Assembly (NCBI RefSeq): GCF_016801985.1
Contig: NZ_JAEVLS010000001.1
Location: 682,001-746,000, forward strand
Source: Steroidobacter gossypii
GTDB lineage: Bacteria > Pseudomonadota > Gammaproteobacteria > Steroidobacterales > Steroidobacteraceae
DNA: 64,000 nt
Reading direction: 5' to 3'
Shown here: positions 1-64,000 of the stretch, piece by piece
Position numbering within the stretch: position 1 is the stretch's first letter
Layout of the letters: each line of letters begins with the position of its first letter
The notes under the pieces: model-generated
Databases searched by the model: none
The model's input: only the letters and a program-made list of their open reading frames with translations
Told to the model about the DNA's origin: nothing
Translations under genes and position numbers: made by a program

Positions 1-280
1 GACCGGGCCCGAGATCCGTGATGGTCAAACCGGCGAAGTTGCGCGACAGCTCGACGATATTGGCCGAGCCGGAATTGCGGATCTGTTCTTCGCTGGCCGC
101 CGCGACGGAGAACGGCACATCCTGCAACGCCGTCGCACGCTTCTGTGCGGTGACGATGATTTCGGCGATGAGCTTTTGGTCCGCTTCGGCCGGCGTCGCT
201 GCCGCGGCCACTCGCGGAGTCATCACCAATCCCAAGGCAAACGCCACCGCGCCCAAGATCACGACATTGTGCTTGTTCAT
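1..280 (-). CDS. TonB-dependent receptor, N-terminal part (cut by window edge)
   Basis: The reading frame begins with ATG at 280 and runs off the left edge. The first 93 residues hold a Sec signal peptide (MNKHNVVILGAVAFALGLVM, then an Ala-rich cleavage region), the sequence EIIVTAQKRATALQDVPFSV and the start of the plug (GSANIVELSRNFAGLTITDLGPG). The 'VTAQKR..LQDVP' start is typical of the large proteobacterial TBDR class that imports siderophores, vitamins or oligosaccharides through the outer membrane. Substrate cannot be told from this piece. It starts 33 nt after the stop of another TBDR on the same strand, so the two are probably co-transcribed. The Shine-Dalgarno region is a run of nine G on the coding strand. 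Confidence 0.88.
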   Translation of the reverse strand, partial: MNKHNVVILGAVAFALGLVMTPRVAAAATPAEADQKLIAEIIVTAQKRATALQDVPFSVAAASEEQIRNSGSANIVELSRNFAGLTITDLGPG

Positions 281-284
281 GAAT

Positions 285-293
285 CCCCCCCCC
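285..293 (-). promoter_or_regulatory. Homopolymeric G9 tract serving as ribosome binding site
   Basis: The plus strand reads nine consecutive C at 285-293, giving G9 on the coding strand, four nucleotides (ATTC) before the ATG at 280. The G run is the only Shine-Dalgarno-like sequence for the partial receptor. Tracts of this length are prone to slippage during replication, so the spacing or strength of the site could vary between cells. That consequence is inference. Confidence 0.5.
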
Positions 294-313
294 TGTTCGA
301 ACGACGCCGCGCT

Positions 314-3280
314 TTAGAATTTGAGCGCGGCTCTGGCATGGAAGAATCGGCCGGGCACCGGGTACAGCGTGCCGTCGTAGTTATTGAGATCGCAGCTCAG
401 GCACGGCGGTGGATCTTCGTCCAGCACGTTGTTGACGCCGATGGCCAGCTGCAGTTGTCGATCGAAGGCAGCCGGGGTCCAGCTCACCCGCAGGTCTGTG
501 TAGACCTTGCTCTCCATTTCGTTGGTCAGCCGCACCGGATCGGAGCACAACTGCTCGGTCAAGTCGTTGTCGATCACCGACTGCGGACAGATCTCGGTGA
601 GATCGCTCAGGTACCGCAACGTGAGCGAAGTGACGAAATCGTTGAGCAGCCAGTCCGCACTCAGCGTCGACTTGTAACGGACGTAGCCGCGGATCGGCGA
701 GCCCACTTCCGTGCCGGCCCGCTCCGTCGCCACCAGCCCGCTGGTGCCAAGGGTGAATTCCTTGTAGCCCGCCAGATAAGTGTTGGCCCACTGGAAGCGG
801 AACGAGCCCACCCCGCCGAGCTCGGCCGTCGCCAATGTGAACGTCCAGTCGAAGCCGTCGGTTTCGATGCGGCCGATGTTGGTGAGCTGGTTGGCGAACG
901 CGGTGATCGAGCCGCCCGGCCCGCGCACGATGCCGCCGCAGAACAACGGGTCGAGCGTATTCACGCAATTGGTCAGCAGCGTTTGCGCCGTCAACGCCTG
1001 GATCGCGTCGTCGAGCTCGATGTCGTAGTAATTGACGTCGAAGGTGAGATCGTCGATCCAGCCTGCGTTCCTGGCCCACGTCGGGCTGTAAGTGAAGCCG
1101 ATATTGCGCGTCTCCGACGTCTCCGGCACCAGGTTCTCGTTGCCGCCGGTCTGCACACTGATCTGTTGATTGATCTGCGTGAACGTGGTCGGCACTCCCA
1201 GGGCCGCGCAGTTGGCGCGTACGGTGGCCGAAGGGTTGGCGGAGTAGTTGGAACAGGGATCGTTGATGTTGCTGTCGAAGCGCGAGCCGGTGTTGAACAG
1301 CTCACCGATGTTCGGCGCGCGGAAGCCTTCGGCATAGCTGGCGCGTATCGCCAGATCGTCGATCGCTCGCCAATAGATGCCGCCCTTGAACACTTCGTCG
1401 CGACCGATGCGGTCGTAGTCGGACGAGCGCACGGCCGCCGACAATTCCAATCGGCGCACGGCCGGCAGATCGGCAAGTATCGGCGCACGCAACTCGAGAT
1501 ATGCTTCGCGCACTCGAGTGTCACCAGCCGTCGGCGCCGCCGGCACGTCGGCTGTCTCGCCCGCCTGCACGGTGGCGTCGGGCGTGAACGAACCTTCCTC
1601 TTTGCGATATTCGAAGCCCAGCGCGTATGCGAACGGCCCCGCCGGCAGATCGAACAGATCGCCGCTGACGTTGGCGATGATGTCGTTGAGCTCCTGTTCG
1701 CTCTGGTCGTTCTGCGTGAACGTGACCCAGTCGAGCATTTCCTGGGTGATGCTGCCGCTGCCATCGGGCCCCATGCCGCCAAAGATGTTGAACGGCACGC
1801 AGCCCGGCACGGCGACACACGCAGCTTCTGGCCCGAGCGCCAGCGCCAGCTTGCGCGCATTGAAGATGTTGTGGCCTTGCTGCGAGGCGTTGTTACGACC
1901 CCAATTCAAGCTCACGTCCCAGAAGATGGGCCGATCGGCGAATTGCAACTCACCGCTCAGGCTGCCCGAAATCATCCAGGTGTCCACCGTTTGATCGAAG
2001 ATCCGCGGGCCCGCTTCGAGCGGCCGGCGCCCGATGGTGATCAGGTTGCTGCGACCGTCCAGGTCGATGCCGAACGGGTTGTAACGTTGGTCCGCGGGAA
2101 TGAAAATATTGTCCAGGTAGAACCCTGCGCCGGCATCGGAGCCGAGGAACAGCGGATTCGGCGCGGCCTGATTGCTCGACTTGCGATTGGTGTAGGCCGC
2201 CGTAAAGCGCAGCGTGACGTTGTCCGCAACGTCGTACTCGGCCTTGCCGAACAGATTCACCCGCCGGTTCGGTGTGACCAGATAGTTGTATGGCCGGAAG
2301 TTGAAGCGGTCCGGCGTGCCGAAGGCATGAAAGTCGCCGCTTGACGGATTGTTCGGATCGTAGGTCGGCAAGCTCGTGCCGTTGTTGAGCGCGCCGTTGT
2401 TCAACGTGACATCGACAACGTCGGGGTCGCCGTCGCCATCCACGTCGCCGCGGGGATCAAGAAAAATAAAACGTCCTTGCGGTGTGCCGGAGCTGCCGCC
2501 CACGCCCTCGGGCGCACCGTAGATCACTGCACTCGATAGCGCGCGGTCGTCGGAGAACACGGCATCCTGTCGCGAATAGCTGGCCGTGAAAAAAGCGCGG
2601 CTGCGCTCGGCGCCGGCGCCAAAAGAAATGCTGTAGTCCTGCGTGTAACCATCGCCCTCGTCATACGCGGATTGATTGGTTTCGAGCTCGAAGCCGCGAT
2701 AGTCCGAACGCGTGATGATGTTGACCACGCCGGCGATCGCGTCCGAACCGTAAATCGGCGAGGCGCCGTCCTGTAGCACTTCGATGCGATCGATGGCGGA
2801 GGTCGGCACCGTATTCAGATCGACCGCGCCCGACACGCCGCTCGCCGAAGAACCGCGCACCCAGCGTTTGCCGTCGACCAGAACCAGCACGCGCTTCGAC
2901 GTGAGATAGCGCAAGTCGATTTCGCTGGCGCCGGCGCCGATGCCGCCGCCATCCGGTGGGAAGCCGAGATTGCCGCTGGAATTGTTGGAGCGATTCAGCG
3001 CCGAGCCGGAGATGGGCAGTCGCTGCAGATAATCGCCGACCGTGATCTCGCCACTGCGCTCGATATCGACCGAGGTGGCGGTCTGCAGGGGCGCGGCCCG
3101 TTCGAGCGGGTTCTGGCGAATGCGCGAACCGGTGACGATGACTTCTTCCGGCGCACTCTGATTGGCGCTCTGGGCCGCCGCGGGCGGACCGCACAGCAGG
3201 AATGTTGCCTGTGCGACACACAGGCTCACAGTGGCGGGTAACTGACGGGCGCTCCAACGATCGATCTTTGTTCTTTCCAT
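314..3280 (-). CDS. TonB-dependent receptor (988 aa)
   Basis: Outer-membrane active transporter. Residues 1-36 form a signal peptide ending near PPAAAQ. The plug follows with [12 protein letters not shown] near residue 46, the conserved [11 protein letters not shown] and [20 protein letters not shown], and the [14 protein letters not shown] motif near residues 175-190. The remainder is a beta barrel ending in an aromatic residue (FHARAALKF), the usual outer-membrane insertion signal. An acidic calcium-like loop ([17 protein letters not shown]) lies near residue 275. The length is normal for the family. The start has an upstream GGAGG on the coding strand about 8 nt from ATG. It heads a probable two-receptor operon with the partial receptor to its left. 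The substrate is unknown, and no regulator or sigma/anti-sigma pair is adjacent. Confidence 0.93.
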
Positions 3281-3485
3281 GATCCGACCTCCGCTGGGAG
3301 ATGGTCGGAACGTAGCACCGATCAGGGTTGCGCCAATACGTCTATATACTGAACTCCACCAGCTGCATACATTGCACGCAATTGCATGTTTCTTGGCTGC
3401 CGCTTTCTCACATCACCATCCTGGTGCAGTGCAATGATTTGCGCGTATACAACGCGCGCCACGGCCGCAGAAAACAGTGCGGGAA
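3281..3485. other. Intergenic region upstream of the 988-aa TBDR, AT-richer than its flanks
   Basis: About 200 bp with no gene. Read toward the receptor it holds a possible -10 (TATATA, plus-strand 3341-3348 area) and, further upstream, the hexamer TGCAAT occurring twice with a 4-nt gap next to the palindrome GCAATTGC. These look like a promoter with an upstream binding site, but no regulator can be assigned. Confidence 0.35.
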
Positions 3486-4088
3486 TCAAAACAGGTTGGC
3501 GAAGAAGTAGCTGTAGGCACTGGGCGCGACCAGAGCGACGTATACCAAGCCGGTGATCGCGCCTCCCAAGTGCGCGTCGTGGTTGATACGTCCGCGCGCA
3601 TTTTTAGCGGCGTACCATGTGTAGGCCAGATAACCGATGGCGAACAACGGCGCCGGAATGGGCAGCGGAATTGGAAAAATGATCAGCTTCTGATCGGGGA
3701 AGAACACGATCGAGGCGAACAGGATGGCCGAGATGGCGCCGGAGGCGCCCAGGGTGGAGTACTCGGGATTGTTCTTGTGCTTGAAATAAGTGCCGGCATG
3801 ACTGATCAGCATGCCGGCCACATACAACGCCAGAAAATGGATCGAGCCGACCGCGCGCTCCAGCAGGAAACCGAAGAAAAAGAAAGTCATCATGTTGAAT
3901 AGCAGGTGCACCAGGTCGCCGTGCACCAGGGTGCTGAGCACGACGGTGTCGTACTGCCGGCGGCGCAGGAACCAATAGGGCCGGAACACGCAACGTTCGA
4001 CGAGCTTGGGATTGCCGAACAGGCCGACCAGGCTGGTGGCGATGGTGACGACGAAAATGATCAGCGCGGCGGACAGCGACAAACTCAC
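3486..4088 (-). CDS. Rhomboid family intramembrane serine protease
   Basis: A 200-aa polytopic membrane protein expected to cleave substrates within the inner membrane. The catalytic serine is S116 in GASGAISA, and its partner H173 lies in NHDAHLGGA. The supporting His/Asn region LVHGDLVHLLFNM is at residues 55-66. About six membrane segments can be seen. The length suits a minimal rhomboid with no extra cytoplasmic domain. The usual GxSG and HxxGG signatures are intact, so it should be active. Substrates are unknown. It stands alone between the TBDR operon and the hydrolase gene. A rhombosortase role (processing GlyGly-CTERM proteins such as the one at 43427-44590) was considered, but the motif is of the ordinary rhomboid type. 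Confidence 0.92.
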   Translation of the reverse strand: MSLSLSAALIIFVVTIATSLVGLFGNPKLVERCVFRPYWFLRRRQYDTVVLSTLVHGDLVHLLFNMMTFFFFGFLLERAVGSIHFLALYVAGMLISHAGTYFKHKNNPEYSTLGASGAISAILFASIVFFPDQKLIIFPIPLPIPAPLFAIGYLAYTWYAAKNARGRINHDAHLGGAITGLVYVALVAPSAYSYFFANLF

Positions 4089-4170
4089 GTGATTGTTTCC
4101 TGCGGAATCGTTTCTGGCGGACAGGGCAAAGCCGCGCCATTGTGCCGGATTCGTCCAGCCCGGGCGCGGC

Positions 4171-5079
4171 TCAAACGTGCAAAACCTGCTTGATGAATTC
4201 GGCGACCCGGCGACGGGAAGCGGCGAACGCGTCGGCGTCGTACCCCAGGGTGGGATTCATCGCGAATCGTTCACCGGCGTCGCCCGCATCGAGGTCGGCG
4301 CCGTCGAGCACGATGACGCCGTCCTCACGTTCGCTCAGTGACGGGCCGTTATGGGAGCGCACTCCCTGTAACACCACCGCCTGCGACAGCAGCGGCCAGT
4401 CGAACACGTGCCGGGCGCCGGCGAATTCGTGCAACTCGATGTTCGCGCCTGCCTGGCGGGCGCGGGCCACGAACTCACGGCAGGGTCCGATGGGATTCAG
4501 ATCGTCGGCGGCCCCGTGCAGCACCTGGATCGGGCGCTCGACCAGCTGTTCGTCGCTCCGATAGCGGATGTGACAAGCGGGATAGAAGGACAGGTAGCCG
4601 GCAAAACCACCCCGCTTGGGTCCGTGCATGTCCTGGAACCGGCGCACCGCTGCATACAACGCAGCCTGGCCGCCACGCGAAAAGCCCATCAAGACCACGC
4701 GATTGGCATCGATTCGCGCATGACCGGACAGTACGTCGAAGGCGCGATACGCGTCGACGATCATGGCGAGCCGTCCCAGCTGTTCCTGATTCGCAAACGT
4801 GGTGTCGATGCCGCGGCCGGTAAAGCAGTCGAGCATCAAGCTGGCCACACCGCGATCGGTCAGGAAGCGAGCCCATTCATCGACATAGCCGGAAGCGCCT
4901 CCCGAGCCGTGCATCAGGATCACTGCCGGCACCCTGGCCGCGCCGGGCGGCAGGCGCAGGGCGGCCGTGAGCGTCACCGGCTGCGCTTCGCGCTGGCCAG
5001 TCAGGAACTGACGATCGGTGAGCGTGGTGGAAGGGATGGCGTGCAACTCCACCTTCCACGTACGAGAACCTGCTTCCAT
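4171..5079 (-). CDS. Dienelactone hydrolase-like alpha/beta hydrolase
   Basis: A predicted alpha/beta hydrolase of about 302 aa that cleaves esters or lactones. The oxyanion-hole region is VPAVILMHGSGGASG. The nucleophile is the serine in GFSRGGQAAL, the acid is probably the first Asp in GAADDLNPIGPC, and the histidine is in FAGARHVFDW. This order matches the dienelactone hydrolase family. The open frame extends upstream to 5157, but the extension reads as low-complexity leader and nearly touches the divergent gene at 5161. ATG at 5079 leaves a normal 81-bp divergent promoter space. No signal peptide is visible, so a cytoplasmic enzyme is likely. The true substrate is unknown. Confidence 0.85.
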   Translation of the reverse strand: MEAGSRTWKVELHAIPSTTLTDRQFLTGQREAQPVTLTAALRLPPGAARVPAVILMHGSGGASGYVDEWARFLTDRGVASLMLDCFTGRGIDTTFANQEQLGRLAMIVDAYRAFDVLSGHARIDANRVVLMGFSRGGQAALYAAVRRFQDMHGPKRGGFAGYLSFYPACHIRYRSDEQLVERPIQVLHGAADDLNPIGPCREFVARARQAGANIELHEFAGARHVFDWPLLSQAVVLQGVRSHNGPSLSEREDGVIVLDGADLDAGDAGERFAMNPTLGYDADAFAASRRRVAEFIKQVLHV

Positions 5080-5160
5080 ACGCGCTAGTTTAACCGCTGA
5101 ATCGCGCTTGCTGGTTGATGACAGTGGCGGCGAGTCGGCGCAGACTCGGCCGACCACGCT

Positions 5161-6486
5161 ATGTCCTCCGAACTCGCCCCGACGACCGTCGACGATCGCA
5201 TCGGCATGCTCGATTCGATCCGCGGCATCGCCGTGCTCGGCATCCTGATGATGAACATCACGGGTTTCGGACTGCCGTATGCCTATGACAATCCCCTGGT
5301 GTGGGGATTGGAGTCGTCGGCCGACCTCACCGTATGGCGGATCATGACGCTGCTGTTCGAAGGCACCATGCGTGGCCTGTTCACGCTGCTGTTTGGCGCC
5401 AGCGCCCTGTTATTCCTGTCGCGACATGCCGCGCGCACTGCCGATTTGCGCCCCGCCGATTTGTATTTCCGCCGCACGCTGTGGCTGATGGTGTTCGGCC
5501 TGATCAACGGCTACGTGCTGTTGTGGAGCGGTGACGTGCTGCTCTATTACGGCGTTGCCGGCTTGTTTCTGTTCGTGTTCCGCAACCTCGCGCCGCGACA
5601 GTTGCTGTTGTTGGCGGCCGCGCTCATGACGCTGCAAACCATGATTACGGTCTCCGAATGGAACGATTATCGTGAAGTGCAATCGCTGGCTGCGGCCGCC
5701 AGCGCACGGCAGGCCGCGGGGCTGCCGCTGACCGACGGAGATCAGGAAGCACTCGATGCGCTCGAAGTCGTGCAGAACGAGCTTCGGCCTGCGCGCGAGA
5801 ATCTCGAAGCAAGCGTCGCCAACGTACGCGCCAGCTATCTGTCGGCCTTTGCCGTGCTGAGCAGCGACACCTGGTACATGCAGAGCGAGTTTTTCTTCCG
5901 CCACGGCCTGGTCGAATGCCTCGGCATGATGTTGCTGGGCATGGCGTTGCTGAAATCCGGCGTGCTGTCGGGAAGAAGTCCGACGCGTGTGTACGGCGCC
6001 ATGATGGTCGTCGGCTATGCCATCGGCTTGACGATCAACACGATCGAGTTGCGACAGATCGAGGCCGGGCAGTTCTCGCCCGACACCATGCTGCGCACTT
6101 TTATCACTTACGATCTGGGCCGCATCCCCATGACCTTGGGACATCTCGGGGCCATCGCGCTGCTGTGTCGCGCGCAATGGTTTTCCGGTGCTTCGCGTGT
6201 ACTCGCCTCGGTCGGGCAATTGGCGTTGACCAACTATCTGACGCAGAGTCTGTTTTGTTTGTTTATTTTCACCGGCGCCGGCCTGGCCTGGTACGGACAG
6301 CTCGCGCGCCACGAGCTGTACTATGTAGTGCTCGCGATCTGGGTGGTGCAGCTGGCGTGGAGCCCCATATGGGTGCGGCATTTCCGTTATGGGCCGGCCG
6401 AATGGATATGGCGCTCGCTCACTTACTGTCAGTGGCAGCCGTTCCGACGCGGTTCAACGGCGGCGCGCGCCACTGCATCAGCCTGA
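5161..6486 (+). CDS. DUF418 (YeiB-like) inner membrane protein
   Basis: A 441-aa polytopic membrane protein. The N-terminal RIGMLDSIRGIAVLGILMMN is the hallmark of DUF418/YeiB proteins and resembles acyltransferase-3 membrane proteins. The C-terminal half contains the conserved LGQ-type block (VLASVGQLALTNYLTQSL) and ends with GPAEWIWRSLTYCQWQPFRR, also typical of the family. A soluble loop of about 70 residues between membrane segments is rich in Ala and Glu (residues 170-230). Function is not established for the family; transport or transfer of acyl groups has been suggested. The gene is divergent from the hydrolase, and its last 9 nt overlap the convergent DNA ligase gene. Confidence 0.88.
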   Translation: MSSELAPTTVDDRIGMLDSIRGIAVLGILMMNITGFGLPYAYDNPLVWGLESSADLTVWRIMTLLFEGTMRGLFTLLFGASALLFLSRHAARTADLRPADLYFRRTLWLMVFGLINGYVLLWSGDVLLYYGVAGLFLFVFRNLAPRQLLLLAAALMTLQTMITVSEWNDYREVQSLAAAASARQAAGLPLTDGDQEALDALEVVQNELRPARENLEASVANVRASYLSAFAVLSSDTWYMQSEFFFRHGLVECLGMMLLGMALLKSGVLSGRSPTRVYGAMMVVGYAIGLTINTIELRQIEAGQFSPDTMLRTFITYDLGRIPMTLGHLGAIALLCRAQWFSGASRVLASVGQLALTNYLTQSLFCLFIFTGAGLAWYGQLARHELYYVVLAIWVVQLAWSPIWVRHFRYGPAEWIWRSLTYCQWQPFRRGSTAARATASA

Positions 6487-8019
6487 CTGCGCTTCGAATA
6501 TCTTGCGCACCGATTCCATAGTGTCCGCGTCTTGGAGACGCTTGTCGTCACGATAGCGTTTGACTCGCGCGAGTCGCAGCGCCAGTCCGCCGGGATATCG
6601 CGGGCTTGCCTGTAAATCGCTGAACGCAATCTCCACCACCAGCTCGGGCCGCACATACACCGTCCAATCGTCACGATGCGTTTCGCGCGCCAGAAATTCT
6701 TTGGTCTGCCATTCGAGCATGGCGTCGGTCAAACCCTTGAACGTCTTGCCCAACATGACGTATTCGCCGGTCGCCGGATCGAGCGCACCGAGATGCAGAT
6801 TGGAGAGTTTGCCGGTGCGCCGACCGTGCCCCCACTCGGCGGCAAGCACCACCAGGTCCAGCGTGTGAGCACGTTTGATCTTGAGCCAACTCGCGCCCCG
6901 GTTGCCGGCCTCGTAAGGCGCGGACAATGATTTCGCCATGATGCCTTCGTGACCGGCGGCAATCGCGGCGTCATAGAACGCGCTCGCCTCTTGTTCCGAG
7001 GCTGTGACCAAGCGAGGGATGATCAATTCCGCAGGCACTGCGCGCGCCAGTGCTTCGTAACGATCACGCGTCGGCCGGTCGGCCAGGCTCTCGTCGCCGA
7101 GTCGAAGGCAGTCGAAGAAATACGCGCGCATCGGCAGCTCCGCCTGCAGCTTGGCAACATCGAGTTTCCTTCCGAAGCGACGCATCGTGATCTGAAATGG
7201 ATGCGGCCGACCCGCGGCAGTGAACGCGATGGCCTCGCCATCCAGGATCACTTCCCTGGCAGGCAACTCTCTGACCGTGGCGGCGATCTCGGGAACGGCT
7301 GCAGTCACATCGTTGAGACTTCGCGTGTAGATGTGAACGGAGTCGCCACTCTTGTGCACTTGAATGCGTGCGCCGTCCATCTTCCATTCGAAGACCGCGT
7401 CTTCACCCAGCTGTTCCAACGCTTCGCCGACATCCGCCGCCGTTTGCGCCAGCATCGGCGCCACCGGCGAGAGCAGCTCGAGTTGAAAATTCGCCAGCGC
7501 GCTTTCACCTTCAACCAACGCAGCATGAGCGACGGCGCCCAGGCTCTTCGCATACATCGCAGCTCGGCGCACCTTGTCGACCGATAACTGCGCCGCGGCG
7601 GCGATTGCATCGACCATCACGCCTGCCAGCGCGCCCTGACGCAGCTCGCCGATCAACAATCGGATCAGGAAATGCTGCTCGGCTTCGGTAGCACGTGAGA
7701 ACAATTCCTTCAGCGCTTCGGCGCGACGCGTTGTCGAACCGGCGCCGCGAATGCTGGCGATCTCGGTCAATCGCCGATCGACGTCCAGCACAGTTAACAC
7801 CGCCTCGCCGGCCGATTCCGCGGTCGCGCTTTTCAACACCGCGTAACCGATGCCGAACTTGCCTTGCGGCGTGTCGCCCGAAAGATAAGCGACGCCGACG
7901 ACGATCTCGTCGGGTTGGAATTGCCGCAAGCACGCGGCCAGTTCGCGCACTTTGGCCAATCGCGCCGACGTGGCCGCAACCCTGGAGGATGTTTCGACGA
8001 TGGTCGCGAGCAAGGTCAT
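6478..8019 (-). CDS. ATP-dependent DNA ligase, LigB type
   Basis: A 513-aa DNA ligase that seals nicks using ATP. The nucleotidyltransferase motif I is FEWKMDGARIQ with the AMP-accepting lysine at about residue 213. Motif III-like (EVILDGEAIAF), motif IV (EGIMAKSLSAPYEAG) and motif V (SWLKIKR) follow. The C-terminal OB fold contains WTVYVRPELVVEIAFSDLQASPRYPGGLALR (in parts). The N-terminal 200 residues (VAATSARLAKVRELAACL, YLSGDTPQGKFGIGY) match the DNA-binding domain of the archaeal and mycobacterial LigB-like group. Most bacteria rely on NAD-dependent LigA, so this is an accessory repair ligase. No Lhr helicase, exonuclease or Ku partner is adjacent. Confidence 0.92.
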   Translation of the reverse strand: MTLLATIVETSSRVAATSARLAKVRELAACLRQFQPDEIVVGVAYLSGDTPQGKFGIGYAVLKSATAESAGEAVLTVLDVDRRLTEIASIRGAGSTTRRAEALKELFSRATEAEQHFLIRLLIGELRQGALAGVMVDAIAAAAQLSVDKVRRAAMYAKSLGAVAHAALVEGESALANFQLELLSPVAPMLAQTAADVGEALEQLGEDAVFEWKMDGARIQVHKSGDSVHIYTRSLNDVTAAVPEIAATVRELPAREVILDGEAIAFTAAGRPHPFQITMRRFGRKLDVAKLQAELPMRAYFFDCLRLGDESLADRPTRDRYEALARAVPAELIIPRLVTASEQEASAFYDAAIAAGHEGIMAKSLSAPYEAGNRGASWLKIKRAHTLDLVVLAAEWGHGRRTGKLSNLHLGALDPATGEYVMLGKTFKGLTDAMLEWQTKEFLARETHRDDWTVYVRPELVVEIAFSDLQASPRYPGGLALRLARVKRYRDDKRLQDADTMESVRKIFEAQSG

Positions 8020-8080
8020 GCGGGCGTAACGCGATGACGCGAATCAAAGTTGCAATCCGCCGAGGATAGACGGCGGCAAA

Positions 8081-8113
8081 TAAAAAGGCACGGCGCAATC
8101 CTTGTGCCGTGCC
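8081..8113 (-). terminator. Rho-independent terminator after the 986-aa TBDR
   Basis: Read on the minus strand, the arms GGCACGGC and GCCGTGCC (8 bp, perfect) enclose an 11-nt loop and are followed at once by TTTTTA. It lies 55 nt after the receptor stop codon and before the ligase start, so it separates the two transcription units. Confidence 0.85.
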
Positions 8114-8167
8114 AAGTGCAGGATGAGCGGGAGGCGCCCTCTCCTGCGAACCGATCGCGGTTGCGAC

Positions 8168-11128
8168 TTACCGCGTCGCGCCGCCGAACGTTCCGCGCAC
8201 GCCCAGCAGAATCCGGCGAGAGCCGGACTCGAAAGCGAACGGCAGGTTCTCGTATTGCATGTACTGGCTCTGATCCTCTTCGGTCAGGTTGATCGCCTCC
8301 AGCGTCAAGCCGATGCTGTCCGTGACCTGGTAGCCGAGCTGCGCATCGAGCTGGCCATAGTCGCGATTCCAGACGCCGTAGGTGCGCGTCCCGCCGCCGT
8401 CGGAGAACTGGAAGTTGCCGTCGAACGATTCGTCGCGCCAGGTATAGGACAGACGCGCTTCGAAGCCGAAGTTCTCGTAATAGAGCTGCGCGTTATAGGC
8501 ATGCTTGGCGACGCCCGGGATGGGCAGGCCGCTGTCGATATCGTTGCTGAACGGCGATTCCGAATCGGAATAGGTGTAGTTGAGGTTGAAGCCGCCGCCG
8601 AAATCGAACGCGTACTGGCCCGCGAGCTCGAAGCCTTCGATGGTGCCGCCCGCGCCGTTGATCGGCCGCTGCACCGGCCCGAAGCGGCCCCCGGCCTGAT
8701 CCGGCACGAATACGGATTCGGTCACCACCGTGATGAACGAATCCACGCTCTTGCGGAACGCGGTCACCGCCGCCAGGCCCTGCCTGCCGAAGTAATATTC
8801 GTAGCCCAGGTCGAACTGCTTGGCGCGATACGGCTCGAGCTCCGGATTGCCCGAGCTGCCGTTGGTGAACTCGAACAGATCGGTCACCGGGTTGCGCGTG
8901 AAGTTGGTTTCGAAGCCGCGTCCCAGCAGGAACAGGTCCTGGCGCGCCACCACCTTCGCCGCCGACACGCGCACTTTGTGACCTTCGGCCACGTCCAGCA
9001 CGATGTTGGCGCTCGGCAAAACGTCGGTGTAGCTGCGATCGACCACGTTGGTTTCGTAGTCGCGCAGCACGCCGTTCCAGCTGTCCGTGCCCCAGTACGT
9101 CGGGTTGGGCAGCGCTGCGTTCTGCGCGACCGCCAGCTCGGTGCGCATCACGCGCGCGCCGAAGTTGATGTGATATCCGTCATCCGGCGCGCCGATATCG
9201 GCCATCAGATAAGCCGAAGTGGTTTCCTCCTCGACGTTGAATGTTTCCAACGGCGAGGGGAAGAACGTGAACGGCGTGTCCGGATACAAAGACTGGATCC
9301 ACGCCAGCGCGTTGTTCATCTGGCCGCGATTCTGCACCAGCACGCTGCTGGTGCCGGCGTTGCCCGAGCTCCAGAATCCGTTGATGCGCTCCACGCGCCC
9401 CGGCGAGCCGACCATGGTTTGATACGGCAGGATCAACGCCGGCGCGTCGCCGAAGCGGCTGCCGACCGAGCAGTTCGGCCGGCCTGGCGTTCCCAAGGGC
9501 GCTCCGCCCGCGTCCAGCGAATCGCACGCCTTCGGGCCGATGGCGCCGTCCTGGAAGTAACCGAAGTTGGTCCAGTTCGCGCCGTAGTCGATGCCGTCCA
9601 GATCGCTGCTGCCGTGATAGTCGGCTAGGTAACGGCCGAACTCGTAATCGATCTCGCGCTTGGCGCCGCGCACACCGCCGCTGAAAGTCACATTCCTGGA
9701 GCTGAAGAATGCCGGATCCCACTGCAGGTCGGCGCGCACCGACCAGTTTTCCGCGTCGGTGTTATCGGCGAACGCCCAGTGCGACTTGAAAAAGGCGTTG
9801 TTTGGATTGGTGAACAGATCCTGATTGCCGACCAGGGTGAAGGTCGGCAGCTCGCCGCCGTTGTTGTCGTAACGGAACTGATAGTTGGCGGGCGCGCCGG
9901 CGTTGGGCGCAAAGCCCGGACCGCCATCGAGCGCACGTACGCCGTACTGGGTGTAGCGCACGTCGTTGTTGGCGCTGCCGCTCTTCTGATCGGCTTTCGA
10001 ATAGGCCGCCGAGCCGCTGACGCGCACCGCGCCGCCGTTGTCCCATTTCATGCCCAGCTGGAAATTGTCCGAGTTGATCTCGGTGTTCTTGACGAACGAA
10101 ATCGCCTCGGCCGAGTTGGCCGTGAACGTGCCATTGAGTAACACGCCGTTGGGGTCGATCGCAAAAGGCTGCGTGATGTCGATGCCGGGCGATTCCAGCG
10201 AGAACGGAAACTTCAGCGATGCTTCCTGGGTGAGGATGTCCAGATTCGAGTGGAACCACATGCCTTCGATCTCGAGCGAATCGGTGGGCCGGAACGCCAC
10301 CGAGATCGAAGCACCCAGGCGCTCGCGCTCTTCGTCACGATCGGTGGTGTAGCGATACTCGGGTGCAAAGTAATCCTGCTCCACGTCGTCGCGGTCGAGC
10401 CGATCGCTGAATTTCCATCCGCCGCGATTCTGTCCGCCGAGCACGTCGGTCTGGAACACCTGCTTGTCGTAGGACACCGAGGCCAGCACGGCCAGCCGTT
10501 CGTTGAATTTATGGCTCGCCACCACCGCGCCCAGCGGCTCCCAGCCCTCGCCGGCATCGGCATAGCGCAGATTGCCGGCGATATTGGTGCCCTCGCCGAG
10601 CGAGAACGGACTGCGGGTTTTCAAATTGACGATGCCGCCCAATCCGCCTTCGAGCTGCGCGGCGTTCGGCGACTTGTAAACGTCGATGCCGCCGAGCAAC
10701 TCGGACGGGATGCCTTCCAGCGAATCGGTCTCGCGGAAATTGCCTTCGCCCTGCGTATACAGCTCGAGGCCGGTCAGAAAGATATCGTTGTTGAGCAACG
10801 TGACGTTCTGGTCCAGGCCGCGAATGCGCACCTTGGTGCCCTGGCCGTTGGAGCGATCGATCTGCACGCCGCTCAGGCGCTGCAAGGCTTCCGCCACGTT
10901 CTGATCGGGGAACTTGCCGATGTCCTCGGCGGCCACCGACTCGACGATCTGATTCGCTTCGCGTTTGGTTTCCAACGCGGTGGCCAGCGAGGCGCGGAAG
11001 CCGGTGACAACCACCTCCTCCACCACGCCCGTTTCCTCGGTCTGCGCGTTGACGTTGGCCCAGCTGAAACCGCTCAAGGACGCGGCGGTAACTGCCAGGG
11101 CGCGTGAATAGTGCTGACGGTTTCGCAT
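8168..11128 (-). CDS. TonB-dependent receptor, Caulobacter/Xanthomonas carbohydrate type (986 aa)
   Basis: A large outer-membrane transporter of the subgroup common in Xanthomonas and Caulobacter that carries oligosaccharides or other plant-derived compounds. After a signal peptide (MRNRQHYSRALAVTAASLSG and on) comes EEVVVTGFRASLATALETKR and the subgroup signature VESVAAEDIGKFPDQNVAEALQRLSGVQI (in parts). The plug ends with IDVYKSPNAAQLEGGLGGIVNLKTR. The barrel ends LLGVRGTF followed by a short GGATR tail, where most members stop at Phe. The frame opens upstream at 11212, but ATG at 11128 has a GGGGGTAA ribosome site and the signal peptide follows directly. It is monocistronic, with a terminator at its end. 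Its substrate is not evident. Confidence 0.93.
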   Translation of the reverse strand: MRNRQHYSRALAVTAASLSGFSWANVNAQTEETGVVEEVVVTGFRASLATALETKREANQIVESVAAEDIGKFPDQNVAEALQRLSGVQIDRSNGQGTKVRIRGLDQNVTLLNNDIFLTGLELYTQGEGNFRETDSLEGIPSELLGGIDVYKSPNAAQLEGGLGGIVNLKTRSPFSLGEGTNIAGNLRYADAGEGWEPLGAVVASHKFNERLAVLASVSYDKQVFQTDVLGGQNRGGWKFSDRLDRDDVEQDYFAPEYRYTTDRDEERERLGASISVAFRPTDSLEIEGMWFHSNLDILTQEASLKFPFSLESPGIDITQPFAIDPNGVLLNGTFTANSAEAISFVKNTEINSDNFQLGMKWDNGGAVRVSGSAAYSKADQKSGSANNDVRYTQYGVRALDGGPGFAPNAGAPANYQFRYDNNGGELPTFTLVGNQDLFTNPNNAFFKSHWAFADNTDAENWSVRADLQWDPAFFSSRNVTFSGGVRGAKREIDYEFGRYLADYHGSSDLDGIDYGANWTNFGYFQDGAIGPKACDSLDAGGAPLGTPGRPNCSVGSRFGDAPALILPYQTMVGSPGRVERINGFWSSGNAGTSSVLVQNRGQMNNALAWIQSLYPDTPFTFFPSPLETFNVEEETTSAYLMADIGAPDDGYHINFGARVMRTELAVAQNAALPNPTYWGTDSWNGVLRDYETNVVDRSYTDVLPSANIVLDVAEGHKVRVSAAKVVARQDLFLLGRGFETNFTRNPVTDLFEFTNGSSGNPELEPYRAKQFDLGYEYYFGRQGLAAVTAFRKSVDSFITVVTESVFVPDQAGGRFGPVQRPINGAGGTIEGFELAGQYAFDFGGGFNLNYTYSDSESPFSNDIDSGLPIPGVAKHAYNAQLYYENFGFEARLSYTWRDESFDGNFQFSDGGGTRTYGVWNRDYGQLDAQLGYQVTDSIGLTLEAINLTEEDQSQYMQYENLPFAFESGSRRILLGVRGTFGGATR

Positions 11129-11232
11129 GTTTTTACCCCCAAATGCGATCGAACCTGCGAACTGATATGGGCCGATGACCCTTGTGTGATTCCCCCGACG
11201 GTGGCCAGGCATCCCTGCGACCGTCGCGCCGG

Positions 11233-11262
11233 ATATTGGAACCGTATGTCTATCGTTGTCAA
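11233..11262 (-). promoter_or_regulatory. Possible sigma-70 promoter of the 986-aa TBDR
   Basis: On the minus strand a perfect TTGACA (plus coordinates 11257-11262) is followed after 18 nt by CAATAT (11233-11238), a weak -10. This leaves a leader of about 100 nt before the ATG at 11128. The -35 is convincing, the -10 is not, so confidence is moderate. Confidence 0.35.
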
Positions 11263-11354
11263 TGTCGGGAATTAGGAAGTTTGTTCTCGTCTCTTAAGTC
11301 TCTGATGTTCATTGGCTAATTAGTGTTGACAGCGGCGGTCATACAATCGGGCGA

Positions 11355-11378
11355 GCGCTGTGCGGAAGCGCACAGCGC
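11355..11378 (+). repeat. Perfect 10-bp inverted repeat (hairpin) with GAAG loop
   Basis: GCGCTGTGCG at 11355-11364 and CGCACAGCGC at 11369-11378 are exact reverse complements separated by GAAG. The right arm lies over the first bases of the tandem repeat that follows. There is no T tract on either side, so it is not a canonical terminator. It lies in the 495-bp gap between the TBDR and the membrane-protein gene. Confidence 0.8.
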
Positions 11379-11458
11379 ACAGTGGGATAACGCGGCGATG
11401 TGTAGGCGATGGTGGTTGTCGCGGCGGATTCGCGACAGTTGCTGGGAACTCAGGTCTG
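11368..11458 (+). repeat. Imperfect tandem repeat, copy 1 (91 bp)
   Basis: The unit starts GCGCACAGCGCA and ends GGGAACTCAGGTCTG. It shares with copy 2 the blocks GCGCACAGCGCA, GGCGGATT, GCGACAG and GGGAACTC(A/C)GGTCTG in the same order and spacing. Copy 1 also holds an internal hairpin, TGTCGCG with CGCGACA, around GCGGATT. Apart from this repeat and the hairpin, the gap 11129-11623 contains nothing I recognise. Confidence 0.75.
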
Positions 11459-11547
11459 GCGCACAGCGCATGGGGTGATAGCGCGGCGTTTGGCGTTGCT
11501 GGAGGTCGTGGCGGCGGATTGGCGACAGCGTCGGGAACTCCGGTCTG
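11459..11547 (+). repeat. Imperfect tandem repeat, copy 2 (89 bp)
   Basis: Directly abuts copy 1. The start (GCGCACAGCGCA) and end (GGGAACTCCGGTCTG) are nearly identical to copy 1, and the middle is diverged. The internal hairpin is weakened here (GTCG and CGAC remain). The high conservation at both ends and drift in the centre suggest an old duplication of a discrete element. Confidence 0.75.
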
Positions 11548-11623
11548 TTGCATCGGGTTGTGATCGGGGCGCGAAACGGCGGATTTGAGATGATCGAGGA
11601 CCTTGGTCCTCGTTTGCACACGC

Positions 11624-12565
11624 ATGAAAAAATGGGCTCCGCTGTTGTGGATCACGATGCTCGGTCTGGCGGTCTGGGTGCTGACCGACCGGCTGCAGAG
11701 CATCGATTTCCAGGATGTGAAGCAACAGCTGCTGGCATTGCCCGCGGGCACGGTCATGCTCGGGCTGCTGTTCAGTGCCGGCGTATATGCGTTGGTGGGA
11801 ATCTACGAAGGCATCGCCGTGCGCATGGCGAGCGGGCGAACCATGCCCCTGGTCGCTTTCAGAACGGCGATCATCGCCAATCCCATCGGTCGTGCGATCG
11901 GCCTCGCGCTGGTGAGCGGCGGGGCGTTGAGATATCGCATGTATGCGGCCGCGGGTTTATCGGCGCGCGAAGTGGCGACAGTGATCGTGATCGCCGCCAT
12001 GCCTTATTTCTTCAGCGTCGGCTGGCTGATCGACCTGTCGCTTTTGCTCAATGCCGAAACCGCCGCGCAGGCGCTGCGTTTGTCCACCGGCATGGTGTTG
12101 CTGTTGGGTGCGATCGGACTGGCCAAAGATATCGGCTGGCTGACGTTCGTCATTCGTCGCAAGGAACCGCTGGTGGTGCGTGGCCAGCCAATCCCGGTGC
12201 CCACGTTGCGGGACGCGTCGATTCAGCTGGGCGTGGGCCTGCTGCAAATCTCGCTGATGACGGGAATTCTTTATGTGTTCATGCCGGAGGAGCTGGGCAT
12301 GAGCTGGCCGGCCTTTATCGCGATCTACTGTATCGCCTTCGTCGCCGGACAACTCAGCAACGTACCCGCCGGCCTCGGCGTGCTGGAAGCGGCGCTGTTG
12401 CTGATGCTGCCGCAAGTGCCGCCTGGCAAGCTGCTCGGCGCCGTGCTCGCCTATCGCGCGGTCTATGAGATATTGCCGCTGCTGGTAGCGCTGAGCTTGT
12501 TCCTGATGTTCGAATCGACCAGCGCCAGCGGCTTTTTGCGCCGCCGGCTGCTGCGCCGTGGATAG
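11624..12565 (+). CDS. Lysylphosphatidylglycerol synthase transmembrane-domain (UPF0104/YbhN-like) protein
   Basis: A membrane protein of about 313 aa with some eight hydrophobic segments, resembling the flippase half of MprF and YbhN proteins. Family-like features are LVSGGALRYRMYAAAGLS near residue 100, the region FVIRRKEPLVVRGQPIPVP, and FVAGQLSNVPAGLGVLEAALLLMLP near residue 245, where the 'P.G.GV.E' block is the best-conserved part of the family. No catalytic synthase domain follows, so it may move lipids or isoprenoid-linked molecules across the inner membrane; this is inference. The frame can open at TTG 11603, but ATG 11624 starts directly before the first membrane segment. It converges on the next gene with a 6-nt gap. 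Confidence 0.85.
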   Translation: MKKWAPLLWITMLGLAVWVLTDRLQSIDFQDVKQQLLALPAGTVMLGLLFSAGVYALVGIYEGIAVRMASGRTMPLVAFRTAIIANPIGRAIGLALVSGGALRYRMYAAAGLSAREVATVIVIAAMPYFFSVGWLIDLSLLLNAETAAQALRLSTGMVLLLGAIGLAKDIGWLTFVIRRKEPLVVRGQPIPVPTLRDASIQLGVGLLQISLMTGILYVFMPEELGMSWPAFIAIYCIAFVAGQLSNVPAGLGVLEAALLLMLPQVPPGKLLGAVLAYRAVYEILPLLVALSLFLMFESTSASGFLRRRLLRRG

Positions 12566-12571
12566 TCTGAA

Positions 12572-13222
12572 TCAGAAGCGACCCATCACTTCCTGTGCCC
12601 ACGCCTTGCCATTGCCGGCCTGAGCGAGCGGCACGCAGGCCTCGTACTTGCCGGGGATGGCGACATGCTGCAGGACCTGAGTGGCGCCGGGCTCCGAACA
12701 GAAGAAGCCGAGCAAGGTCAGCTCCTTGGTCATGAGGAAGAACGGCCGCTGCAAATCTTTCGGGCGCGGATCGTAGGCCAGCTCGGTCGCAACCGCTTCG
12801 TTGTTGAACTTCTGCACCAGCTCGGTTTGCTGGCCGTTGTTCAGTTCCACGAAGCCCTTGCCATACTCCTTGCGAGCCGCGTCTTCGAAGGCCTGCAAAC
12901 CGGTGACGAAGCGATCGCGATCCGCTTGCGTGTAGACATCCTTGAGCATGGTGTCGATGAACGACGCCACGCCGACGTCTTTGGCGCCGGGTGTGTCAGT
13001 GCGCGGGATGATGATCTCCGCGATGTCGGCCACGACCGCGGCCTGCTCTTTGGTGAGAAACACCGGCTGCCACGACGCTTCCTGCGGTTTGGGCGAGCAG
13101 CCATTCAGAACGCCGAGCACCGCGGGCGCAGATACGACGCCGCCCATGAGATAGGCGACTCGCTGCAACACCTGGCGACGGTTCATGCTCATGTCCGATC
13201 CCACTGTTGTTTCAGACTTCAT
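12572..13222 (-). CDS. Gluconate 2-dehydrogenase subunit 3 family protein (Tat lipoprotein)
   Basis: A 216-aa accessory subunit of a membrane-bound GMC dehydrogenase. The N-terminus carries a twin-arginine signal (MNRRQVLQRVAYLMGGVV) that ends in a lipobox, VLNGC, so the protein should be exported folded and lipidated. The mature part has LTKEQAAVVADIAEIIIPRTDTPGA (in parts), the signature of gluconate 2-dehydrogenase gamma subunits, and ends CVPLAQAGNGKAWAQEVMGRF. Start: ATG 13222, with the GAGG ribosome site overlapping the stop of the upstream GMC gene (11-nt gap). This coupling shows the pair works together. The subunit probably carries its catalytic partner out through the Tat pore, since that partner has no signal of its own. 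Confidence 0.92.
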   Translation of the reverse strand: MKSETTVGSDMSMNRRQVLQRVAYLMGGVVSAPAVLGVLNGCSPKPQEASWQPVFLTKEQAAVVADIAEIIIPRTDTPGAKDVGVASFIDTMLKDVYTQADRDRFVTGLQAFEDAARKEYGKGFVELNNGQQTELVQKFNNEAVATELAYDPRPKDLQRPFFLMTKELTLLGFFCSEPGATQVLQHVAIPGKYEACVPLAQAGNGKAWAQEVMGRF

Positions 13223-13233
13223 GGGCAGCGACC

Positions 13234-14916
13234 TCAGATGTTCATCCGCTTGAGCTCTTCCACCGCGTGATTCGCGGCACGCGCGGTCAGAGCCATGTAA
13301 GTCAGCGACGGGTTCTGGCACGCGGCCGACGTCATGCACGAGCCATCGGTGATGTAGACGTTCTTGCAGGCGTGCATCCGGTTGTGCTTGTCCAGCACGG
13401 ATGTCTTGGGATCGCGGCCCATGCGCGCCGTGCCCATCTCGTGGATGCCCAGGCCGACGCCCGTCGGACGATCGTAAGTACGCACGTTGCGATAGCCGGC
13501 CGCTTCGAGCATTTCGGCCGCGTCGTTCGCCATGTCCTTGCGCATCGCCAGCTCGTTTTGTTTGAGCGTGGCGTCGAACGACAGCACCGGCATGCCGAAC
13601 TTGTCCTTGCGCGAGCGATCCAGGGTCACGCGATTCTCGTGATAAGGCAGGATCTCGCCGAAGCCGCCGATGCCCATGTACCAGGGGCCCGGCTGCGCGG
13701 CGCGCTCCTTCAGATCTTTGCCGAGCGTCTCATCGAGCATCAGTCCCGTCCAGCCGCCGCGAGACGCGCCGCCTTGGTAACCGAATCCGCGCAGGTAATC
13801 GCGCTTGTCCTTGCCAACGTTCCTATAACGCGGAATGTAGATACCGTTCGGGCGCCGACCCGTGTAGTACTTGTCCTCGAAGCCGTCGACCATGGCGCGC
13901 GCGCCGACGTCCAGCTGGTGGTCCATGATGTTGCAGCCGAGCTCGCCGCTATCGTTGCCGAAGCCGTTCGGGAAGCGGCTGGAGGTGGAGCTCAACAGGA
14001 TGTGCGTGGTGCCGAAGGTCGAGGCGCACAGGAAGATCACTTTGGCAAAATAGTCGGTGGTCTGGCGCGTTTCGGCGTCCATCACGCGCACGCCGGTGGC
14101 ACGCTGCTGCTTGTCGTCGTAGATGATCTCGTAAACGATGGAGTTGGGCCGCAACGTCATGTTGCCGGTCTTCTCGGCAGCCGGCAGCGTGCTCGAGTTG
14201 CTGCTGAAGTAGGCGCCGAACGGGCAGCCGCGGATACACATGTTCCGGTACTGACAGGTGCCTCGCTGCGGGCTGTGAGCCAGCGGCGCAGTCAGGTGCG
14301 CGACCCGGCCGATGGTCATCTGCCGTCCCAGCTTGTCCGCCACCGCCTGTTTGAAATGTTTCTCGACGCAGTTCATCTCCATGGGCGGCAGGAACTTGCC
14401 GTCGGGCAACTGCGCGAAACCTTCGTTCTGGCCGCTGACGCCGATGAAATTCTCGACATGGTCGTACCAGGGCGCGAGATCCTCGTAACGGATCGGCCAG
14501 TCCACCGCGATTCCATCCTTGGCGTTGGCCTCGAAATCCATCGGGCTCCAGCGATAGCTCTGCCGACCCCACATGATGGAACGGCCGCCGACGTGATAGC
14601 CCCGAATCCAGTCGAAGCGATTCACCTCGGTATAGGGGAACTCGGTGTCGTCGACGAACCAATGCTTGGTGGCCTGGGTGATGGCGTAACCGGTGCGCGC
14701 GGCTGTCTCCTGGCGCTCGAGCTCTTCGGCGGTGGCGCGCCCCGCATACGGGAACTCCCACATCTGCTTGGTGGCTGTCGGGTACTCGCCGTGCTTGACC
14801 ATGCGGCCCCGGTCGAGCACCAGGGTCTTGAGGCCCTTTTCGGTCAGCTCCTTGGCGGCCCAACCGCCGCTGATACCGGTACCTACCACAATGGCGTCGT
14901 AAGTGTTCTGGTTCAT
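13234..14916 (-). CDS. GMC family oxidoreductase (catalytic subunit of a sugar/polyol dehydrogenase-like complex)
   Basis: A 560-aa FAD enzyme. The ADP-binding fold is at the N-terminus (YDAIVVGTGISGGWAAKELTEKG). RGYHVGGRSIMWGRQSYRWS resembles the flavin-contact block, and the C-terminal GMC signature includes GLGIHEMGTARMG with the catalytic His and CQNPSLTYMALTARAA with the paired Asn. A Cys-containing segment CQYRNMCIRGCPFGA near residue 220 is seen in gluconate/2-keto-gluconate dehydrogenase-like members. It lacks a signal peptide and is coupled to the Tat-lipoprotein subunit just downstream. The third, cytochrome c subunit of classic three-subunit enzymes is not in this window. The oxidised substrate is unknown; a sugar, polyol or sugar acid is expected. 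Confidence 0.92.
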   Translation of the reverse strand: MNQNTYDAIVVGTGISGGWAAKELTEKGLKTLVLDRGRMVKHGEYPTATKQMWEFPYAGRATAEELERQETAARTGYAITQATKHWFVDDTEFPYTEVNRFDWIRGYHVGGRSIMWGRQSYRWSPMDFEANAKDGIAVDWPIRYEDLAPWYDHVENFIGVSGQNEGFAQLPDGKFLPPMEMNCVEKHFKQAVADKLGRQMTIGRVAHLTAPLAHSPQRGTCQYRNMCIRGCPFGAYFSSNSSTLPAAEKTGNMTLRPNSIVYEIIYDDKQQRATGVRVMDAETRQTTDYFAKVIFLCASTFGTTHILLSSTSSRFPNGFGNDSGELGCNIMDHQLDVGARAMVDGFEDKYYTGRRPNGIYIPRYRNVGKDKRDYLRGFGYQGGASRGGWTGLMLDETLGKDLKERAAQPGPWYMGIGGFGEILPYHENRVTLDRSRKDKFGMPVLSFDATLKQNELAMRKDMANDAAEMLEAAGYRNVRTYDRPTGVGLGIHEMGTARMGRDPKTSVLDKHNRMHACKNVYITDGSCMTSAACQNPSLTYMALTARAANHAVEELKRMNI

Positions 14917-15019
14917 CCAACCCCCTCTCGCGCCGCCGCTCCGGCGGTCGATCTATGGCTAGTTGCCGGAGTGTAACCGGTTGCATTCGCTACCACCACG
15001 CATTGCCGCAATGAGTTTT

Positions 15020-16381
15020 TCAGGAGCTCGGCCGGGTAGCGGGCGGCGCGGCGCGTTTGCTTGCCCGATTCAGGGCCCATTTCATGGGCCAGTAAACCGG
15101 CAAACCGGCGGCGAACAGGGCCATGCTCCACCAGAAAGCTTCGGCGCCGGCGCCGAACAGGGTCCACAGCGAATACAGCGCCGCAAGCATCGCCACGAGC
15201 AAGAATAGCGACAAACGCCGGCCCGCCTCGCCCAACACCCCGCCCCAGCACAGCTTGAGCGCGGCCACGGCGCAGCACAGGTACATGACCAGATAGGTCG
15301 AGGTGGCCACCAGAATGATGAATGTGAACACCTGGACCATGGAGCGGCTGTAATTCATCAACACCAGCAGGGTGAGCAGGCCGCTGGTGATCAGCAGCGA
15401 CATGCCGGGCGTGCCGTGCCGGGATTCCCGCGCGAAAATCTTGGGAAACACCCCCTCGTTGGCCAGCACCCGAGGCATTTCCCCCTGCAACAGAATCCAG
15501 CCGTTGAGCGCGCCGAAGCCGCTGATAAAAGCAAATAACGCCAACGTACCGGCCACGCCGTCGCCCCAGAACATTCGCATGACATCGGCGAATGGCGCGC
15601 TCGAACTTGCCAGTTGCGAGCCGGGGATCAACAGCACGACCACGGAGCAGGCCAGAATGTAGATGCCCGCCACCATCAGCGTGCCCCACAAGGTTGCGAG
15701 CGGTATGTTCCGCTGGGGGTTTTCTACGCTGCCGGCCGGCACGGTGGCGGACTCCAGGCCCAGGAATGCCCACAATGTGAGAATCGCCGAGGCATTCACC
15801 GAAGCCAGCGAAAACGGCGTCGGCTGCAACTCGATCACTGATACGTCCGCCGTGATCAGCAACCACACGCCGAGCAGGATGATGGCGGCGAGCGGCAGCA
15901 GCTTCAGCACCGTCGTGACGATTTGCAGTCCGCCGGACTGGCGAGTGCCACGCCAGTTCACATAGGTCAGCACCCAAATGATCGCGCACGAAGCCAGAGC
16001 CGGCCCGCCACGCGTGTGTTTGATCCAGGGAATCAGCTCGGCCAGATAAGCAACGGTCGCGATGGCGATGGCGGCATTGCCCACCCAGATGCCCATCCAG
16101 TAGCCCCACGCCATGAAGAACCCGACGCCTTCGCCGAATGCGACGCGCGCATAAACGTAGGGACCGCCTGCTTGCGGAAACAGCTTCGCCAGGCGCGCGA
16201 ACACGACGGCCAACGCGATCGCGCCGCCTGACGTAACGAGCCAGCCGAACACGCTGTTGAGGCCGTAGGGCCCGAGCGACGCGGGCAATAAATAAACACC
16301 GGAGCCGACGGTGTTGCCGACCACCAGTGCGAGACACATCCAGAAGCCCATTTGACGACGCGGCGACTGGAGCGTGCTCAT
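15020..16381 (-). CDS. APC family amino acid permease (AdiC/basic amino-acid antiporter-like)
   Basis: A 453-aa inner-membrane transporter with about 12 hydrophobic segments. Segment 1 contains GNTVGSGVYLLPASL, matching the substrate-binding GSGVF-type motif of the arginine/agmatine and polyamine/amino-acid antiporter group. WAFLGLESATVPAGSVENPQRNIP near residue 210 matches the family's conserved segment-6 region. The start lies 4 nt after the stop of the upstream amidohydrolase gene, so the two are almost certainly one transcript. A second amidohydrolase-permease pair is at 19892-23234. Transport of an amino acid released by the hydrolase is the natural inference. Confidence 0.9.
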   Translation of the reverse strand: MSTLQSPRRQMGFWMCLALVVGNTVGSGVYLLPASLGPYGLNSVFGWLVTSGGAIALAVVFARLAKLFPQAGGPYVYARVAFGEGVGFFMAWGYWMGIWVGNAAIAIATVAYLAELIPWIKHTRGGPALASCAIIWVLTYVNWRGTRQSGGLQIVTTVLKLLPLAAIILLGVWLLITADVSVIELQPTPFSLASVNASAILTLWAFLGLESATVPAGSVENPQRNIPLATLWGTLMVAGIYILACSVVVLLIPGSQLASSSAPFADVMRMFWGDGVAGTLALFAFISGFGALNGWILLQGEMPRVLANEGVFPKIFARESRHGTPGMSLLITSGLLTLLVLMNYSRSMVQVFTFIILVATSTYLVMYLCCAVAALKLCWGGVLGEAGRRLSLFLLVAMLAALYSLWTLFGAGAEAFWWSMALFAAGLPVYWPMKWALNRASKRAAPPATRPSS

Positions 16382-16385
16382 GACT

Positions 16386-17693
16386 TCAGTGCAGCCCGAT
16401 GGGTCGACCGGCTTTGATGACGCCGCGAACCTGATGCAGCTTCTCGATATCGATGAGTGGATCGCCCTCCACCGCGATGATGTCGGCGAACTTGCCTGGG
16501 GTGATGCTTCCCAGCTCCCTTTCCTTGCCGAGCAACCGGGCCGAGCTCAACGTGGCGGAGCGGATCGCCTCCATCGGCGTCAGCCCGTAGCGGACCATAT
16601 AAGCGAACTGCCGAGCATTGTCGCCGTGAGGATAGACGCCGGCGTCCGTGCCGAACGCGATTCGCACGCCAGCCTTCACGGCCTTGGCGAAGCCATCGCG
16701 CTGCCGCTGCGTGGTCTCGTCGTTCTTGCGCATGATCTCTTCGCTCCAGTGATCACGCCGGCCGGTCTCTGCGATGTAATCGCCGTTGTAGATATCGGCC
16801 ACCAGCCAGGTGCCGTGTTTTTTCATCAGCGCGATGCCTTCGTCATCCAGATACGAAGCATGTTCGATCGAGCGCACCCCCGCTCTTGCCGCGCGCTTGA
16901 TCCCTTCAGCGCCGTGCGCATGAGCGGTGACGAAGATTCCATACTGCGCGGCTTCGTCCACTGCGGCTCGAATTTCCGCTTCGGAATATTCCGCCGCACC
17001 CGGTGTGGTACCGGCCGTGAGCACGGCCCCTGTTGCGATGACCTTTATAAAGGTAGCGCCGCCGCTGATCAGCTCTCGCACTCGCTGCCGGACCTCGGTT
17101 TCCGAGTTGGCGACTCCACGACGCATCTCGGCTGGAACCACGACGTCGGGCGCGAAGCCCGTTACTTCGCCTCCACCGCCAGTAACAGTGATATAGGCCC
17201 CGGCAACGAACATCCGCGGACCATCGACGATTCCGCCATCAATGGCGTTCCGTAAGGCCACATCGGTGAAGGCTCGATAACAACCAACATCGCGCACGGT
17301 AGTGAAGCCGGCACGCAAAGTTCGTCGAGCGTTCGCGATGCCCAGCAAGACATCTTCAGCCCCCGACGTGTACAAAGGCGCTGCGACTTCCGACGACGTG
17401 ATGTTGCCGATGAGATGCGTGTGCATATCCATCAGGCCGGGCAGCACGGTGTAGCCGGACCAATCGATCCAGCGGCCGGCGGCTGCCGATTCGCTCTGAT
17501 AGTCGGTGACGGCGACCACGCGTTCGCCTTCGATGTGGATGGCCTGATCGTCGAGCACGCGGCCGCGCTCGACGTCGATGAGCTTGCCCGCACGCACCCA
17601 CAATGCTTCGGCCGCGCAAGTGAAGCTCGCTCCGAACAGGAGCGCCGCACACAGGATCGATTCGAAACGGCGGAGCGAGGTGGACTGCGGCAT
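16386..17693 (-). CDS. Exported amidohydrolase (imidazolonepropionase/Xaa-Pro dipeptidase-like)
   Basis: A 435-aa metal-dependent hydrolase with a signal peptide (ESILCAALLFGASFTCAAEA), placing it in the periplasm. Metal ligands are visible in order: HxH in LPGLMDMHTHLIG, a lysine in FIKVIATGAV (probably carboxylated), His residues in VTAHAHGAEGIKRA and RSIEHASYLDD, and the Asp in AFGTDAGVYPHG. The C-terminal SITPGKFADIIAVEGDPL is the usual composite-domain end. Related enzymes cleave dipeptides, acyl amino acids or organophosphates. The next gene, 4 nt away, is an amino-acid permease, which supports a role in releasing amino acids for uptake. Confidence 0.9.
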   Translation of the reverse strand: MPQSTSLRRFESILCAALLFGASFTCAAEALWVRAGKLIDVERGRVLDDQAIHIEGERVVAVTDYQSESAAAGRWIDWSGYTVLPGLMDMHTHLIGNITSSEVAAPLYTSGAEDVLLGIANARRTLRAGFTTVRDVGCYRAFTDVALRNAIDGGIVDGPRMFVAGAYITVTGGGGEVTGFAPDVVVPAEMRRGVANSETEVRQRVRELISGGATFIKVIATGAVLTAGTTPGAAEYSEAEIRAAVDEAAQYGIFVTAHAHGAEGIKRAARAGVRSIEHASYLDDEGIALMKKHGTWLVADIYNGDYIAETGRRDHWSEEIMRKNDETTQRQRDGFAKAVKAGVRIAFGTDAGVYPHGDNARQFAYMVRYGLTPMEAIRSATLSSARLLGKERELGSITPGKFADIIAVEGDPLIDIEKLHQVRGVIKAGRPIGLH

Positions 17694-17717
17694 ATCTCTC
17701 TTCGCCGTGTTTCAGCG

Positions 17718-18191
17718 CTATAGCAGCGCTGTGTACTGCGACAGCTCGCCCACGAAGTGGGCGCGGTGATCGGGCAAGTCGGCGGTGAATCGAAATCCCG
17801 AGAACTCGAATCCCGGGCTGACCGTGCAGCCGACCAGCGAGTATTCACCGAGACTGCGCGCCGCCTGCCAGCAGCCCGAAGGAATGATGCCGACGGGCCG
17901 AGACTCGGAGGCGACGTTGTGAACGAGGTGGCGATTCAGCTGGCGTGAGCGAGGATCGTAAGCCAGCAACTCCAGGGGCGCGCCGCCGTAGAAGTGCCAG
18001 ATCTCGTCGGCGTCGACCACGTGCCAGCGGCTGAGCTGTTGCTGCTCGAGCAGATAGTAAATGGCAGTCGTGGCGCTGCGGGTCTGGTCGCCGCGCTGAA
18101 CTCGATCCGTCGAGCGATAGATTTCGCGATACCAGCCGCCTTCCGGGTGCGGGGCGAGCTGCAACGCTTGGATCACATCCTTGGCTGTCAT
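17718..18191 (-). CDS. DUF985 cupin-domain protein
   Basis: A 157-aa protein matching the small DUF985 cupin family. Family blocks are LAPHPEGGWYREIYRS, ATTAIYYLLEQQQLSRWHVVDADEIWHFYGG (in parts), LLAYDP and GCTVSPGFEFSGFRF. The enzymatic role is not established; the fold resembles sugar-epimerase-like cupins. The ATG at 18191 overlaps the TGA of the upstream MFS gene in the form ATGA, which signals translational coupling. The frame continues open far upstream to 18809, but that part is out-of-frame shadow of the MFS gene. Confidence 0.9.
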   Translation of the reverse strand: MTAKDVIQALQLAPHPEGGWYREIYRSTDRVQRGDQTRSATTAIYYLLEQQQLSRWHVVDADEIWHFYGGAPLELLAYDPRSRQLNRHLVHNVASESRPVGIIPSGCWQAARSLGEYSLVGCTVSPGFEFSGFRFTADLPDHRAHFVGELSQYTALL

Positions 18192-19357
18192 GCACGCAAC
18201 ATACTGCGCGACGCCATCAGCAGCAACATCGAGAACGCAGCGAGCACGGCGGCGGTGATGAAAGTGGCGGCTGGACCGCTTTGCTCCCACAGCACTCCGG
18301 CGATCACGCTCGCCAGCATCAAGAGCAATCCTCGCAGCAGATTGAACACGCCGAACGCGGTGCCGCGCAGATCCGTCGGGGCAGCATCGGCGATCATCGC
18401 GGTGAAGACGCCCTCGGTCAGGCCCATATGCAAGCCCCACAGCGCCACGCCCAACAAGACCACGGCAACGTCGCTCGCACCCGCAAGCATCAAGTTGGCA
18501 AGCACCAGCATGGCCGCACCCAGCATCAACAAGTGATGCCGAGGCATGCGGTCTGCAAGCACGCCCGCAGGGTATGCAGAGAACATGTAGACGACGTTCA
18601 TCACCACCAGAACCAGCGGTGTCCACGCGATCGTCAGGCCGATGTCGGCGCCGCGCAGGATCAGAAAGGCTTCCGAGAACCGTGCCAGGGTGAAGAATGT
18701 CGCGACGGTCGCCACCGCCCAGAACGATCTGGGCAGATCCTTGGGGCGCAGATCCACCATGCGCTTGGGCATGGGCGTGAGATGCGCAGGCTCCTTGACG
18801 GCCAGCCACAGAATGGCGACAGCAATGAAAGCCGGAATCGCCGCAATCCAGAACACGGCGCGAACATCGTTCGCCAGCAACATCATAAGACCGATAGCGA
18901 ACAACGGACCAAGGAACGCACCGACTGTATCGAGCGATTGGCGCAGGCCATATGCCTCGCCTCGCTGTTCCGGTGATGTGTAATCGGCGACGAGCGCATC
19001 GCGCGGTGCGCCCCGAATTCCCTTGCCGATGCGATCGATGAAGCGAGCGGCAAACACGGTGCCCGCGCTGCCAGCCAAAGGGAACAGCGGTTTGGTGACG
19101 GCGGCAAGCCCGTAGCCGAGCAGCGCCAGCGACTTTCGCTTACCCCAGCGATCCGACAGCGCGCCGGAGAAAACCTTGACCACGTTGGCGGTGGCTTCGG
19201 CGACGCCTTCGATCACACCCAGCCAGATCGCGCTGGCGCCAAGCGTGCCGACCACGAACACCGGCAGCAACGCATGGATCATTTCCGAAGAAACATCCAT
19301 GAACATGCTCACCAGCCCGAGCGCCCAGACGCCGGCAGGTAGAGCAGCGCGTTGCAC
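18188..19357 (-). CDS. MFS transporter
   Basis: A 389-aa inner-membrane carrier with twelve likely membrane segments. The segment 2-3 loop FSGALSDRWGKRKSLALLGYG carries the MFS signature, and RGAPRDALVADYTSPEQRGEAYGLRQSLDTVGAFLGP (in parts) resembles a conserved block of drug-efflux-type members. The start used is GTG at 19357, 9 nt after the META gene; it has no clear ribosome site and may depend on read-through coupling. It is followed with an ATGA overlap by the cupin gene. Substrate unknown. Confidence 0.88.
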   Translation of the reverse strand: MQRAALPAGVWALGLVSMFMDVSSEMIHALLPVFVVGTLGASAIWLGVIEGVAEATANVVKVFSGALSDRWGKRKSLALLGYGLAAVTKPLFPLAGSAGTVFAARFIDRIGKGIRGAPRDALVADYTSPEQRGEAYGLRQSLDTVGAFLGPLFAIGLMMLLANDVRAVFWIAAIPAFIAVAILWLAVKEPAHLTPMPKRMVDLRPKDLPRSFWAVATVATFFTLARFSEAFLILRGADIGLTIAWTPLVLVVMNVVYMFSAYPAGVLADRMPRHHLLMLGAAMLVLANLMLAGASDVAVVLLGVALWGLHMGLTEGVFTAMIADAAPTDLRGTAFGVFNLLRGLLLMLASVIAGVLWEQSGPAATFITAAVLAAFSMLLLMASRSMLRA

Positions 19358-19365
19358 GACGAGTG

Positions 19366-19806
19366 TTAGAGATTTCTGGGGTCGAAGCGCGCGACGATGG
19401 TCTTCTTGCTATCCAGCAGCTCGAGCTGCGGACCCACGAAGCGCCAGTCGGTGGCGGCATCCATGGCTTGGATGAGCCTCGTCTCGGTGGCCATGTCGGA
19501 ACAGACCATGCGGGTGGCGATCACGTCGCCGAAGCTGATCCTGGAGCCGGTCTGCTTGTAACTGGTGGAGATGCGGTTGCAACCCGCGTAGCCCACCACG
19601 GCCGCGTCCTTCGAGTTGAACACGATATAGGCCTCACGAGCGCCCTCGCCGATCTTGACCGATGCGCCGCCCAGCTGAACCGGCACCCAACGAGTTCCGG
19701 TCAGCTCATAGGTCACGCCATCGCCCTCGGCAGAATTCGGTTCGTTGCTATGGCAGGCCGCCAGCGCAAACATCGCCCCGAAAATGAGGTACTTGGCCGG
19801 ACCCAT
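19366..19806 (-). CDS. META-domain lipoprotein
   Basis: A 146-aa predicted lipoprotein: signal peptide with lipobox FALAAC (Cys 18) and mature protein in the periplasm or outer membrane. The mature part matches the META/HslJ domain: LTGTRWVPVQLGG, FNSKDAAVVGYAGCNRISTSYKQTG (in parts), ISFGDVIATRMVCSD and a closing L(E)LLDSKKTIVARFDP. HslJ relatives are linked to heat and drug resistance. A good AGGAG ribosome site is 9 nt before ATG. It heads the META-MFS-cupin sub-operon. Confidence 0.9.
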   Translation of the reverse strand: MGPAKYLIFGAMFALAACHSNEPNSAEGDGVTYELTGTRWVPVQLGGASVKIGEGAREAYIVFNSKDAAVVGYAGCNRISTSYKQTGSRISFGDVIATRMVCSDMATETRLIQAMDAATDWRFVGPQLELLDSKKTIVARFDPRNL

Positions 19807-19891
19807 ACTGCGTTACTCCTGACGCGCTCGCTCGACAAGGTAGATCCGATCAAAAATACAGACTCGACCGGTCGGCGTCGAGCGCGAGCCG

Positions 19892-21187
19892 TCAGGCCGC
19901 CGGCTTCAGTCGCTGCCAGAGAACATAATACAGAGCGCCGATCGCCCCCCAGCCGAGCAACACGTAGTAAGGACGGGTGTCCGCGCCGAGGCCCAGCACG
20001 ATTACCGTCAGGGCGCTGAGCACGCCGGCATAGCCCCACAGTCGCATGGCGCCCGGGCTGAATCTGAAGCGGGCATTCTTATATAAGTCGGGGTGGTGCT
20101 CGACCACCCGGGTGGCGCACAGGCTGGTGGTCACGTACTTGAGCAGGGTCGGGATGCTCACCGACAGGAACAGGAAGGTCAGGCTCATCGGCAACAGCAG
20201 ACACGCCACGCAAAAGCCGAAGACCGCCAGGCAGGCAACGTGCGGCGTACCCCATCGCGGATGAACGCGCGCCAGCGCTGGAGGCAGCACTCCGGCTCGC
20301 GCCATCGCGAACAGGCTCCGACTGAACACCATGAAGATGGCGTTCAAAGACTTGCCGATCGCCACGACCGCCGCAAGCACGATCACCGGCGTTGCGAGCG
20401 GCCCCATGAAACGGCTGGCCGCATCGAGAATGGGAGCCTGGCTGGCCGCGAGCTCGTCATTGCCGAGAATGCCGAGTGCGACCACGGCCACCAACAAGTA
20501 CAACGCCACCGCCGACGTAATCGACAACGCGATGCCCAGCGGAATCATGCGGCGGCCGTTGCTGACCTCGTCCCCCACTTCCGTCGCCGCCTCGATGCCG
20601 AAGAACAAGCTGACCAGCAACGGTACCGCCGCCAGCACGCCCGCCCAGTTCAAATCGTCGGGAACCGAAAAGTGGACCGACTCGACCGCAGTGGCACCCC
20701 AGCCGGCAAAGATCAGAAACAACACGACCAACGCGCCCATCAAGGTCTTTTGCACGCGGGCGGCAATGCCGACGCCGAACAGATTCGCCAACAGCACCAG
20801 CACGAACAGCGCGAGCATGGTCGGCTTGGTCGGCACCGGCACGAGCATGGACACATAGCGCACCAGCACCAACGCCAGCACGATCATGGCGCTGCTGCTG
20901 CCCGCGATGCGCAGCCACGCGACAAAGAAGCCGACCGCGGGATGGATGAAGCGACGCGGCCATTCATATGAAGCGCCGGACGTCGGCAGCGCCGAGCCCA
21001 TGAAAGCGTAGTTCACCGCGATCACGAACATCGGCACCGCCGCGATCATCACCGACAGCAGCATGCCGGTGCCGGCCAACGCCGTCGCGGGCGCGATCAC
21101 CGAGAAAATCGCCACGCCGACGGCCGTGCCCAGTCCCAGGGCAACGACAGCGGCCAGGTCCACACCCTGCTTGAGTTGTGACTGCAA
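19892..21187 (-). CDS. APC family amino acid permease
   Basis: A 431-aa transporter with about 12 hydrophobic segments. Segment 1 is GLGTAVGVAIFSVIAPATALAG, a divergent form of the substrate motif, and FFGIEAATEVGDEVSNGRRMIPLG is the conserved region before segment 7. It is closer to the broad amino-acid/ethanolamine permease group than to the AdiC-like copy at 15020. The only plausible start is TTG at 21187, 16 nt after the stop of the amidohydrolase gene. This repeats the amidohydrolase-permease order seen at 15020-17693, although the two permeases are not close copies. Confidence 0.88.
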   Translation of the reverse strand: MQSQLKQGVDLAAVVALGLGTAVGVAIFSVIAPATALAGTGMLLSVMIAAVPMFVIAVNYAFMGSALPTSGASYEWPRRFIHPAVGFFVAWLRIAGSSSAMIVLALVLVRYVSMLVPVPTKPTMLALFVLVLLANLFGVGIAARVQKTLMGALVVLFLIFAGWGATAVESVHFSVPDDLNWAGVLAAVPLLVSLFFGIEAATEVGDEVSNGRRMIPLGIALSITSAVALYLLVAVVALGILGNDELAASQAPILDAASRFMGPLATPVIVLAAVVAIGKSLNAIFMVFSRSLFAMARAGVLPPALARVHPRWGTPHVACLAVFGFCVACLLLPMSLTFLFLSVSIPTLLKYVTTSLCATRVVEHHPDLYKNARFRFSPGAMRLWGYAGVLSALTVIVLGLGADTRPYYVLLGWGAIGALYYVLWQRLKPAA

Positions 21188-21203
21188 TCGAATGATTCCG
21201 AAA

Positions 21204-23234
21204 TCAGGTCGCCGGACCGCTCACGGTCGGCGCGGTAGTGAAGGGCTTGATGCCGAGCGCTTGATAGATTTCCGAGGGGAAATATAGCAATCCATCTTTC
21301 ATCACCAGTTGGATCTGCCGCACGGCGGACACATTGCGCGTCGGATCGCCGGGCACCAGGAAGAAGTCCGCGAACTTGCCCGCCTCGATGCTGCCGAGGC
21401 TTTGCTCGAAGCCCAGGTATTTTTCGCAATCGTAGGTGGCCATGCGCAGCACCTTGGCCGCGGGAATACCCGCCTTCTGATACAGCTCCAGCTCGCGATG
21501 CACGGAGAAGCCCGTGGTGTCATCGGTTCCAGGCAGCATCTGGATGCCTTCGCTGTACAGCACCTTCATCAAATCGAGCAGCTTGGCCACCGAGTCCAGA
21601 TACGCCTGATCCTCGTCTTTGCTCTTGAACTCGACGAACGAACGCTTGCGATACCGCTGATAGCCGATGGGCATGTGATCCAGGTACGGCGCATCGCCTT
21701 TCTGCACCTTGCCGGCGCGGCTGGCCATCAAGCGTTCGAGAATGACGGTCGTGGTGTCGAGCGCGATCTTGCGCTCCTTCATCAGCGCGATGGTGGTGCG
21801 CACTTGCTCGCTGTCGAGATCAAGCGCCGCGAAGTTCGCCATCCGGGTCAGTCGCAGCGTGGTGCGCGTGTCGTCCTGAGGACCGGTGAGCCAGCCCAGC
21901 ACCAGCTGGTTGATGTGATTGATCTCGTCGTAGCCGTCGCGGATCGCGCGATCGGGCGACATGAACGCCGGCACATGCCCGCTCACCCGCATGCCCAGGC
22001 GATGAGCTTCCTTCGCCACTGGGGCGACCCAATCCGGATTGAAGGAGTTGTAGATCTTCATCTGGCGATAGCCGTGGTCCGAGTACCAGCGCACGATGTC
22101 CAGTGCCTCGGGCAGCGTCTCGGGAATGCTTCCGATGCGAGCCGAGTACGAGCTGCGGCCTTCGATCAGTCCGGCGCGCACGATGCGCGGGCCCGGCAGC
22201 TCGCCTTGCTCGATGCGCCGAGCCAGATCGAGCAGCAGCTGGTTGTCGTTGCCCAAATCGCGAACGCCAGTGACGCCGGCGGCGAGATAAAACAAACCCG
22301 ACTCGTTGGAGTTGTGGGCATGCATGTCGTGCAATCCGGCGATCAGCGTGCCGCCGCCACCGTCGATCACTGCTTCATTGTTCGGCGGAGTGAAATCCGA
22401 CGGCTCGGCCGCAACGCTCGCGATGCGATTACGGAACACCACCACCGAAACCGGATCGCTCAACGTTTCGGTGTGAGGATCGAACACACGAACATTGCGA
22501 ATGCGCACCGGAACATCGAAGCGATGCGCGAGGCGCCGCTGCATTTCTTCCAGGCGCTTCACGCGGAGACTCCGCTCGAGCTGCTGCAACTGTTCTACTT
22601 TGGATTCGAAGCCGGTCCGCACCAGCACCTGGCGCGAGCTGAGCTGAGCAAACAAGCTGCCGTCCGCGGCCAGCAATACCATCTCGGGCGCCAGATTCGC
22701 GCCGGTGATCGCATACGCAGTGACGGGCACGTCGCCCACATGCGTTTTCTGCAACTCTTCCAGACGCAACGTGCCCGAGGGCGCGACCTCGAGAGTGTGA
22801 TCTTTGGCTTTGAGCAGCGTGCGGACATAGAGGCCCGCGCTCCACGGACTGCCGTCGTTGGTGATGTAGAGCTTGGGTTGGGGCATGCGGCTGCTGCCCT
22901 TGCCATCCTGACCGCGCCACTGCGCCGAGCCTCGTTGCCACGTGAATTGCTCGTCGATCGCTGCGCCGAAAGTGGATTTGCCGGTAATGCGCCACTGAGT
23001 GGGAATACCCGCCTCGTTCAGGGTCAACTGCTCGCGGATCTTCGGACCGCGGCCGTTGTTGTTGACCTCGAAGGTGATATCGACGCTCGCGCCTTCGATG
23101 GTGGCGACCAGCGAGCCGACTTTTTCATTGGCCGAGATGACAGAATATTCAGCAGTGGCCGCGGCCGCCCAGGCATGCATACACAATGCGCCAATCAGCA
23201 CGCCGGCGCGCGTAACGTTGCGCCCCAAATTCAT
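21204..23234 (-). CDS. Large exported amidohydrolase
   Basis: A 676-aa protein: signal peptide (MNLGRNVTRAGVLIGALCMH, ending in AWAAAA), an N-terminal beta-rich part of about 230 residues without a recognised enzyme motif, then an amidohydrolase domain. Metal motifs are HxH in AGLHDMHAHNSN, lysine in YRQMKIYNSFNP, His in MRVSGHVPAF and DEINHINQL, and Asp in LPGTDDTTGFSVHREL. The closing SLGSIEAGKFADFFLVPGDP is the family end block. The extra N-terminal domain makes it about 250 residues longer than the amidohydrolase at 16386. ATG 23234 is chosen over 23261 because AGGGG lies 11 nt upstream and the signal peptide follows. It is coupled to the APC permease. Confidence 0.88.
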   Translation of the reverse strand: MNLGRNVTRAGVLIGALCMHAWAAAATAEYSVISANEKVGSLVATIEGASVDITFEVNNNGRGPKIREQLTLNEAGIPTQWRITGKSTFGAAIDEQFTWQRGSAQWRGQDGKGSSRMPQPKLYITNDGSPWSAGLYVRTLLKAKDHTLEVAPSGTLRLEELQKTHVGDVPVTAYAITGANLAPEMVLLAADGSLFAQLSSRQVLVRTGFESKVEQLQQLERSLRVKRLEEMQRRLAHRFDVPVRIRNVRVFDPHTETLSDPVSVVVFRNRIASVAAEPSDFTPPNNEAVIDGGGGTLIAGLHDMHAHNSNESGLFYLAAGVTGVRDLGNDNQLLLDLARRIEQGELPGPRIVRAGLIEGRSSYSARIGSIPETLPEALDIVRWYSDHGYRQMKIYNSFNPDWVAPVAKEAHRLGMRVSGHVPAFMSPDRAIRDGYDEINHINQLVLGWLTGPQDDTRTTLRLTRMANFAALDLDSEQVRTTIALMKERKIALDTTTVILERLMASRAGKVQKGDAPYLDHMPIGYQRYRKRSFVEFKSKDEDQAYLDSVAKLLDLMKVLYSEGIQMLPGTDDTTGFSVHRELELYQKAGIPAAKVLRMATYDCEKYLGFEQSLGSIEAGKFADFFLVPGDPTRNVSAVRQIQLVMKDGLLYFPSEIYQALGIKPFTTAPTVSGPAT

Positions 23235-23494
23235 TCGCGGACAACCCCTGCAAGCGCCCAAACAGCCATGGGCAGTGCTGCAATAGTGCCAGCAAGCGTT
23301 GGCATAACTTATGCTTCCATGCGCCGGCGTGACGCAGTTGGAGCATGGCGAATTCCCAGCGGCGCCTCGATCGAACTCACCTCGGGACGTCGGGCGGGGT
23401 AGGGCCGATCTGTCATTAAACCCGACAGTGGCTTGACCATCGACCTGTCAACACCGACCGAGTGCGATAAATATGAATAAGGCGATCCCCGAAA

Positions 23495-23899
23495 ATGCTC
23501 AGGCTCGGAACTGCTGTCACATCCATGGATGAGCTGCCCGCGTATACTGCCCGCATGCAAGTCCTCGATGCCCGAGGCGAATCTCGGTTCCACCTGCTGG
23601 CGAGGGCGATGCGCACGCTGGTCGATCTGCTCCATACGGAGCACGGATACGCAAGGATCTTTTACGACCAGGACGGTTACAGCTACGAGTTGGACAGCTA
23701 TCGGCACACGCCGGTGGCGGATCTGTTCACTCGGATGCTGGGCTATGCGTCCGCTTCCGAAGCGGCCGAAGCCGCCCGCCAGACGCTTTCATCGATTCAC
23801 AGCGCACCGCGCGGCCGGGGCAACAAGACTCGGGCTCGCGCCCGACGCAATCTGCAGGCAGAAGCCACGCAACTCTCGCTTCCGGTCGGAGCCGCTTAG
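23495..23899 (+). CDS. Hypothetical protein (134 aa)
   Basis: I do not recognise this family. The protein is soluble, with a central region RFHLLARAMRTLVDLLHTEHGYARIFYDQDGYSYELDSYRH (in parts) and an Arg/Lys-rich stretch RGRGNKTRARARRNLQ near the C-terminus that could bind nucleic acid. Three in-frame starts are possible: 23495, 23525 and 23555. The last is preceded by TATACT at 23543-23548, six nucleotides upstream, which would make a leaderless transcript. It is convergent with the beta-glucosidase gene, two nucleotides apart. Codon use fits the neighbours, so it is probably a real gene. Confidence 0.6.
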   Translation: MLRLGTAVTSMDELPAYTARMQVLDARGESRFHLLARAMRTLVDLLHTEHGYARIFYDQDGYSYELDSYRHTPVADLFTRMLGYASASEAAEAARQTLSSIHSAPRGRGNKTRARARRNLQAEATQLSLPVGAA

Positions 23900-23901
23900 C
23901 T

Positions 23902-25257
23902 TCACGCCGTCTCACGCAGCAGCGATTTGTACCAGAGCGCGCTGCGCTTCAACGTCCGTTGCAGAGTCGCGTAATCGACGTGCACGATGCCGAAGCGCTT
24001 GCTGTAGCCCTCGGCCCACTCGAAGTTGTCCATCAGGCTCCAGACAAAATAGCCGCGCACGTTCACGCCTTGATCGATGGCGTCGGCGACGGCGAGCAGA
24101 TGGGATTCGATGTACTGCCGACGCTGCTCATCTTCGATCCGCCCATCAACGTACTGATCGCGATAAGCGGCGCCGTTCTCGGTGATGTAGATGGGTGGCA
24201 ATCGATAGTCGCGCTTCAGCCGCAGTAACAAATCTGACAACCCGCGCGGCGCCACTTCCCAACCCATGTCGGTCACCGCAGCGCCACTGCGGGCGGGCGC
24301 GGCCGGGTTGGAGCTGCCCGACACCGTCGGATGGTAGTAATTGATGCCGACGAAGTCGCACGGCTGCGCGATGAGTTCGGCATCGCCAGCTTGCACCTGG
24401 GGCGCATCCGCACCGAGATGGTCGATGATGTCGCTCGGATACTGCCCCTTGAACAAGGCATCGGTGTACCACCGGATGAGGCGACCATCCTCCAGCCGCG
24501 CGTGACGGGCGTCGACTTCGGAATCTGTTTCGGGACGCACCGGCGACATGTTCAAAACGATGCCCAGTTCGGCCTTGACGCCGAGCGCCCGCATCGCCTG
24601 CATCGCCAGGCCATGGCTCAACAACAGATGATGGCTGGCCTGATAAGCCACACGCCGGTCCTTCACGCCCGGCGCGAACACGCCACGCTCGTAACCGAGC
24701 ACCGCCGAGACCCACGGTTCGTTATGAGTCGCGATGGAAACAAGGCGATCGCCGAGGCGGCTCGTCACCAGCCCGGCGTACTCTGCAAATCGATACGCAG
24801 TGTCGCGCGCGAACCAGCCGCCGCCGCGATGCTGTAGCTCGGCGGGCAAATCCCAGTGGTACAAAGTAGCGTAGGGCTGGATGTTTCTTTTCAGCAGGCC
24901 ATCCACCAGACGCTCATAGAACGACAGGCCGCGTTCGTTCACTGGCCCGGCGCCGGTCGGCTGCACTCGCGGCCAGGAAATGGAGAAACGATACGCCGTC
25001 ACGCCAAGGTCGGCGATGAGATCCAGGTCCGACTCCAGGCGGTGATAGTGATCGCAGGCCACGTCGCCGGTGCCGCCATCGGCAATCGCGCCGGGCACTC
25101 GGCAGAATTCGTCCCAGATCGACGGCCCCTTGCCGTCGCTGCGTGCCGCGCCTTCGATCTGGAAGGCGCTAGTGGCCACGCCCCACGCGAATCCGTTGGG
25201 AAAGCGCCGGCGCAGCTCGGCTGTCGATAGTTGCTGAGGCATCGCTGTGGGTATCAA
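23902..25257 (-). CDS. Glycoside hydrolase family 1 beta-glucosidase
   Basis: A 451-aa retaining beta-glycosidase. The GH1 N-terminal signature is FAWGVATSAFQIEGA. The acid/base is E180 in THNEPW and the nucleophile is E360 in IYITENGAAY. Substrate residues such as YHWDLP and WSLMDNFEWAEGYSKRFGI at the C-terminus are intact. There is no signal peptide, so it acts in the cytoplasm on beta-glucosides brought in by the transporters of this locus. The start overlaps the stop of the LacI gene (ATGA), showing coupling. Cellobiose, laminaribiose or plant aryl-glucosides are all possible substrates. Confidence 0.95.
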   Translation of the reverse strand: MIPTAMPQQLSTAELRRRFPNGFAWGVATSAFQIEGAARSDGKGPSIWDEFCRVPGAIADGGTGDVACDHYHRLESDLDLIADLGVTAYRFSISWPRVQPTGAGPVNERGLSFYERLVDGLLKRNIQPYATLYHWDLPAELQHRGGGWFARDTAYRFAEYAGLVTSRLGDRLVSIATHNEPWVSAVLGYERGVFAPGVKDRRVAYQASHHLLLSHGLAMQAMRALGVKAELGIVLNMSPVRPETDSEVDARHARLEDGRLIRWYTDALFKGQYPSDIIDHLGADAPQVQAGDAELIAQPCDFVGINYYHPTVSGSSNPAAPARSGAAVTDMGWEVAPRGLSDLLLRLKRDYRLPPIYITENGAAYRDQYVDGRIEDEQRRQYIESHLLAVADAIDQGVNVRGYFVWSLMDNFEWAEGYSKRFGIVHVDYATLQRTLKRSALWYKSLLRETA

Positions 25258-26315
25258 TCGGGTTGAGGCGCCGCCGTCGACTCGCGCACCACGAGCTGAA
25301 CCTGCGGCAACGAAATATTCGGCTGCTCACCTTGCAACAGCTGCAACATGGCCGCGCCGGAGCTTTCGCCCAGCACGCGGATGGATTGACGGACCGTGGT
25401 GAGCGGCGGCACGCGATACGAAGACGAATGCAGGTCGTCGAAGCCGACGACGGAAACATCGCGCGGGCAATTCAGCCCGGCGCGATACAAAGCGAGGCAC
25501 GCACCGTACGCCGACTGATCGTTGACACAGAACAGCGCGGTGAACTTGTGCCCGGAAGCAAGCAGCCGCCGGGTCGCCTCGACGCCGCCTTCTTCATGGA
25601 AGTCGCCAGGCACCACCAGCTTCGGATCGTGAGGAATGCCCGCCTCGGCAAGCGCCCGTCGATAACCTTTGTAACGCAGCGACGCGTCCGGGTGATCGAG
25701 GATGCCGGCGATGAATGCGATCCGACGATGGCCCAGCCCGATGAGATGCTGGGTGGCCAACATGCCGCCCCGCTCGTCGTCCACCGGCAGACTGAAAATT
25801 CCCGGGGCTTTCAGATTGCGGGCGGTGACCACCAGCGGCACCTGCTTGGCGTACTGCGCGAGCTGACGATCCTGCAAGCGGCCCGAAAAAATGATGATGC
25901 CGTCGACGCGCCGGGACAGCAGCTCGGACATGCAGCGCTCCTCGTCCTGCTCGTCCCAATTGCCGCTCATGAACAGCGCCGTATAGCCGCGCTGCTGCAG
26001 ATAATCTTCGATGCCGCGCAGACCTTCACCATAGAACGGGCTGTCGATGGCCTGCGTGATCACGCCGATCGTATTCGACTTGCCCAGCGCCAGACCGCGG
26101 GCGGCGGCATTCGGTCGGAAGTTGAGCTTGGCGATGGCCGCCTCCACCGCATCCTTGCGCTCGGGGCTGACCTTGGCGGTGCCGTTGATGATGCGCGACA
26201 CGGTGGCAATGGACACGCCGGCTTCCTTCGCCACCATTTCCAGCGTGGGTGGCGAATCCGGGGCGGCGGTCATGGCGCGCTTCTTGAGGTTGTTATTGGC
26301 GGCTCGCTTGCTCAT
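25254..26315 (-). CDS. LacI family transcriptional regulator
   Basis: A 353-aa repressor. The N-terminal helix-turn-helix is TLEMVAKEAGVSIATVSRIINGTAKVSPE (in parts) at about residues 24-52, followed by the hinge helix region NAAARGLALGKSNTIGVI. The remaining 270 residues form a periplasmic-binding-protein-like sugar sensor. It sits between the sugar porter and the beta-glucosidase, and a perfect palindromic LacI-type operator lies in the divergent promoter region at 27876-27889. It very likely controls both arms of the locus, with the ligand probably a glucoside or its breakdown product. Confidence 0.94.
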   Translation of the reverse strand: MSKRAANNNLKKRAMTAAPDSPPTLEMVAKEAGVSIATVSRIINGTAKVSPERKDAVEAAIAKLNFRPNAAARGLALGKSNTIGVITQAIDSPFYGEGLRGIEDYLQQRGYTALFMSGNWDEQDEERCMSELLSRRVDGIIIFSGRLQDRQLAQYAKQVPLVVTARNLKAPGIFSLPVDDERGGMLATQHLIGLGHRRIAFIAGILDHPDASLRYKGYRRALAEAGIPHDPKLVVPGDFHEEGGVEATRRLLASGHKFTALFCVNDQSAYGACLALYRAGLNCPRDVSVVGFDDLHSSSYRVPPLTTVRQSIRVLGESSGAAMLQLLQGEQPNISLPQVQLVVRESTAAPQPD

Positions 26316-26347
26316 CGTCGCTCGTGTGTGTTCACTGCCGGCGTGGT

Positions 26348-27748
26348 TCAGGCCTTGGCCGTCATCAGGTCGCTCTCTAGCTGCTCAAGCGTGCGGCCTT
26401 TGGTTTCCGGCACGAGCAGCACCACGAACAGCAACGCCGCGGTGGCGAACAGAGCGAACGCCAGGAACGTTCCGCCCGAGCCGAGCGTCGACAGCGCCCA
26501 CGGAAAAATCATGGTGACCGTGGCGCTGACCAGCGCATTCCAGAAGCCTGCCACCGAGATGGCGGCGGCGCGCTGTTCATTCGGAAATATCTCCGAAAGC
26601 AGCACCCACATCACCGGCCCGAGCGAAATCGCGAACGAAGCGACGAAGCCGATGATGGCGATCAGCACCAGCGTCGCATTATAACTTTGCTGGCTGAACG
26701 CCCAGCTGATGGCGAACAAGGACAGCGCCATGCCGGCGATGCCCATGATCAGCAGCGGCTTGCGCCCGAGCCGGTCGATCAGCCAGATCGCGACGAATGT
26801 CATCAACACGTTCACCACGCCCACCAGCACTGCCTGCCGGAACGCGTCGTTCACGCCGCCGCCGGCCTGCGAGAAGATGGTCGGCAAGTAATAGAAGATG
26901 GCGTTGATGCCGGTGATCTGCTGGAAGAACGCCAGCCCCAGCGCGATGATCATGATGGTCCGCACGCGCGAGTCCAGCAGGCCACGGAAGCCTCGCGAGA
27001 CCGCTTTGGATCCCAGGCTCTGCCGAATCTGCAGCAGATTTTCCTGCGCCTGCTGTTCACCGCCGACTTGTCGCAGCACCTGCAACGCTTCCTCGTCGCG
27101 CGCCTTGAGCAGCAACCAGCGTGGGCTTTCCGGCACCAGCCACAGCAAGGCGAAATACAACAGCGCCGGAATCATCTGCACGCCAAGCATGTAGCGCCAG
27201 TTGTGCTCGCCCGTCTCCAACAGGAAATAGTTGGAAAAGAACGAAGCCGAAATACCGATCACGATCATCAGCTGATTCAGCGACACCAGGCTGCCGCGCT
27301 TGTCGGCCGGCGCGATCTCGGCGATGTACACGGGCGCAATCAGGATTGCGCCGCCGACTGCGAGCCCTCCGACGATGCGTGCGGCCACGAAGCTTGGAAA
27401 CGAAGTGGCCGAGGCCGCCAGCAACGAGGACAGCACGAACAACAACGCGGTGCCGAGCAGCACTCGTCGCCGGCCGAAACGATCGCTGAGCGGACCGGCG
27501 ATGGCGTTGCCCGCCATCGCGCCCCAGCCAAGACTGCTGACGGCGAATCCCAGCTTCAGGTCGCCGCTCGCACCGCTCAAAGAAAAGTATTCACGTATGA
27601 ACGGCACGACGCCGGAGATCACCGTGGCGTCGAAGCCGAGCAGAAAGCCCCCGAGCGCCACCGTCAGCGCCACGTACGCGATATTCAATCTGCCTTGCAG
27701 CATGTGACTTCGCTCGGTTTTTTTCGTGCTCTCGCGAGCATCGTTCAT
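26348..27748 (-). CDS. Sugar porter family MFS transporter
   Basis: A 466-aa inner-membrane sugar symporter with 12 segments. Sugar-porter signatures are all present: GFLLGFDATVISG in segment 1, GPLSDRFGRRRVLLG in loop 2-3, PESPRWLLLK in the central loop, QQITGINAIFYYLPTIF in segment 7 and PETKGRTLEQLE at the C-terminus. It would move a mono- or disaccharide into the cytoplasm, where the beta-glucosidase acts. ATG 27748 has no clear ribosome site; ATG 27703, preceded by GAGCGAAG, is an alternative start that would remove 15 residues. It is the first gene of a porter-lacI-GH1 operon. Confidence 0.93.
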   Translation of the reverse strand: MNDARESTKKTERSHMLQGRLNIAYVALTVALGGFLLGFDATVISGVVPFIREYFSLSGASGDLKLGFAVSSLGWGAMAGNAIAGPLSDRFGRRRVLLGTALLFVLSSLLAASATSFPSFVAARIVGGLAVGGAILIAPVYIAEIAPADKRGSLVSLNQLMIVIGISASFFSNYFLLETGEHNWRYMLGVQMIPALLYFALLWLVPESPRWLLLKARDEEALQVLRQVGGEQQAQENLLQIRQSLGSKAVSRGFRGLLDSRVRTIMIIALGLAFFQQITGINAIFYYLPTIFSQAGGGVNDAFRQAVLVGVVNVLMTFVAIWLIDRLGRKPLLIMGIAGMALSLFAISWAFSQQSYNATLVLIAIIGFVASFAISLGPVMWVLLSEIFPNEQRAAAISVAGFWNALVSATVTMIFPWALSTLGSGGTFLAFALFATAALLFVVLLVPETKGRTLEQLESDLMTAKA

Positions 27749-27875
27749 TGTTAGCGGTCACTATGACCGCTTCCCCCCGATTTCACCAGCGGCGCTCGCT
27801 GCTATCCAGCGGGCGCCGTCGATGGCCGCGGCGGCCGACCCTTGCCGGAACGCCAGGGAGCATGCTACCGTAATT

Positions 27876-27889
27876 TGTAAGCGCTTACA
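27876..27889. promoter_or_regulatory. LacI-family operator, perfect 14-bp palindrome TGTAAGCGCTTACA
   Basis: TGTAAGC followed directly by GCTTACA is fully self-complementary with the central CG pair typical of LacI/GalR operators. It lies 81 bp before the GTG of the receptor gene and 127 bp before the porter ATG. TTGTAA at its left edge, 16 nt before TTTACT (27897-27902), could be the receptor promoter, so bound repressor would cover the -35. The cognate regulator is most likely the LacI protein at 25254-26315. Confidence 0.85.
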
Positions 27890-27970
27890 TCCGGTGTTTA
27901 CTGGCTGAATGCACCGGCGCCGGCGCAACAATAATTTTCGCAACGAGTGACATGGTCGGGGGGTAAGGTC

Positions 27971-30937
27971 GTGAGCGATCGCGCATTCCAACGCAATAAA
28001 GTAGCGCGTGCCATCTCTTTGATTCTCGGAACGGCGGTGGCATTTCCAGCCGTCTCGCAAGAAGGCGCCGAGGTCGAAGAGGTAGTGGTCACCGGCATCC
28101 GGGGCAGCTTGACCTCCTCGATGGAGCTCAAGCGCGACTCGCAAGGCGTGATGGACGGCATCGTCGCCGAAGACATCGGCAAGTTCCCGGACACCAACCT
28201 CGCCGAATCCATGCAACGTGTCAGCGGCGTGTCCATCGATCGCTCGCTCGGCGAAGGGTCGAAAGTCACGGTGCGCGGCGTCGGCCCCGACTTCAACCTG
28301 GTGTTGTTGAACGGTCGACAGATGCCTGCGTCGGCATTGGAAGATACCGGCGCATCGCCGTCGCGCGCCTTCGACTTCGCCAACCTCGCATCGGAATCGA
28401 TCTCTGCGATCGAGGTTTACAAGACCAGCCGCGCCAGCACGCCGACCGGCGGCATCGGCGCGACCATCAACATCAAGACCGCTCGCCCGCTCGACAATCC
28501 GGGCCTGCGCACCAGCTTCGGCGCCAAGGGCGTGATGGACACCTCGGTGGACAATCTGCCGGACGCCTTGCAGGGCGACTCGATCACTCCGGAAGTCTCG
28601 GGCATTTACAGCGATACCTTCGCCGACGACAAGTTCGGCATCGCCGTGAGCGCCAGCTACCAGGAACGTGACTTCGGCTTCAACCAGGCCGCCGTCGCCA
28701 ACGGCTGGAAAGCATTCGCGGGCGATGAAAACAATTGGGGCACGATTCCGCAGCCGGGCGCGCCCGGCTCGGAGAACATCACCAATCGTCCCGGCCCCAA
28801 CGACACTTATTCGGTGCCGCAGAATCTCGGTTACAGCGTCACCGGCATCGAGCGTAAGCGCACCAACGGCCAGCTGACGCTGCAGTACGCGCCCACCGAC
28901 ACCATCACGACCACGCTCGATTACACCTACTCGGAAAACAAGATCGCGCAGCAGCGCAACGAGTTGTCGGTGTGGTTCAACTTCGGTCCGTCGACCAGCA
29001 CCTGGACCGACGGGCCGGTGTCCTCGCCGCTGATCTATTCCGAAACCATCGTGCCGGCCACCAGCGACCTGTCGATGGGCGGCGCCAAGTTCGCCACCAA
29101 GAACGAAAACAAGTCGCTGGGCTTCAACGTCGAGTGGCAAGCCACCGACCGCCTCGGCCTGGCGTTCGATTATCACGATTCCTCGGCCGAATCCGGCGCC
29201 GACAGCCCGTATGGTTCGAATGCGGTGCTCGGCGTAGCCGGCTTCTTCCGGGGCACCACGACCGCGGACTTCTCGCGCGATTTCCCCGTGATGAGCGTGG
29301 AACTGCCGCCAGGTCAGAACGGCATCGACGCTTCGCAAATGGAAGTCACCGGCTCGAGCTTCCGTAACAGCTACATGAAGACCGACATCAAGCAGGCGCA
29401 GCTGACCGGCAACCTGGAGTTCTTGGAAGACTCCCGGCTCGACTTCGGCGTGGCGCTGACCGATGTGAAGAATCGTTCCGCGTTCTCCAACGTACAGCGC
29501 GATACCTGGAGCGGCGCGACCAGCCCGGCCGATTATCCCGACGACGTGTGGCGCGCGGATACGGTGCGTCAGTACTTCGACAACATTTCAGGCAGCGGCA
29601 ATCCGGCGCTGTTCAATCAGTTCTTCACGTTCGACTTCGAGACGGTGCGTGCGATTGCAGCGCGCGCCGCGGGCGATGAATCGCTCTATCGCACCACGCC
29701 GATCTTCGATACCGATCGACGGGTCGAGGAGGAATCGCAGAGCGCGTTCATTCAGTACAGCACCGAATGGGAATGGGGTTTGCCGATGCAAGGCGCCGTC
29801 GGGCTGCGCTATGAGAAAACCGACGTGACCGCACGCGCGCTGGTCCCGATCCCCACCGGCATTCTGTGGGTCGCCGACAACGAGTTCTCGCTGCAGACCA
29901 GTGGCGGCACGTTCGAACAGCTCGAAGGCGACTACGACTATGTGCTGCCGAGCCTCGACTTCGCCGTCGACATCACCGACAGCCTCAAAGCTCGCGCCAG
30001 CTACGGTCACAGCATCGGCCGCCCGCTGTGGAACAACATCCAGGGCGGTCGCACCATCAATTCGCTGGTGCGCATCGAGGGCGGCACGGGCATTCAGGGC
30101 AATCCCAAGCTCAAGCCGCTCGAGTCGGAAAACATCGATCTGTCGCTCGAGTGGTATTACGGCGACTCGAACTACATGGCGGTGGGTTACTTCCGCAAGA
30201 ACATCGACAACTACATCGGCACCAGCGTTCAGCAGCAGTCGCCGTACGAATTGCTGACTCCCTCCGGCGGCGCGTACTTCAACGCCGCGGTCGCGGCAGG
30301 CTGCACTACATCGACTTGTATCCGCCAGTACATCTTCACCAACTTCGCCGGCCAGCCGGGCGTGACGGTGACGGGCACGGATGAAACCACGGGCGACCTG
30401 CTCGGCACCATCGCCGGCGTCCCTGGCGATCCGATCGCGAGCTTCGCCGTGCAAGTGCCGTTGAACCAGAGATCGGCCTCGCTCGACGGTTGGGAATTCA
30501 ACATCCAGCACATGTTCGGCGACACGGGGTTCGGCGTTTCGGCCAACTACACCCTGGTGGACTCCGACCTGGTCTACGACAACTACTCGCGCTCGGATCA
30601 GTTCGCGCTGGTGGGCCTGAGCGACGCGGCCAACCTGGTGGCGTTCTTCGAGAACGACAAGTTCGGGGTGCGTGCAGCGTACAACTGGCGCGACAAGTTC
30701 CTCGCCAACACGTTCGATGGCGGCGGCTTGCCCAATCCGGTGTACACCGAGGCTTATGGTCAGATCGATCTCACCGCCAGCTACACCTGGAACGAGAACC
30801 TGACGGTGACGGCGGAGGTGATCAATCTCACCGACGAGATCTACCGCCAGCACGGCCGCACCACGCATCAGCTGATCACGGTCCAGCAGACCGGACCGCG
30901 CTACATGATCGGCGCGCGTTACAAGTTCGGCGACTAA
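27971..30937 (+). CDS. TonB-dependent receptor of the LacI-controlled glucoside locus
   Basis: A 988-aa outer-membrane transporter. After the signal peptide (VARAISLILGTAVAFPAVSQ) come EEVVVTGIRGSLTSSMELKR, the subgroup signature GIVAEDIGKFPDTNLAESMQRVSGVSI (in parts) and NLVLLNGRQMPAS. The barrel end is YMIGARYKF plus a short GD tail. Start: GTG at 27971 has GGGGGGTAAGG directly upstream; the frame can open at GTG 27947 but that start lacks a ribosome site. It stands divergent from the sugar porter across a LacI-type operator and is followed by terminator-like hairpins. The context indicates uptake of an oligosaccharide or glycoside that the cytoplasmic beta-glucosidase degrades. Confidence 0.93.
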   Translation: MSDRAFQRNKVARAISLILGTAVAFPAVSQEGAEVEEVVVTGIRGSLTSSMELKRDSQGVMDGIVAEDIGKFPDTNLAESMQRVSGVSIDRSLGEGSKVTVRGVGPDFNLVLLNGRQMPASALEDTGASPSRAFDFANLASESISAIEVYKTSRASTPTGGIGATINIKTARPLDNPGLRTSFGAKGVMDTSVDNLPDALQGDSITPEVSGIYSDTFADDKFGIAVSASYQERDFGFNQAAVANGWKAFAGDENNWGTIPQPGAPGSENITNRPGPNDTYSVPQNLGYSVTGIERKRTNGQLTLQYAPTDTITTTLDYTYSENKIAQQRNELSVWFNFGPSTSTWTDGPVSSPLIYSETIVPATSDLSMGGAKFATKNENKSLGFNVEWQATDRLGLAFDYHDSSAESGADSPYGSNAVLGVAGFFRGTTTADFSRDFPVMSVELPPGQNGIDASQMEVTGSSFRNSYMKTDIKQAQLTGNLEFLEDSRLDFGVALTDVKNRSAFSNVQRDTWSGATSPADYPDDVWRADTVRQYFDNISGSGNPALFNQFFTFDFETVRAIAARAAGDESLYRTTPIFDTDRRVEEESQSAFIQYSTEWEWGLPMQGAVGLRYEKTDVTARALVPIPTGILWVADNEFSLQTSGGTFEQLEGDYDYVLPSLDFAVDITDSLKARASYGHSIGRPLWNNIQGGRTINSLVRIEGGTGIQGNPKLKPLESENIDLSLEWYYGDSNYMAVGYFRKNIDNYIGTSVQQQSPYELLTPSGGAYFNAAVAAGCTTSTCIRQYIFTNFAGQPGVTVTGTDETTGDLLGTIAGVPGDPIASFAVQVPLNQRSASLDGWEFNIQHMFGDTGFGVSANYTLVDSDLVYDNYSRSDQFALVGLSDAANLVAFFENDKFGVRAAYNWRDKFLANTFDGGGLPNPVYTEAYGQIDLTASYTWNENLTVTAEVINLTDEIYRQHGRTTHQLITVQQTGPRYMIGARYKFGD

Positions 30938-30953
30938 ACCCTGCGCGTTCCCC

Positions 30954-30973
30954 GAGGTACAGGGAAGTACCTC
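30954..30973 (+). repeat. Hairpin after the TBDR gene
   Basis: GAGGTAC and GTACCTC form a perfect 7-bp stem around AGGGAA, 17 nt after the receptor stop. A 12-bp palindrome TCCCCATGGGGA follows at 30975-30986. They may stabilise the receptor mRNA 3' end or reduce transcription into the halogenase genes. Confidence 0.55.
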
Positions 30974-30994
30974 ATCCCCATGGGGACGAGCGAG

Positions 30995-31029
30995 AAAGCC
31001 GCCGTTCCCCCCGGCGGCTTTTTCTTTTT
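30995..31029 (+). terminator. Rho-independent terminator between TBDR and halogenase operon
   Basis: AAAGCCGCC and GGCGGCTTT form a 9-bp stem with a C-rich 9-nt loop, followed by TTTCTTTTTA. It lies 44 nt before the first halogenase gene, so the receptor is probably made in excess over the downstream genes, which need read-through or their own promoter. Confidence 0.88.
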
Positions 31030-31073
31030 ACGCCAGGCATAGTAGCGTGGGTCGAGATGTCAGGGGCGGATCG

Positions 31074-32609
31074 ATGTCGGAGATCAATCACATCGTGATC
31101 GTGGGCGGCGGCTCGGCCGGCTGGCTCACCGCGGGTGTGCTCGCCGCCGAGCACCGTTCGCTGCGAATCACGCTGCTCGAGTCTCCAACCGTCGGGCCCA
31201 TCGGCGTCGGCGAAGGCACCTGGCCGACGATCCGCGACACGCTCAGAAGCATCGGCGTCACCGAAACCGACTTCATTCGCGAGTGCGACGCCTCGTTCAA
31301 GCAAGGCTCGAAATTCCAGCAATGGGTCACGACGCGCGCGGGGGATTATTACTTCCATCCATTCGTGCTGCCGCAGGGCTATACCGAAACCAATCTGGTG
31401 GCCGGCTGGCTGGAACGCCACGCCCATGTGCCGTTCGCCGACCTCGTCAGTTTCCAACCCCACCTATGCGCGCACGGCAAAGCGCCGAAGCAGGCGGCGA
31501 CGCCCGAATACGCCGCCGTCGCGAACTACGCGTATCACCTCGATGCCGGCAAGTTTGGCCTGTTCCTGCGTAAACATTGCGTCGAGAAACTCGGCGTGCA
31601 GCACATGCTCGACCACGTCGTCGGCATCAACGCACACGACAACGGCGACATCGCCTCGGTGCAAACCCAAGAGAACGGCGCAGTCGGCGGCGATCTGTTT
31701 GTCGATTGCAGCGGCATGCAGTCGCTGCTGCTCGGCGGGCACTTCGGCGTGCCATTCCTTTCGCAGAAGCACGTGCTGTTCAACGACACGGCGCTGGCCA
31801 TGCAAGTCCCCTATCGAAGCGACGACAACCCGATCGAATCGCAGACCTTGTCGACCGCACAGAGCAATGGTTGGATCTGGGATATCGGCTTGCCCACTCG
31901 CAGAGGTATCGGGCACGTCTATTCGAGCGCGCACACCACGGACGACGCGGCTGAGCGCGAACTGCGCACATATATAGAGCGCATCGGCGAACCTCGAGAC
32001 ATGCCTGCGCCGCGGAAACTCACCTTCAATCCTGGCTACCGCGAACAGTTCTGGCACCGAAATTGTGTGGCGATCGGTTTGTCCGCAGGCTTCATCGAAC
32101 CATTGGAAGCGTCAGCCATCGCGCTGGCCGAGCTTTCCGCGGCGATGTTGCGCGATCAGATGCCGGCCACTCGAGCCGCAATGGACATCGTCGCGCGCCG
32201 CTTCAACGAGACATTCACGTATCGATGGGAGCGGGTCATCGATTTTCTGAAGCTGCACTACGTGCTGACCCAGCGCACCGACTCGGATTTCTGGCGCGAC
32301 AACTGCCGCGCGGAGTCGATTCCGACCCGGCTGCAGGAACAGCTGACGTTGTGGCGTCACCAGCCACCTTCCCGTTACGATTTCAACCGCGTCGAGGAAG
32401 TGTTCCCCTCGGCGAGCTATCAGTACGTGCTATACGGGATGGGTTTTCGCCCCGAGCACACCGGGCGGTCGAGTCGCGCCAACGATGCAGATCGCGCCGA
32501 CCGCTTTTTTCGGGAAGCGGCTGAGCTGACCTCCAGGATGTTGTCGGCGCTGCCCACCCACCGGGCGCTGATCGATCACATCAAGCGCCATGGGCTGTCC
32601 AAGGTCTAA
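31074..32609 (+). CDS. Flavin-dependent tryptophan halogenase family protein (first copy)
   Basis: A 511-aa member of the tryptophan 7-halogenase family, which uses FADH2, O2 and halide. It shows the FAD-binding HIVIVGGGSAGWLTAG, the GVGEGTWPTI region, and the halogenase W-x-W-x-I block as SNGWIWDIGLPTR. The lysine that carries or guides the chlorinating species aligns with the first Lys of ASFKQGSKF, and the catalytic Glu aligns with the first Glu of GFIEPLEAS; both are kept. ATG 31074 follows AGGGG. No natural-product pathway is near. The next genes are sapC, a cupin_8 protein and a second halogenase. This set beside carbohydrate TBDRs is a recurring arrangement whose physiological substrate is not known to me. 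Confidence 0.9.
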   Translation: MSEINHIVIVGGGSAGWLTAGVLAAEHRSLRITLLESPTVGPIGVGEGTWPTIRDTLRSIGVTETDFIRECDASFKQGSKFQQWVTTRAGDYYFHPFVLPQGYTETNLVAGWLERHAHVPFADLVSFQPHLCAHGKAPKQAATPEYAAVANYAYHLDAGKFGLFLRKHCVEKLGVQHMLDHVVGINAHDNGDIASVQTQENGAVGGDLFVDCSGMQSLLLGGHFGVPFLSQKHVLFNDTALAMQVPYRSDDNPIESQTLSTAQSNGWIWDIGLPTRRGIGHVYSSAHTTDDAAERELRTYIERIGEPRDMPAPRKLTFNPGYREQFWHRNCVAIGLSAGFIEPLEASAIALAELSAAMLRDQMPATRAAMDIVARRFNETFTYRWERVIDFLKLHYVLTQRTDSDFWRDNCRAESIPTRLQEQLTLWRHQPPSRYDFNRVEEVFPSASYQYVLYGMGFRPEHTGRSSRANDADRADRFFREAAELTSRMLSALPTHRALIDHIKRHGLSKV

Positions 32610-32612
32610 CTC

Positions 32613-33323
32613 ATGAGCAAACATGCCCTGCTGAACAACATCGACCACAAGGATCTGCGCGTGATCACCACACGCAGCGCCGAGCTGGGCGACAACGTGA
32701 TGCTGGCGCTCACGTTTCCGTCGGAGTTCCGCGACTTGCAGGCGCACTATCCCATCGTGTTCCGCAAGAACGCGCAGGGCCAGTTCGAGCCCATTGCACT
32801 GCTGGGTTTCAAAGACGGGCAGAACCTGTTCCTGAACCGGCACGGCTGGGATGCGAGCTACATTCCGCTGACCATCGAGCGGCAGCCGTTCCTGATCGGC
32901 TTCGGCGCCGATCGCGAACCGGTGATGCACATCGACCTGGATCATCCGAGAGTCAGTCGCGACTCCGGCGAGCCTTTGTTTCGAGAGTTCGGCGGCAACA
33001 CCGAGTTTCTGGAGCGTATGAACTCGGTGCTGCTCGCCATTCACCAGGGCATGGCCGCGAATGAATCTTTCATCGGAACGTTGCTGCAGTTCGAGCTGCT
33101 CGAGTCGTTCGTCTTCGACATTCAGTTGAACGACGGCTCGCACAATCGGCTGGCCGGCTTCTACACCATTCATGAGGAACGTCTCCGCGATCTGAACGGC
33201 GCCGTGCTGGAGCGCTTGAACCGCACGGGTCACCTGCAAGCCATGTATATGCAGCTCGCATCGCTCTCACAGTTCCGGGCGCTGATCGAGCGGATGAACA
33301 AGCTCGATGCTGGCGATCGCTAA
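32613..33323 (+). CDS. SapC family protein
   Basis: A 236-aa protein of the SapC family. Recognisable blocks are VITTRSAELGDNVMLALTFPSEFRDLQAHYPIVFRK (in parts), GFKDGQNLFLNRHGWDASYIPL and NDGSHNRLAGFYTIHEERLRDLNG (in parts). The name comes from a gene near Campylobacter surface-layer loci; the biochemical role is unknown. There is no signal peptide or membrane segment. It starts 4 nt after the halogenase stop and overlaps the next gene by 17 nt, so it is translated with them. A ligand-binding or chaperone role for the halogenase module is only a guess. Confidence 0.9.
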   Translation: MSKHALLNNIDHKDLRVITTRSAELGDNVMLALTFPSEFRDLQAHYPIVFRKNAQGQFEPIALLGFKDGQNLFLNRHGWDASYIPLTIERQPFLIGFGADREPVMHIDLDHPRVSRDSGEPLFREFGGNTEFLERMNSVLLAIHQGMAANESFIGTLLQFELLESFVFDIQLNDGSHNRLAGFYTIHEERLRDLNGAVLERLNRTGHLQAMYMQLASLSQFRALIERMNKLDAGDR

Positions 33324-34320
33324 CAAAGCCCGGGAGATCACCGGCGTCGATCCGCGCGCGTTGCCGGATGACGTGCTGCTTTCTACGCAGCCGCTCGTGC
33401 TCAAGGGCCTGGTTGCAGATTGGCCCATCGTGCGCGCCGGGCTGCAGTCGAATCAGTCCGCCATCTCATACATCCGCAGGTTCTATCGCGATGCGACGGT
33501 TGGCGCGCTGCTGGGCGCGCCGGACATCGAAGGCCGGTTCTTCTATAACGAAGATCTCAGCGGCTTCAACTTCAAGGCGGTGAAGCTCAAGCTGGACGTG
33601 ATGCTGGACGAAGTCGAGCGCCACAAGGATGCAAGCAAGCCGCCGGCGATCTACGTCGGTTCGACCACAATCGACACGTGCCTGCCAGGATTTCGCGACG
33701 AGAACGATCTGGGGTTCGGCGATCGCAACCCCCTGGCGAGCATCTGGCTCGGCAATCGCACACGCATCGCGGCTCATCACGACCTGCCGGATAACGTCGC
33801 CTGCGTCGTGGTGGGGCATCGTCGCTTTACGCTGTTCCCACCGGAGCAGTTGCAGAATCTTTATATCGGGCCGCTGGATTTCACACCGGCCGGGCAAGCC
33901 ATCAGCATGGTGGACTTCGCCAGACCTGACTTGCAGCGCTTTCCCAAGTTCGCCGAGGCCGTGCGGCACGCGCAGCTCGCGGAGCTCGGGCCGGGCGACG
34001 CGCTTTTCATTCCGAGCATGTGGTGGCACCACATCGAAGCGCTCGATGCGTTCAACGTGCTGGTGAATTACTGGTGGCGGCAATCGCCCGCCTTCATGGA
34101 TTCGCCCATCAGCGCACTGATGCTCGCCATCATGACGGTGCGTGATCTGCCCAAGGCGCAGCGCGACGCGTGGTTCAACCTGTTTCGTCACTACGTATTC
34201 GAAGCGGACGAAAGCACCGCTGCTCACATTCCAGAAGGCGCCCGCCGCGCGCTATCGCCCATGGATGAAGACATGGTTCGCGATATCCGCGCGCGGCTGC
34301 TACAAAGATTGAATCGTTAG
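33307..34320 (+). CDS. Cupin_8 / JmjC-like Fe(II) oxygenase-fold protein
   Basis: A 337-aa protein of the cupin-like (JmjC, FIH-1-like) class. Metal ligands appear as RIAAHHDLPDNVACVVVG (HxD) and the distal His in FIPSMWWHHIEAL. LVLKGLVADWPIV near residue 30 is the usual opening of this family. Such proteins hydroxylate proteins or small molecules using 2-oxoglutarate. The gene overlaps the sapC end by 17 nt and is followed 9 nt later by a second halogenase, so it belongs to the same operon. The substrate is unknown; modification of a protein or of the imported glycoside's aglycone are both possible. Confidence 0.88.
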   Translation: MLAIANKAREITGVDPRALPDDVLLSTQPLVLKGLVADWPIVRAGLQSNQSAISYIRRFYRDATVGALLGAPDIEGRFFYNEDLSGFNFKAVKLKLDVMLDEVERHKDASKPPAIYVGSTTIDTCLPGFRDENDLGFGDRNPLASIWLGNRTRIAAHHDLPDNVACVVVGHRRFTLFPPEQLQNLYIGPLDFTPAGQAISMVDFARPDLQRFPKFAEAVRHAQLAELGPGDALFIPSMWWHHIEALDAFNVLVNYWWRQSPAFMDSPISALMLAIMTVRDLPKAQRDAWFNLFRHYVFEADESTAAHIPEGARRALSPMDEDMVRDIRARLLQRLNR

Positions 34321-34329
34321 GGGACCCAT

Positions 34330-35817
34330 ATGACCCGCAAGCGCATCCAGAAGATCGTCATCGCAGGCGGCGGCACGGCCGGCTGGATGGTGGCCGCCGG
34401 CCTGTCGCGCACCCTGGGCAAGACGCTGGACATCAAGCTGGTCGAGTCCGATGAGATCGGCACGGTAGGCGTGGGTGAAGCGACCATTCCCACGCTGGTG
34501 ACCTTTCATCGCCTGCTGGAGATCAACGAGCAGGAGTTCATGGCCGCGACCCAGGGAACGTTCAAGCTGGGCATCGGCTTCGAGAACTGGCGCGGGCTGA
34601 ACCAGAACTACATACATTCCTTCGGCACCACCGGCAAGGATCATTGGACGGCGGGGTTCCAGCATTTCTGGCTCAAAGGCCGCGAGCGCAACCTTGCCAG
34701 CGACTATGGCGACTATTGTGTCGAGCTCAAAGCCGCGGAACAGAACCGCTTCGCTCACCTGCCTCGCGGCGGCATGAACTACGCGTTTCACATCGATGCT
34801 GGCCTGTACGCGAAGTTTCTGCGCAGATACAGCGAAGGCTACGGCGCGAAACGTATCGAAGGCAAGATCGTCAACGTGCTCACGCACGATGACACTGGCT
34901 TCATCAAGGCGATCCGGCTGGACTCGGGCGCGGAGATCGAGGGCGACCTGTTCATCGATTGCACCGGCTTTCGCGCGCTGCTGATCGGCCAGACATTGCG
35001 CGAGCCGTATGAAGATTGGTCACATTGGCTACCCTGCGACAGCGCGGTGGCGCTACAGACGGAGTCAGTGGGCGAAGCGGTTCCATACACTCGCTCCATC
35101 GCGCGCGATGCGGGTTGGCAATGGCGCATTCCTCTTCAGCATCGGGTTGGCAACGGCATGGTTTACTGCAGCCGTTATATCAGCGACGAGCAGGCCAAGC
35201 AGACGCTACTCGCCAATGTCGAAGGCCCGGTGCGCACGGAGGCGCGCGTTATCAAGTTCAAGCCGGGCCAGCGACGGCAGACGTGGTTGAAGAACTGCGT
35301 CGCGGTGGGACTGGCGAGCGGCTTTATCGAGCCGCTGGAATCGACCAGCATTCACTTGATCGGGCGGAGCATCATCCGTTTGCTGCAGATGTTCCCGAGC
35401 GAAGGCGTCAGCCAAGCCGATATCGAGGAGTTCAATCGCCAGACCGTGGCGGAGATCGAGCACATCCGTGACTTCATCGTCCTGCACTACCACGTTACGG
35501 ATCGGCAGGACACACCGTTCTGGAACGCGTGCCGAACCATGGATATTCCGGCGTCGCTGCGCCATCGCATCGAGTTGTTCCGGGAGACGGGTCGCGTGTT
35601 TCGCACGACCAATGAGTTGTTTGCGGAGAATTCGTGGGTTCAGGTGATGCTGGGTCAGGGCATCACGCCCAAGCAGTACCACCAGGTGGCGGATTTGATG
35701 AGTGACGCGGAGCTGTCACGGTTCCTCGAAGGGATCAAGTCGCAGGTGGAGAGTACAGTGCGGCAGTTGCCGAGCCATCACGCGTACGTTGAGCAGTACT
35801 GCAAGGCGAACAGTTGA
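34330..35817 (+). CDS. Flavin-dependent tryptophan halogenase family protein (second copy)
   Basis: A 495-aa tryptophan halogenase-like protein. Features: IVIAGGGTAGWMVAAGLSR for FAD binding, GVGEATIPTL, and the block AGWQWRIPLQHR with both Trp of the W-x-W-x-I-P motif. The reactive-intermediate Lys (first Lys of TFKLGIGF) and the Glu of GFIEPLESTS are kept, so it may be active. It is distinct in sequence from the first copy in this operon (for example RNLASDYGDYCVELKAAEQ), so the pair is not a recent duplication. A GGGGACC ribosome site precedes the ATG. It is the last gene of the halogenase-sapC-cupin_8-halogenase block. Confidence 0.9.
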   Translation: MTRKRIQKIVIAGGGTAGWMVAAGLSRTLGKTLDIKLVESDEIGTVGVGEATIPTLVTFHRLLEINEQEFMAATQGTFKLGIGFENWRGLNQNYIHSFGTTGKDHWTAGFQHFWLKGRERNLASDYGDYCVELKAAEQNRFAHLPRGGMNYAFHIDAGLYAKFLRRYSEGYGAKRIEGKIVNVLTHDDTGFIKAIRLDSGAEIEGDLFIDCTGFRALLIGQTLREPYEDWSHWLPCDSAVALQTESVGEAVPYTRSIARDAGWQWRIPLQHRVGNGMVYCSRYISDEQAKQTLLANVEGPVRTEARVIKFKPGQRRQTWLKNCVAVGLASGFIEPLESTSIHLIGRSIIRLLQMFPSEGVSQADIEEFNRQTVAEIEHIRDFIVLHYHVTDRQDTPFWNACRTMDIPASLRHRIELFRETGRVFRTTNELFAENSWVQVMLGQGITPKQYHQVADLMSDAELSRFLEGIKSQVESTVRQLPSHHAYVEQYCKANS

Positions 35818-35863
35818 GATCCAGGTGTTGCTGCGATAGCTGACCGGAAGACCCACCCCCTGC

Positions 35864-35885
35864 CCCCTCCCGTGAACGGGAGGGG
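35864..35885 (+). terminator. Hairpin terminator of the halogenase operon
   Basis: CCCCTCCCG and CGGGAGGGG form a 9-bp stem with a TGAA loop, followed after AATCATC by TTTTTC and more T-rich sequence. It lies about 50 nt after the second halogenase stop. The T tract is offset by 7 nt, so termination may be less tight than in the 30995 terminator. Confidence 0.65.
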
Positions 35886-36029
35886 AATCATCTTTTTCTT
35901 CTTTTGTTATTCCCGAGTTGAAGCGAGAAAGGGCTGTGTGCTCTGCGCCCTCGGCGGGGAATCAGCAAACGTACTGGCGGCACCCGGGCGTGCACGGAAA
36001 TGGTAGGCGCGACTGGCGAGGCGAGAGGG

Positions 36030-36998
36030 TTATCGGCGGAACAGAGCTTCGAGCATCTTTTTGCCGTGCCAGGCAAACCGGGCGCGGCGGCTCATTTTGT
36101 TCAGGCTGAAGTAGATGCGCTGCTGGCCGCCGAAGGCGCGGAAGAAACGTTCGATGCTTTCTACCATCGAGCCAGTCATATCGAACTCGAGGCTGCGCGC
36201 CTTGGAGCGCATCAGGGCTTCCCATACCAGCAGGCTGTGCGCGCCGCTGGTGCGCAGTTCGGGGTCGGCGCCGCCGGCGAGGTAATAAGTCGTCTTGCCG
36301 TCCCAGATGAGATAAAGCGTGGCATGCAGCCGTCCGTTCTCATCGCGAGCGAGCAAAATCTCACGCCGGCCTCGCTGCGCGCAGGCAGCGTCCAGGCGAT
36401 GCATGGCCGGGGAGTCGAACGGGTTCACATTCCCCTGCCGCGCATACGACTTGCCAATCAGCCGAATGCATTCCGCCACATCCGTGGTCGTCTCCACCTT
36501 CAGCTGCTTGCGCGCCTTGCGTGTCTCGCGACGAATGTTCTCTCGCAGCGCCTCCCACAACTCAGTCTCGCTCTGGGTGAGATCGATCACGTAGGTGTAG
36601 CGAGCCATCTCCTCGAAGCCATTCCACACGAAGGGCAGCATGTTGCTGATGCCGCTATGACAATTGATCTGCAAAATGTCATAGCTCGGCAACTGCTCGA
36701 TGAGCGCCACCGTGAGATCCTTCTCCAACTCGTAGCGGCGCGCGCTCTTGGTGGCGTCGCCCAAATCCAGCCAGGGACCGAGTCGGTGCGTGAGCGGCGG
36801 GAGGGTGATCACATCGAACAATCCGCGGCGCTCTTCGAAGATAGGCCATCGTGCTCGCAGCACACCGCCCGAAGAAACGGTGATGTCCCGCCAGGCGCCG
36901 GGTGCAACCGCATCCAGCCACCAGGGCTCCTGAAAAACACAATAGCTGGTCGGCCGCTCGGGAACGGCGGGCACAGGCTCGGGCTGAGAAACAGACAT
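36030..36998 (-). CDS. FemAB/GNAT-type acyltransferase (Acetyltransf_6)
   Basis: A 322-aa protein of the FemAB-like GNAT superfamily. The region LWEALRENIRRETRKARKQLKVE is the basic motif preceding the C-terminal acyltransferase domain, and YYLAGGADPELRTSGAHSLLVWEALMRSKARSLEFDMTGSM (in parts) is the family's core with a catalytic-like Asp. Relatives attach amino acids to peptidoglycan or act in exopolysaccharide assembly. No membrane segment or signal is seen. It is convergent with the halogenase operon, so its link to that locus is positional only. Confidence 0.82.
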   Translation of the reverse strand: MSVSQPEPVPAVPERPTSYCVFQEPWWLDAVAPGAWRDITVSSGGVLRARWPIFEERRGLFDVITLPPLTHRLGPWLDLGDATKSARRYELEKDLTVALIEQLPSYDILQINCHSGISNMLPFVWNGFEEMARYTYVIDLTQSETELWEALRENIRRETRKARKQLKVETTTDVAECIRLIGKSYARQGNVNPFDSPAMHRLDAACAQRGRREILLARDENGRLHATLYLIWDGKTTYYLAGGADPELRTSGAHSLLVWEALMRSKARSLEFDMTGSMVESIERFFRAFGGQQRIYFSLNKMSRRARFAWHGKKMLEALFRR

Positions 36999-37315
36999 TG
37001 CCGCTGATGTAATCGACTGCTCGACTCGAACTTCTAATTGCTGTCCAGCGCCGCGGCGTTTAGTCGGATTCTCGGCGGCCCGGCGCTTCGACCTGCTTAA
37101 TCTACAGAATTCCGGGACGGTTGTTCACACAGACACTGCCGGATGGCGACCCCATGGCGTAAAGCTTACAAGTGCCGGGCCGGAGGTCGATCCAGGCTTC
37201 GCCGCCCCGCGGCTGTCGCTAACATTCGGTCGCATCCGGCTGATCGGATTCGTCATCCAAAGCCGCCGCCACGCTCTGCCGGCGAGCAGTCTGCCTCTTC
37301 GAACACAGCGGCGCG
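36999..37315. other. 317-bp intergenic region with no recognised feature
   Basis: Lies upstream of the FemAB-like gene and downstream of the Lrp gene. I see no supported coding frame, RNA or strong hairpin. A promoter for the FemAB-like gene must lie here, but none is convincing. Confidence 0.4.
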
Positions 37316-37810
37316 CTAACGCGCCGGCACGCGCACCTTGCTCGAACTCTTGACCTCTTCCATCACAAAGTACGTGTGAGTCTGCTGCACGCCCTTGATG
37401 CACGCGATATGGCTGCTGAGCACGTTGCGATATTCCTTCATGTCCCGCACGCGGATCTTCAGCAAGTAGTCGAAGCCGCCGGCCACCATGTGCGCCTCCT
37501 GCACGAAGTCGAGCACTTCGACCGCCGTCCGGAAGCGGTCGAAGACTTCTGGCGTGGTGCGATCGAGCGCGACCTGAACATACGCCAGCAGGTTCTGGCC
37601 CAGGTGAGTGGGCGACAGATCGGCTCGATAGCCGACGATGTAGCCGTGCTGCTCCAGCCGCCGAACCCGCTCCACGGCCGGGGTCACGCTGATGTGCAAC
37701 TCGCGCGCCAGCTGCGCCATGGAGATGCGGCCGTCCTCCTGCAGGCGAGCGAGGATGCGCTGGTCGAGCTTGTCGAGAACCAGTCCCGCCCCTGCGCCAG
37801 TTGATTTCAC
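37316..37810 (-). CDS. Lrp/AsnC family transcriptional regulator (probable putA regulator)
   Basis: A 164-aa Lrp-type regulator. Residues 12-60 form the helix-turn-helix domain (LDKLDQRILARLQEDGRISMAQLARELHISVTPAVERVRRL in parts), followed by the RAM effector domain containing VQEAHMVAGGFDYLLKIRVRD. GTG 37810 is chosen as start because AAAGGGG lies 9 nt upstream; the TTG at 37855 has no ribosome site. It is divergent from putA with about 95 bp between the starts. Lrp-type regulators beside putA usually activate it with proline as effector, so that role is likely here. Confidence 0.93.
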   Translation of the reverse strand: MKSTGAGAGLVLDKLDQRILARLQEDGRISMAQLARELHISVTPAVERVRRLEQHGYIVGYRADLSPTHLGQNLLAYVQVALDRTTPEVFDRFRTAVEVLDFVQEAHMVAGGFDYLLKIRVRDMKEYRNVLSSHIACIKGVQQTHTYFVMEEVKSSSKVRVPAR

Positions 37811-37905
37811 GGATTCAGGCCCCTTTTTAAATCGTTTCGACGCCCCACGGCCCAATACGCTAGTGCTTTCTTCCTGGTTAGCACAAGCCCCTCAAGCCGC
37901 CCAAC

Positions 37906-40900
37906 ATGGTCGCCCAATCCTCAGTCATCCCCTCTGCCCCGTCTCTGGACGAGCTGCGCGAGCAGATCCGGAGCGCCACCCTGCAAGACGAAACCGCTTG
38001 CGTGAAGGCGCTGCTCAAGAGCTCGAGCCTGTCGCTGGATGCCCGCTCCCGCGCCAAGGCGCGAGCCGCTTCGCTGGTCGCAGGCGCCCGGGCCCGAGCC
38101 AAAGAGCGGCCCCTGCTGGACTCGTTCCTGCAGGAATTCGCGCTGTCGAACGAGGAAGGTGTGGCGTTGATGTGCCTGGCCGAGGGCTTGCTCCGCATCC
38201 CCGACGATGGCAACGCCGACCGCCTCATCGCCGACAAGATCGCCTCGGGTAACTGGAGTGCGCACGCCGGCGCTTCGTCCTCGATCTGGGTGAATGCGTC
38301 CACCTGGGGCCTGATGCTCACGGGTCGGCTGATCGAGCCGCCGAAACAGGCGCGTGAAGCAACGGCGACCTGGCTCCAGGGTCTGTCGCGCCGACTCAGT
38401 GCACCGGTACTGCGTTCAGCATTCCGTCAGGCCATGCGCATCATTGGCGGCGAATTCGTGGTGGGCCAGACCATCGACGAAGCTTTGGCTCGCTCCGCCA
38501 AGACGCCCGAGCTGTCGCTGTGCTCGTTCGACATGCTGGGCGAAGGCGCGCGCACCTGGGCGGATGCCGAGCGCTATCGCAAATCCTATGAACAGGCGCT
38601 CGAGGCCATCGGAGCGCAGCGGAAAGGCACGCCGATCGACGAGCGGTCCAACTTGTCGGTGAAGCTGTCTGCGCTCGAGCCCAAGTACGACTTGATGCAT
38701 GAAGGCGTGGTCATGCAGCGACTGACGCCCATCGTCATGGACCTTGCACGTCGTGCCGCTGCCGCTGACGTTGGCTTCACCATCGATGCTGAAGAAGCCG
38801 ATCGCCTCGATCTGTCGCTGAACGTGTTCGAAGCCCTGGCGCGCGACAAGACCACTCAGTCCTGGCAAGGGCTGGGCATCGTGATCCAGGCGTATGGCAA
38901 GCGCGCGCCGTTGGTCATCGAATGGGTCGCTTCGCTCGCGCGCGTCACGCAGCGTCGCATCTGCGTCCGCTTGGTGAAGGGCGCGTACTGGGACGCCGAG
39001 ATCAAGCGGGCGCAGGAACGCGGTCTGACTTCCTATCCCGTCTTCACGCGCAAGGCGTCGACGGATGTTTCTTATCTCGCCTGCGCCGAGCGGCTGTTCA
39101 AGCATCGGGACGTCATCTACCCGATGTTTGCCACTCACAATGCGCACACCATCGCCGCCGTGCTGGAACTGCGCCCGCCTGGCGCCAAGTTCGAGTTCCA
39201 GCGCCTGCACGGCATGGGCGCGCTGCTGCACGACGAGGCCAAGCGACAGATTGAGGGCTTCCCGCGTGTTCGCGCTTATGCACCTGTCGGCCATCACGAG
39301 GAGCTGTTGTCTTACCTCGTGCGCCGGCTGCTCGAGAATGGCGCGAACAGCTCGTTCGTAAACCGCTTCATGAATGAAAGCGTCCCCGTTGACACCGTAG
39401 TGGAGGATCCGATTGCAGCCCTGCAGTCGGCAGACAGCATGACCAACCCGCATATTCCCCTGCCGAAGCACCTGTACGGCGAGTCCCGTGAAAATTCCGC
39501 CGGTGTCGACTGGGGCAATCCTCAGCAACTCGCCGAGCAGATCGCGTCGCTGCAGAAAGCTGGCGCCGAGTTGCCGCACGCCGCGCCTTCGACGCTCGCA
39601 GGTAACATCCAGGCATCGCCGACTGAAGTAAGAAATCCAGCGAACCGCGCCGAGCTGGTCGGTTACGTGAGCATGGCGACTCGCGAAGACATCGCGCTCG
39701 CTTTCGACAAGGCTGGCCAGGCTCGCAAGGCTTGGGATGATGCTGGCGCCACGCATCGCGCTGTTTGTTTGGTCGCTGCGGCTGATGGCTTGCGAACACA
39801 TCGCGCCGAGCTGGTACGGCTGCTGGTCAAAGAGGCAGGCAAGACGCTGCCCGATGCGATTGCCGAGGTTCGTGAGGCTGAAGACTTCTGTCGCTACTAT
39901 GCCGCGCAGGCTCGCGAGCACTTCGCCGATCCGCTGGCGCTGCCCGGCCCGACCGGTGAAGAAAACAAGCTTTTCCTGCGAGGCCGCGGCGTCTTTGCGT
40001 GCATCAGCCCCTGGAACTTCCCGTTGGCGATTTTCCTGGGCCAGGTGACGGCAGCATTGGTCGCCGGCAACAGCGTCGTGGCCAAGCCCGCCGAAGCGAC
40101 GCCGCTGGTCGCCGCCCTGGCCGTGCGGCTATTGCATGAAGCTGGCGTGCCCAAGGACGTGCTGCACTTCGTCCCGGCCAGCGGCAAGCTGTTCGGCGAA
40201 GTGGCCTTCAAACATCCGGCGCTGGGCGGCGTCTGTTTCACCGGCTCCACCGGGACTGCGCAGTTCATCAATCGTGCGTTAGCCGCACGCGATGGCGCCA
40301 TCGTGCCGTTGATCGCCGAGACTGGCGGCATCAACGCCATGATCGTCGACTCGTCCGCGTTGCTGGAGCAGGTTGCCGACGACGTGCTCACTTCCGCTTT
40401 CACATCCGCCGGCCAGCGTTGCTCGGCGCTGCGCCTGCTGTTCGTGCAGGAAGAAGTCGCAGACCGCCTCGTCGAGTTGATCGCCGGCGGCATGGATCAG
40501 CTGCACATCGGCGACCCGTCGGCGCCGGCCACCGACGTTGGCCCGGTCATCAATGCCGGCGCCGCGTCCAAACTGGACGAATATAGCCAGAGAGTGCAGC
40601 AGAAGGGCATCAAGCTGCTCAAGCAATGCTCGCTGAATCAAGTGCGCACCGAGGGCAGCTACTTCGCTCCTCGCATGCTGGAGCTGAGCGACGCGCGTCA
40701 ACTCACGAGCGAAGAGTTCGGCCCTATCCTGCACGTCGTCCGTTTCAAGCGCGAGAAGTTGAGCGATGTTCTCGCCGCCATTCGCGAAGCCGGCTATGGC
40801 CTGACGCTCGGCGTGCACACTCGCATCGAAAGCGTGTGGCAGGAGATCGTCGCCGAAGCCGCCGTGGGCAACATCTATATCAACCGCAACATGATCGGCG

Positions 40901-41061
40901 CAGTCGTCGGCGTGCAGCCGTTCGGGGGCGAAGGCCTCTCCGGCACCGGCCCCAAGGCCGGCGGTCCGCACTATCTGTTCCGCTTCGCCACCGAACGCAC
41001 GCTCACCGTCAACACGGTCGCGACGGGTGGTAACGCGAAGTTGCTGTCGCTGGGGTCGTGA
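37906..41061 (+). CDS. putA: Bifunctional proline dehydrogenase / L-glutamate gamma-semialdehyde dehydrogenase
   Basis: A 1051-aa enzyme that oxidises proline to glutamate in two steps with substrate channelling. The proline dehydrogenase barrel (about residues 170-470) contains EFVVGQTIDEALARS, RLVKGAYWDAEIKRAQERGL and KFEFQRLHGMG. The aldehyde dehydrogenase half (about 570-1040) contains CISPWNFPLAIFLGQV, the general base in LIAETGGINAMIVDSSALL and the nucleophile in SAGQRCSALRLLFVQEE. It ends PFGGEGLSGTGPKAGGPHYL. It lacks the N-terminal ribbon-helix-helix domain of trifunctional PutA, which fits the separate Lrp regulator next door. The length is that of the minimal bifunctional type. Confidence 0.97.
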   Translation: MVAQSSVIPSAPSLDELREQIRSATLQDETACVKALLKSSSLSLDARSRAKARAASLVAGARARAKERPLLDSFLQEFALSNEEGVALMCLAEGLLRIPDDGNADRLIADKIASGNWSAHAGASSSIWVNASTWGLMLTGRLIEPPKQAREATATWLQGLSRRLSAPVLRSAFRQAMRIIGGEFVVGQTIDEALARSAKTPELSLCSFDMLGEGARTWADAERYRKSYEQALEAIGAQRKGTPIDERSNLSVKLSALEPKYDLMHEGVVMQRLTPIVMDLARRAAAADVGFTIDAEEADRLDLSLNVFEALARDKTTQSWQGLGIVIQAYGKRAPLVIEWVASLARVTQRRICVRLVKGAYWDAEIKRAQERGLTSYPVFTRKASTDVSYLACAERLFKHRDVIYPMFATHNAHTIAAVLELRPPGAKFEFQRLHGMGALLHDEAKRQIEGFPRVRAYAPVGHHEELLSYLVRRLLENGANSSFVNRFMNESVPVDTVVEDPIAALQSADSMTNPHIPLPKHLYGESRENSAGVDWGNPQQLAEQIASLQKAGAELPHAAPSTLAGNIQASPTEVRNPANRAELVGYVSMATREDIALAFDKAGQARKAWDDAGATHRAVCLVAAADGLRTHRAELVRLLVKEAGKTLPDAIAEVREAEDFCRYYAAQAREHFADPLALPGPTGEENKLFLRGRGVFACISPWNFPLAIFLGQVTAALVAGNSVVAKPAEATPLVAALAVRLLHEAGVPKDVLHFVPASGKLFGEVAFKHPALGGVCFTGSTGTAQFINRALAARDGAIVPLIAETGGINAMIVDSSALLEQVADDVLTSAFTSAGQRCSALRLLFVQEEVADRLVELIAGGMDQLHIGDPSAPATDVGPVINAGAASKLDEYSQRVQQKGIKLLKQCSLNQVRTEGSYFAPRMLELSDARQLTSEEFGPILHVVRFKREKLSDVLAAIREAGYGLTLGVHTRIESVWQEIVAEAAVGNIYINRNMIGAVVGVQPFGGEGLSGTGPKAGGPHYLFRFATERTLTVNTVATGGNAKLLSLGS

Positions 41062-41071
41062 TAGAAGAGAC

Positions 41072-41104
41072 GAGCGCGTCGGCGTTGATGGCGTCGACGC
41101 GCTC
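41072..41104 (+). terminator. Hairpin after putA
   Basis: GAGCGCGTCG and CGACGCGCTC form a perfect 10-bp stem around a 13-nt loop, 10 nt after the putA stop. There is no T tract, so it is either an inefficient terminator or an mRNA 3' end stabiliser. Confidence 0.45.
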
Positions 41105-41138
41105 ACAGTCCTGACGGCGCCGCTCCGGGCATTTATTG

Positions 41139-41351
41139 CTACTCTATAAAACCTGCCTCGCGCAGTTGTCGCTCCACTTGCCTGGCGGACCTGCAACCGC
41201 ACCGGGTCACATCCCCGCCGACGTAGGTGCACACCCGAACCTCACATACCGCAGCCGGCTGCGCCCGCTGCACAAAGTGAGCTGGCGTACAGCCTGTCGC
41301 AGTCGCACCCAACAGGATTGCACTCACATAGAGACGAGTTCTGACACACAT
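41139..41351 (-). CDS. Small Cys-rich lipoprotein (70 aa)
   Basis: A very short predicted lipoprotein: charged start MCVRTRLY, hydrophobic stretch, and lipobox TATGC with the lipidated Cys near residue 22. The mature part of about 49 residues holds four more cysteines in the order CEVRVC...CGC, enough for two disulfides, and a basic C-terminal tail (SARQVERQLREAGFIE). GAGGTGAG sits 6 nt before ATG 41351, which decides the start; the frame stays open upstream to 41477 but without signal features. I do not recognise the family. It is convergent with putA, and nothing else clarifies its role. Confidence 0.65.
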   Translation of the reverse strand: MCVRTRLYVSAILLGATATGCTPAHFVQRAQPAAVCEVRVCTYVGGDVTRCGCRSARQVERQLREAGFIE

Positions 41352-41639
41352 CGCGCTCACCTCTTTGATCGGGTGAGCCTCAGATAGCCAATCACCCTCG
41401 CAGCACCTAGAACAATGTGACGAGCACTGCGATTCGAGGGACCAGTATCCGTTCGGCGTGATTGAGACGCTCATCACCCGTCGCAGCAGCGGAACGTTTT
41501 GTCGTGTTCGAAATGTGGCCCGATGTCGTGCGGCCCGCTTTCGCGCGTGGTGATGCGGCGCACTTCACGTAAGTCTCATTGAGCTTGCGCCAGGGTGATG
41601 CTTAACTCCGCGAGCATTCGCAAGTCAGCGGGAGCCGTC

Positions 41640-43343
41640 ATGCCTGGCAATCTTCCCTACCTGCAGCCGACTGCCGAGACGGTGGCCGTGCAACGGACCA
41701 CCTTCACCATCGATGTGCTTGGTCGATACATCTGCAGTCTGTGGCACGAGGCTGTGGGCGCGGGTGGCGCGCCTTTCGATGCAGTCGTCATCGGCGCTGG
41801 CATGTATGGCGCGTATTGCGCGCAGCGCTTGTATCGAATGGGAAAGCGCGTGCTGTTGCTCGAAGCGGGCAGCTTTCTGGTGTCCGAGCACGTGCAGAAT
41901 CTTGCCCGAATCGGCTTGGATGTTCCCTCGCCGATCTGGCCGGGCCAGGAGCCGGGGCAGCCGCGCGAGCATGTCTGGGGCATTCCGTGGCGAGGCAACG
42001 ATCAGTTTCCAGGCTTGGCCTACTGCGTCGGAGGTAAGTCACTCTACTGGGGCGGCTGGTGTCCGAGAATGACGGCGGCAGATCTGGCGCAGTGGCCGGC
42101 GGCGGTCGCCAACTTCTTGGGCGCGACCTATCCTTTTGTCGAAGACGACACCGGCGTCACGCAAACGGTGGATTTCATCACCGGTCATCTTTACGACGCC
42201 TTGCTTGCAGCGGTGCAGAACGCGGCGCCACTCACGCCAAATATCGACGCCGCCAGCGTCGGACCGGCGCCACTGGCCGTGCAAGGCTCGCCGCCCGCCT
42301 CGGGGCTTTTCAGCTTCGACAAGTTCAGTGCTTGCCCTCTGCTCGTCGATGCGATTCGAGAAGACGCCGGACACTCGGCAGGGAACGACGCGGCGAGGCG
42401 ACTGTTTCTGGTGCCTCACGCGCACGTCACTCACCTGGAAGTCGATCAAGGACGAGTCACAGCACTCCACGCGCACGTCGATGGCGCACAGCAACGGTTT
42501 GTGGTGCCGGCGAACTGCAAGGTGATTCTTGCCATGAGCACCATCGAATCGACACGGCTGGCGTTGCGATCGTTCCCTACCCCGCTGATGGGTCGCAACT
42601 TGATGGTCCACACGCGGACCGATTTCACGGTTCGCATTCGACGCGCCGTGTTCGGAGGTTTGCCGATCCATTTACAGACGGCGGCATTGATCGTGCGTGG
42701 CGCAACCCCCAACGGAGTGTTTCATTTGCAGGTCACTGCTGCCGCCAATCAGCAGAGCCACTCCGACGAGCTGTTGTTTCGGATGATTCCCGACATCGAC
42801 TCGCTCGAACAGATCCTTGCCAACCATGACAGTGACTGGGTCGCGATCACGTTGCGCGGCATCGCCGAGATGAAGGGCGACCGCAACTCCGCCGTCCCTC
42901 ATGCGGGCAGCTGGATGAATCTCAGTCCCTACGAGAACGACGAGTTCGGCGTGCCTCGCGCCTGGGTGAATCTGGCGCTGAACGCAGGCGATCTGCAACT
43001 GTGGCAGGACATGGATCAAGCCGCGATCGCACTGGCGCAACGGCTCGCAGGCAACGCCAGCAACATCGAATATCTTTACGACAACGGCTGGCAAACCACA
43101 CCACCGCCTCTGAATCGCCCGTTTCCGGAATGGCATCGCGGGCTCGGCACCACGTATCACGAGTGCGGAACGCTATGGATGGGCGATGACCCGAGCGCAT
43201 CGGTCACAGACATCAACGGGCGCTTTCATCACATCAGCAACGCCTATGCCTGCGATCAATCCCTGTTCCCTACCGGCGGCTCGGCGAATCCAGTACTTAC
43301 CGGCCTCGCCTTGGCCCGGCGCGTGGCCGAGGCCGTAACCTGA
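41640..43343 (+). CDS. GMC family oxidoreductase (stand-alone)
   Basis: A 567-aa FAD oxidoreductase. The nucleotide-binding site is FDAVVIGAGMYGAYCAQRLYRMGKRVLLLEAG (in parts) at about residues 45-77, LAYCVGGKSLYWGGWCPRM is the flavin-contact region, and the C-terminal active-site blocks are TTYHECGTLWMGDDP with the catalytic His and SANPVLTGLALARR with the Asn. It has no signal peptide and no neighbouring gluconate-dehydrogenase-like subunit, unlike the GMC protein at 13234. ATG 41640 with CGGGAG upstream is preferred to GTG 41595. The substrate is unknown. Confidence 0.88.
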   Translation: MPGNLPYLQPTAETVAVQRTTFTIDVLGRYICSLWHEAVGAGGAPFDAVVIGAGMYGAYCAQRLYRMGKRVLLLEAGSFLVSEHVQNLARIGLDVPSPIWPGQEPGQPREHVWGIPWRGNDQFPGLAYCVGGKSLYWGGWCPRMTAADLAQWPAAVANFLGATYPFVEDDTGVTQTVDFITGHLYDALLAAVQNAAPLTPNIDAASVGPAPLAVQGSPPASGLFSFDKFSACPLLVDAIREDAGHSAGNDAARRLFLVPHAHVTHLEVDQGRVTALHAHVDGAQQRFVVPANCKVILAMSTIESTRLALRSFPTPLMGRNLMVHTRTDFTVRIRRAVFGGLPIHLQTAALIVRGATPNGVFHLQVTAAANQQSHSDELLFRMIPDIDSLEQILANHDSDWVAITLRGIAEMKGDRNSAVPHAGSWMNLSPYENDEFGVPRAWVNLALNAGDLQLWQDMDQAAIALAQRLAGNASNIEYLYDNGWQTTPPPLNRPFPEWHRGLGTTYHECGTLWMGDDPSASVTDINGRFHHISNAYACDQSLFPTGGSANPVLTGLALARRVAEAVT

Positions 43344-43426
43344 CCGACTGCTGAACGATTGCATTCATGGTCCATTAAGTGGACCGGCGTTGAGATGGCT
43401 GCCAGGTCGAACTGTTCGGGGCAGCC

Positions 43427-44590
43427 ATGAAATCTGCAGTCGCCGCTGGCGTGATGATGTTCTGCGTCGCCATGTTGGGTGAACCCGCACATGCTGGCGA
43501 AGGGCGCGTTTCGGATGCGCCGCCTCGGCTCGAACCAGGACGCGTATCGAATTACGCTGGCGCGAAGTCGGCGGCGCCAGTCGACGCCGAGTCAGGCAAG
43601 GCGCATGCGAACGCCAAAACCGTTCAGCCCAAGGCGGCACGTTCCAAGACGATCCGTCCCGCCATCTCTCAAGCGTGGTCGCATCGCGCCGAGTTCTTTT
43701 ATATCTACGACGCGAGGAGTCAGCTGCGCCGCGACCGCGACGTGGATGGTTATCACAGCGAGTTTCAAATCCGTTTCGATGCTGACTCCGAGATCGGTGA
43801 CGCGCTGGTCTACGCGCGACTGTACATGCGGCGCGTCGGGGAAGTGGATTGGGTGCTATATCACACCACCGACGACTTCTGGATCTACGGCAAGACGGAC
43901 GACGATGAATACTATGTGACGACCGCTCTGGATGACGGTTTTGCCACCAGCGAGTACGACATTCTGATCGATCTGTACGAGGTCGGTCACAGCGGCATCA
44001 TCGCCACCCTCGACGCGAGCGACGACGTCGACCTGTTCGATCTGCCGCTCGAGGAGGTCGGCCTCGACGTGCCGATCGCCATCCCCGGCTATGCCATCGG
44101 CGGCGTGAGCACCACTTTGTTGATCGACTCGGACGGCGACGATCACTACTCGCGCTTCCGCATCGCCTTCGATCCGGACGCAGATTTCGACGGCACCTAT
44201 GTCTACGCCAGGTTCTGGGTGCGCCCGCAAGGCGGCGATTGGATCGAGGAGCATGTTTCCGAGGATTTCCTGGTCGACTCGAGCGGCGGCGCCGACGTGT
44301 ATGAACTCACCGCCGATTGGATCAGTGGCTATCCCACCGCTTATTACGACGTACAAATCGATCTGCACGACGCTGCGACCGGCGGCTTGGTCGCTTCGGC
44401 CGGCAGCGAACGCCCCGAGCTTTCACGCCTGCCGCTGGAAGATCAGGCTCGCGACACTCGCGCCGGCTCGCCACCCCCAGGTGGTGGCGGTGGCGATACG
44501 AGCTCACGCGAAGGCGGCGGCGGCGCTTCGAACTTGTGGTTGTTGCTGGCGCTGTCGTTGCTTGCGGTTGCACGGCGGAGGCAGTCATGA
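43427..44590 (+). CDS. Exported two-repeat protein with GlyGly-CTERM-like anchor
   Basis: A 387-aa secreted protein. Residues 1-24 form a signal peptide (ending EPAHAG). Two copies of a domain of about 105 residues follow: one contains HSEFQIRFDADSEIGDALVYARLY and ends FDLPLEEVGLD, the other contains HYSRFRIAFDPDADFDGTYVYARFW and ends SRLPLEDQARD (in parts). Both are rich in Asp and aromatic residues. The C-terminus is a Gly-rich linker (PPPGGGGGD, EGGGGAS), a hydrophobic helix NLWLLLALSLLAVA and RRRQS, the tripartite GlyGly-CTERM layout processed by rhombosortase. It may be a 'choice-of-anchor' family protein. The function of the repeats is unknown; calcium binding by the acidic loops is possible. 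Confidence 0.78.
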   Translation: MKSAVAAGVMMFCVAMLGEPAHAGEGRVSDAPPRLEPGRVSNYAGAKSAAPVDAESGKAHANAKTVQPKAARSKTIRPAISQAWSHRAEFFYIYDARSQLRRDRDVDGYHSEFQIRFDADSEIGDALVYARLYMRRVGEVDWVLYHTTDDFWIYGKTDDDEYYVTTALDDGFATSEYDILIDLYEVGHSGIIATLDASDDVDLFDLPLEEVGLDVPIAIPGYAIGGVSTTLLIDSDGDDHYSRFRIAFDPDADFDGTYVYARFWVRPQGGDWIEEHVSEDFLVDSSGGADVYELTADWISGYPTAYYDVQIDLHDAATGGLVASAGSERPELSRLPLEDQARDTRAGSPPPGGGGGDTSSREGGGGASNLWLLLALSLLAVARRRQS

Positions 44591-44715
44591 GGTTCGCGCC
44601 TCCGCTCCGTGAGCCGGAAAGGCAATTTCTGAATATTCGGTGGGTTCGTCGTTCTCAATTATTTCGCTGATGTCTCGAGCTTGAGGAACAGAAGCGGTCG
44701 GCGCAGGCTTGCTGC

Positions 44716-45405
44716 ATGCAAGTAAGCTACAGCCAGCGAGACCTTCCGCCGGGGCAGCGCGAGCTCTCGGAGTTTCCCCGCTTCGGAATCGTCGAGTTCG
44801 CGCGGCGGCCGCTAACCTGCCGAGACATTCGGCTGAAGATCACCGGGCCGTTCGACCAACCGCTCATACTGACTGCAACCGAACTCGCAGCGCTCCCGCG
44901 CATCTCGCTCACAGCGGATTTCCACTGCGCGGCAGGTTGGAGCCATCGCGCCGTGAAGTGGGGCGGTTTTCGCTTCTCCGATATATGGGAGCAGTTGATC
45001 CTGCCGCACGCGCGACCTCGTAGCGAAATCGAGCTTGTGGTGCTTCGATGTCAGGACGGTTATCGGACTGCGTTGCCCTGGTCCGACCTGCTCGCCCAGG
45101 AAGTGCTGCTCGCCGATCGGTTGAACGATCTTCCGTTAACCGTCGAGCATGGCGCACCCATCAGGATCGTGGCCCCTTCGCACTACGGATACAAAAGCGC
45201 GAAGCATCTCGATCGCATCGAGCTGCGTGACAACGGCGCTGAGTACGTTCCGCTGCTTCCGCGGCTCCTGGACCACCCGCGCGCACGGGTGGCCCTGGAA
45301 GAGCGGGGTCAATGGCTGCCCGGATCGCTTTTGCGCTACGCCTTTCGACCGTTCATCAAGCCCATCATCCGTAAGCTGAAATCGCTCGCTAACTCAGCGA
45401 GTTGA
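44716..45405 (+). CDS. Molybdopterin-dependent oxidoreductase (sulfite oxidase fold)
   Basis: A 229-aa protein of the sulfite oxidase molybdopterin-binding family. The Mo-ligating Cys is in TADFHCAAGWSHRAVKWGG, and the cofactor region HYGYKSAKHLDRIEL near residue 160 is typical. GYRTALPWSDLL matches the family's conserved strand. Unlike MsrP it has no Tat signal, and unlike sulfite oxidases it has no heme or dimerisation domain, so it seems to be a minimal cytoplasmic version. The substrate is unknown. The C-terminal tail is strongly basic (AFRPFIKPIIRKLKSLANS). Its 3' end overlaps the convergent GH28 gene by 17 nt. Confidence 0.85.
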   Translation: MQVSYSQRDLPPGQRELSEFPRFGIVEFARRPLTCRDIRLKITGPFDQPLILTATELAALPRISLTADFHCAAGWSHRAVKWGGFRFSDIWEQLILPHARPRSEIELVVLRCQDGYRTALPWSDLLAQEVLLADRLNDLPLTVEHGAPIRIVAPSHYGYKSAKHLDRIELRDNGAEYVPLLPRLLDHPRARVALEERGQWLPGSLLRYAFRPFIKPIIRKLKSLANSAS

Positions 45406-46801
45406 TCAGCTTGCCGTTCACGCGCACGTTTTCGAGGTTCACGCTGCGGGTGTGCTTGACGATGCTGGGCTGAGTGACCTCGTTGAACTCGCAGTCGCGA
45501 AGCGTGAGATCGTTCACCGGCGCCTTGGGTAACCCTTGGGAGTCCAGAACTCGGCCGGCCCTGGCGACCCGCATGCGCTCGACCACCACGTTGCGCAACT
45601 GGGGCGTGAATGCGCCGTTCGGGCCTTCCTCGTAGTTGAAGTCGCAGGTGATGGCGGCGCGCCCGACCTGTCCCACTTGAATGTCGCGGTAGTAGAAGTT
45701 CTCCAGCAGGCCGCCGCGCAGAGCGTTGTTCTTGAAGCGGATCGCGTACCAAAGGTCCGGGCTGTCCATGTGGCAATGTTCGGTAAACACCCAACGCGCG
45801 CCACCGGAAATCTGGCTGCCGACCACCACGCCGCCGTGGCCGGCTTTCATCCGGCAGTTGCGGATCAGTATGTTCTGCGAGGGCACGTTGATCCGGCGCC
45901 CATCGGCGTTGCGCCCTGAGTTCACGGCGATGCAGTCGTCGCCGGTATCGAAGGAGCAATTCTCGATCAGCACGTGATCCACCGATTCGGGATCGATGCC
46001 GTCGTTGTTGGGCCCGTGCCCGAACACATCCACGCCTCGGATCGTCACGTTACGGCACAGCACGGGATGGATGTTCCAGAACGGCGCGTTGCGCAGACGC
46101 ACGCCTTCGATGAGCACGTTCTCGCAACGGTATGGCTGGATGAACGGCGGGCGCAGATAACCGCCGTCGCCGAAAACTCGCTTTTCGGGCGGCACATTGG
46201 CTTCGGCCATCTGAAACAGCTCGGTACGAGCTTTGATCTGCGTCGGCATGCCTTCGACCCAGCCATGATCGATGGTGCCGCCCCATTTGCCCTTCCACGG
46301 CCACCAGTGCTTGGCGCTGCCTTGCCCGTCCAGCACGCCTTTGCCGGTGACGGCGATGTTCTTCTGTTCGAAGGCATAAATGAGCGGCGAGTAGTTCATC
46401 AGCTCCATGCCTTCCCAGCGCGTGAACACCATCGGGTAACTTGCCGGATGGGTGTCGAAACGCAGCGTCGCGCCTTCGGCGACATGCAGCTCGACGTTGC
46501 TCTTGAGATGAATCGCCCCGGTCAGAAATTCGCCGGCCGGCACCAACACCCGGCCGCCGCCGGCCGCAGCGCAAGCTTCGATCGCTTTGGCGATCATGGC
46601 CGTGCTCGCGGTCTTGCCGTCGGGTACCGCGCCGTATCTGGTGATGTCGAACACGCGGTCGGGAAACGTGGGTGGGCGAACGTTGCGCGCGATATCTGCT
46701 GCTCGCTCCCAAGCTTCACGCGAGCTGATCGCTGCGGGCACTTTATTCGAGGCAATCAGCGCAGCAGCGCTCGCGCCCGCTACGAAGGTCCGTCGGTTCA
46801 T
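45389..46801 (-). CDS. Glycoside hydrolase family 28 (polygalacturonase-like), Tat-exported
   Basis: A 470-aa right-handed beta-helix enzyme that acts on pectin or related polymers. The N-terminus is a twin-arginine signal (MNRRTFVAGASAAALIASN). GH28 active-site blocks are present: GPNNDGIDPES, FDTGDDCIAVNSG with the Asp pair, AGHGGVVVGSQISGG and the RFK of AIRFKNNALRGG. The first is NND rather than the classic NTD, as in many bacterial exo-acting members. The start used is the Tat-signal ATG at 46801; an ATG 12 nt upstream (46813) is also in frame and closer to AAGGAG. The enzyme should work in the periplasm on oligogalacturonides brought in by TBDRs. It is monocistronic. Confidence 0.92.
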   Translation of the reverse strand: MNRRTFVAGASAAALIASNKVPAAISSREAWERAADIARNVRPPTFPDRVFDITRYGAVPDGKTASTAMIAKAIEACAAAGGGRVLVPAGEFLTGAIHLKSNVELHVAEGATLRFDTHPASYPMVFTRWEGMELMNYSPLIYAFEQKNIAVTGKGVLDGQGSAKHWWPWKGKWGGTIDHGWVEGMPTQIKARTELFQMAEANVPPEKRVFGDGGYLRPPFIQPYRCENVLIEGVRLRNAPFWNIHPVLCRNVTIRGVDVFGHGPNNDGIDPESVDHVLIENCSFDTGDDCIAVNSGRNADGRRINVPSQNILIRNCRMKAGHGGVVVGSQISGGARWVFTEHCHMDSPDLWYAIRFKNNALRGGLLENFYYRDIQVGQVGRAAITCDFNYEEGPNGAFTPQLRNVVVERMRVARAGRVLDSQGLPKAPVNDLTLRDCEFNEVTQPSIVKHTRSVNLENVRVNGKLINSLS

Positions 46802-46871
46802 CGATGTGCGCATGGGCCTATACGCTCCTTGATTATCGCCCCCTCGCGCGCATGATACCCAGATCGTGCTG

Positions 46872-47375
46872 CTATGGCGCCTCAGCGTGCGAGACGCTAT
46901 CGATGAACTGCTCCAGCTCCCGCCATTGCGGATCTTCGTAGAAAGAAATTTCTATCGGGTATCGGTCGTGGCCGCGTAACACCCGGTTGAGCGACGCCAG
47001 GAACCGCTCGCGATCGCCGATATAGTAGGCGAGCTCTTTGAGATTGTTGCCCGTACGACTGAATGCTGGCTTCAGTATGTCCGCGTCGATCAGATCCAGA
47101 GTGTCTTCGAGCGTGTTCATCCGCTCCCGGTCCGTGGCCGGAGGCAGCCCCTCGTTGGCAGCCCCGTCATACTTCCAGGCAATCACGGTCAGCACGCCCA
47201 TCTTCGCCCGCGCCTCGGGCTCCGGCATTTCACCGAGAAACTTGAAGATCACCCGATTGCCGCTTTCCCGCCCCTCGGCGACGATCCAATTGGGCTCTTC
47301 CACGGCCGCAGCGGCAGTGGCGACGAGCAATGAGGCGACGACCATCAACTTGGCTGTGATTCGGCTGATATCCAT
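46872..47375 (-). CDS. DUF695-domain exported protein
   Basis: A 167-aa protein with a signal peptide (MDISRITAKLMVVASLLVAT, ending AAAAV). The mature part matches DUF695 proteins: NWIVAEGRESGNRVIFKF, VIAWKYDGAANEGLP, DRERMNTLEDTLDLI and EISFYEDPQWRELEQFID. The function of the family is unknown. DUF695 proteins are usually cytoplasmic; this one is predicted to be periplasmic, which is unusual. There is no obvious link to its neighbours. Confidence 0.82.
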   Translation of the reverse strand: MDISRITAKLMVVASLLVATAAAAVEEPNWIVAEGRESGNRVIFKFLGEMPEPEARAKMGVLTVIAWKYDGAANEGLPPATDRERMNTLEDTLDLIDADILKPAFSRTGNNLKELAYYIGDRERFLASLNRVLRGHDRYPIEISFYEDPQWRELEQFIDSVSHAEAP

Positions 47376-47483
47376 ACGCCGGTTTTTCGATCGAGCGAGT
47401 GCGGGTATTTGGATGCTGCGGGACGTCCATTCGCAGCTCGCTCGACACCGGAGTCAGCCCGAGCGATCCCCGGCGGCGAACCA

Positions 47484-48437
47484 TCAGCCGCCGTAGTAGG
47501 GATTCAACTCGATGATCTGCTTGCAGGTCTGCTCGTTGACGAAGTCATGCCCGATCACGTTCGGCAGCGTCCAGTTATCCTTGTCGATCTTGCTCTTGAT
47601 CTCTGTGATGAAGTCGCCGAGCTTGGCATGCGCGCCTTTCTTCGACAGCGTGTTGCTGGAAACATTGCCGCCGGTCTGCTGCCAGTACACCCAGTGCAGA
47701 TGATCCTGGCGGTGACCCTTGTGCTCGTCGGCCGCCTTCTGCGCGACCTTCAGCACGTCCTTCATGTCTTTTTTGGACTTGTACGTGCCGCAGAAACACA
47801 GGCCGCTCACGGTGGGCTTGCCACTCTCGTACTTGAACATCGGCAGGTAGCCGTCTTTCGGGCTGAAGCCGGTATGGAATTCGGAGGCGAATACCATGAC
47901 GACCTTGCCCCGCAACTCGTCGAGCGTGCACGTCGCGATATTGTTGCTCTGGCTGTAAACGTAGTTCGCGTTGTCGCCCACGGACATGAACTCGGTCAGT
48001 GCCGAGCGCACCTCTTCGGGACAATACGTGTGCGAGATGCGCAGGATCAGGAACTCGCTCGAATACGTTTTGACATAGGCCACCGCGTCCTTGACCGCCG
48101 TCATGAAGGAGCCGCCGTAACCGCCGAAGGCGCCGGTGGACTTGCCGAACCTGGGCCACTTGAATTTCTCGGCGGCAAAGTGACCCATGGTCGGCTCGAT
48201 GACGCTCTTGCCCTTGTCATCCTTGATGCGCTTCAGAAATACGCGCACGTCGAACACGCGCGAGCCCGACATGGCCTGGTTGTAGATGTTGGAGCCCTGG
48301 GTGCGCGCATAGCGCTTCGGGCAAGCGACACGACTGAGGCTGTCGCCGTACACGCCTGCGTCATGACTCGCCGGTAGCACCATGTGGATCAGCTGGGGGT
48401 CGTGCTGGATCTTGCTCATCCACATCGCATTACTCAT
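47484..48437 (-). CDS. PI-PLC X-domain-like phosphodiesterase
   Basis: A 317-aa protein related to phosphatidylinositol-specific phospholipase C. The first catalytic His lies in MVLPASHDAG, followed by SRVFDVRVFL and the second His in MGHFAAEKF; both parts of the X-domain site are kept. RDLHWVYW-like sequence (RQDHLHWVYWQQTGG) lies near residue 250. There is no signal peptide or lipobox, so the protein either stays in the cytoplasm or leaves by another route. A GAAGGAG ribosome site lies 7 nt before ATG. A bacterial host would need phosphatidylinositol-like or other lipid substrates, and the real substrate is unknown. Confidence 0.82.
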   Translation of the reverse strand: MSNAMWMSKIQHDPQLIHMVLPASHDAGVYGDSLSRVACPKRYARTQGSNIYNQAMSGSRVFDVRVFLKRIKDDKGKSVIEPTMGHFAAEKFKWPRFGKSTGAFGGYGGSFMTAVKDAVAYVKTYSSEFLILRISHTYCPEEVRSALTEFMSVGDNANYVYSQSNNIATCTLDELRGKVVMVFASEFHTGFSPKDGYLPMFKYESGKPTVSGLCFCGTYKSKKDMKDVLKVAQKAADEHKGHRQDHLHWVYWQQTGGNVSSNTLSKKGAHAKLGDFITEIKSKIDKDNWTLPNVIGHDFVNEQTCKQIIELNPYYGG

Positions 48438-48611
48438 CGGCGGGCTCCTTCGTGAGGCCGGTCGCGCGGGGCGCGGATTGGTTCTTAGTTATGACACACG
48501 GTCACACGACGCCGGTGAGGCGACGCGCGAAGGTCAAGTTTCAGCCGTTTGGTGCGGCGCGAACCATGAACTGGCGCTCAGAAATACACGCGCATGTATC
48601 CGATGGGCGGG

Positions 48612-50837
48612 TTAGGCCTCCTCTCGCTGCAGCGGAAGCGTGAAATGGAACGTGCTTCCCTGCCCCAGCTCGCTCTCGGCCCAGATGCGGCCGCCGTGCG
48701 CGGTGATCAGCCCTTTGGCGATGGACAGGCCGAGACCGGTACCCAGCCGTCGCGTCTGTCGCGCCTGCCAGAACCGATCGAAAACATAAGTGAGATTCTC
48801 CCGCGCGATACCCGGTCCGGTATCGACCATACTGAAACAAACTTCGCTTGCCGCCCGGGCCACTCGACAGCTCACGCGTCCTCCGGGCGGGGTGAATTTC
48901 ACCGCATTGCCGATAAGATTCGAGAGCACTTGCAGGATGCGCTCACGATCACAGCGCACGCGGCAGCCACGCTGAGTGTCCGCAGACATCTCCAGCTGCA
49001 CGCCTTTCTCCACCGCAATGGGAAGCAACAGCTCGAACGCGTCGGCGAACAGGGAGTCGGCCAGGTGCTCCTCCAGTTGCAGATCGATGGTTCCTGACTC
49101 CAGCTTGGCGACCGACAGCAGATCGGCGATCAGGTGACCCATGCTTTGCAGCGACCGCTGCATGCCGAGCAGCACCGTCGAGGCCTTGCTCAAAGCGTCG
49201 GCCGGTATGGTCTTTTGAATGAGCGTGACGCCCACGATCAGGGAGTGCAGCGGGTTTTTCAGATCGTGCGACACCATCGCGAGCAGTTGTTCCTTTTGCT
49301 CGTTGGCCCATTCGGCCGCCGCCCGCGCCTGCAATTCGCGCTCGTACTGGCGTTGCAAGTCGATGCTGAGGAGTGCGCTCGCCAGCGCCTCGACCAGCTC
49401 GATCTCCCATCTTGCCCAGGGCAAGGACTTCATTTGCACCGTTTGAGTCCATTGCTCGAACGACGCGCGCGGCCGCAAGCGAGCTGCACTGGACTCGATG
49501 GTGACCGGCTTGTTCGGATCGCCCGCCCATGTGATGGTGCGCAGAACCTCCGGTTTGAACCAGAAGATATAGTTGCCGCGTCCCTTGGGGATCCGAAGCG
49601 CGAGCAGCCCACTCGCGCAGTCTTTGAAATCGGCGGCTTCCGGATATTCGTTGACGAGCTGATCCGAATGGAACACTTGCCAATCGTCCGGCCGCTGATC
49701 GAGCCATGCCGCGAGCTTTGTGAGATGCGGTCGCGACGGCGTTTCTCCGATGCGCTGCCAGCGGCCATCTGGCATCACTACCGCCGCTCCACTGCAACCG
49801 AGCAGATCGCGAACATCAGATGCTCCTCCCACGAGGCCTGCCACAGGCTCGGTGCTCGCCCTCATGCCGAGAACAAGTGTTTGCAGGGCGCTCTGCCCGC
49901 GCGCGCGGTCGGTTGCGATTGCCAGTTCCTCTGTGCGAGCGAGCTGCTGCGAGACCAACCGGGCGATCAGCTCGGCTGCTGTGCGCCTTTCGTACGAGAT
50001 ATGTTGCGGGCTGCTGTAATGGTGCCCGGCGATCAGGCCCCACAAGCGCCCCTGACTGATCAGAGACAGCGTCAGCGAGGCTTGCACTTCCATGTTTCTT
50101 AGATATTCGATGTGAACGGGCGAGACGCTTCGCAACAGCGAACGCCCAAGATCCAAGGGCGGGGCGGCGGCATCGCGGCTGACGAGCCGCACCGGCGAAT
50201 AATCCCGCTCTGGGATCATTCGCACCCAGTTCTCCAGAAAGATCGCTCGCGCCTGGGGCGGGATGTCCGAAGCGGGATAATGCAAGCCCAAGTACCTGGA
50301 CCACGGCTCGTCCTTCGCCTCCGCGATCACCTCGCCATGACCGTCGTCGTGAAATTTGTAGACCATCACGCCGTCGAGCCCGGTGAGGCGCTTGATCTGC
50401 TCACACGCTGTCTGGCACAGCTCGGACATGTTCATCGCAGAGCCGATCCAGCCGAGTGAGTCCCGCACCCAGTCGGCGGACGCGGCAGGTACGTCCACTT
50501 CGGTTGCGGTCTCAAGTTCGAGAATCAGTTGCCCATGGTGACGATGCAGAAAGCCGTTCCATCGGCCGCCCTCGCTCTCCCACTTGAATGGCTGACCAGA
50601 CTCGAAATCCCCGGGTCGCACCCGTGGCCGCAGATCGTTCCGGACCACTTCTTCGATCGAGCATCCAAGTGTCGCGGCCGGCTCCCGACCGAGCGCCGTG
50701 GTCACGTTCTCCGAGCAGTGCGTGATGCGGAGCTCCTCATCGATGGCGAACAGCACGCCGAACGGCTGGATGGCGCCGGGAATGTGGATGGGTTCCCTGC
50801 CACAGTTCACCAGCGCTTCCTCGAATGTCGAGCCCAT
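48612..50837 (-). CDS. Bacteriophytochrome histidine kinase
   Basis: A 741-aa red/far-red photoreceptor kinase. Order: PAS (1-125) with the bilin-attachment Cys at C12 in VNCGREPIHIPGAIQPFG; GAF (about 135-310) with LHYPASDIPPQAR (D191) and VHIEYLRNM (H242) plus GHH at 271; PHY (about 320-500) with the PRxSF tongue motif as PRASF at 457; HisKA with H524 in MVSHDLKNPLHS; and HATPase with IGNAVKFTPPGG, DTGPGIA and [12 protein letters not shown]. All chromophore-contact residues I can check are kept, so it should bind biliverdin. The usual IQPHG is IQPFG here. ATG 50837 with GGAGG upstream is preferred to the 5' extension. No heme oxygenase or response regulator is adjacent. Confidence 0.94.
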   Translation of the reverse strand: MGSTFEEALVNCGREPIHIPGAIQPFGVLFAIDEELRITHCSENVTTALGREPAATLGCSIEEVVRNDLRPRVRPGDFESGQPFKWESEGGRWNGFLHRHHGQLILELETATEVDVPAASADWVRDSLGWIGSAMNMSELCQTACEQIKRLTGLDGVMVYKFHDDGHGEVIAEAKDEPWSRYLGLHYPASDIPPQARAIFLENWVRMIPERDYSPVRLVSRDAAAPPLDLGRSLLRSVSPVHIEYLRNMEVQASLTLSLISQGRLWGLIAGHHYSSPQHISYERRTAAELIARLVSQQLARTEELAIATDRARGQSALQTLVLGMRASTEPVAGLVGGASDVRDLLGCSGAAVVMPDGRWQRIGETPSRPHLTKLAAWLDQRPDDWQVFHSDQLVNEYPEAADFKDCASGLLALRIPKGRGNYIFWFKPEVLRTITWAGDPNKPVTIESSAARLRPRASFEQWTQTVQMKSLPWARWEIELVEALASALLSIDLQRQYERELQARAAAEWANEQKEQLLAMVSHDLKNPLHSLIVGVTLIQKTIPADALSKASTVLLGMQRSLQSMGHLIADLLSVAKLESGTIDLQLEEHLADSLFADAFELLLPIAVEKGVQLEMSADTQRGCRVRCDRERILQVLSNLIGNAVKFTPPGGRVSCRVARAASEVCFSMVDTGPGIARENLTYVFDRFWQARQTRRLGTGLGLSIAKGLITAHGGRIWAESELGQGSTFHFTLPLQREEA

Positions 50838-50945
50838 CAAACCTCCCGTCGTGCAATCAGGCCACAGGCATCTATTGCTAATTCCTGAGGTGCCGGATTG
50901 TTCGCCTGGAGCCACAACTGTTCTGCGCGGGCGCGGCAGAACCTC

Positions 50946-51917
50946 TCACTTGATCTCCGCCCGCGGACACGTACCACCCCGCGTACTGCGCGGTGGTTGA
51001 GCATGAGTGCACTCGCCTTCCGCGATCTCGATGCCGCAAGTGGTCTCGGGCATTGCGCCGTCACATTGGATGTTGAGCGTCCACTGTCCCTCGGGCGTCG
51101 CGCCGGGGCGCCACTTCGCACATTGTTCCATGCGAAAGTCCCGCTGCCGCACGAGTTCGTCGGCCGACTCGCTCAGAATTGCAAACAAGGTTTGGCATTC
51201 AGCAGCGCTCGAACACTTGCGCTGTTCGACGAGCCGACCGACCAGGCTCTCACGATCGTACTTTCGCTGCGTACATAGTTCGATCGCGTATTCGAGCGCG
51301 CGCTCGCCCTCGAGCGTGATGTCTCGCTCGAAGCGCTCCAACTGCGCTCCGGAAGCTGTTAGTCGATACGTTCCTGGTGGCACCTCAACCGTGTCGCCGG
51401 CGTCGCTCGTCACCAAGGGTGCTCCATCGGACCCCTGACGCAGCTCGAATCTCACTTGCGGGTCCGGACTCGTGAAGCGGACGGATACAAGCGTCGGTGA
51501 CGCTGGCGGTGCGGCGTCACTCTCGGACGCAACTTCAGGAACGCTCTGCGCCGGCGCTTCAGTCGTCGGGGCAGCCGCCGGTTCCGATGCAACTGCCGGC
51601 TCGGGAGCAGGCGCTGGTTGCGCCGGCTGCCGCGGGGACTCGACCGACGTTCCGGGATCGCGCGCTGGAGGTACGACCTCCTGCTCTACGTGAGTTTCCG
51701 GAAAAGTTTCTGGCGCAACGGGTTCCTGTTGCGCGCTCGTCGCTCTTTCGTCGCTCGAGGGTCGACTCGTCCACCACCAGGCGAGCAGAATGACCACGGC
51801 GAAAACGGCGGCAACCGTGAGCACCGTACGCCAAAGCGGTGGTGCATCCTCACGCTGCGGCTCACGAGATCGCCGGCCTGCAATGATTGGCTCGTAGTCG
51901 TCACGCCGGTCGCGCAT
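50946..51917 (-). CDS. Single-pass membrane protein with Pro/Ala-rich stalk and PEGA-like domain
   Basis: A 323-aa protein I cannot assign to a named family. It has a basic N-terminus, one membrane helix at about residues 29-49 (LWRTVLTVAAVFAVVILLAWWW in parts), and a stalk rich in Pro, Ala and Glu to about residue 142. A periplasmic part follows whose VEVPPGTYRLTASGAQLERFERDITL resembles a PEGA or carbohydrate-binding-like strand set. The last 110 residues contain eight Cys (such as CSSAAEC), suggesting disulfides. It lies upstream of the phytochrome gene on the same strand with a gap of about 100 nt, so linkage is uncertain. Confidence 0.6.
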   Translation of the reverse strand: MRDRRDDYEPIIAGRRSREPQREDAPPLWRTVLTVAAVFAVVILLAWWWTSRPSSDERATSAQQEPVAPETFPETHVEQEVVPPARDPGTSVESPRQPAQPAPAPEPAVASEPAAAPTTEAPAQSVPEVASESDAAPPASPTLVSVRFTSPDPQVRFELRQGSDGAPLVTSDAGDTVEVPPGTYRLTASGAQLERFERDITLEGERALEYAIELCTQRKYDRESLVGRLVEQRKCSSAAECQTLFAILSESADELVRQRDFRMEQCAKWRPGATPEGQWTLNIQCDGAMPETTCGIEIAEGECTHAQPPRSTRGGTCPRAEIK

Positions 51918-52076
51918 GCTTCATCTTCCCTCGTCCGCACCATGAACAGCTGGATGTTACGGAGTTGGACCACAAGCGCGACGCTGACAGCAAACCGAAT
52001 GCGAACAGGACCCTGGTCACAGCACGGAAGAGACCGGTCCCTGCCAACGAGCGCTGTCGTAAGTGATTGAAAGAAA

Positions 52077-52152
<76 letters not shown>

Positions 52153-52522
52153 AGCAGGGGTGGCCCGGAGAAGGGCCGGCGCCCGGCGGGATGTGCCGGA
52201 GCGGGCGCGTATTAGAGCGGGGCGTCGGCAAGGCGTCAAGGAAAAACCGGTGCTTAGGGTCGCGGACAGCCCCACGGCGTCGCTGTATGCCGGCACCCGA
52301 GGCTCCATCCCTGAAACAGGGGGCGCAAAAGCGCACGAAAATGCCGGCGGTAGCTGTCACGTTTGGGGTTTTATACTGTCCCGTCCCTTGCCTTACGCGC
52401 GGCTAACCCCACGGTTTGCTTGGGTTTGCAACTTTTAGGCGCGGCCGGACGTTACCTGGGGCGACTCCTTGGGAAAAGGATGGCGCGCGACCATGGGCCA
52501 CAGCTATCAAGGAGTCCGTTCA
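52153..52522 (+). other. 370-bp gap with possible long egtB leader
   Basis: No gene is supported here. TATACT at 52372-52377 could be a -10 for egtB, which would give a leader of about 140 nt. The leader holds short pairings such as TCCTT with AAGGA just before the coding region and AACCC with GGGTT further up. A known riboswitch class is not recognisable. The first part up to about 52350 looks featureless. Confidence 0.35.
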
Positions 52523-53806
52523 ATGGCAGCGGTATACCCGGCAGCCACTCCCGTTCATGATCGCATCCCCGAGCCGCTGGCCCGCCGCTACATCCGAGTC
52601 CGCGAGCAGTCGGTGGCCATTTGCAGCCCGCTCGAGACCGAGGACTATGTGGTCCAGAGCATGCCGGACGCGAGCCCGGCCAAGTGGCATCTGGCGCATA
52701 CCAGCTGGTTTTTCGAGCAGTTCCTGTTGCGGCCCCTGGGGTCCGGCTACCAGCCGTTCCAGGCTGGGTTCGAGTACCTGTTCAACTCGTATTACCAGAC
52801 CGTCGGCCCGATGCATCTGCGGCCCGAACGCGGGTTGCTGACCCGCCCGACGGTCAACGAAGTGCTGGCCTATCGGCAGCACGTCGACGAGCACATGCTG
52901 AAGCTGCTGGCCGCGCGCGACGAGGATGACGAGCAGCTCGCCCCGCTGGTGAAGCTGGGCATGAATCACGAGCAGCAGCATCAGGAACTGATGCTCACCG
53001 ACATCAAGCACCTGTTCTCAAAGAACCCGCTGCTCCCGGCGTACTCGCGCAAGCCCGCGCCAGCCGGCGAAGTCCGCAGCTCGGGACCGATAAAGTTCCT
53101 GACGTTCGAAGGCGGCGTGCGAGAGATCGGCGCGACCGGCAAGCACTTTTGTTTCGACAACGAGACCCCACGTCATCGCACGCTGGTGGAACCCTACGCG
53201 CTGGGCGATCGGCTGGTCACCAATGGCGAGTTCCTCGAGTTCATTCGAGACGGCGGATATCGGCGCGCGGAGTTCTGGCTGTCGGACGGTTGGGCCACGG
53301 TGAATCAGGAAGGCTGGAGCCGTCCGTTCTATTGGTCACCCGCTCTGGACGCGGAGTTCACGTTGCGAGGGCTGCAACCATTGGACACACACGCGCCGGT
53401 CTGCCACTTGAGCTACTACGAAGCGGACGCCTTCGCGCGCTGGGCGCAAGCGCGCCTGCCGACCGAAGCCGAGTGGGAACTGGCGGCCGAGGCGCTGCCG
53501 GTGCGCGGCAATCTGCTCAAGAGCGAGATGCTCCGCCCCATGCCCGCGGGCGAAAGCCAGGGATTGAAACAAATGTTCGGCGACGTGTGGGAATGGACCG
53601 CCTCGCCCTACGGCGCCTATCCCGGTTATCGCCCGCTCGCGGGAGCGCTGGGCGAGTACAACGGCAAGTTCATGTGCAATCAACTGGTCCTGCGCGGCGG
53701 CTCGTGTGTCACGCCGGCGGATCACGTGCGCGCCACCTATCGGAACTTCTTTTATCCGCAGGCGCGTTGGCAATTCATGGGCGTGCGACTGGCGCGCGAT
53801 CTGTAA
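52523..53806 (+). CDS. egtB: Ergothioneine biosynthesis protein EgtB (hercynine oxygenase)
   Basis: A 427-aa non-heme iron enzyme that joins hercynine and a thiol donor with O2 to make the sulfoxide precursor of ergothioneine. The N-terminal DinB-like half carries the iron ligands: His in KWHLAHTSWFFEQF and the pair in NHEQQHQELM (HxxxH). The C-terminal formylglycine-enzyme-like half includes GDVWEWTASPYGAYPGY and ends GGSCVTPADHVRATYRNFFYP (in parts). The start at 52523 follows AGGAG by 8 nt; the frame opens upstream at 52469 without a ribosome site. egtD follows after 15 nt, so methylation and sulfur insertion are co-expressed. Confidence 0.96.
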   Translation: MAAVYPAATPVHDRIPEPLARRYIRVREQSVAICSPLETEDYVVQSMPDASPAKWHLAHTSWFFEQFLLRPLGSGYQPFQAGFEYLFNSYYQTVGPMHLRPERGLLTRPTVNEVLAYRQHVDEHMLKLLAARDEDDEQLAPLVKLGMNHEQQHQELMLTDIKHLFSKNPLLPAYSRKPAPAGEVRSSGPIKFLTFEGGVREIGATGKHFCFDNETPRHRTLVEPYALGDRLVTNGEFLEFIRDGGYRRAEFWLSDGWATVNQEGWSRPFYWSPALDAEFTLRGLQPLDTHAPVCHLSYYEADAFARWAQARLPTEAEWELAAEALPVRGNLLKSEMLRPMPAGESQGLKQMFGDVWEWTASPYGAYPGYRPLAGALGEYNGKFMCNQLVLRGGSCVTPADHVRATYRNFFYPQARWQFMGVRLARDL

Positions 53807-53821
53807 TTCGAAGGAACAACG

Positions 53822-54805
53822 ATGGCCAAACATCCAAGCACCGCTCCCGCCAAATCCGCCCCTCAATCCGCCGAAACCGCACTCACCAACGACGTGCTGG
53901 CGGGTTTGAAAAAACACCCCAAGGAGTTGTCGCCGGTCTGGTTCTACGACGAGCTCGGCTCGTTCCTATTCGACAACATCTGCGAGCTGCCCGAGTACTA
54001 CATCACTCGCACCGAGCTGCAGATCATGCACGGGCACGCGCTAGAGATGGCGCATCACATCGGGCCGGATGCGGCGGTTATCGAGTTCGGCAGCGGCACC
54101 AGCCTCAAGACGCGCCTGCTGCTGGATCGGCTGGAGAGTCCGCTCGCTTACGTGCCGGTGGATATCTCGCGCGAACATTTGTTCACGGCCGCCGGCGCGC
54201 TCGCCAAGGATTATCCGAATCTGCACATCGTGCCGGTGTGCGCGGATTTCACTCAGACGTTCGAGCTGCCGCAGTTCGTGCGGCAGGCACAGCGACGCGT
54301 CGTTTATTTCCCCGGCTCGACCTTGGGCAATTTCGCTCGCTCGCAGGCGCGCGAGCTGTTGGTCCGCATGCGGGATCTGGTCGGCGGCAACGGCGCCATT
54401 CTGATCGGCATCGATCTGCGCAAGGATCCGAGCATCCTGGAGCGCGCCTATGACGATTCAGCCGGCGTCACGGCCGAGTTCAACATCAACGCCCTGCGAC
54501 ACGTCAATCGCGAATTGGGCGCGGACTTCGATCTCGATGCGTTCGATCATCTGGCGGTCTGGGTGGAAGAGGAAAGTCGCATCGAGATGCACCTGGTCAG
54601 CAAGCGCGATCAAGTCGTGCATCTCGGCGGCGACGAAATTCGGTTCCGCCGCGGCGAACACCTGCGCACCGAGTATTGCCACAAGTACACGGTGGAAAGC
54701 TTCAGCGAGCTGGCCGCCACCGCGGGCCTCGCGGTGAAGCGCGTCTGGATGGACCCGAACAAGCAGTTCAGCGTGCAGCTGCTGGAGCCGGCGCGGCTTC
54801 AATAG
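53822..54805 (+). CDS. egtD: L-histidine N(alpha)-methyltransferase EgtD
   Basis: A 327-aa SAM-dependent enzyme that trimethylates histidine to hercynine. The family start WFYDELGSFLFDNICELPEYYITRTE (in parts), the SAM site VIEFGSGTSLKTRLLLD, VPVDISREHL, YFPGSTLGNF and the histidine-pocket block YDDSAGVTAEFNINALRHVNRELG (in parts) are all present. Length and order match EgtD. It lies 15 nt after egtB with GAAGGAAC as ribosome site. Its product feeds EgtB. Confidence 0.97.
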   Translation: MAKHPSTAPAKSAPQSAETALTNDVLAGLKKHPKELSPVWFYDELGSFLFDNICELPEYYITRTELQIMHGHALEMAHHIGPDAAVIEFGSGTSLKTRLLLDRLESPLAYVPVDISREHLFTAAGALAKDYPNLHIVPVCADFTQTFELPQFVRQAQRRVVYFPGSTLGNFARSQARELLVRMRDLVGGNGAILIGIDLRKDPSILERAYDDSAGVTAEFNINALRHVNRELGADFDLDAFDHLAVWVEEESRIEMHLVSKRDQVVHLGGDEIRFRRGEHLRTEYCHKYTVESFSELAATAGLAVKRVWMDPNKQFSVQLLEPARLQ

Positions 54806-54881
54806 AACGCGTCATCCGATAGAACCACTGGCTGGCCTGCGGAGTTGAGCCCAAAGGCAAAGCCACGTATGGTCCACGGTC

Positions 54882-55643
54882 ATGCTGGATTCCGCTTCTC
54901 ACGACAGGGGCGGGTGGGCGCTTTTCCTGGATGTCGACGGCACGCTGCTGGAACTTGCCGAGACGCCACAGGGTGTGCATGTGTCCCCCGCCCTCAAGCA
55001 ATTGCTCGAAGATGTCCGTTGGCGCCTCGATGGGGCGCTGGCGCTGGTCAGCGGCCGTAGCCTCGCCAATCTCGATCAGCTGTTCTCACCGCTGCGCTTC
55101 ATCGCGTCCGGCGTGCACGGCTGCGAGCGTCGCACGGCCGAAGGCCAGGTGCTGCGTCCCGAAGTGGATGCGGCGACCATCGCACGTGTGCGCAATCAAC
55201 TGGCCGAGTTCGTGCGCGGGCACGAAGGGCTGCTCTTGGAAGACAAGCACTACGCGCTCGCCGTGCATTTCCGTCGTGCGCCCGAGATGCAGGATGAGGT
55301 CTACCGCATCATGAGCGAAGTGCAGGCGCAGCTCGGCTCAGTGTTCGCCCTGCAAGCGGGCAAGAGCGTGCTCGAACTGCGGCCCGGTGCGTGGACCAAA
55401 GGCAGCTCCATCGAATCCTTCATGCAGGAAGCGCCCTTCGCGGGCCGCAAGCCGATCTTCATCGGCGATGACGTGACTGACGAGGATGCATTCGCCGTGG
55501 TGAACGCGATGGACGGCCTGTCCATTCGCGTCGGCCACCCGTCGGTCCCGACACGCGCCAGACATCGACTCGGCGGCGTCAGCGAAGTGCTGCGGTGGCT
55601 GAAGAGCACGCCACCGGTCGTCCCGCCTCCCCCCGCGCAGTAG
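54882..55643 (+). CDS. otsB: Trehalose-6-phosphate phosphatase
   Basis: A 253-aa HAD-superfamily phosphatase. Motif 1 is LFLDVDGTLLELA with the nucleophilic Asp, motif 2 is ALVSGRSLANLD, and motif 4 is IFIGDDVTDEDAFAVVN. GVHGCERR is a conserved trehalose-phosphatase block. It releases trehalose for stress protection. The partner synthase OtsA is not next to it. It stands 76 nt after egtD and is followed at once by the carboxylate-amine ligase gene, whose ATG is 2 nt past its stop. Confidence 0.92.
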   Translation: MLDSASHDRGGWALFLDVDGTLLELAETPQGVHVSPALKQLLEDVRWRLDGALALVSGRSLANLDQLFSPLRFIASGVHGCERRTAEGQVLRPEVDAATIARVRNQLAEFVRGHEGLLLEDKHYALAVHFRRAPEMQDEVYRIMSEVQAQLGSVFALQAGKSVLELRPGAWTKGSSIESFMQEAPFAGRKPIFIGDDVTDEDAFAVVNAMDGLSIRVGHPSVPTRARHRLGGVSEVLRWLKSTPPVVPPPPAQ

Positions 55644-55645
55644 TC

Positions 55646-56785
55646 ATGGCGCCCTTCGAACATTCGTTCGGCATCGAGGAAGAGTTCTTTCTCGTAGATG
55701 CCACCACCGGGGTGCTCGGCTCTCCGGCGCTGGACCGGCTCGTGCAAGACGCGCGCGGCAAACTGGGCAACGTCGTTACGACCGAGCTGCTGCAATCTCA
55801 GATCGAGATCGCTTCACCCATTCTGCACAGCCACGATGAAGCGCGTGACATCATGTCACGCACACGACGCGCCTTGAGCGAAGTTGTAGCCGGCCATGGT
55901 CTGCAGCTCATCGCCGCGAGCACGCATCCGCTCGGTGTCTGGCAAGAACAGCTCATCACGGAAAAGCGTCGCTACGATCAGCTGATGGCGGACTTTCGTA
56001 TTGTCACTCAGCGCAACCTGGTGTGTGGGCTACACATCCATGTGGCGGTTCCAGAGACGGTCGATCGTATCGATGTGATGAATCGGGCGATGCATTGGCT
56101 GCCGGTGTTTCTGGCGCTCAGCACGTCGTCGCCGTTCTGGAATCATCGGGTCACGGGCCTGCTCAGTTATCGGCAGGCGCTCTACGACGAATGGCCGCGC
56201 AGTGGCATTCCTGATTTCTTTCTAGACGAATCGGACTATCAGGCGTTCGTCGCTCGCATGCAGATGGCGGGCGCTATCGGCGACTCGAGTGAAATATGGT
56301 GGGCCATTCGCCCTGCCCTGCGCTTTCCGACGCTGGAGATGCGCATCGCGGACATGTGCACCCGGCTGGAAGATGCGCTCGCCATCGCGGCGCTGTATCG
56401 CTGTCTGGTCGCGACGCTCGTGGCCAACCCGGAGATGGGTAGGGCGCGCAGCACGCACACCCGTCGGCTCATCGATGAGAACCGCTGGCGCGCGAAGCGC
56501 GATGGCGTCAAGGCCGAGTTCATCTTGGAAACGTCGAATGAGGTCGTGCCGGTGGCGAAGGTGGTGCGAGATCTGATGAATGCCTGCGCCGAACAGATCG
56601 ACCGGTTCGACTGCGCTTCTGCGCTGGAGCCGATCGAGAAGATTCTGTGCGAAGGCACGAGCGCGCATCAGCAGCTCAAGATCTATAACGACAGCCGCGC
56701 CGCCGGTGAAGAGAGTTTGCAGGCGCTGTTCAGAGTGATCGAGTGGCTGAAGGCGACGACGCTGGGAGAAGCGGTCGCCTCGTAG
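55646..56785 (+). CDS. YbdK-type carboxylate-amine ligase (GCS2 fold)
   Basis: A 379-aa member of the glutamate-cysteine ligase family 2, ATP-dependent carboxylate-amine ligases. It opens FEHSFGIEEEFFLVDATTG with the metal-binding Glu run, then ELLQSQIEIASPIL, LQLIAASTHPLG, NLVCGLHIHVAVP and TLEMRIADMCTRLEDALAIA (in parts), all conserved in YbdK. ATG 55646 follows the otsB stop by 2 nt. The same fold includes EgtA, which makes gamma-glutamylcysteine in the mycobacterial ergothioneine pathway, so proximity to egtB-egtD is notable. Its stop TAG abuts the acetate kinase stop on the other strand. Confidence 0.9.
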   Translation: MAPFEHSFGIEEEFFLVDATTGVLGSPALDRLVQDARGKLGNVVTTELLQSQIEIASPILHSHDEARDIMSRTRRALSEVVAGHGLQLIAASTHPLGVWQEQLITEKRRYDQLMADFRIVTQRNLVCGLHIHVAVPETVDRIDVMNRAMHWLPVFLALSTSSPFWNHRVTGLLSYRQALYDEWPRSGIPDFFLDESDYQAFVARMQMAGAIGDSSEIWWAIRPALRFPTLEMRIADMCTRLEDALAIAALYRCLVATLVANPEMGRARSTHTRRLIDENRWRAKRDGVKAEFILETSNEVVPVAKVVRDLMNACAEQIDRFDCASALEPIEKILCEGTSAHQQLKIYNDSRAAGEESLQALFRVIEWLKATTLGEAVAS

Positions 56786-57961
56786 CTATCCGCCGAGCGC
56801 ACTCGCGGCGGCACGAGCGATGGCCAGTTCTTCGTCGGCGCGCACGGCCAGTAGGTGCACCATCGATTTCGGCGCGCACAGTGTTGCTATCGGATGGTCG
56901 CCACTGAGCTTCGCTGCATCGTTCCGTTCAAGATCGAGGACGGCGCCGATGAATTCGAGTCGCTCGAGACAGCGGCGGCGTATCAACGCGCTGTGCTCTC
57001 CCACGCCCGCGGTGAATGCGATGGCATCTACGCCACCCATCGCGACAGCATACGCGCCCATGTATTTCCGCACCCGATGAACGTACATCTCGATCGCAAG
57101 CACGCAGTCCCGATCGCCCTTGCTCGCACGGCGTTCGATCTCGCGCATATCGTTCGTCCCCGTCAGGCCCTTCAAGCCTGAGCGCTTGTTGAGCAGATCG
57201 TCCAGCTCGTCCGCGTCGAGATCGTCGGCGCGTTGCAGTTGCAGAAGCACGCCCGGATCGACGTCGCCGGCGCGCGTGCCCATCACCAAACCTTCGAGCG
57301 GCGTCATACCCATGCTGGTATCGACGCTGCGGCCCTGTGCTATCGCAGTCACGCTCGCGCCGTTACCCAGATGGCAGGAGATGATGCGAAGTTTCTCCAG
57401 CTCGGTGTGTAAGTGGGCTGCGACGCTGCTAGCGACGTGACTGTGATTGATGCCATGAAAACCGAAGCGCCGAATTCCGTAACGTTGCCGCACGCCGGCG
57501 GGCAGTGCGTACTCACGCGAATGATCGGGAAGGGTCGCGTGAAACGCGGTGTCGAAGACCGCGAAGTGAGGAACATCGGGCAGCGCCGCCCGCGCCCGCT
57601 GAATCGCCGCCAATGCGGGCGGATTGTGAAGCGGCGCCAGGTGACTCAGCTGCTCGATCTCAGCGAGCACCGAGTCATCCAAGCGCGCCGGCTCGACAAA
57701 CTTTTCGCCACCGTGAACGACACGATGCGCGACGGCATCGATGCCCGAATCTTCATTGCCTCGATACGCTGCGAGCAATTCATCCACGGCGATCGGCAGA
57801 TCCGCGCCCGCCAGATCGCGAACCTCCGCGCCCGCATGCAGGCAGGCATGGTCGGACCCGATGCTCTCGACGTGCATTTCTTGCAGCCGGCGCCCGCTCG
57901 AGGTGTCGACGAGGGCGCTTTTCACCGAAGAACTGCCGCAATTCAGGGCAAGGACGCGCAT
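56786..57961 (-). CDS. ackA: Acetate kinase
   Basis: A 391-aa enzyme that interconverts acetyl phosphate and acetate with ATP. It has the N-terminal VLALNCGSSSVKSALVD, FAVFDTAFHATLP, FGFHGINHSHVAS, HLGNGASVTAIAQGRSVDTSMGMTPLEG (in parts) and FTAGVGEHSALIR. All ASKHA-fold motifs are kept. It has a divergent promoter region of 63 bp with the M20 gene. Phosphotransacetylase is not next to it. Propionate kinase activity is also possible in this family. Confidence 0.95.
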   Translation of the reverse strand: MRVLALNCGSSSVKSALVDTSSGRRLQEMHVESIGSDHACLHAGAEVRDLAGADLPIAVDELLAAYRGNEDSGIDAVAHRVVHGGEKFVEPARLDDSVLAEIEQLSHLAPLHNPPALAAIQRARAALPDVPHFAVFDTAFHATLPDHSREYALPAGVRQRYGIRRFGFHGINHSHVASSVAAHLHTELEKLRIISCHLGNGASVTAIAQGRSVDTSMGMTPLEGLVMGTRAGDVDPGVLLQLQRADDLDADELDDLLNKRSGLKGLTGTNDMREIERRASKGDRDCVLAIEMYVHRVRKYMGAYAVAMGGVDAIAFTAGVGEHSALIRRRCLERLEFIGAVLDLERNDAAKLSGDHPIATLCAPKSMVHLLAVRADEELAIARAAASALGG

Positions 57962-58024
57962 GCCGGAAAAATACCACCACCCTGGCCGGGCTTGTACACT
58001 GCACCGATCTCAACGGAGAGCCGT

Positions 58025-59359
58025 ATGCATCGTTCCCCACTCAAAAACAAAACGTTCCGGCCCGTGATCAAGTCGTTGCTCACCGGTGGTGCACTGGCGC
58101 TCGCCGCGCCCATGCTGGCCCACGCTGACGTCGCGTCGGTGGATGCCGCGGCCAAGGCCGTCGAGCCGCATGTCATTGAATGGCGGCGCCACCTGCATGC
58201 CAACCCCGAGCTCAGCAATCGCGAGGTGAAGACGGCGGAGTTCATCGCGAAGCGTTTGAAAGCGATGGGCCTGGAAGTGAGGACCGGCGTCGGTTTGACC
58301 GGCGTCACCGCGCTGCTGAAGGGCGGCAAGCCCGGCCGCACGGTGGGATTGCGCGCCGATATGGACGCGCTGCCGGTGACGGAGCAGACGGATGTGCCGT
58401 TCAAGTCCAAGGTCATCACCGAGTTCCGGGGCGAGAAGGTGGGTGTGATGCATGCGTGCGGGCACGACGCGCACGTCGCCATCTTGCTGGGTGTGGCTGA
58501 AGCGCTGGTGAAGATGAAAGAATCGCTAGAGGGTCAGGTGCTGTTCGTGTTCCAGCCGGCCGAGGAAGGCCCGCCGGAGGGCGAGCGCGGCGGCGCGCTG
58601 CTGATGCTGGAACAAGGTGTGTTCGATCTGGCCAAGCCGGATGCCATGTTCGGTCTGCACGTGATGGCCTCGTTGAATAGCGGCGTGATCGGTTACAAGC
58701 CCGGGCCGCTGATGGCCGGATCCGATGCGTTCTCGCTGGTCGTTACCGGTTCGCAGACGCATGGTTCGCGACCGTGGGCGGGTGTCGATCCCATCACCGT
58801 CTCGGGTCAGATCATTTCGGGGCTGCAAACCATCGTCTCGCGTCAGCTCGACATCACTCACCTGCCGGCGGTCATCACGGTGGGCGCGATCAAGGGCGGC
58901 ATTCGTTTCAACATCATTCCGGATTCGGTGGAGATGGTCGGCACCATCCGCACCTTCGATCGCGACATGCGTGAGGACATCATCAAACGCATGCAAACCA
59001 CCGCCAGCAAGATCGCCGAAGCCAGCGGCGCCAAGGCCGAGCTGAAGATGCGATCCGAAGTGGCGGTGCCGCCGGTGATCAACGACGCGGCGTTGACGGA
59101 TCGAGCGCTGCCGCTGTTCGAGCAATTGGTCGGCAAGGACAAAGTGCAGCTGATCGGGTTGCAGACGGTGGCGGACGATTTCTCTCAGTTCGGCACGCAG
59201 ATACCGTCGCTGTATTTCTGGGTGGGGATTACGCCGCCGGACAAGGATGCGTCGGCGGTGCCGTTCAACCATTCGCCTTTGTTCTATTTGGACGAGTCGG
59301 GGATGCTGACCGGCGTCCGCGCCATGCTGTCGCTCACCACGGATTTCCTGAGCCAATAG
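58025..59359 (+). CDS. Exported M20 family amidohydrolase/peptidase
   Basis: A 444-aa metallo-amidohydrolase with a signal peptide (VIKSLLTGGALALAAPMLAHA in parts). The M20D core is IEWRRHLHANPELSNRE, VGLRADMDALPVTE with the metal Asp, GVMHACGHDAHVAILLG and FQPAEEGPPEGERGG with the catalytic Glu pair. Relatives hydrolyse N-acyl amino acids, IAA conjugates or hippurate. The start ATG at 58025 has GGAGAG just upstream; the open frame to the left is shadow of ackA. The export signal fits the other periplasmic hydrolases of this window. Confidence 0.93.
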   Translation: MHRSPLKNKTFRPVIKSLLTGGALALAAPMLAHADVASVDAAAKAVEPHVIEWRRHLHANPELSNREVKTAEFIAKRLKAMGLEVRTGVGLTGVTALLKGGKPGRTVGLRADMDALPVTEQTDVPFKSKVITEFRGEKVGVMHACGHDAHVAILLGVAEALVKMKESLEGQVLFVFQPAEEGPPEGERGGALLMLEQGVFDLAKPDAMFGLHVMASLNSGVIGYKPGPLMAGSDAFSLVVTGSQTHGSRPWAGVDPITVSGQIISGLQTIVSRQLDITHLPAVITVGAIKGGIRFNIIPDSVEMVGTIRTFDRDMREDIIKRMQTTASKIAEASGAKAELKMRSEVAVPPVINDAALTDRALPLFEQLVGKDKVQLIGLQTVADDFSQFGTQIPSLYFWVGITPPDKDASAVPFNHSPLFYLDESGMLTGVRAMLSLTTDFLSQ

Positions 59360-59373
59360 CTTTTTGCACTGTG

Positions 59374-59407
59374 CTCACCGGAGCCCCTGAGGGGGGCTTC
59401 CGGTGAG
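59374..59407 (+). terminator. Strong hairpin after the M20 gene
   Basis: CTCACCGGAGCCCC pairs with GGGGGCTTCCGGTGAG as 14 bp with a single bulged T, loop TGAGG. It is 14 nt past the stop. A T tract is not present downstream on either strand, so it probably ends or protects the M20 transcript rather than acting as a textbook terminator. Confidence 0.55.
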
Positions 59408-59586
59408 AATAGAAACGGCCGAGCCAGCCCCGGCGAGCCGCCAAACCGGGCAACCGGAATGGGAGTCCCGTCACAAAATCACGTTGCAGCCGCGAGTAAG
59501 GGTCATAACGCGACGCTGGTACTTGCCGCAAATCCTGCCACTGCATGTACTGCGCGCTTCGGGAGGAAGCATCGCTGGGAGTGGCG

Positions 59587-62500
59587 ATGAAACAATCAAG
59601 AAATCTACTCGCGGTCATCGCAGGACAGAGCTCGGTCGTCGCCATTCTGGTGCTGGTGCTGGTGCTGTCGATCGCGGGTGCGCCGTTCCTGCAGAAAAAG
59701 CAGGTCGTGGCGCAGAACATCGGCGCCGAAGTCGCCGTCACCAAGGCGTATGCGCTCACGGAAGCCCTGTTGGCGCACCGCGCGCAGGGACATTCGCTGG
59801 ATACTTTCAATCCGGCGTTCAATGCCCGTCATTTTCCTGGCGTACTGAGCACGGACCAGGTCGCGCCAGAGGACACAGTCGCGGCGGACGCAATCGCCGC
59901 TCTGCGTAAAAACGCCGCGCAGCCCTATGTGCACTTCACGACGCTGGCCGGAACGCCGCATCTCTTTTACGCCGTGCCCGATCGCAACGGCGGTGCCCTG
60001 CTGATCGATTTGCCGATGCAGCGCGAGCAGGCGACCATTCAACGTTTCTTCGGTCAGTCGTATCTCTCTTCCAGCGCACTGGGTTACATCCTGGTCGGCT
60101 TGCTGCTGTTGGGCGTGTTCGGCCTGCGTTATTACCTGCGCTCGTTGATCGGGCTGCCCGACGATGAGCGCAGGCGCATTCTGATGAAAGGCCTCGACGG
60201 TGCGCCGCCCCGGCGCAATCGACTGCCCTGGCTGTTCGCAATCTGCGCGGTGGTGTTCGCGGCCGACCTGGCGAACGTGATGGATTCGGCGATTGGCATC
60301 GGCTACGTCCTGGCGGTGATGCTGGCGCTGTCTTCTAGCCGTCATTGGCACGTCAGCGTCATCGCATTCGTCAGCGCGTTGTGCCTGTTGATCTCGCCAA
60401 TCATCGCGCCATATCACGCCGGTTGGTGGGCATATCTCGAAAGCCACGCGGTCGCAGTGTTCGCCATCTTCGTGACCGCATTCTTCGGCGCCGCCAACCT
60501 GCGAAAGACACAGGCAGAAACATTGGCTCTCGCTGAAGCCATGCGCTCACGCAACGAGACGGCCGAGCTGCGCGCGGCCCTCGAGCGCGCCGAAGCGGCC
60601 GAGACCAACAACCGCCGCATGATCGATCGCATGCGGATGGCGAACGAGTCCGCGCGCCTGTCGGTGTGGGAATGGAAGATCGCCGAAGACTTGCTCGTGA
60701 TCGACGAAGGCTGTCCGATGATCACCCGCTGCGGAGGCGTGCGTACGCTCAAGGGCGCCGAATACACCCGCAAGTTCGTGCACCCCGACGAACAGGCCGC
60801 CTGGCATGACTTGTTTCGCGATGCCCTCCGCAGCGACAGGACCTCGTTCGCGCACCGCTATCGCATGATCAACGCCGCAGGCGCGACGCGCTACATCCAG
60901 GCCCACGCGAGCATCCTGCGCAACGAACAAGGTCGCGCCATCAGTGTGCTGGGCATCGACTGGGACGTGACCAAAGAGGAACAGGCGAAAGAAGAAATCT
61001 CGCGCCAGGCCACCGAGATCAAGGAAGCGCAGGAACGTTTCCAACGCGCCGTGTCCGGCACCCAGGACGCGTTGTTCGAGTTCAATTTGATGACCGGCGA
61101 GATCTGGCACTCGCCCCAGTTCCGCCTGATGCTCGGCTACGACGGCACCGAAAGCAACGAGGAAGGCCGGCCGGAAGCCTTCGTCCATCCCGACGACGGC
61201 GCCATAGTCGGCAAGGCGATGAGCGATCATTTGCAGCAGCGCGTGCCGTACGACATCGAATACCGACTGCGCAAGAAGGACGGGGATTGGTTGTGGGTGC
61301 GATCGCGCGCCACCGCCGAACGCGACGAAGACGATCGTCCGCTGTGGCTGGCCGGCTCCATTCATGACATCACGCAGGAACGCGCCGCGCGCGTCGCGAT
61401 GGAACGAGCGACAGCGGAAGCGGAAGAAGCGAGCCGCGCCAAGAGCACGTTCCTGGCCACGATGAGCCACGAGATCCGCACACCGATGAACGGCATCATC
61501 GGCATGACGGGCTTGCTGCTGGACACCGGCCTCGATCGCGTGCAGCGGGACTACGCCGAAACCATTCGCGCCAGCGCCGACTCGCTGCTGACCATCCTCA
61601 ACGACATCCTGGACTTTTCCAAGATCGAAGCCGGCAAGCTGGACATTGAAAACCTCGAGCTCGACCTGCGCAGCAACGTCGACGACGTGGGCTCGATCAT
61701 GGCGTTCCAGGCCGCGGCCAAGAGCCTGGAGCTGGTGGTCAACGTGCGCCCCGAAGTGCCGGAGCGCGTGCTCGGCGATCCGCAGCGCATTCGTCAGTGT
61801 CTGCTCAACCTGGTGGGCAACGCCATCAAGTTCACTCAGAGCGGTGAAGTGGTGCTGGAAGTCGGCCTGATCGGTCGTCAGAGCGGCCGCGCGCTGCTGC
61901 ACTTCGAAGTGCGCGACACGGGTATCGGCATCCCGCGCGAATCGCTCGACAGATTGTTCCAGCCGTTCATACAGGCGGACTCCTCGACCACGCGCCGTTT
62001 CGGCGGCACCGGTCTGGGCCTGTCGATCGTTCGCAAGCTGGTGGAAATGATGGGCGGCCAGACCGGCGCGCAGAGCGAAGTCGGCCAGGGCTCCACGTTC
62101 TGGTTCACGCTGCCCGTTGAAGAGTCTGACGGCATGCTCGATTTCGAGCCGCGTCGTCGCGCGGCGCACGAAGGCCGTCGCATCCTGCTGGTCGACGACA
62201 ACGACACCAATCGGCGCGTGCTGTCGAGCCAGATGGTTCATGCGGGCTATGAAGTGGTCACAGCCTCGGACGCGCACGAAGCGCTGAACGTGTTGCGATC
62301 CGGCCGCGGCGCGTTCGATGCCGTCGTGCTCGACTATCAGATGCCCGACATGGATGGCGCCATGCTCGGCGAGCAGATCATGAAGGCTCGCGACATTCCG
62401 CCCACACGTTTGATGTTGCTCACCTCGCTGGACCGCTCCGGCGACATGCAACGCTTCGCCGACATCGGTTTCTCGGCCTATCTCACCAAGCCGGTTCGCA

Positions 62501-63396
62501 CGCGTGAACTGCTGGATTGTTTGAATCGCGCTCTGTCACGCGAGGCCGAGGATTGGCACATGCGCAGCCAGCCCATCATCACGCGCGGCACGCTGGTTGC
62601 GAACGAAGTCAAACGCGTCTACTCGGGTCGGGTGCTGCTGGTGGAGGACAACGCCATCAATCAGCGCGTGGCGCGTCGCTTCCTGGAGCGGCTGGGCTGC
62701 GAAGTGCACGTGGTGGGCGACGGCAAACAAGCCGTCGACGCTTTCGAGTGCAACAATTACGGCTTCATTCTCATGGACATGCAGATGCCGGTCATGGACG
62801 GCCTCGAAGCAACGCAACGCATTCGCCAGATCGAAGGCGAAGGCCGTCGCACCCCGATCGTGGCGCTCACGGCCAACGCCATGATGGGCACGCTCGAGCG
62901 TTGCCTGGAAGCAGGCATGGACGACTATCTCACCAAGCCGCTCGACATCTCGCGACTTCAGGACGTGCTCGACCGCTTCATGGTCCCCACGTGTTCGGAT
63001 TCAGAGACGACGGTGGTGGCGCCGGTTGGACGCGATCTGAACCAGGCGGTCAAGGCGCGCTTGCGTGACATCGCCGGCGAAGATTCCGATTTCGCCGCCG
63101 AGCTGGTCAACGCTTTCATCATGGGCGCCGAAGAGGCGATTCTGGAAATGCGCGCCGCCGCGCATCGGCAGGACCTGGACCAGCTGGCCCGCGCCGCTCA
63201 CAAACTCAAGGGCGCCGCCAACAACATGCACGTCGACAGACTGGGTCTGTTATCGGCGGATGTAGAAACACGCGCCCGAGGCGGCGGCCGCAACGAATGG
63301 AACGAAGAGCTGAAAATGATCCAGGCCGAGTTCGAGCGCGTGTCGGAGCACTTGCGCGCGTTGCTGGACTCGCCATGGCATCGCAAGGTGGGCTGA
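59587..63396 (+). CDS. Hybrid sensor histidine kinase with two REC domains and HPt
   Basis: A 1269-aa membrane kinase. One N-terminal membrane segment (about 8-32) is followed by a periplasmic region to about 155, then roughly five more hydrophobic segments to 300, a coiled coil, and two PAS domains (about 350-460 and 490-600). The phosphorylated His is H628 in [14 protein letters not shown], followed by the HATPase region with [15 protein letters not shown] and [16 protein letters not shown]1 has D916 in [13 protein letters not shown]2 has D1064 in [10 protein letters not shown], and the HPt domain has H1205 in [10 protein letters not shown]. The protein contains a full phosphorelay. The start is ATG 59587, with GGGAG upstream. 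No cognate response regulator is adjacent. Confidence 0.94.
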
Positions 63397-63400
63397 GCGC

Positions 63401-63673
63401 TCAGTCGTTTTCAGGGACGAACTCCGAGGGCTTGTCCGAGCCGCCGCCGAAAAAGAACTTCTCCATCTCGGCTACCAGGAATTTGCGCGCCTTGGGCTCG
63501 ATGGGCGTGAGGCGATATTCGTTGAGCAGCATGGTCTGGTGCTTCAACCAGCGCTGCCACGCCTCCTTGGAAACGTTCTCGTAGATGCGCTGCCCGAGCT
63601 CGCCCGGATACGGCGCGTAGTCGAGCCCTTCGGCTTCGACCCCCAGCAACACGCATTTGACCATTCTCGCCAT
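63401..63673 (-). CDS. yggX: Probable Fe(2+)-trafficking protein YggX
   Basis: A 90-aa protein that protects Fe-S clusters from oxidative damage. Family blocks are [37 protein letters not shown] (in parts), [14 protein letters not shown] and [16 protein letters not shown]. The conserved Cys is in VKCVLLG. ATG 63673 follows GGAG by 5 nt. It lies downstream of mutY on the same strand, the order seen in many gammaproteobacteria. Confidence 0.95.
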
Positions 63674-63781
63674 AACAACTCCGCCCATCTGACCCTGCAA
63701 CGATCGCCCCGCGCGGGATCGGCCTACCGACAGAAGTGAAACCGCCGGCTTGCACCGGATGCACAACATACAACGTCCCGC

Positions 63782-64000
63782 TCAGGCCACATGATCCGCC
63801 AGGCCGCGAATCAAATCCACGGCCGGCTTGGCCAAGCCGATCTTCGCCGGCTGCTTCGCATCGTACCAACAATATCGCTCGCCTTCGGCGATGGCGAACT
63901 GCTCGCGCGCCGCGTGGAGGAGGATGGGCTGCAACGTGAGATCGAAGTGAGTGAACGAATGTGAGTACGGCGGCAATGCCTGCGTCGGCAGCGACGCCTC
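63782..64000 (-). CDS. mutY: A/G-specific adenine glycosylase MutY, C-terminal end (cut by window edge)
   Basis: The 72 residues inside the window begin EASLPTQALPPYSHSFTHFD and match the C-terminal NUDIX-like 8-oxoG recognition domain of MutY (HSFTHFDLTLQPILL). The catalytic glycosylase and 4Fe-4S regions lie beyond the right edge. The protein removes A opposite 8-oxoG. The yggX gene follows with a gap of about 108 nt. Confidence 0.9.
   Translation of the reverse strand, partial: EASLPTQALPPYSHSFTHFDLTLQPILLHAAREQFAIAEGERYCWYDAKQPAKIGLAKPAVDLIRGLADHVA

Follow-up and report, generated by a model that had tools for sequence, protein, structure and literature searches.

A beta-glucoside-type uptake locus of Steroidobacter gossypii whose TonB-dependent receptor may bring its own halogenating and hydroxylating enzymes

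The present locus raises the question of what two flavin-dependent halogenases, a SapC-family protein and a Cupin_8 oxygenase act on when their genes follow that of a TonB-dependent receptor (TBDR) beside genes for sugar use. The window is a 64,000-nucleotide stretch of Steroidobacter gossypii DNA, in which the following features were placed:

23902..25257, minus strand, GH1 beta-glucosidase (PF00232, 532 bits; TIGR03356 above cut-off)
25254..26315, minus strand, LacI-family regulator (PF00356 and Peripla_BP_3 above cut-off)
26348..27748, minus strand, MFS sugar porter, Sugar_tr (PF00083, 390 bits; TIGR00879 above cut-off)
27876..27889, strand-neutral, putative LacI-type operator between the divergent genes, perfect palindrome TGTAAGCGCTTACA
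27947..30937, plus strand, TBDR of TIGR01782 type (660.7 bits, cut-off 310; Plug and barrel)
30992..31030, plus strand, terminator-like hairpin and T-run between the TBDR and HalA (detected at 30992-31024; 13 pairs; fold z -3.7)
31047..32609, plus strand, HalA, flavin-dependent halogenase (PF04820, 414 bits; nearest solved structure 2pyx, 571 bits)
32613..33323, plus strand, SapC-family protein (PF07277, 235.6 bits, cut-off 28.9)
33307..34320, plus strand, Cupin_8, FIH-like Fe(II)/2-oxoglutarate oxygenase (246 bits; best PDB match FIH; H157, D159, H241, R172)
34330..35817, plus strand, HalB, flavin-dependent halogenase related to Xcc4156 (PF04820, 648 bits; 6y1w, 754 bits)
35864..35885, plus strand, terminator-like hairpin 3' of HalB

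At these positions each of the eight genes reads as an open frame, and profile searches place them in the families named. The LacI, porter and GH1 genes diverge from the TBDR gene with the putative operator in the middle, and the TBDR is followed by HalA-SapC-cupin_8-HalB, the module. The divergent arrangement around a palindrome, described in an earlier note on this DNA, is therefore present, and the palindrome at 27876-27889 is perfect; the whole 7.1-Mb genome has one exact copy of it and one copy with 1 mismatch. The tight packing claimed for the module stood for the 17-nt overlap (33307-33323) and the 9-nt gap between cupin and HalB, but between the end of HalA (32609) and the start of SapC (32613) there are 3 nt and not 4. 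HalA may start at ATG 31074 instead of GTG 31047, as judged from the sequence.

A TBDR, a sugar porter, a glycosidase and a regulator together make up the gene content of a TBDR carbohydrate utilisation (CUT) locus, as in the CUT loci of Xanthomonas and Caulobacter. This content supports a putative beta-glucoside locus under LacI-type control, and it bears out the glucoside locus proposed earlier. The present locus appears to differ from those CUT loci in having halogenases, SapC and a cupin; a term search of PMC1790865 gave zero mentions of halogenase, SapC, Pass1 or cupin.

Proteins of the module

HalA and HalB both have several marks of variant A flavin-dependent halogenases: the PF04820 profile, the GxGxxG FAD motif and the catalytic Lys and Glu. 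These two residues, K85/E354 in HalA and K79/E337 in HalB, are retained as the earlier note had read them. Among relatives from the survey described below and from the same genome, Lys is kept in 102/107 and Glu in 103/107 for HalB, and each in 22/22 for HalA. PrnA, RebH and Thal share the profile and the catalytic pair; their substrate is free Trp, and their genes lie inside natural-product clusters. HalA differs from them. It carries WxWxIG in place of WxWxIP, a further mark of variant A that HalB has; the last position of this motif is G in 48 and P in 3 of its 61 relatives, and the residue after the catalytic Glu is Ala in 57 of the 61. No PKS, NRPS or similar gene was found among the 20 larger window proteins scanned by profile, so the biosynthetic cluster expected around a natural-product halogenase is missing from this set, in agreement with the earlier note. 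Its general premise, that tryptophan halogenases normally sit in such clusters, is not borne out in the Pseudomonadota sample, where most adjoin a TBDR.

Xcc4156 (PDB 6y1w, 754 bits) and BrvH (6frl, 465 bits) are relatives of HalB and have the FAD motif, the catalytic Lys and WxWxIP in common with it. The available parts of their papers describe open active sites that possibly accept peptides, and already propose peptide substrates (PMC7336383, PMC5945002). By analogy, HalB probably has an open active site as well. Free Trp is halogenated by neither enzyme, and the native substrates of these nearest characterised halogenases are said there to "remain unknown" (PMC7336383, in part), which agrees with the suggestion that the module is a multi-enzyme oxidation and halogenation set with no described role. 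A precedent for a polypeptide substrate is MibH (5uao), a PF04820-like enzyme that halogenates Trp within a peptide (PMC5945002, PMC7336383, in part). Its similarity to HalB is lower, at 172 bits. The precursor peptide of MibH is co-encoded.

Two JmjC-type protein hydroxylases, FIH (82 bits) and JMJD5, align with the Cupin_8 protein, which retains the HxD...H iron ligands and a basic 2-oxoglutarate residue; its Arg presumably stands at the place of the 2-oxoglutarate-binding Lys of FIH. All four residues are kept in 87/87 relatives, and the corresponding catalytic residues in 20/20 DUF6445 proteins. On this likeness the protein is proposed to be a protein hydroxylase.

The AlphaFold model of SapC has a pLDDT of 97.4, and its fold found no match in the PDB (E up to 0.001) and none in BFVD. 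Outside the module, SapC genes in part of the loci neighbour TpsB, HlyD, TolC-like, SecA-like or PpiC genes, and giant proteins and export genes are found nearby. Elsewhere in the same genome porin, SapC and OmpH/Skp are consecutive. Some SapC genes adjoin genes that have no envelope link, for instance Mu portal genes. SapC is thus found elsewhere partly in the company of genes for surface-protein export and outer-membrane chaperones, and in the module we infer it to be the client-binding part.

Linkage of halogenases to TonB-dependent receptors

In a survey of a Pseudomonadota sample, a TBDR directly flanks the gene block of 103 of the 121 halogenases, compared with 7/408 (other receptors) or 51/480 (all receptors counted) of control ORFs of 300 aa or longer. 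The linkage to TBDRs that the earlier note had offered for checking thus stands, and it is seen again in records of alpha-, beta- and gammaproteobacteria alike. That the module always follows a TBDR is true of 28 of the 29 blocks with SapC and a halogenase, which lie downstream of a same-strand TBDR; the remaining one is cut by the contig end. Throughout the survey, the TBDR is the only polypeptide gene that constantly adjoins the module. Among the control matches, the genome of Caulobacter vibrioides also has SapC, Cupin_8 and halogenase hits. Eighteen halogenases have no directly flanking TBDR, and the neighbours of some of these are glycosidases, peptidases and others. In the genome of S. 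gossypii itself, 6 of about 32 TIGR01782 receptors above the cut-off are halogenase-linked, so most receptors manage without the module.

TBDR-linked halogenases have likely been noted before by annotators or regulon databases. The open-access literature searched yielded no link of such halogenases to TBDRs and no paper with a halogenase and SapC together. In the parts available, PMC11337851, which has both halogenase and "TonB-dependent", holds nothing on such linkage, PMC8269204 does not mention TonB, and a term search of the Xcc4156 and BrvH papers (PMC7336383, PMC5945002) gave 0 occurrences of TonB.

The halogenases have evolved in step with their receptors. The TBDR and HalB distances of 66 pairs correlate with r 0.47, the maximum of 1000 shuffles being 0.126. 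The match also holds inside genomes (r 0.45; shuffles 0.10 +- 0.10, none of 2000 reaching the observed value). In 54/56 cases, with 20.8 expected, the closest TBDR from another genome bears the closest halogenase of that genome. Three large TBDR clades contain 74 members, 70 of which are halogenase-linked.

The hairpin between the TBDR and HalA was equalled in stability by 0/200 shuffles. Among linked TBDRs with a gap of more than 25 nt, comparable hairpins lie 3' of 37/107, against 0.95 expected from shuffles. This strong hairpin was absent from the earlier note.

Candidate substrates of the module

The module travels with the receptor gene in many bacteria, which suggests, without proving it, that the enzymes modify the receptor itself. 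We give roughly 40% to the reading that this is a sugar-inducible uptake locus for beta-glucosides whose TBDR brings its own tailoring enzymes, the module halogenating and hydroxylating the TBDR before export. A sugar or its product would bind LacI and free the operator, and porter, GH1 enzyme and TBDR would then be made. Partial read-through of the hairpin behind the TBDR would yield the four module proteins at a lower level. Before export, SapC would keep hold of the still unfolded TBDR chain, and the halogenases and the 2-oxoglutarate oxygenase would add halogen and hydroxyl groups to its side chains. The module proteins look cytoplasmic, with no signal peptide detected by eye. More tentative is the general form, a widespread system in which SapC guides cytoplasmic halogenases and 2-oxoglutarate oxygenases that mark TBDRs with halogen and hydroxyl groups before export, and in which every halogenase fits one particular receptor lineage.

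If true, this would be, to our knowledge, the first case of an outer-membrane protein halogenated by enzymes encoded next to it. The SapC family would gain a role in handling large surface proteins, and sugar uptake in many soil, plant and sea bacteria would depend on a previously unrecognised post-translational halogenation or hydroxylation. The survey names a concrete candidate substrate, the adjacent receptor, for halogenases like Xcc4156 and BrvH, and it connects SapC, DUF6445 and the TBDR-linked halogenases, families to which no role has been assigned.

A protein such as the receptor was among the substrates suggested earlier. The evidence leans towards this option, although the TBDR columns revealed no modified residue. 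In the alignment no Trp column is common to the three linked clades (best minimum frequency 0.15), and no universal halogenated Trp was found; Trp differences seen in a rough alignment were not common to the three clades on a better one. Among 492 tests no aromatic column convincingly tracks the presence of HalA; the lowest-p columns all ran against HalA, and the six best in the positive direction were followed up. The best of these is a Phe, present in 26/47 TBDRs with HalA and 3/29 without; over 10 independent pairs it scored 3.2 in the same direction and 0.4 in the opposite, too few to count.

The lack of a receptor residue that tracks the enzymes, and the giant proteins and export genes that accompany SapC outside the module, would suit action on another envelope protein or peptide, be it a surface protein or a receptor partner, and the TBDR would then be no more than a co-regulated neighbour. 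We consider this unlikely, given that the TBDR is the one polypeptide gene constantly adjoining the module and that its tree matches that of the halogenase. Matching trees can nevertheless arise without protein contact, because physical linkage alone suffices. An old operon kept by linkage and co-regulation, its enzymes serving unrelated oxidative metabolism, would explain them, and the 18 halogenases that lack a flanking TBDR fit with it; such a lack of any functional bond seems improbable in view of linkage that recurs across three proteobacterial classes and in three large receptor clades while the nearby sugar genes change.

These sugar genes differ widely between loci. Related modules adjoin glycosidases whose family names point to starch, xylan, agar, levan, fucosides and beta-glucans as substrates, and the variety, seen also in annotated plasmids, disfavours the plant aglycone proposed earlier, or another small molecule, as the substrate. 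A cytoplasmic modification of the compound taken up, or of its aromatic aglycone, would suit the GH1, porter and LacI genes of this locus, and BrvH and Xcc4156 do brominate free indole or its derivatives (PMC5945002, PMC7336383, in part). The indole activity of BrvH is low, at 2.5 mU/mg (PMC5945002, in part), and with such varied sugar genes next to related modules we think it improbable that the module works on what the receptor carries.

TBDRs are also docking sites for phages. The modification might alter the receptor in this capacity, hiding it from phages or bacteriocins, and not tune sugar transport. We regard this as very improbable, since the modules are located in sugar loci, although cyanobacterial and Pelagibacter phages carry related halogenases. 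Scans P0006 and P0008, whose reach is close relatives only, confirmed no relatives of the module in viral contigs. HalB found matches by tblastn in 81 phage records; the halogenases inspected are distant, at 29-33% identity, and in two of the three inspected records, the third being the exception, the halogenase lies near 2-oxoglutarate oxygenases and virion genes.

Organization of the receptor-linked genes in Steroidobacter gossypii

The eight genes of the window locus lie where the earlier note placed them, and profile matches bear out their families. Its intergenic spacing also holds, except that the gap between HalA and SapC is 3 nt instead of 4. Features in and around the locus are as follows.

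Features of the window
314-3280, minus strand: TonB-dependent receptor (TBDR), no halogenase or SapC match adjoining
8168-11212, minus strand: TBDR, no halogenase or SapC match adjoining
27876-27889: predicted operator TGTAAGCGCTTACA, a perfect palindrome
27947-30937, plus strand: TBDR of the TIGR01782 type, preceding the HalA-SapC-Cupin_8-HalB module
30992-31024: strong hairpin with a T-run, between TBDR and HalA
31047-32609, plus strand: HalA
48612-50915: bacteriophytochrome-type sensor kinase (PHY, GAF, PAS_2, HisKA)

The operator has one exact copy in the 7.1-Mb genome and one further site at one mismatch. Because a strong hairpin and T-run separate TBDR from HalA, expression of the module probably depends on read-through or on its own promoter. 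A simple scan of 27600-36000 found no promoter, a little informative result with 2.0 expected by chance. Across loci, the gap after a linked TBDR, one beside a halogenase or SapC block, has a median of 100 nt (113 gaps), and gaps within modules one of 5 nt (244 gaps). A terminator-like hairpin occurs in 37 of 107 gaps behind linked TBDRs against a shuffled mean of 0.95, and in 19/57 against 0.8 in the subset from the survey plus the own genome. The pattern would fit the production of much receptor and little enzyme.

HalA and HalB are flavin-dependent halogenases, and both possess the catalytic Lys and Glu. The closest solved structure is Xcc4156 (6y1w, 754 bits) for HalB and 2pyx (571 bits) for HalA. 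Among the survey and own-genome proteins, Lys is kept in 102/107 and Glu in 103/107 HalB, and both in 22/22 HalA. Judged by its sequence, HalA is a subfamily of its own: WxWxIG replaces WxWxIP in its relatives (G in 48/61), and Ala replaces the Ser next to the catalytic Glu in 57/61. Because of these changes, HalA may handle halide or substrate differently. The Cupin_8 protein is FIH-like, with H157, D159, H241 and R172 kept in 87/87 relatives. A DUF6445 protein found in or adjoining certain modules retains the HxD motif together with another His and an Arg in 20/20, and looks like another 2-oxoglutarate oxygenase. SapC matches no PDB sequence at E up to 1. Its AlphaFold model, built with 72 sequences, is confident (pLDDT 97.4, pTM 0.91); Foldseek found no PDB match to it at E up to 0.001 (best 0.098, TM 0.16) and none among viral structures.

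The S. gossypii genome encodes seven SapC, seven halogenases above 400 bits and three Cupin_8 proteins. About 32 TIGR01782 receptors exceed the cut-off, six of which adjoin a halogenase or SapC.

Gene rows in the S. gossypii genome (L-numbers denote DNA stretches around hits)
Window module: TBDR-HalA-SapC-Cupin-HalB
L019: TBDR-SapC-Cupin-HalB
L022: TBDR-HalA-SapC-DUF6445
L023: TBDR-HalA-SapC
L024: TBDR-HalB and a GH31-like gene (GH31 assigned by reading the sequence)
L025: SapC divergent from TBDR

L019 also has another SapC (15300), which diverges from the receptor there at a distance of 614 nt. In L020, the profile built from this genome detects no TBDR in the 20-kb stretch that holds SapC. 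There, Porin_5, SapC and OmpH/Skp-like genes are consecutive (7065-11225); Porin_5 and SapC are 808 nt apart, with a 186-aa ORF on the opposite strand between them, and SapC and the OmpH/Skp-like gene share 4 nt. No receptor immediately adjoins the L021 halogenase; a 742-aa ORF, receptor-like by reading, lies several ORFs away.

Linkage and co-inheritance of halogenase and receptor

Halogenases at E up to 1e-60 occur in 36 of 299 Pseudomonadota genomes, the own genome counted, with at most five candidates scored per genome. The 84 loci outside S. gossypii, plus L148 and L150, in stretches up to 20 kb, contain 121 halogenases by profiles. The survey proposed in the earlier note ties them to receptors: a TBDR immediately flanks the halogenase block in 103/121, 97 by a profile derived from the S. 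gossypii receptors, which distant receptors may escape, and six more by Pfam. By locus, 72/86 have a TBDR immediately flanking and 75/86 any TBDR within the stretch. Among control ORFs of at least 300 aa, 7/408 adjoin a receptor when those flanking halogenase blocks are set aside, and 51/480 when every receptor is counted. The halogenase-receptor linkage is near certain. These loci contain 31 SapC: 28 share a block with a halogenase, downstream of a TBDR on the same strand, one such block ends at a contig edge, and two are without halogenase or TBDR.

The row TBDR-(HalA)-SapC-Cupin-HalB recurs among 54 named loci found by SapC pair alignment, a set biased to close relatives, whose titles include Pseudoxanthomonas, Lysobacter, Duganella, Massilia, Alteromonas, Shewanella, Marinimicrobium, Novosphingobium, Kordiimonas and others. 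Annotated plasmids also carry TBDR and halogenases, some together with SapC and cupin and some lacking them. This is a genuine gene set, widespread and linked to receptors; its component families and the locus type are already known. In L161, L163 and L201 the halogenases adjoin another receptor type (CarboxypepD_reg with an OMP_b-brl_4 barrel); therefore the link extends beyond TIGR01782 receptors.

On a tree of 105 receptors, 73 linked and 32 unlinked, the label changes 10 times (shuffled mean 27.8, 0/500 as low), although the sampling of unlinked receptors is weak, 29 of the 32 coming from S. gossypii or nearly so. The linked TBDRs form three large clades (linked members 33/34, 17/17 and 20/23). 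Distances between TBDRs and between nearest HalB correlate over 66 pairs (r 0.47; top of 1000 shuffles 0.126). When pairs are compared inside single genomes, which removes the effect of species history, r is 0.45 and shuffling gives 0.10 ± 0.10 (53 pairs, 0/2000 as high). The nearest foreign TBDR bears its genome's nearest halogenase in 54/56 cases, with 20.8 expected. This shows that TBDR and halogenase are co-inherited as matched pairs, which does not in itself prove physical contact.

Possible substrates

The best reading is protein tailoring of the TBDR, to which we give a probability of roughly 40%. Xcc4156 has an open active site for 'possibly even peptides' and native substrates described as unknown (PMC7336383), and BrvH, with a second halogenase upstream, has an open site like that of the peptide Trp halogenase MibH and low indole activity (PMC5945002). 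A term search of PMC1790865, PMC2996990 and PMC3400609 gave no mention of a halogenase, and no paper in the literature searched treats halogenase and SapC together.

The earlier note proposed that the module modifies a plant glycoside aglycone or a protein such as the receptor. Sugar genes do neighbor the modules; their wide range makes an aglycone-specific role unfitting. Among the families listed (best 25 of 74) for 58 neighbors, hand-picked out of 137 unlabelled, GH3 occurs in seven, the GH13 alpha-amylase domain in four and GH10 in two, with one each of GH67, GH97, GH43, GH9, GH31, GH68, alpha-L-fucosidase and glucoamylase; families unrelated to sugars are listed too, for example peptidases, a helicase and a sensor kinase. 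Plasmid loci contribute GH16, GH3, GH43, GH9, GH97 and agarase.

As for tailoring of the receptor, the three linked clades share no Trp column (best minimum frequency 0.15). The aromatic columns that best typify linked receptors, Phe (0.73, 0.53, 0.95 vs 0.14) and Tyr (0.79, 0.47, 0.85 vs 0.21), may be no more than markers of receptor type. Of 76 SapC-linked TBDRs, 47 come with HalA and 29 do not, with 11 changes between the two states. No aromatic column clearly tracks HalA presence; the best is a Phe column, for which agreement is seen in 3.2 of 10 independent pairs. Since both tests were negative, sites in the receptors, if these are modified, would vary by lineage or not be single conserved aromatics.

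SapC outside the module and phage relatives

SapC occurs in 21/143 genomes of the class sample and 103/299 of the phylum sample. Of the 23 SapC loci in the former, 21 are without the module; in 11 of the 21 an ORF of 1200 aa or longer lies no more than two genes away, in some cases truncated by the end of the stretch.

SapC neighbors, with families from part of the neighbors
TpsB: L146, L157, L158, L260
HlyD: L138, L254; weak match in L252
OEP/TolC-like: L139, L257
SecA-like: L142, L252
PpiC: L152; also 5/65 neighbors in a second sample (20 loci)

Other neighbors, a tRNA synthetase, Mu portal, NeuB, malic enzyme and mechanosensitive channel, lack the export or envelope link of those listed. 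L249, L250 and L251 hold SapC in three genomes with similar neighbors. The next gene in L249 encodes a Mu-type portal, so this SapC may lie in a prophage.

Related halogenases occur in marine phages (L269, 5421-7380; L270, 4497-12437; L274, 5995-7566). The halogenases of Pelagibacter phage HTVC008M and Synechococcus phage syn9 adjoin virion genes and several 2OG-Fe(II) oxygenases, and this halogenase-oxygenase pairing parallels the window module. In phage S-B64 about 5 kb separate the halogenase from the closest annotated 2OG gene. An unverified 23-kb faecal record, 'Bacteriophage sp.' (L273, MT835646.1), has SapC about 1 kb from a halogenase of 51% identity, leaving room for a cupin gene; the record may be a bacterial contig deposited as phage.
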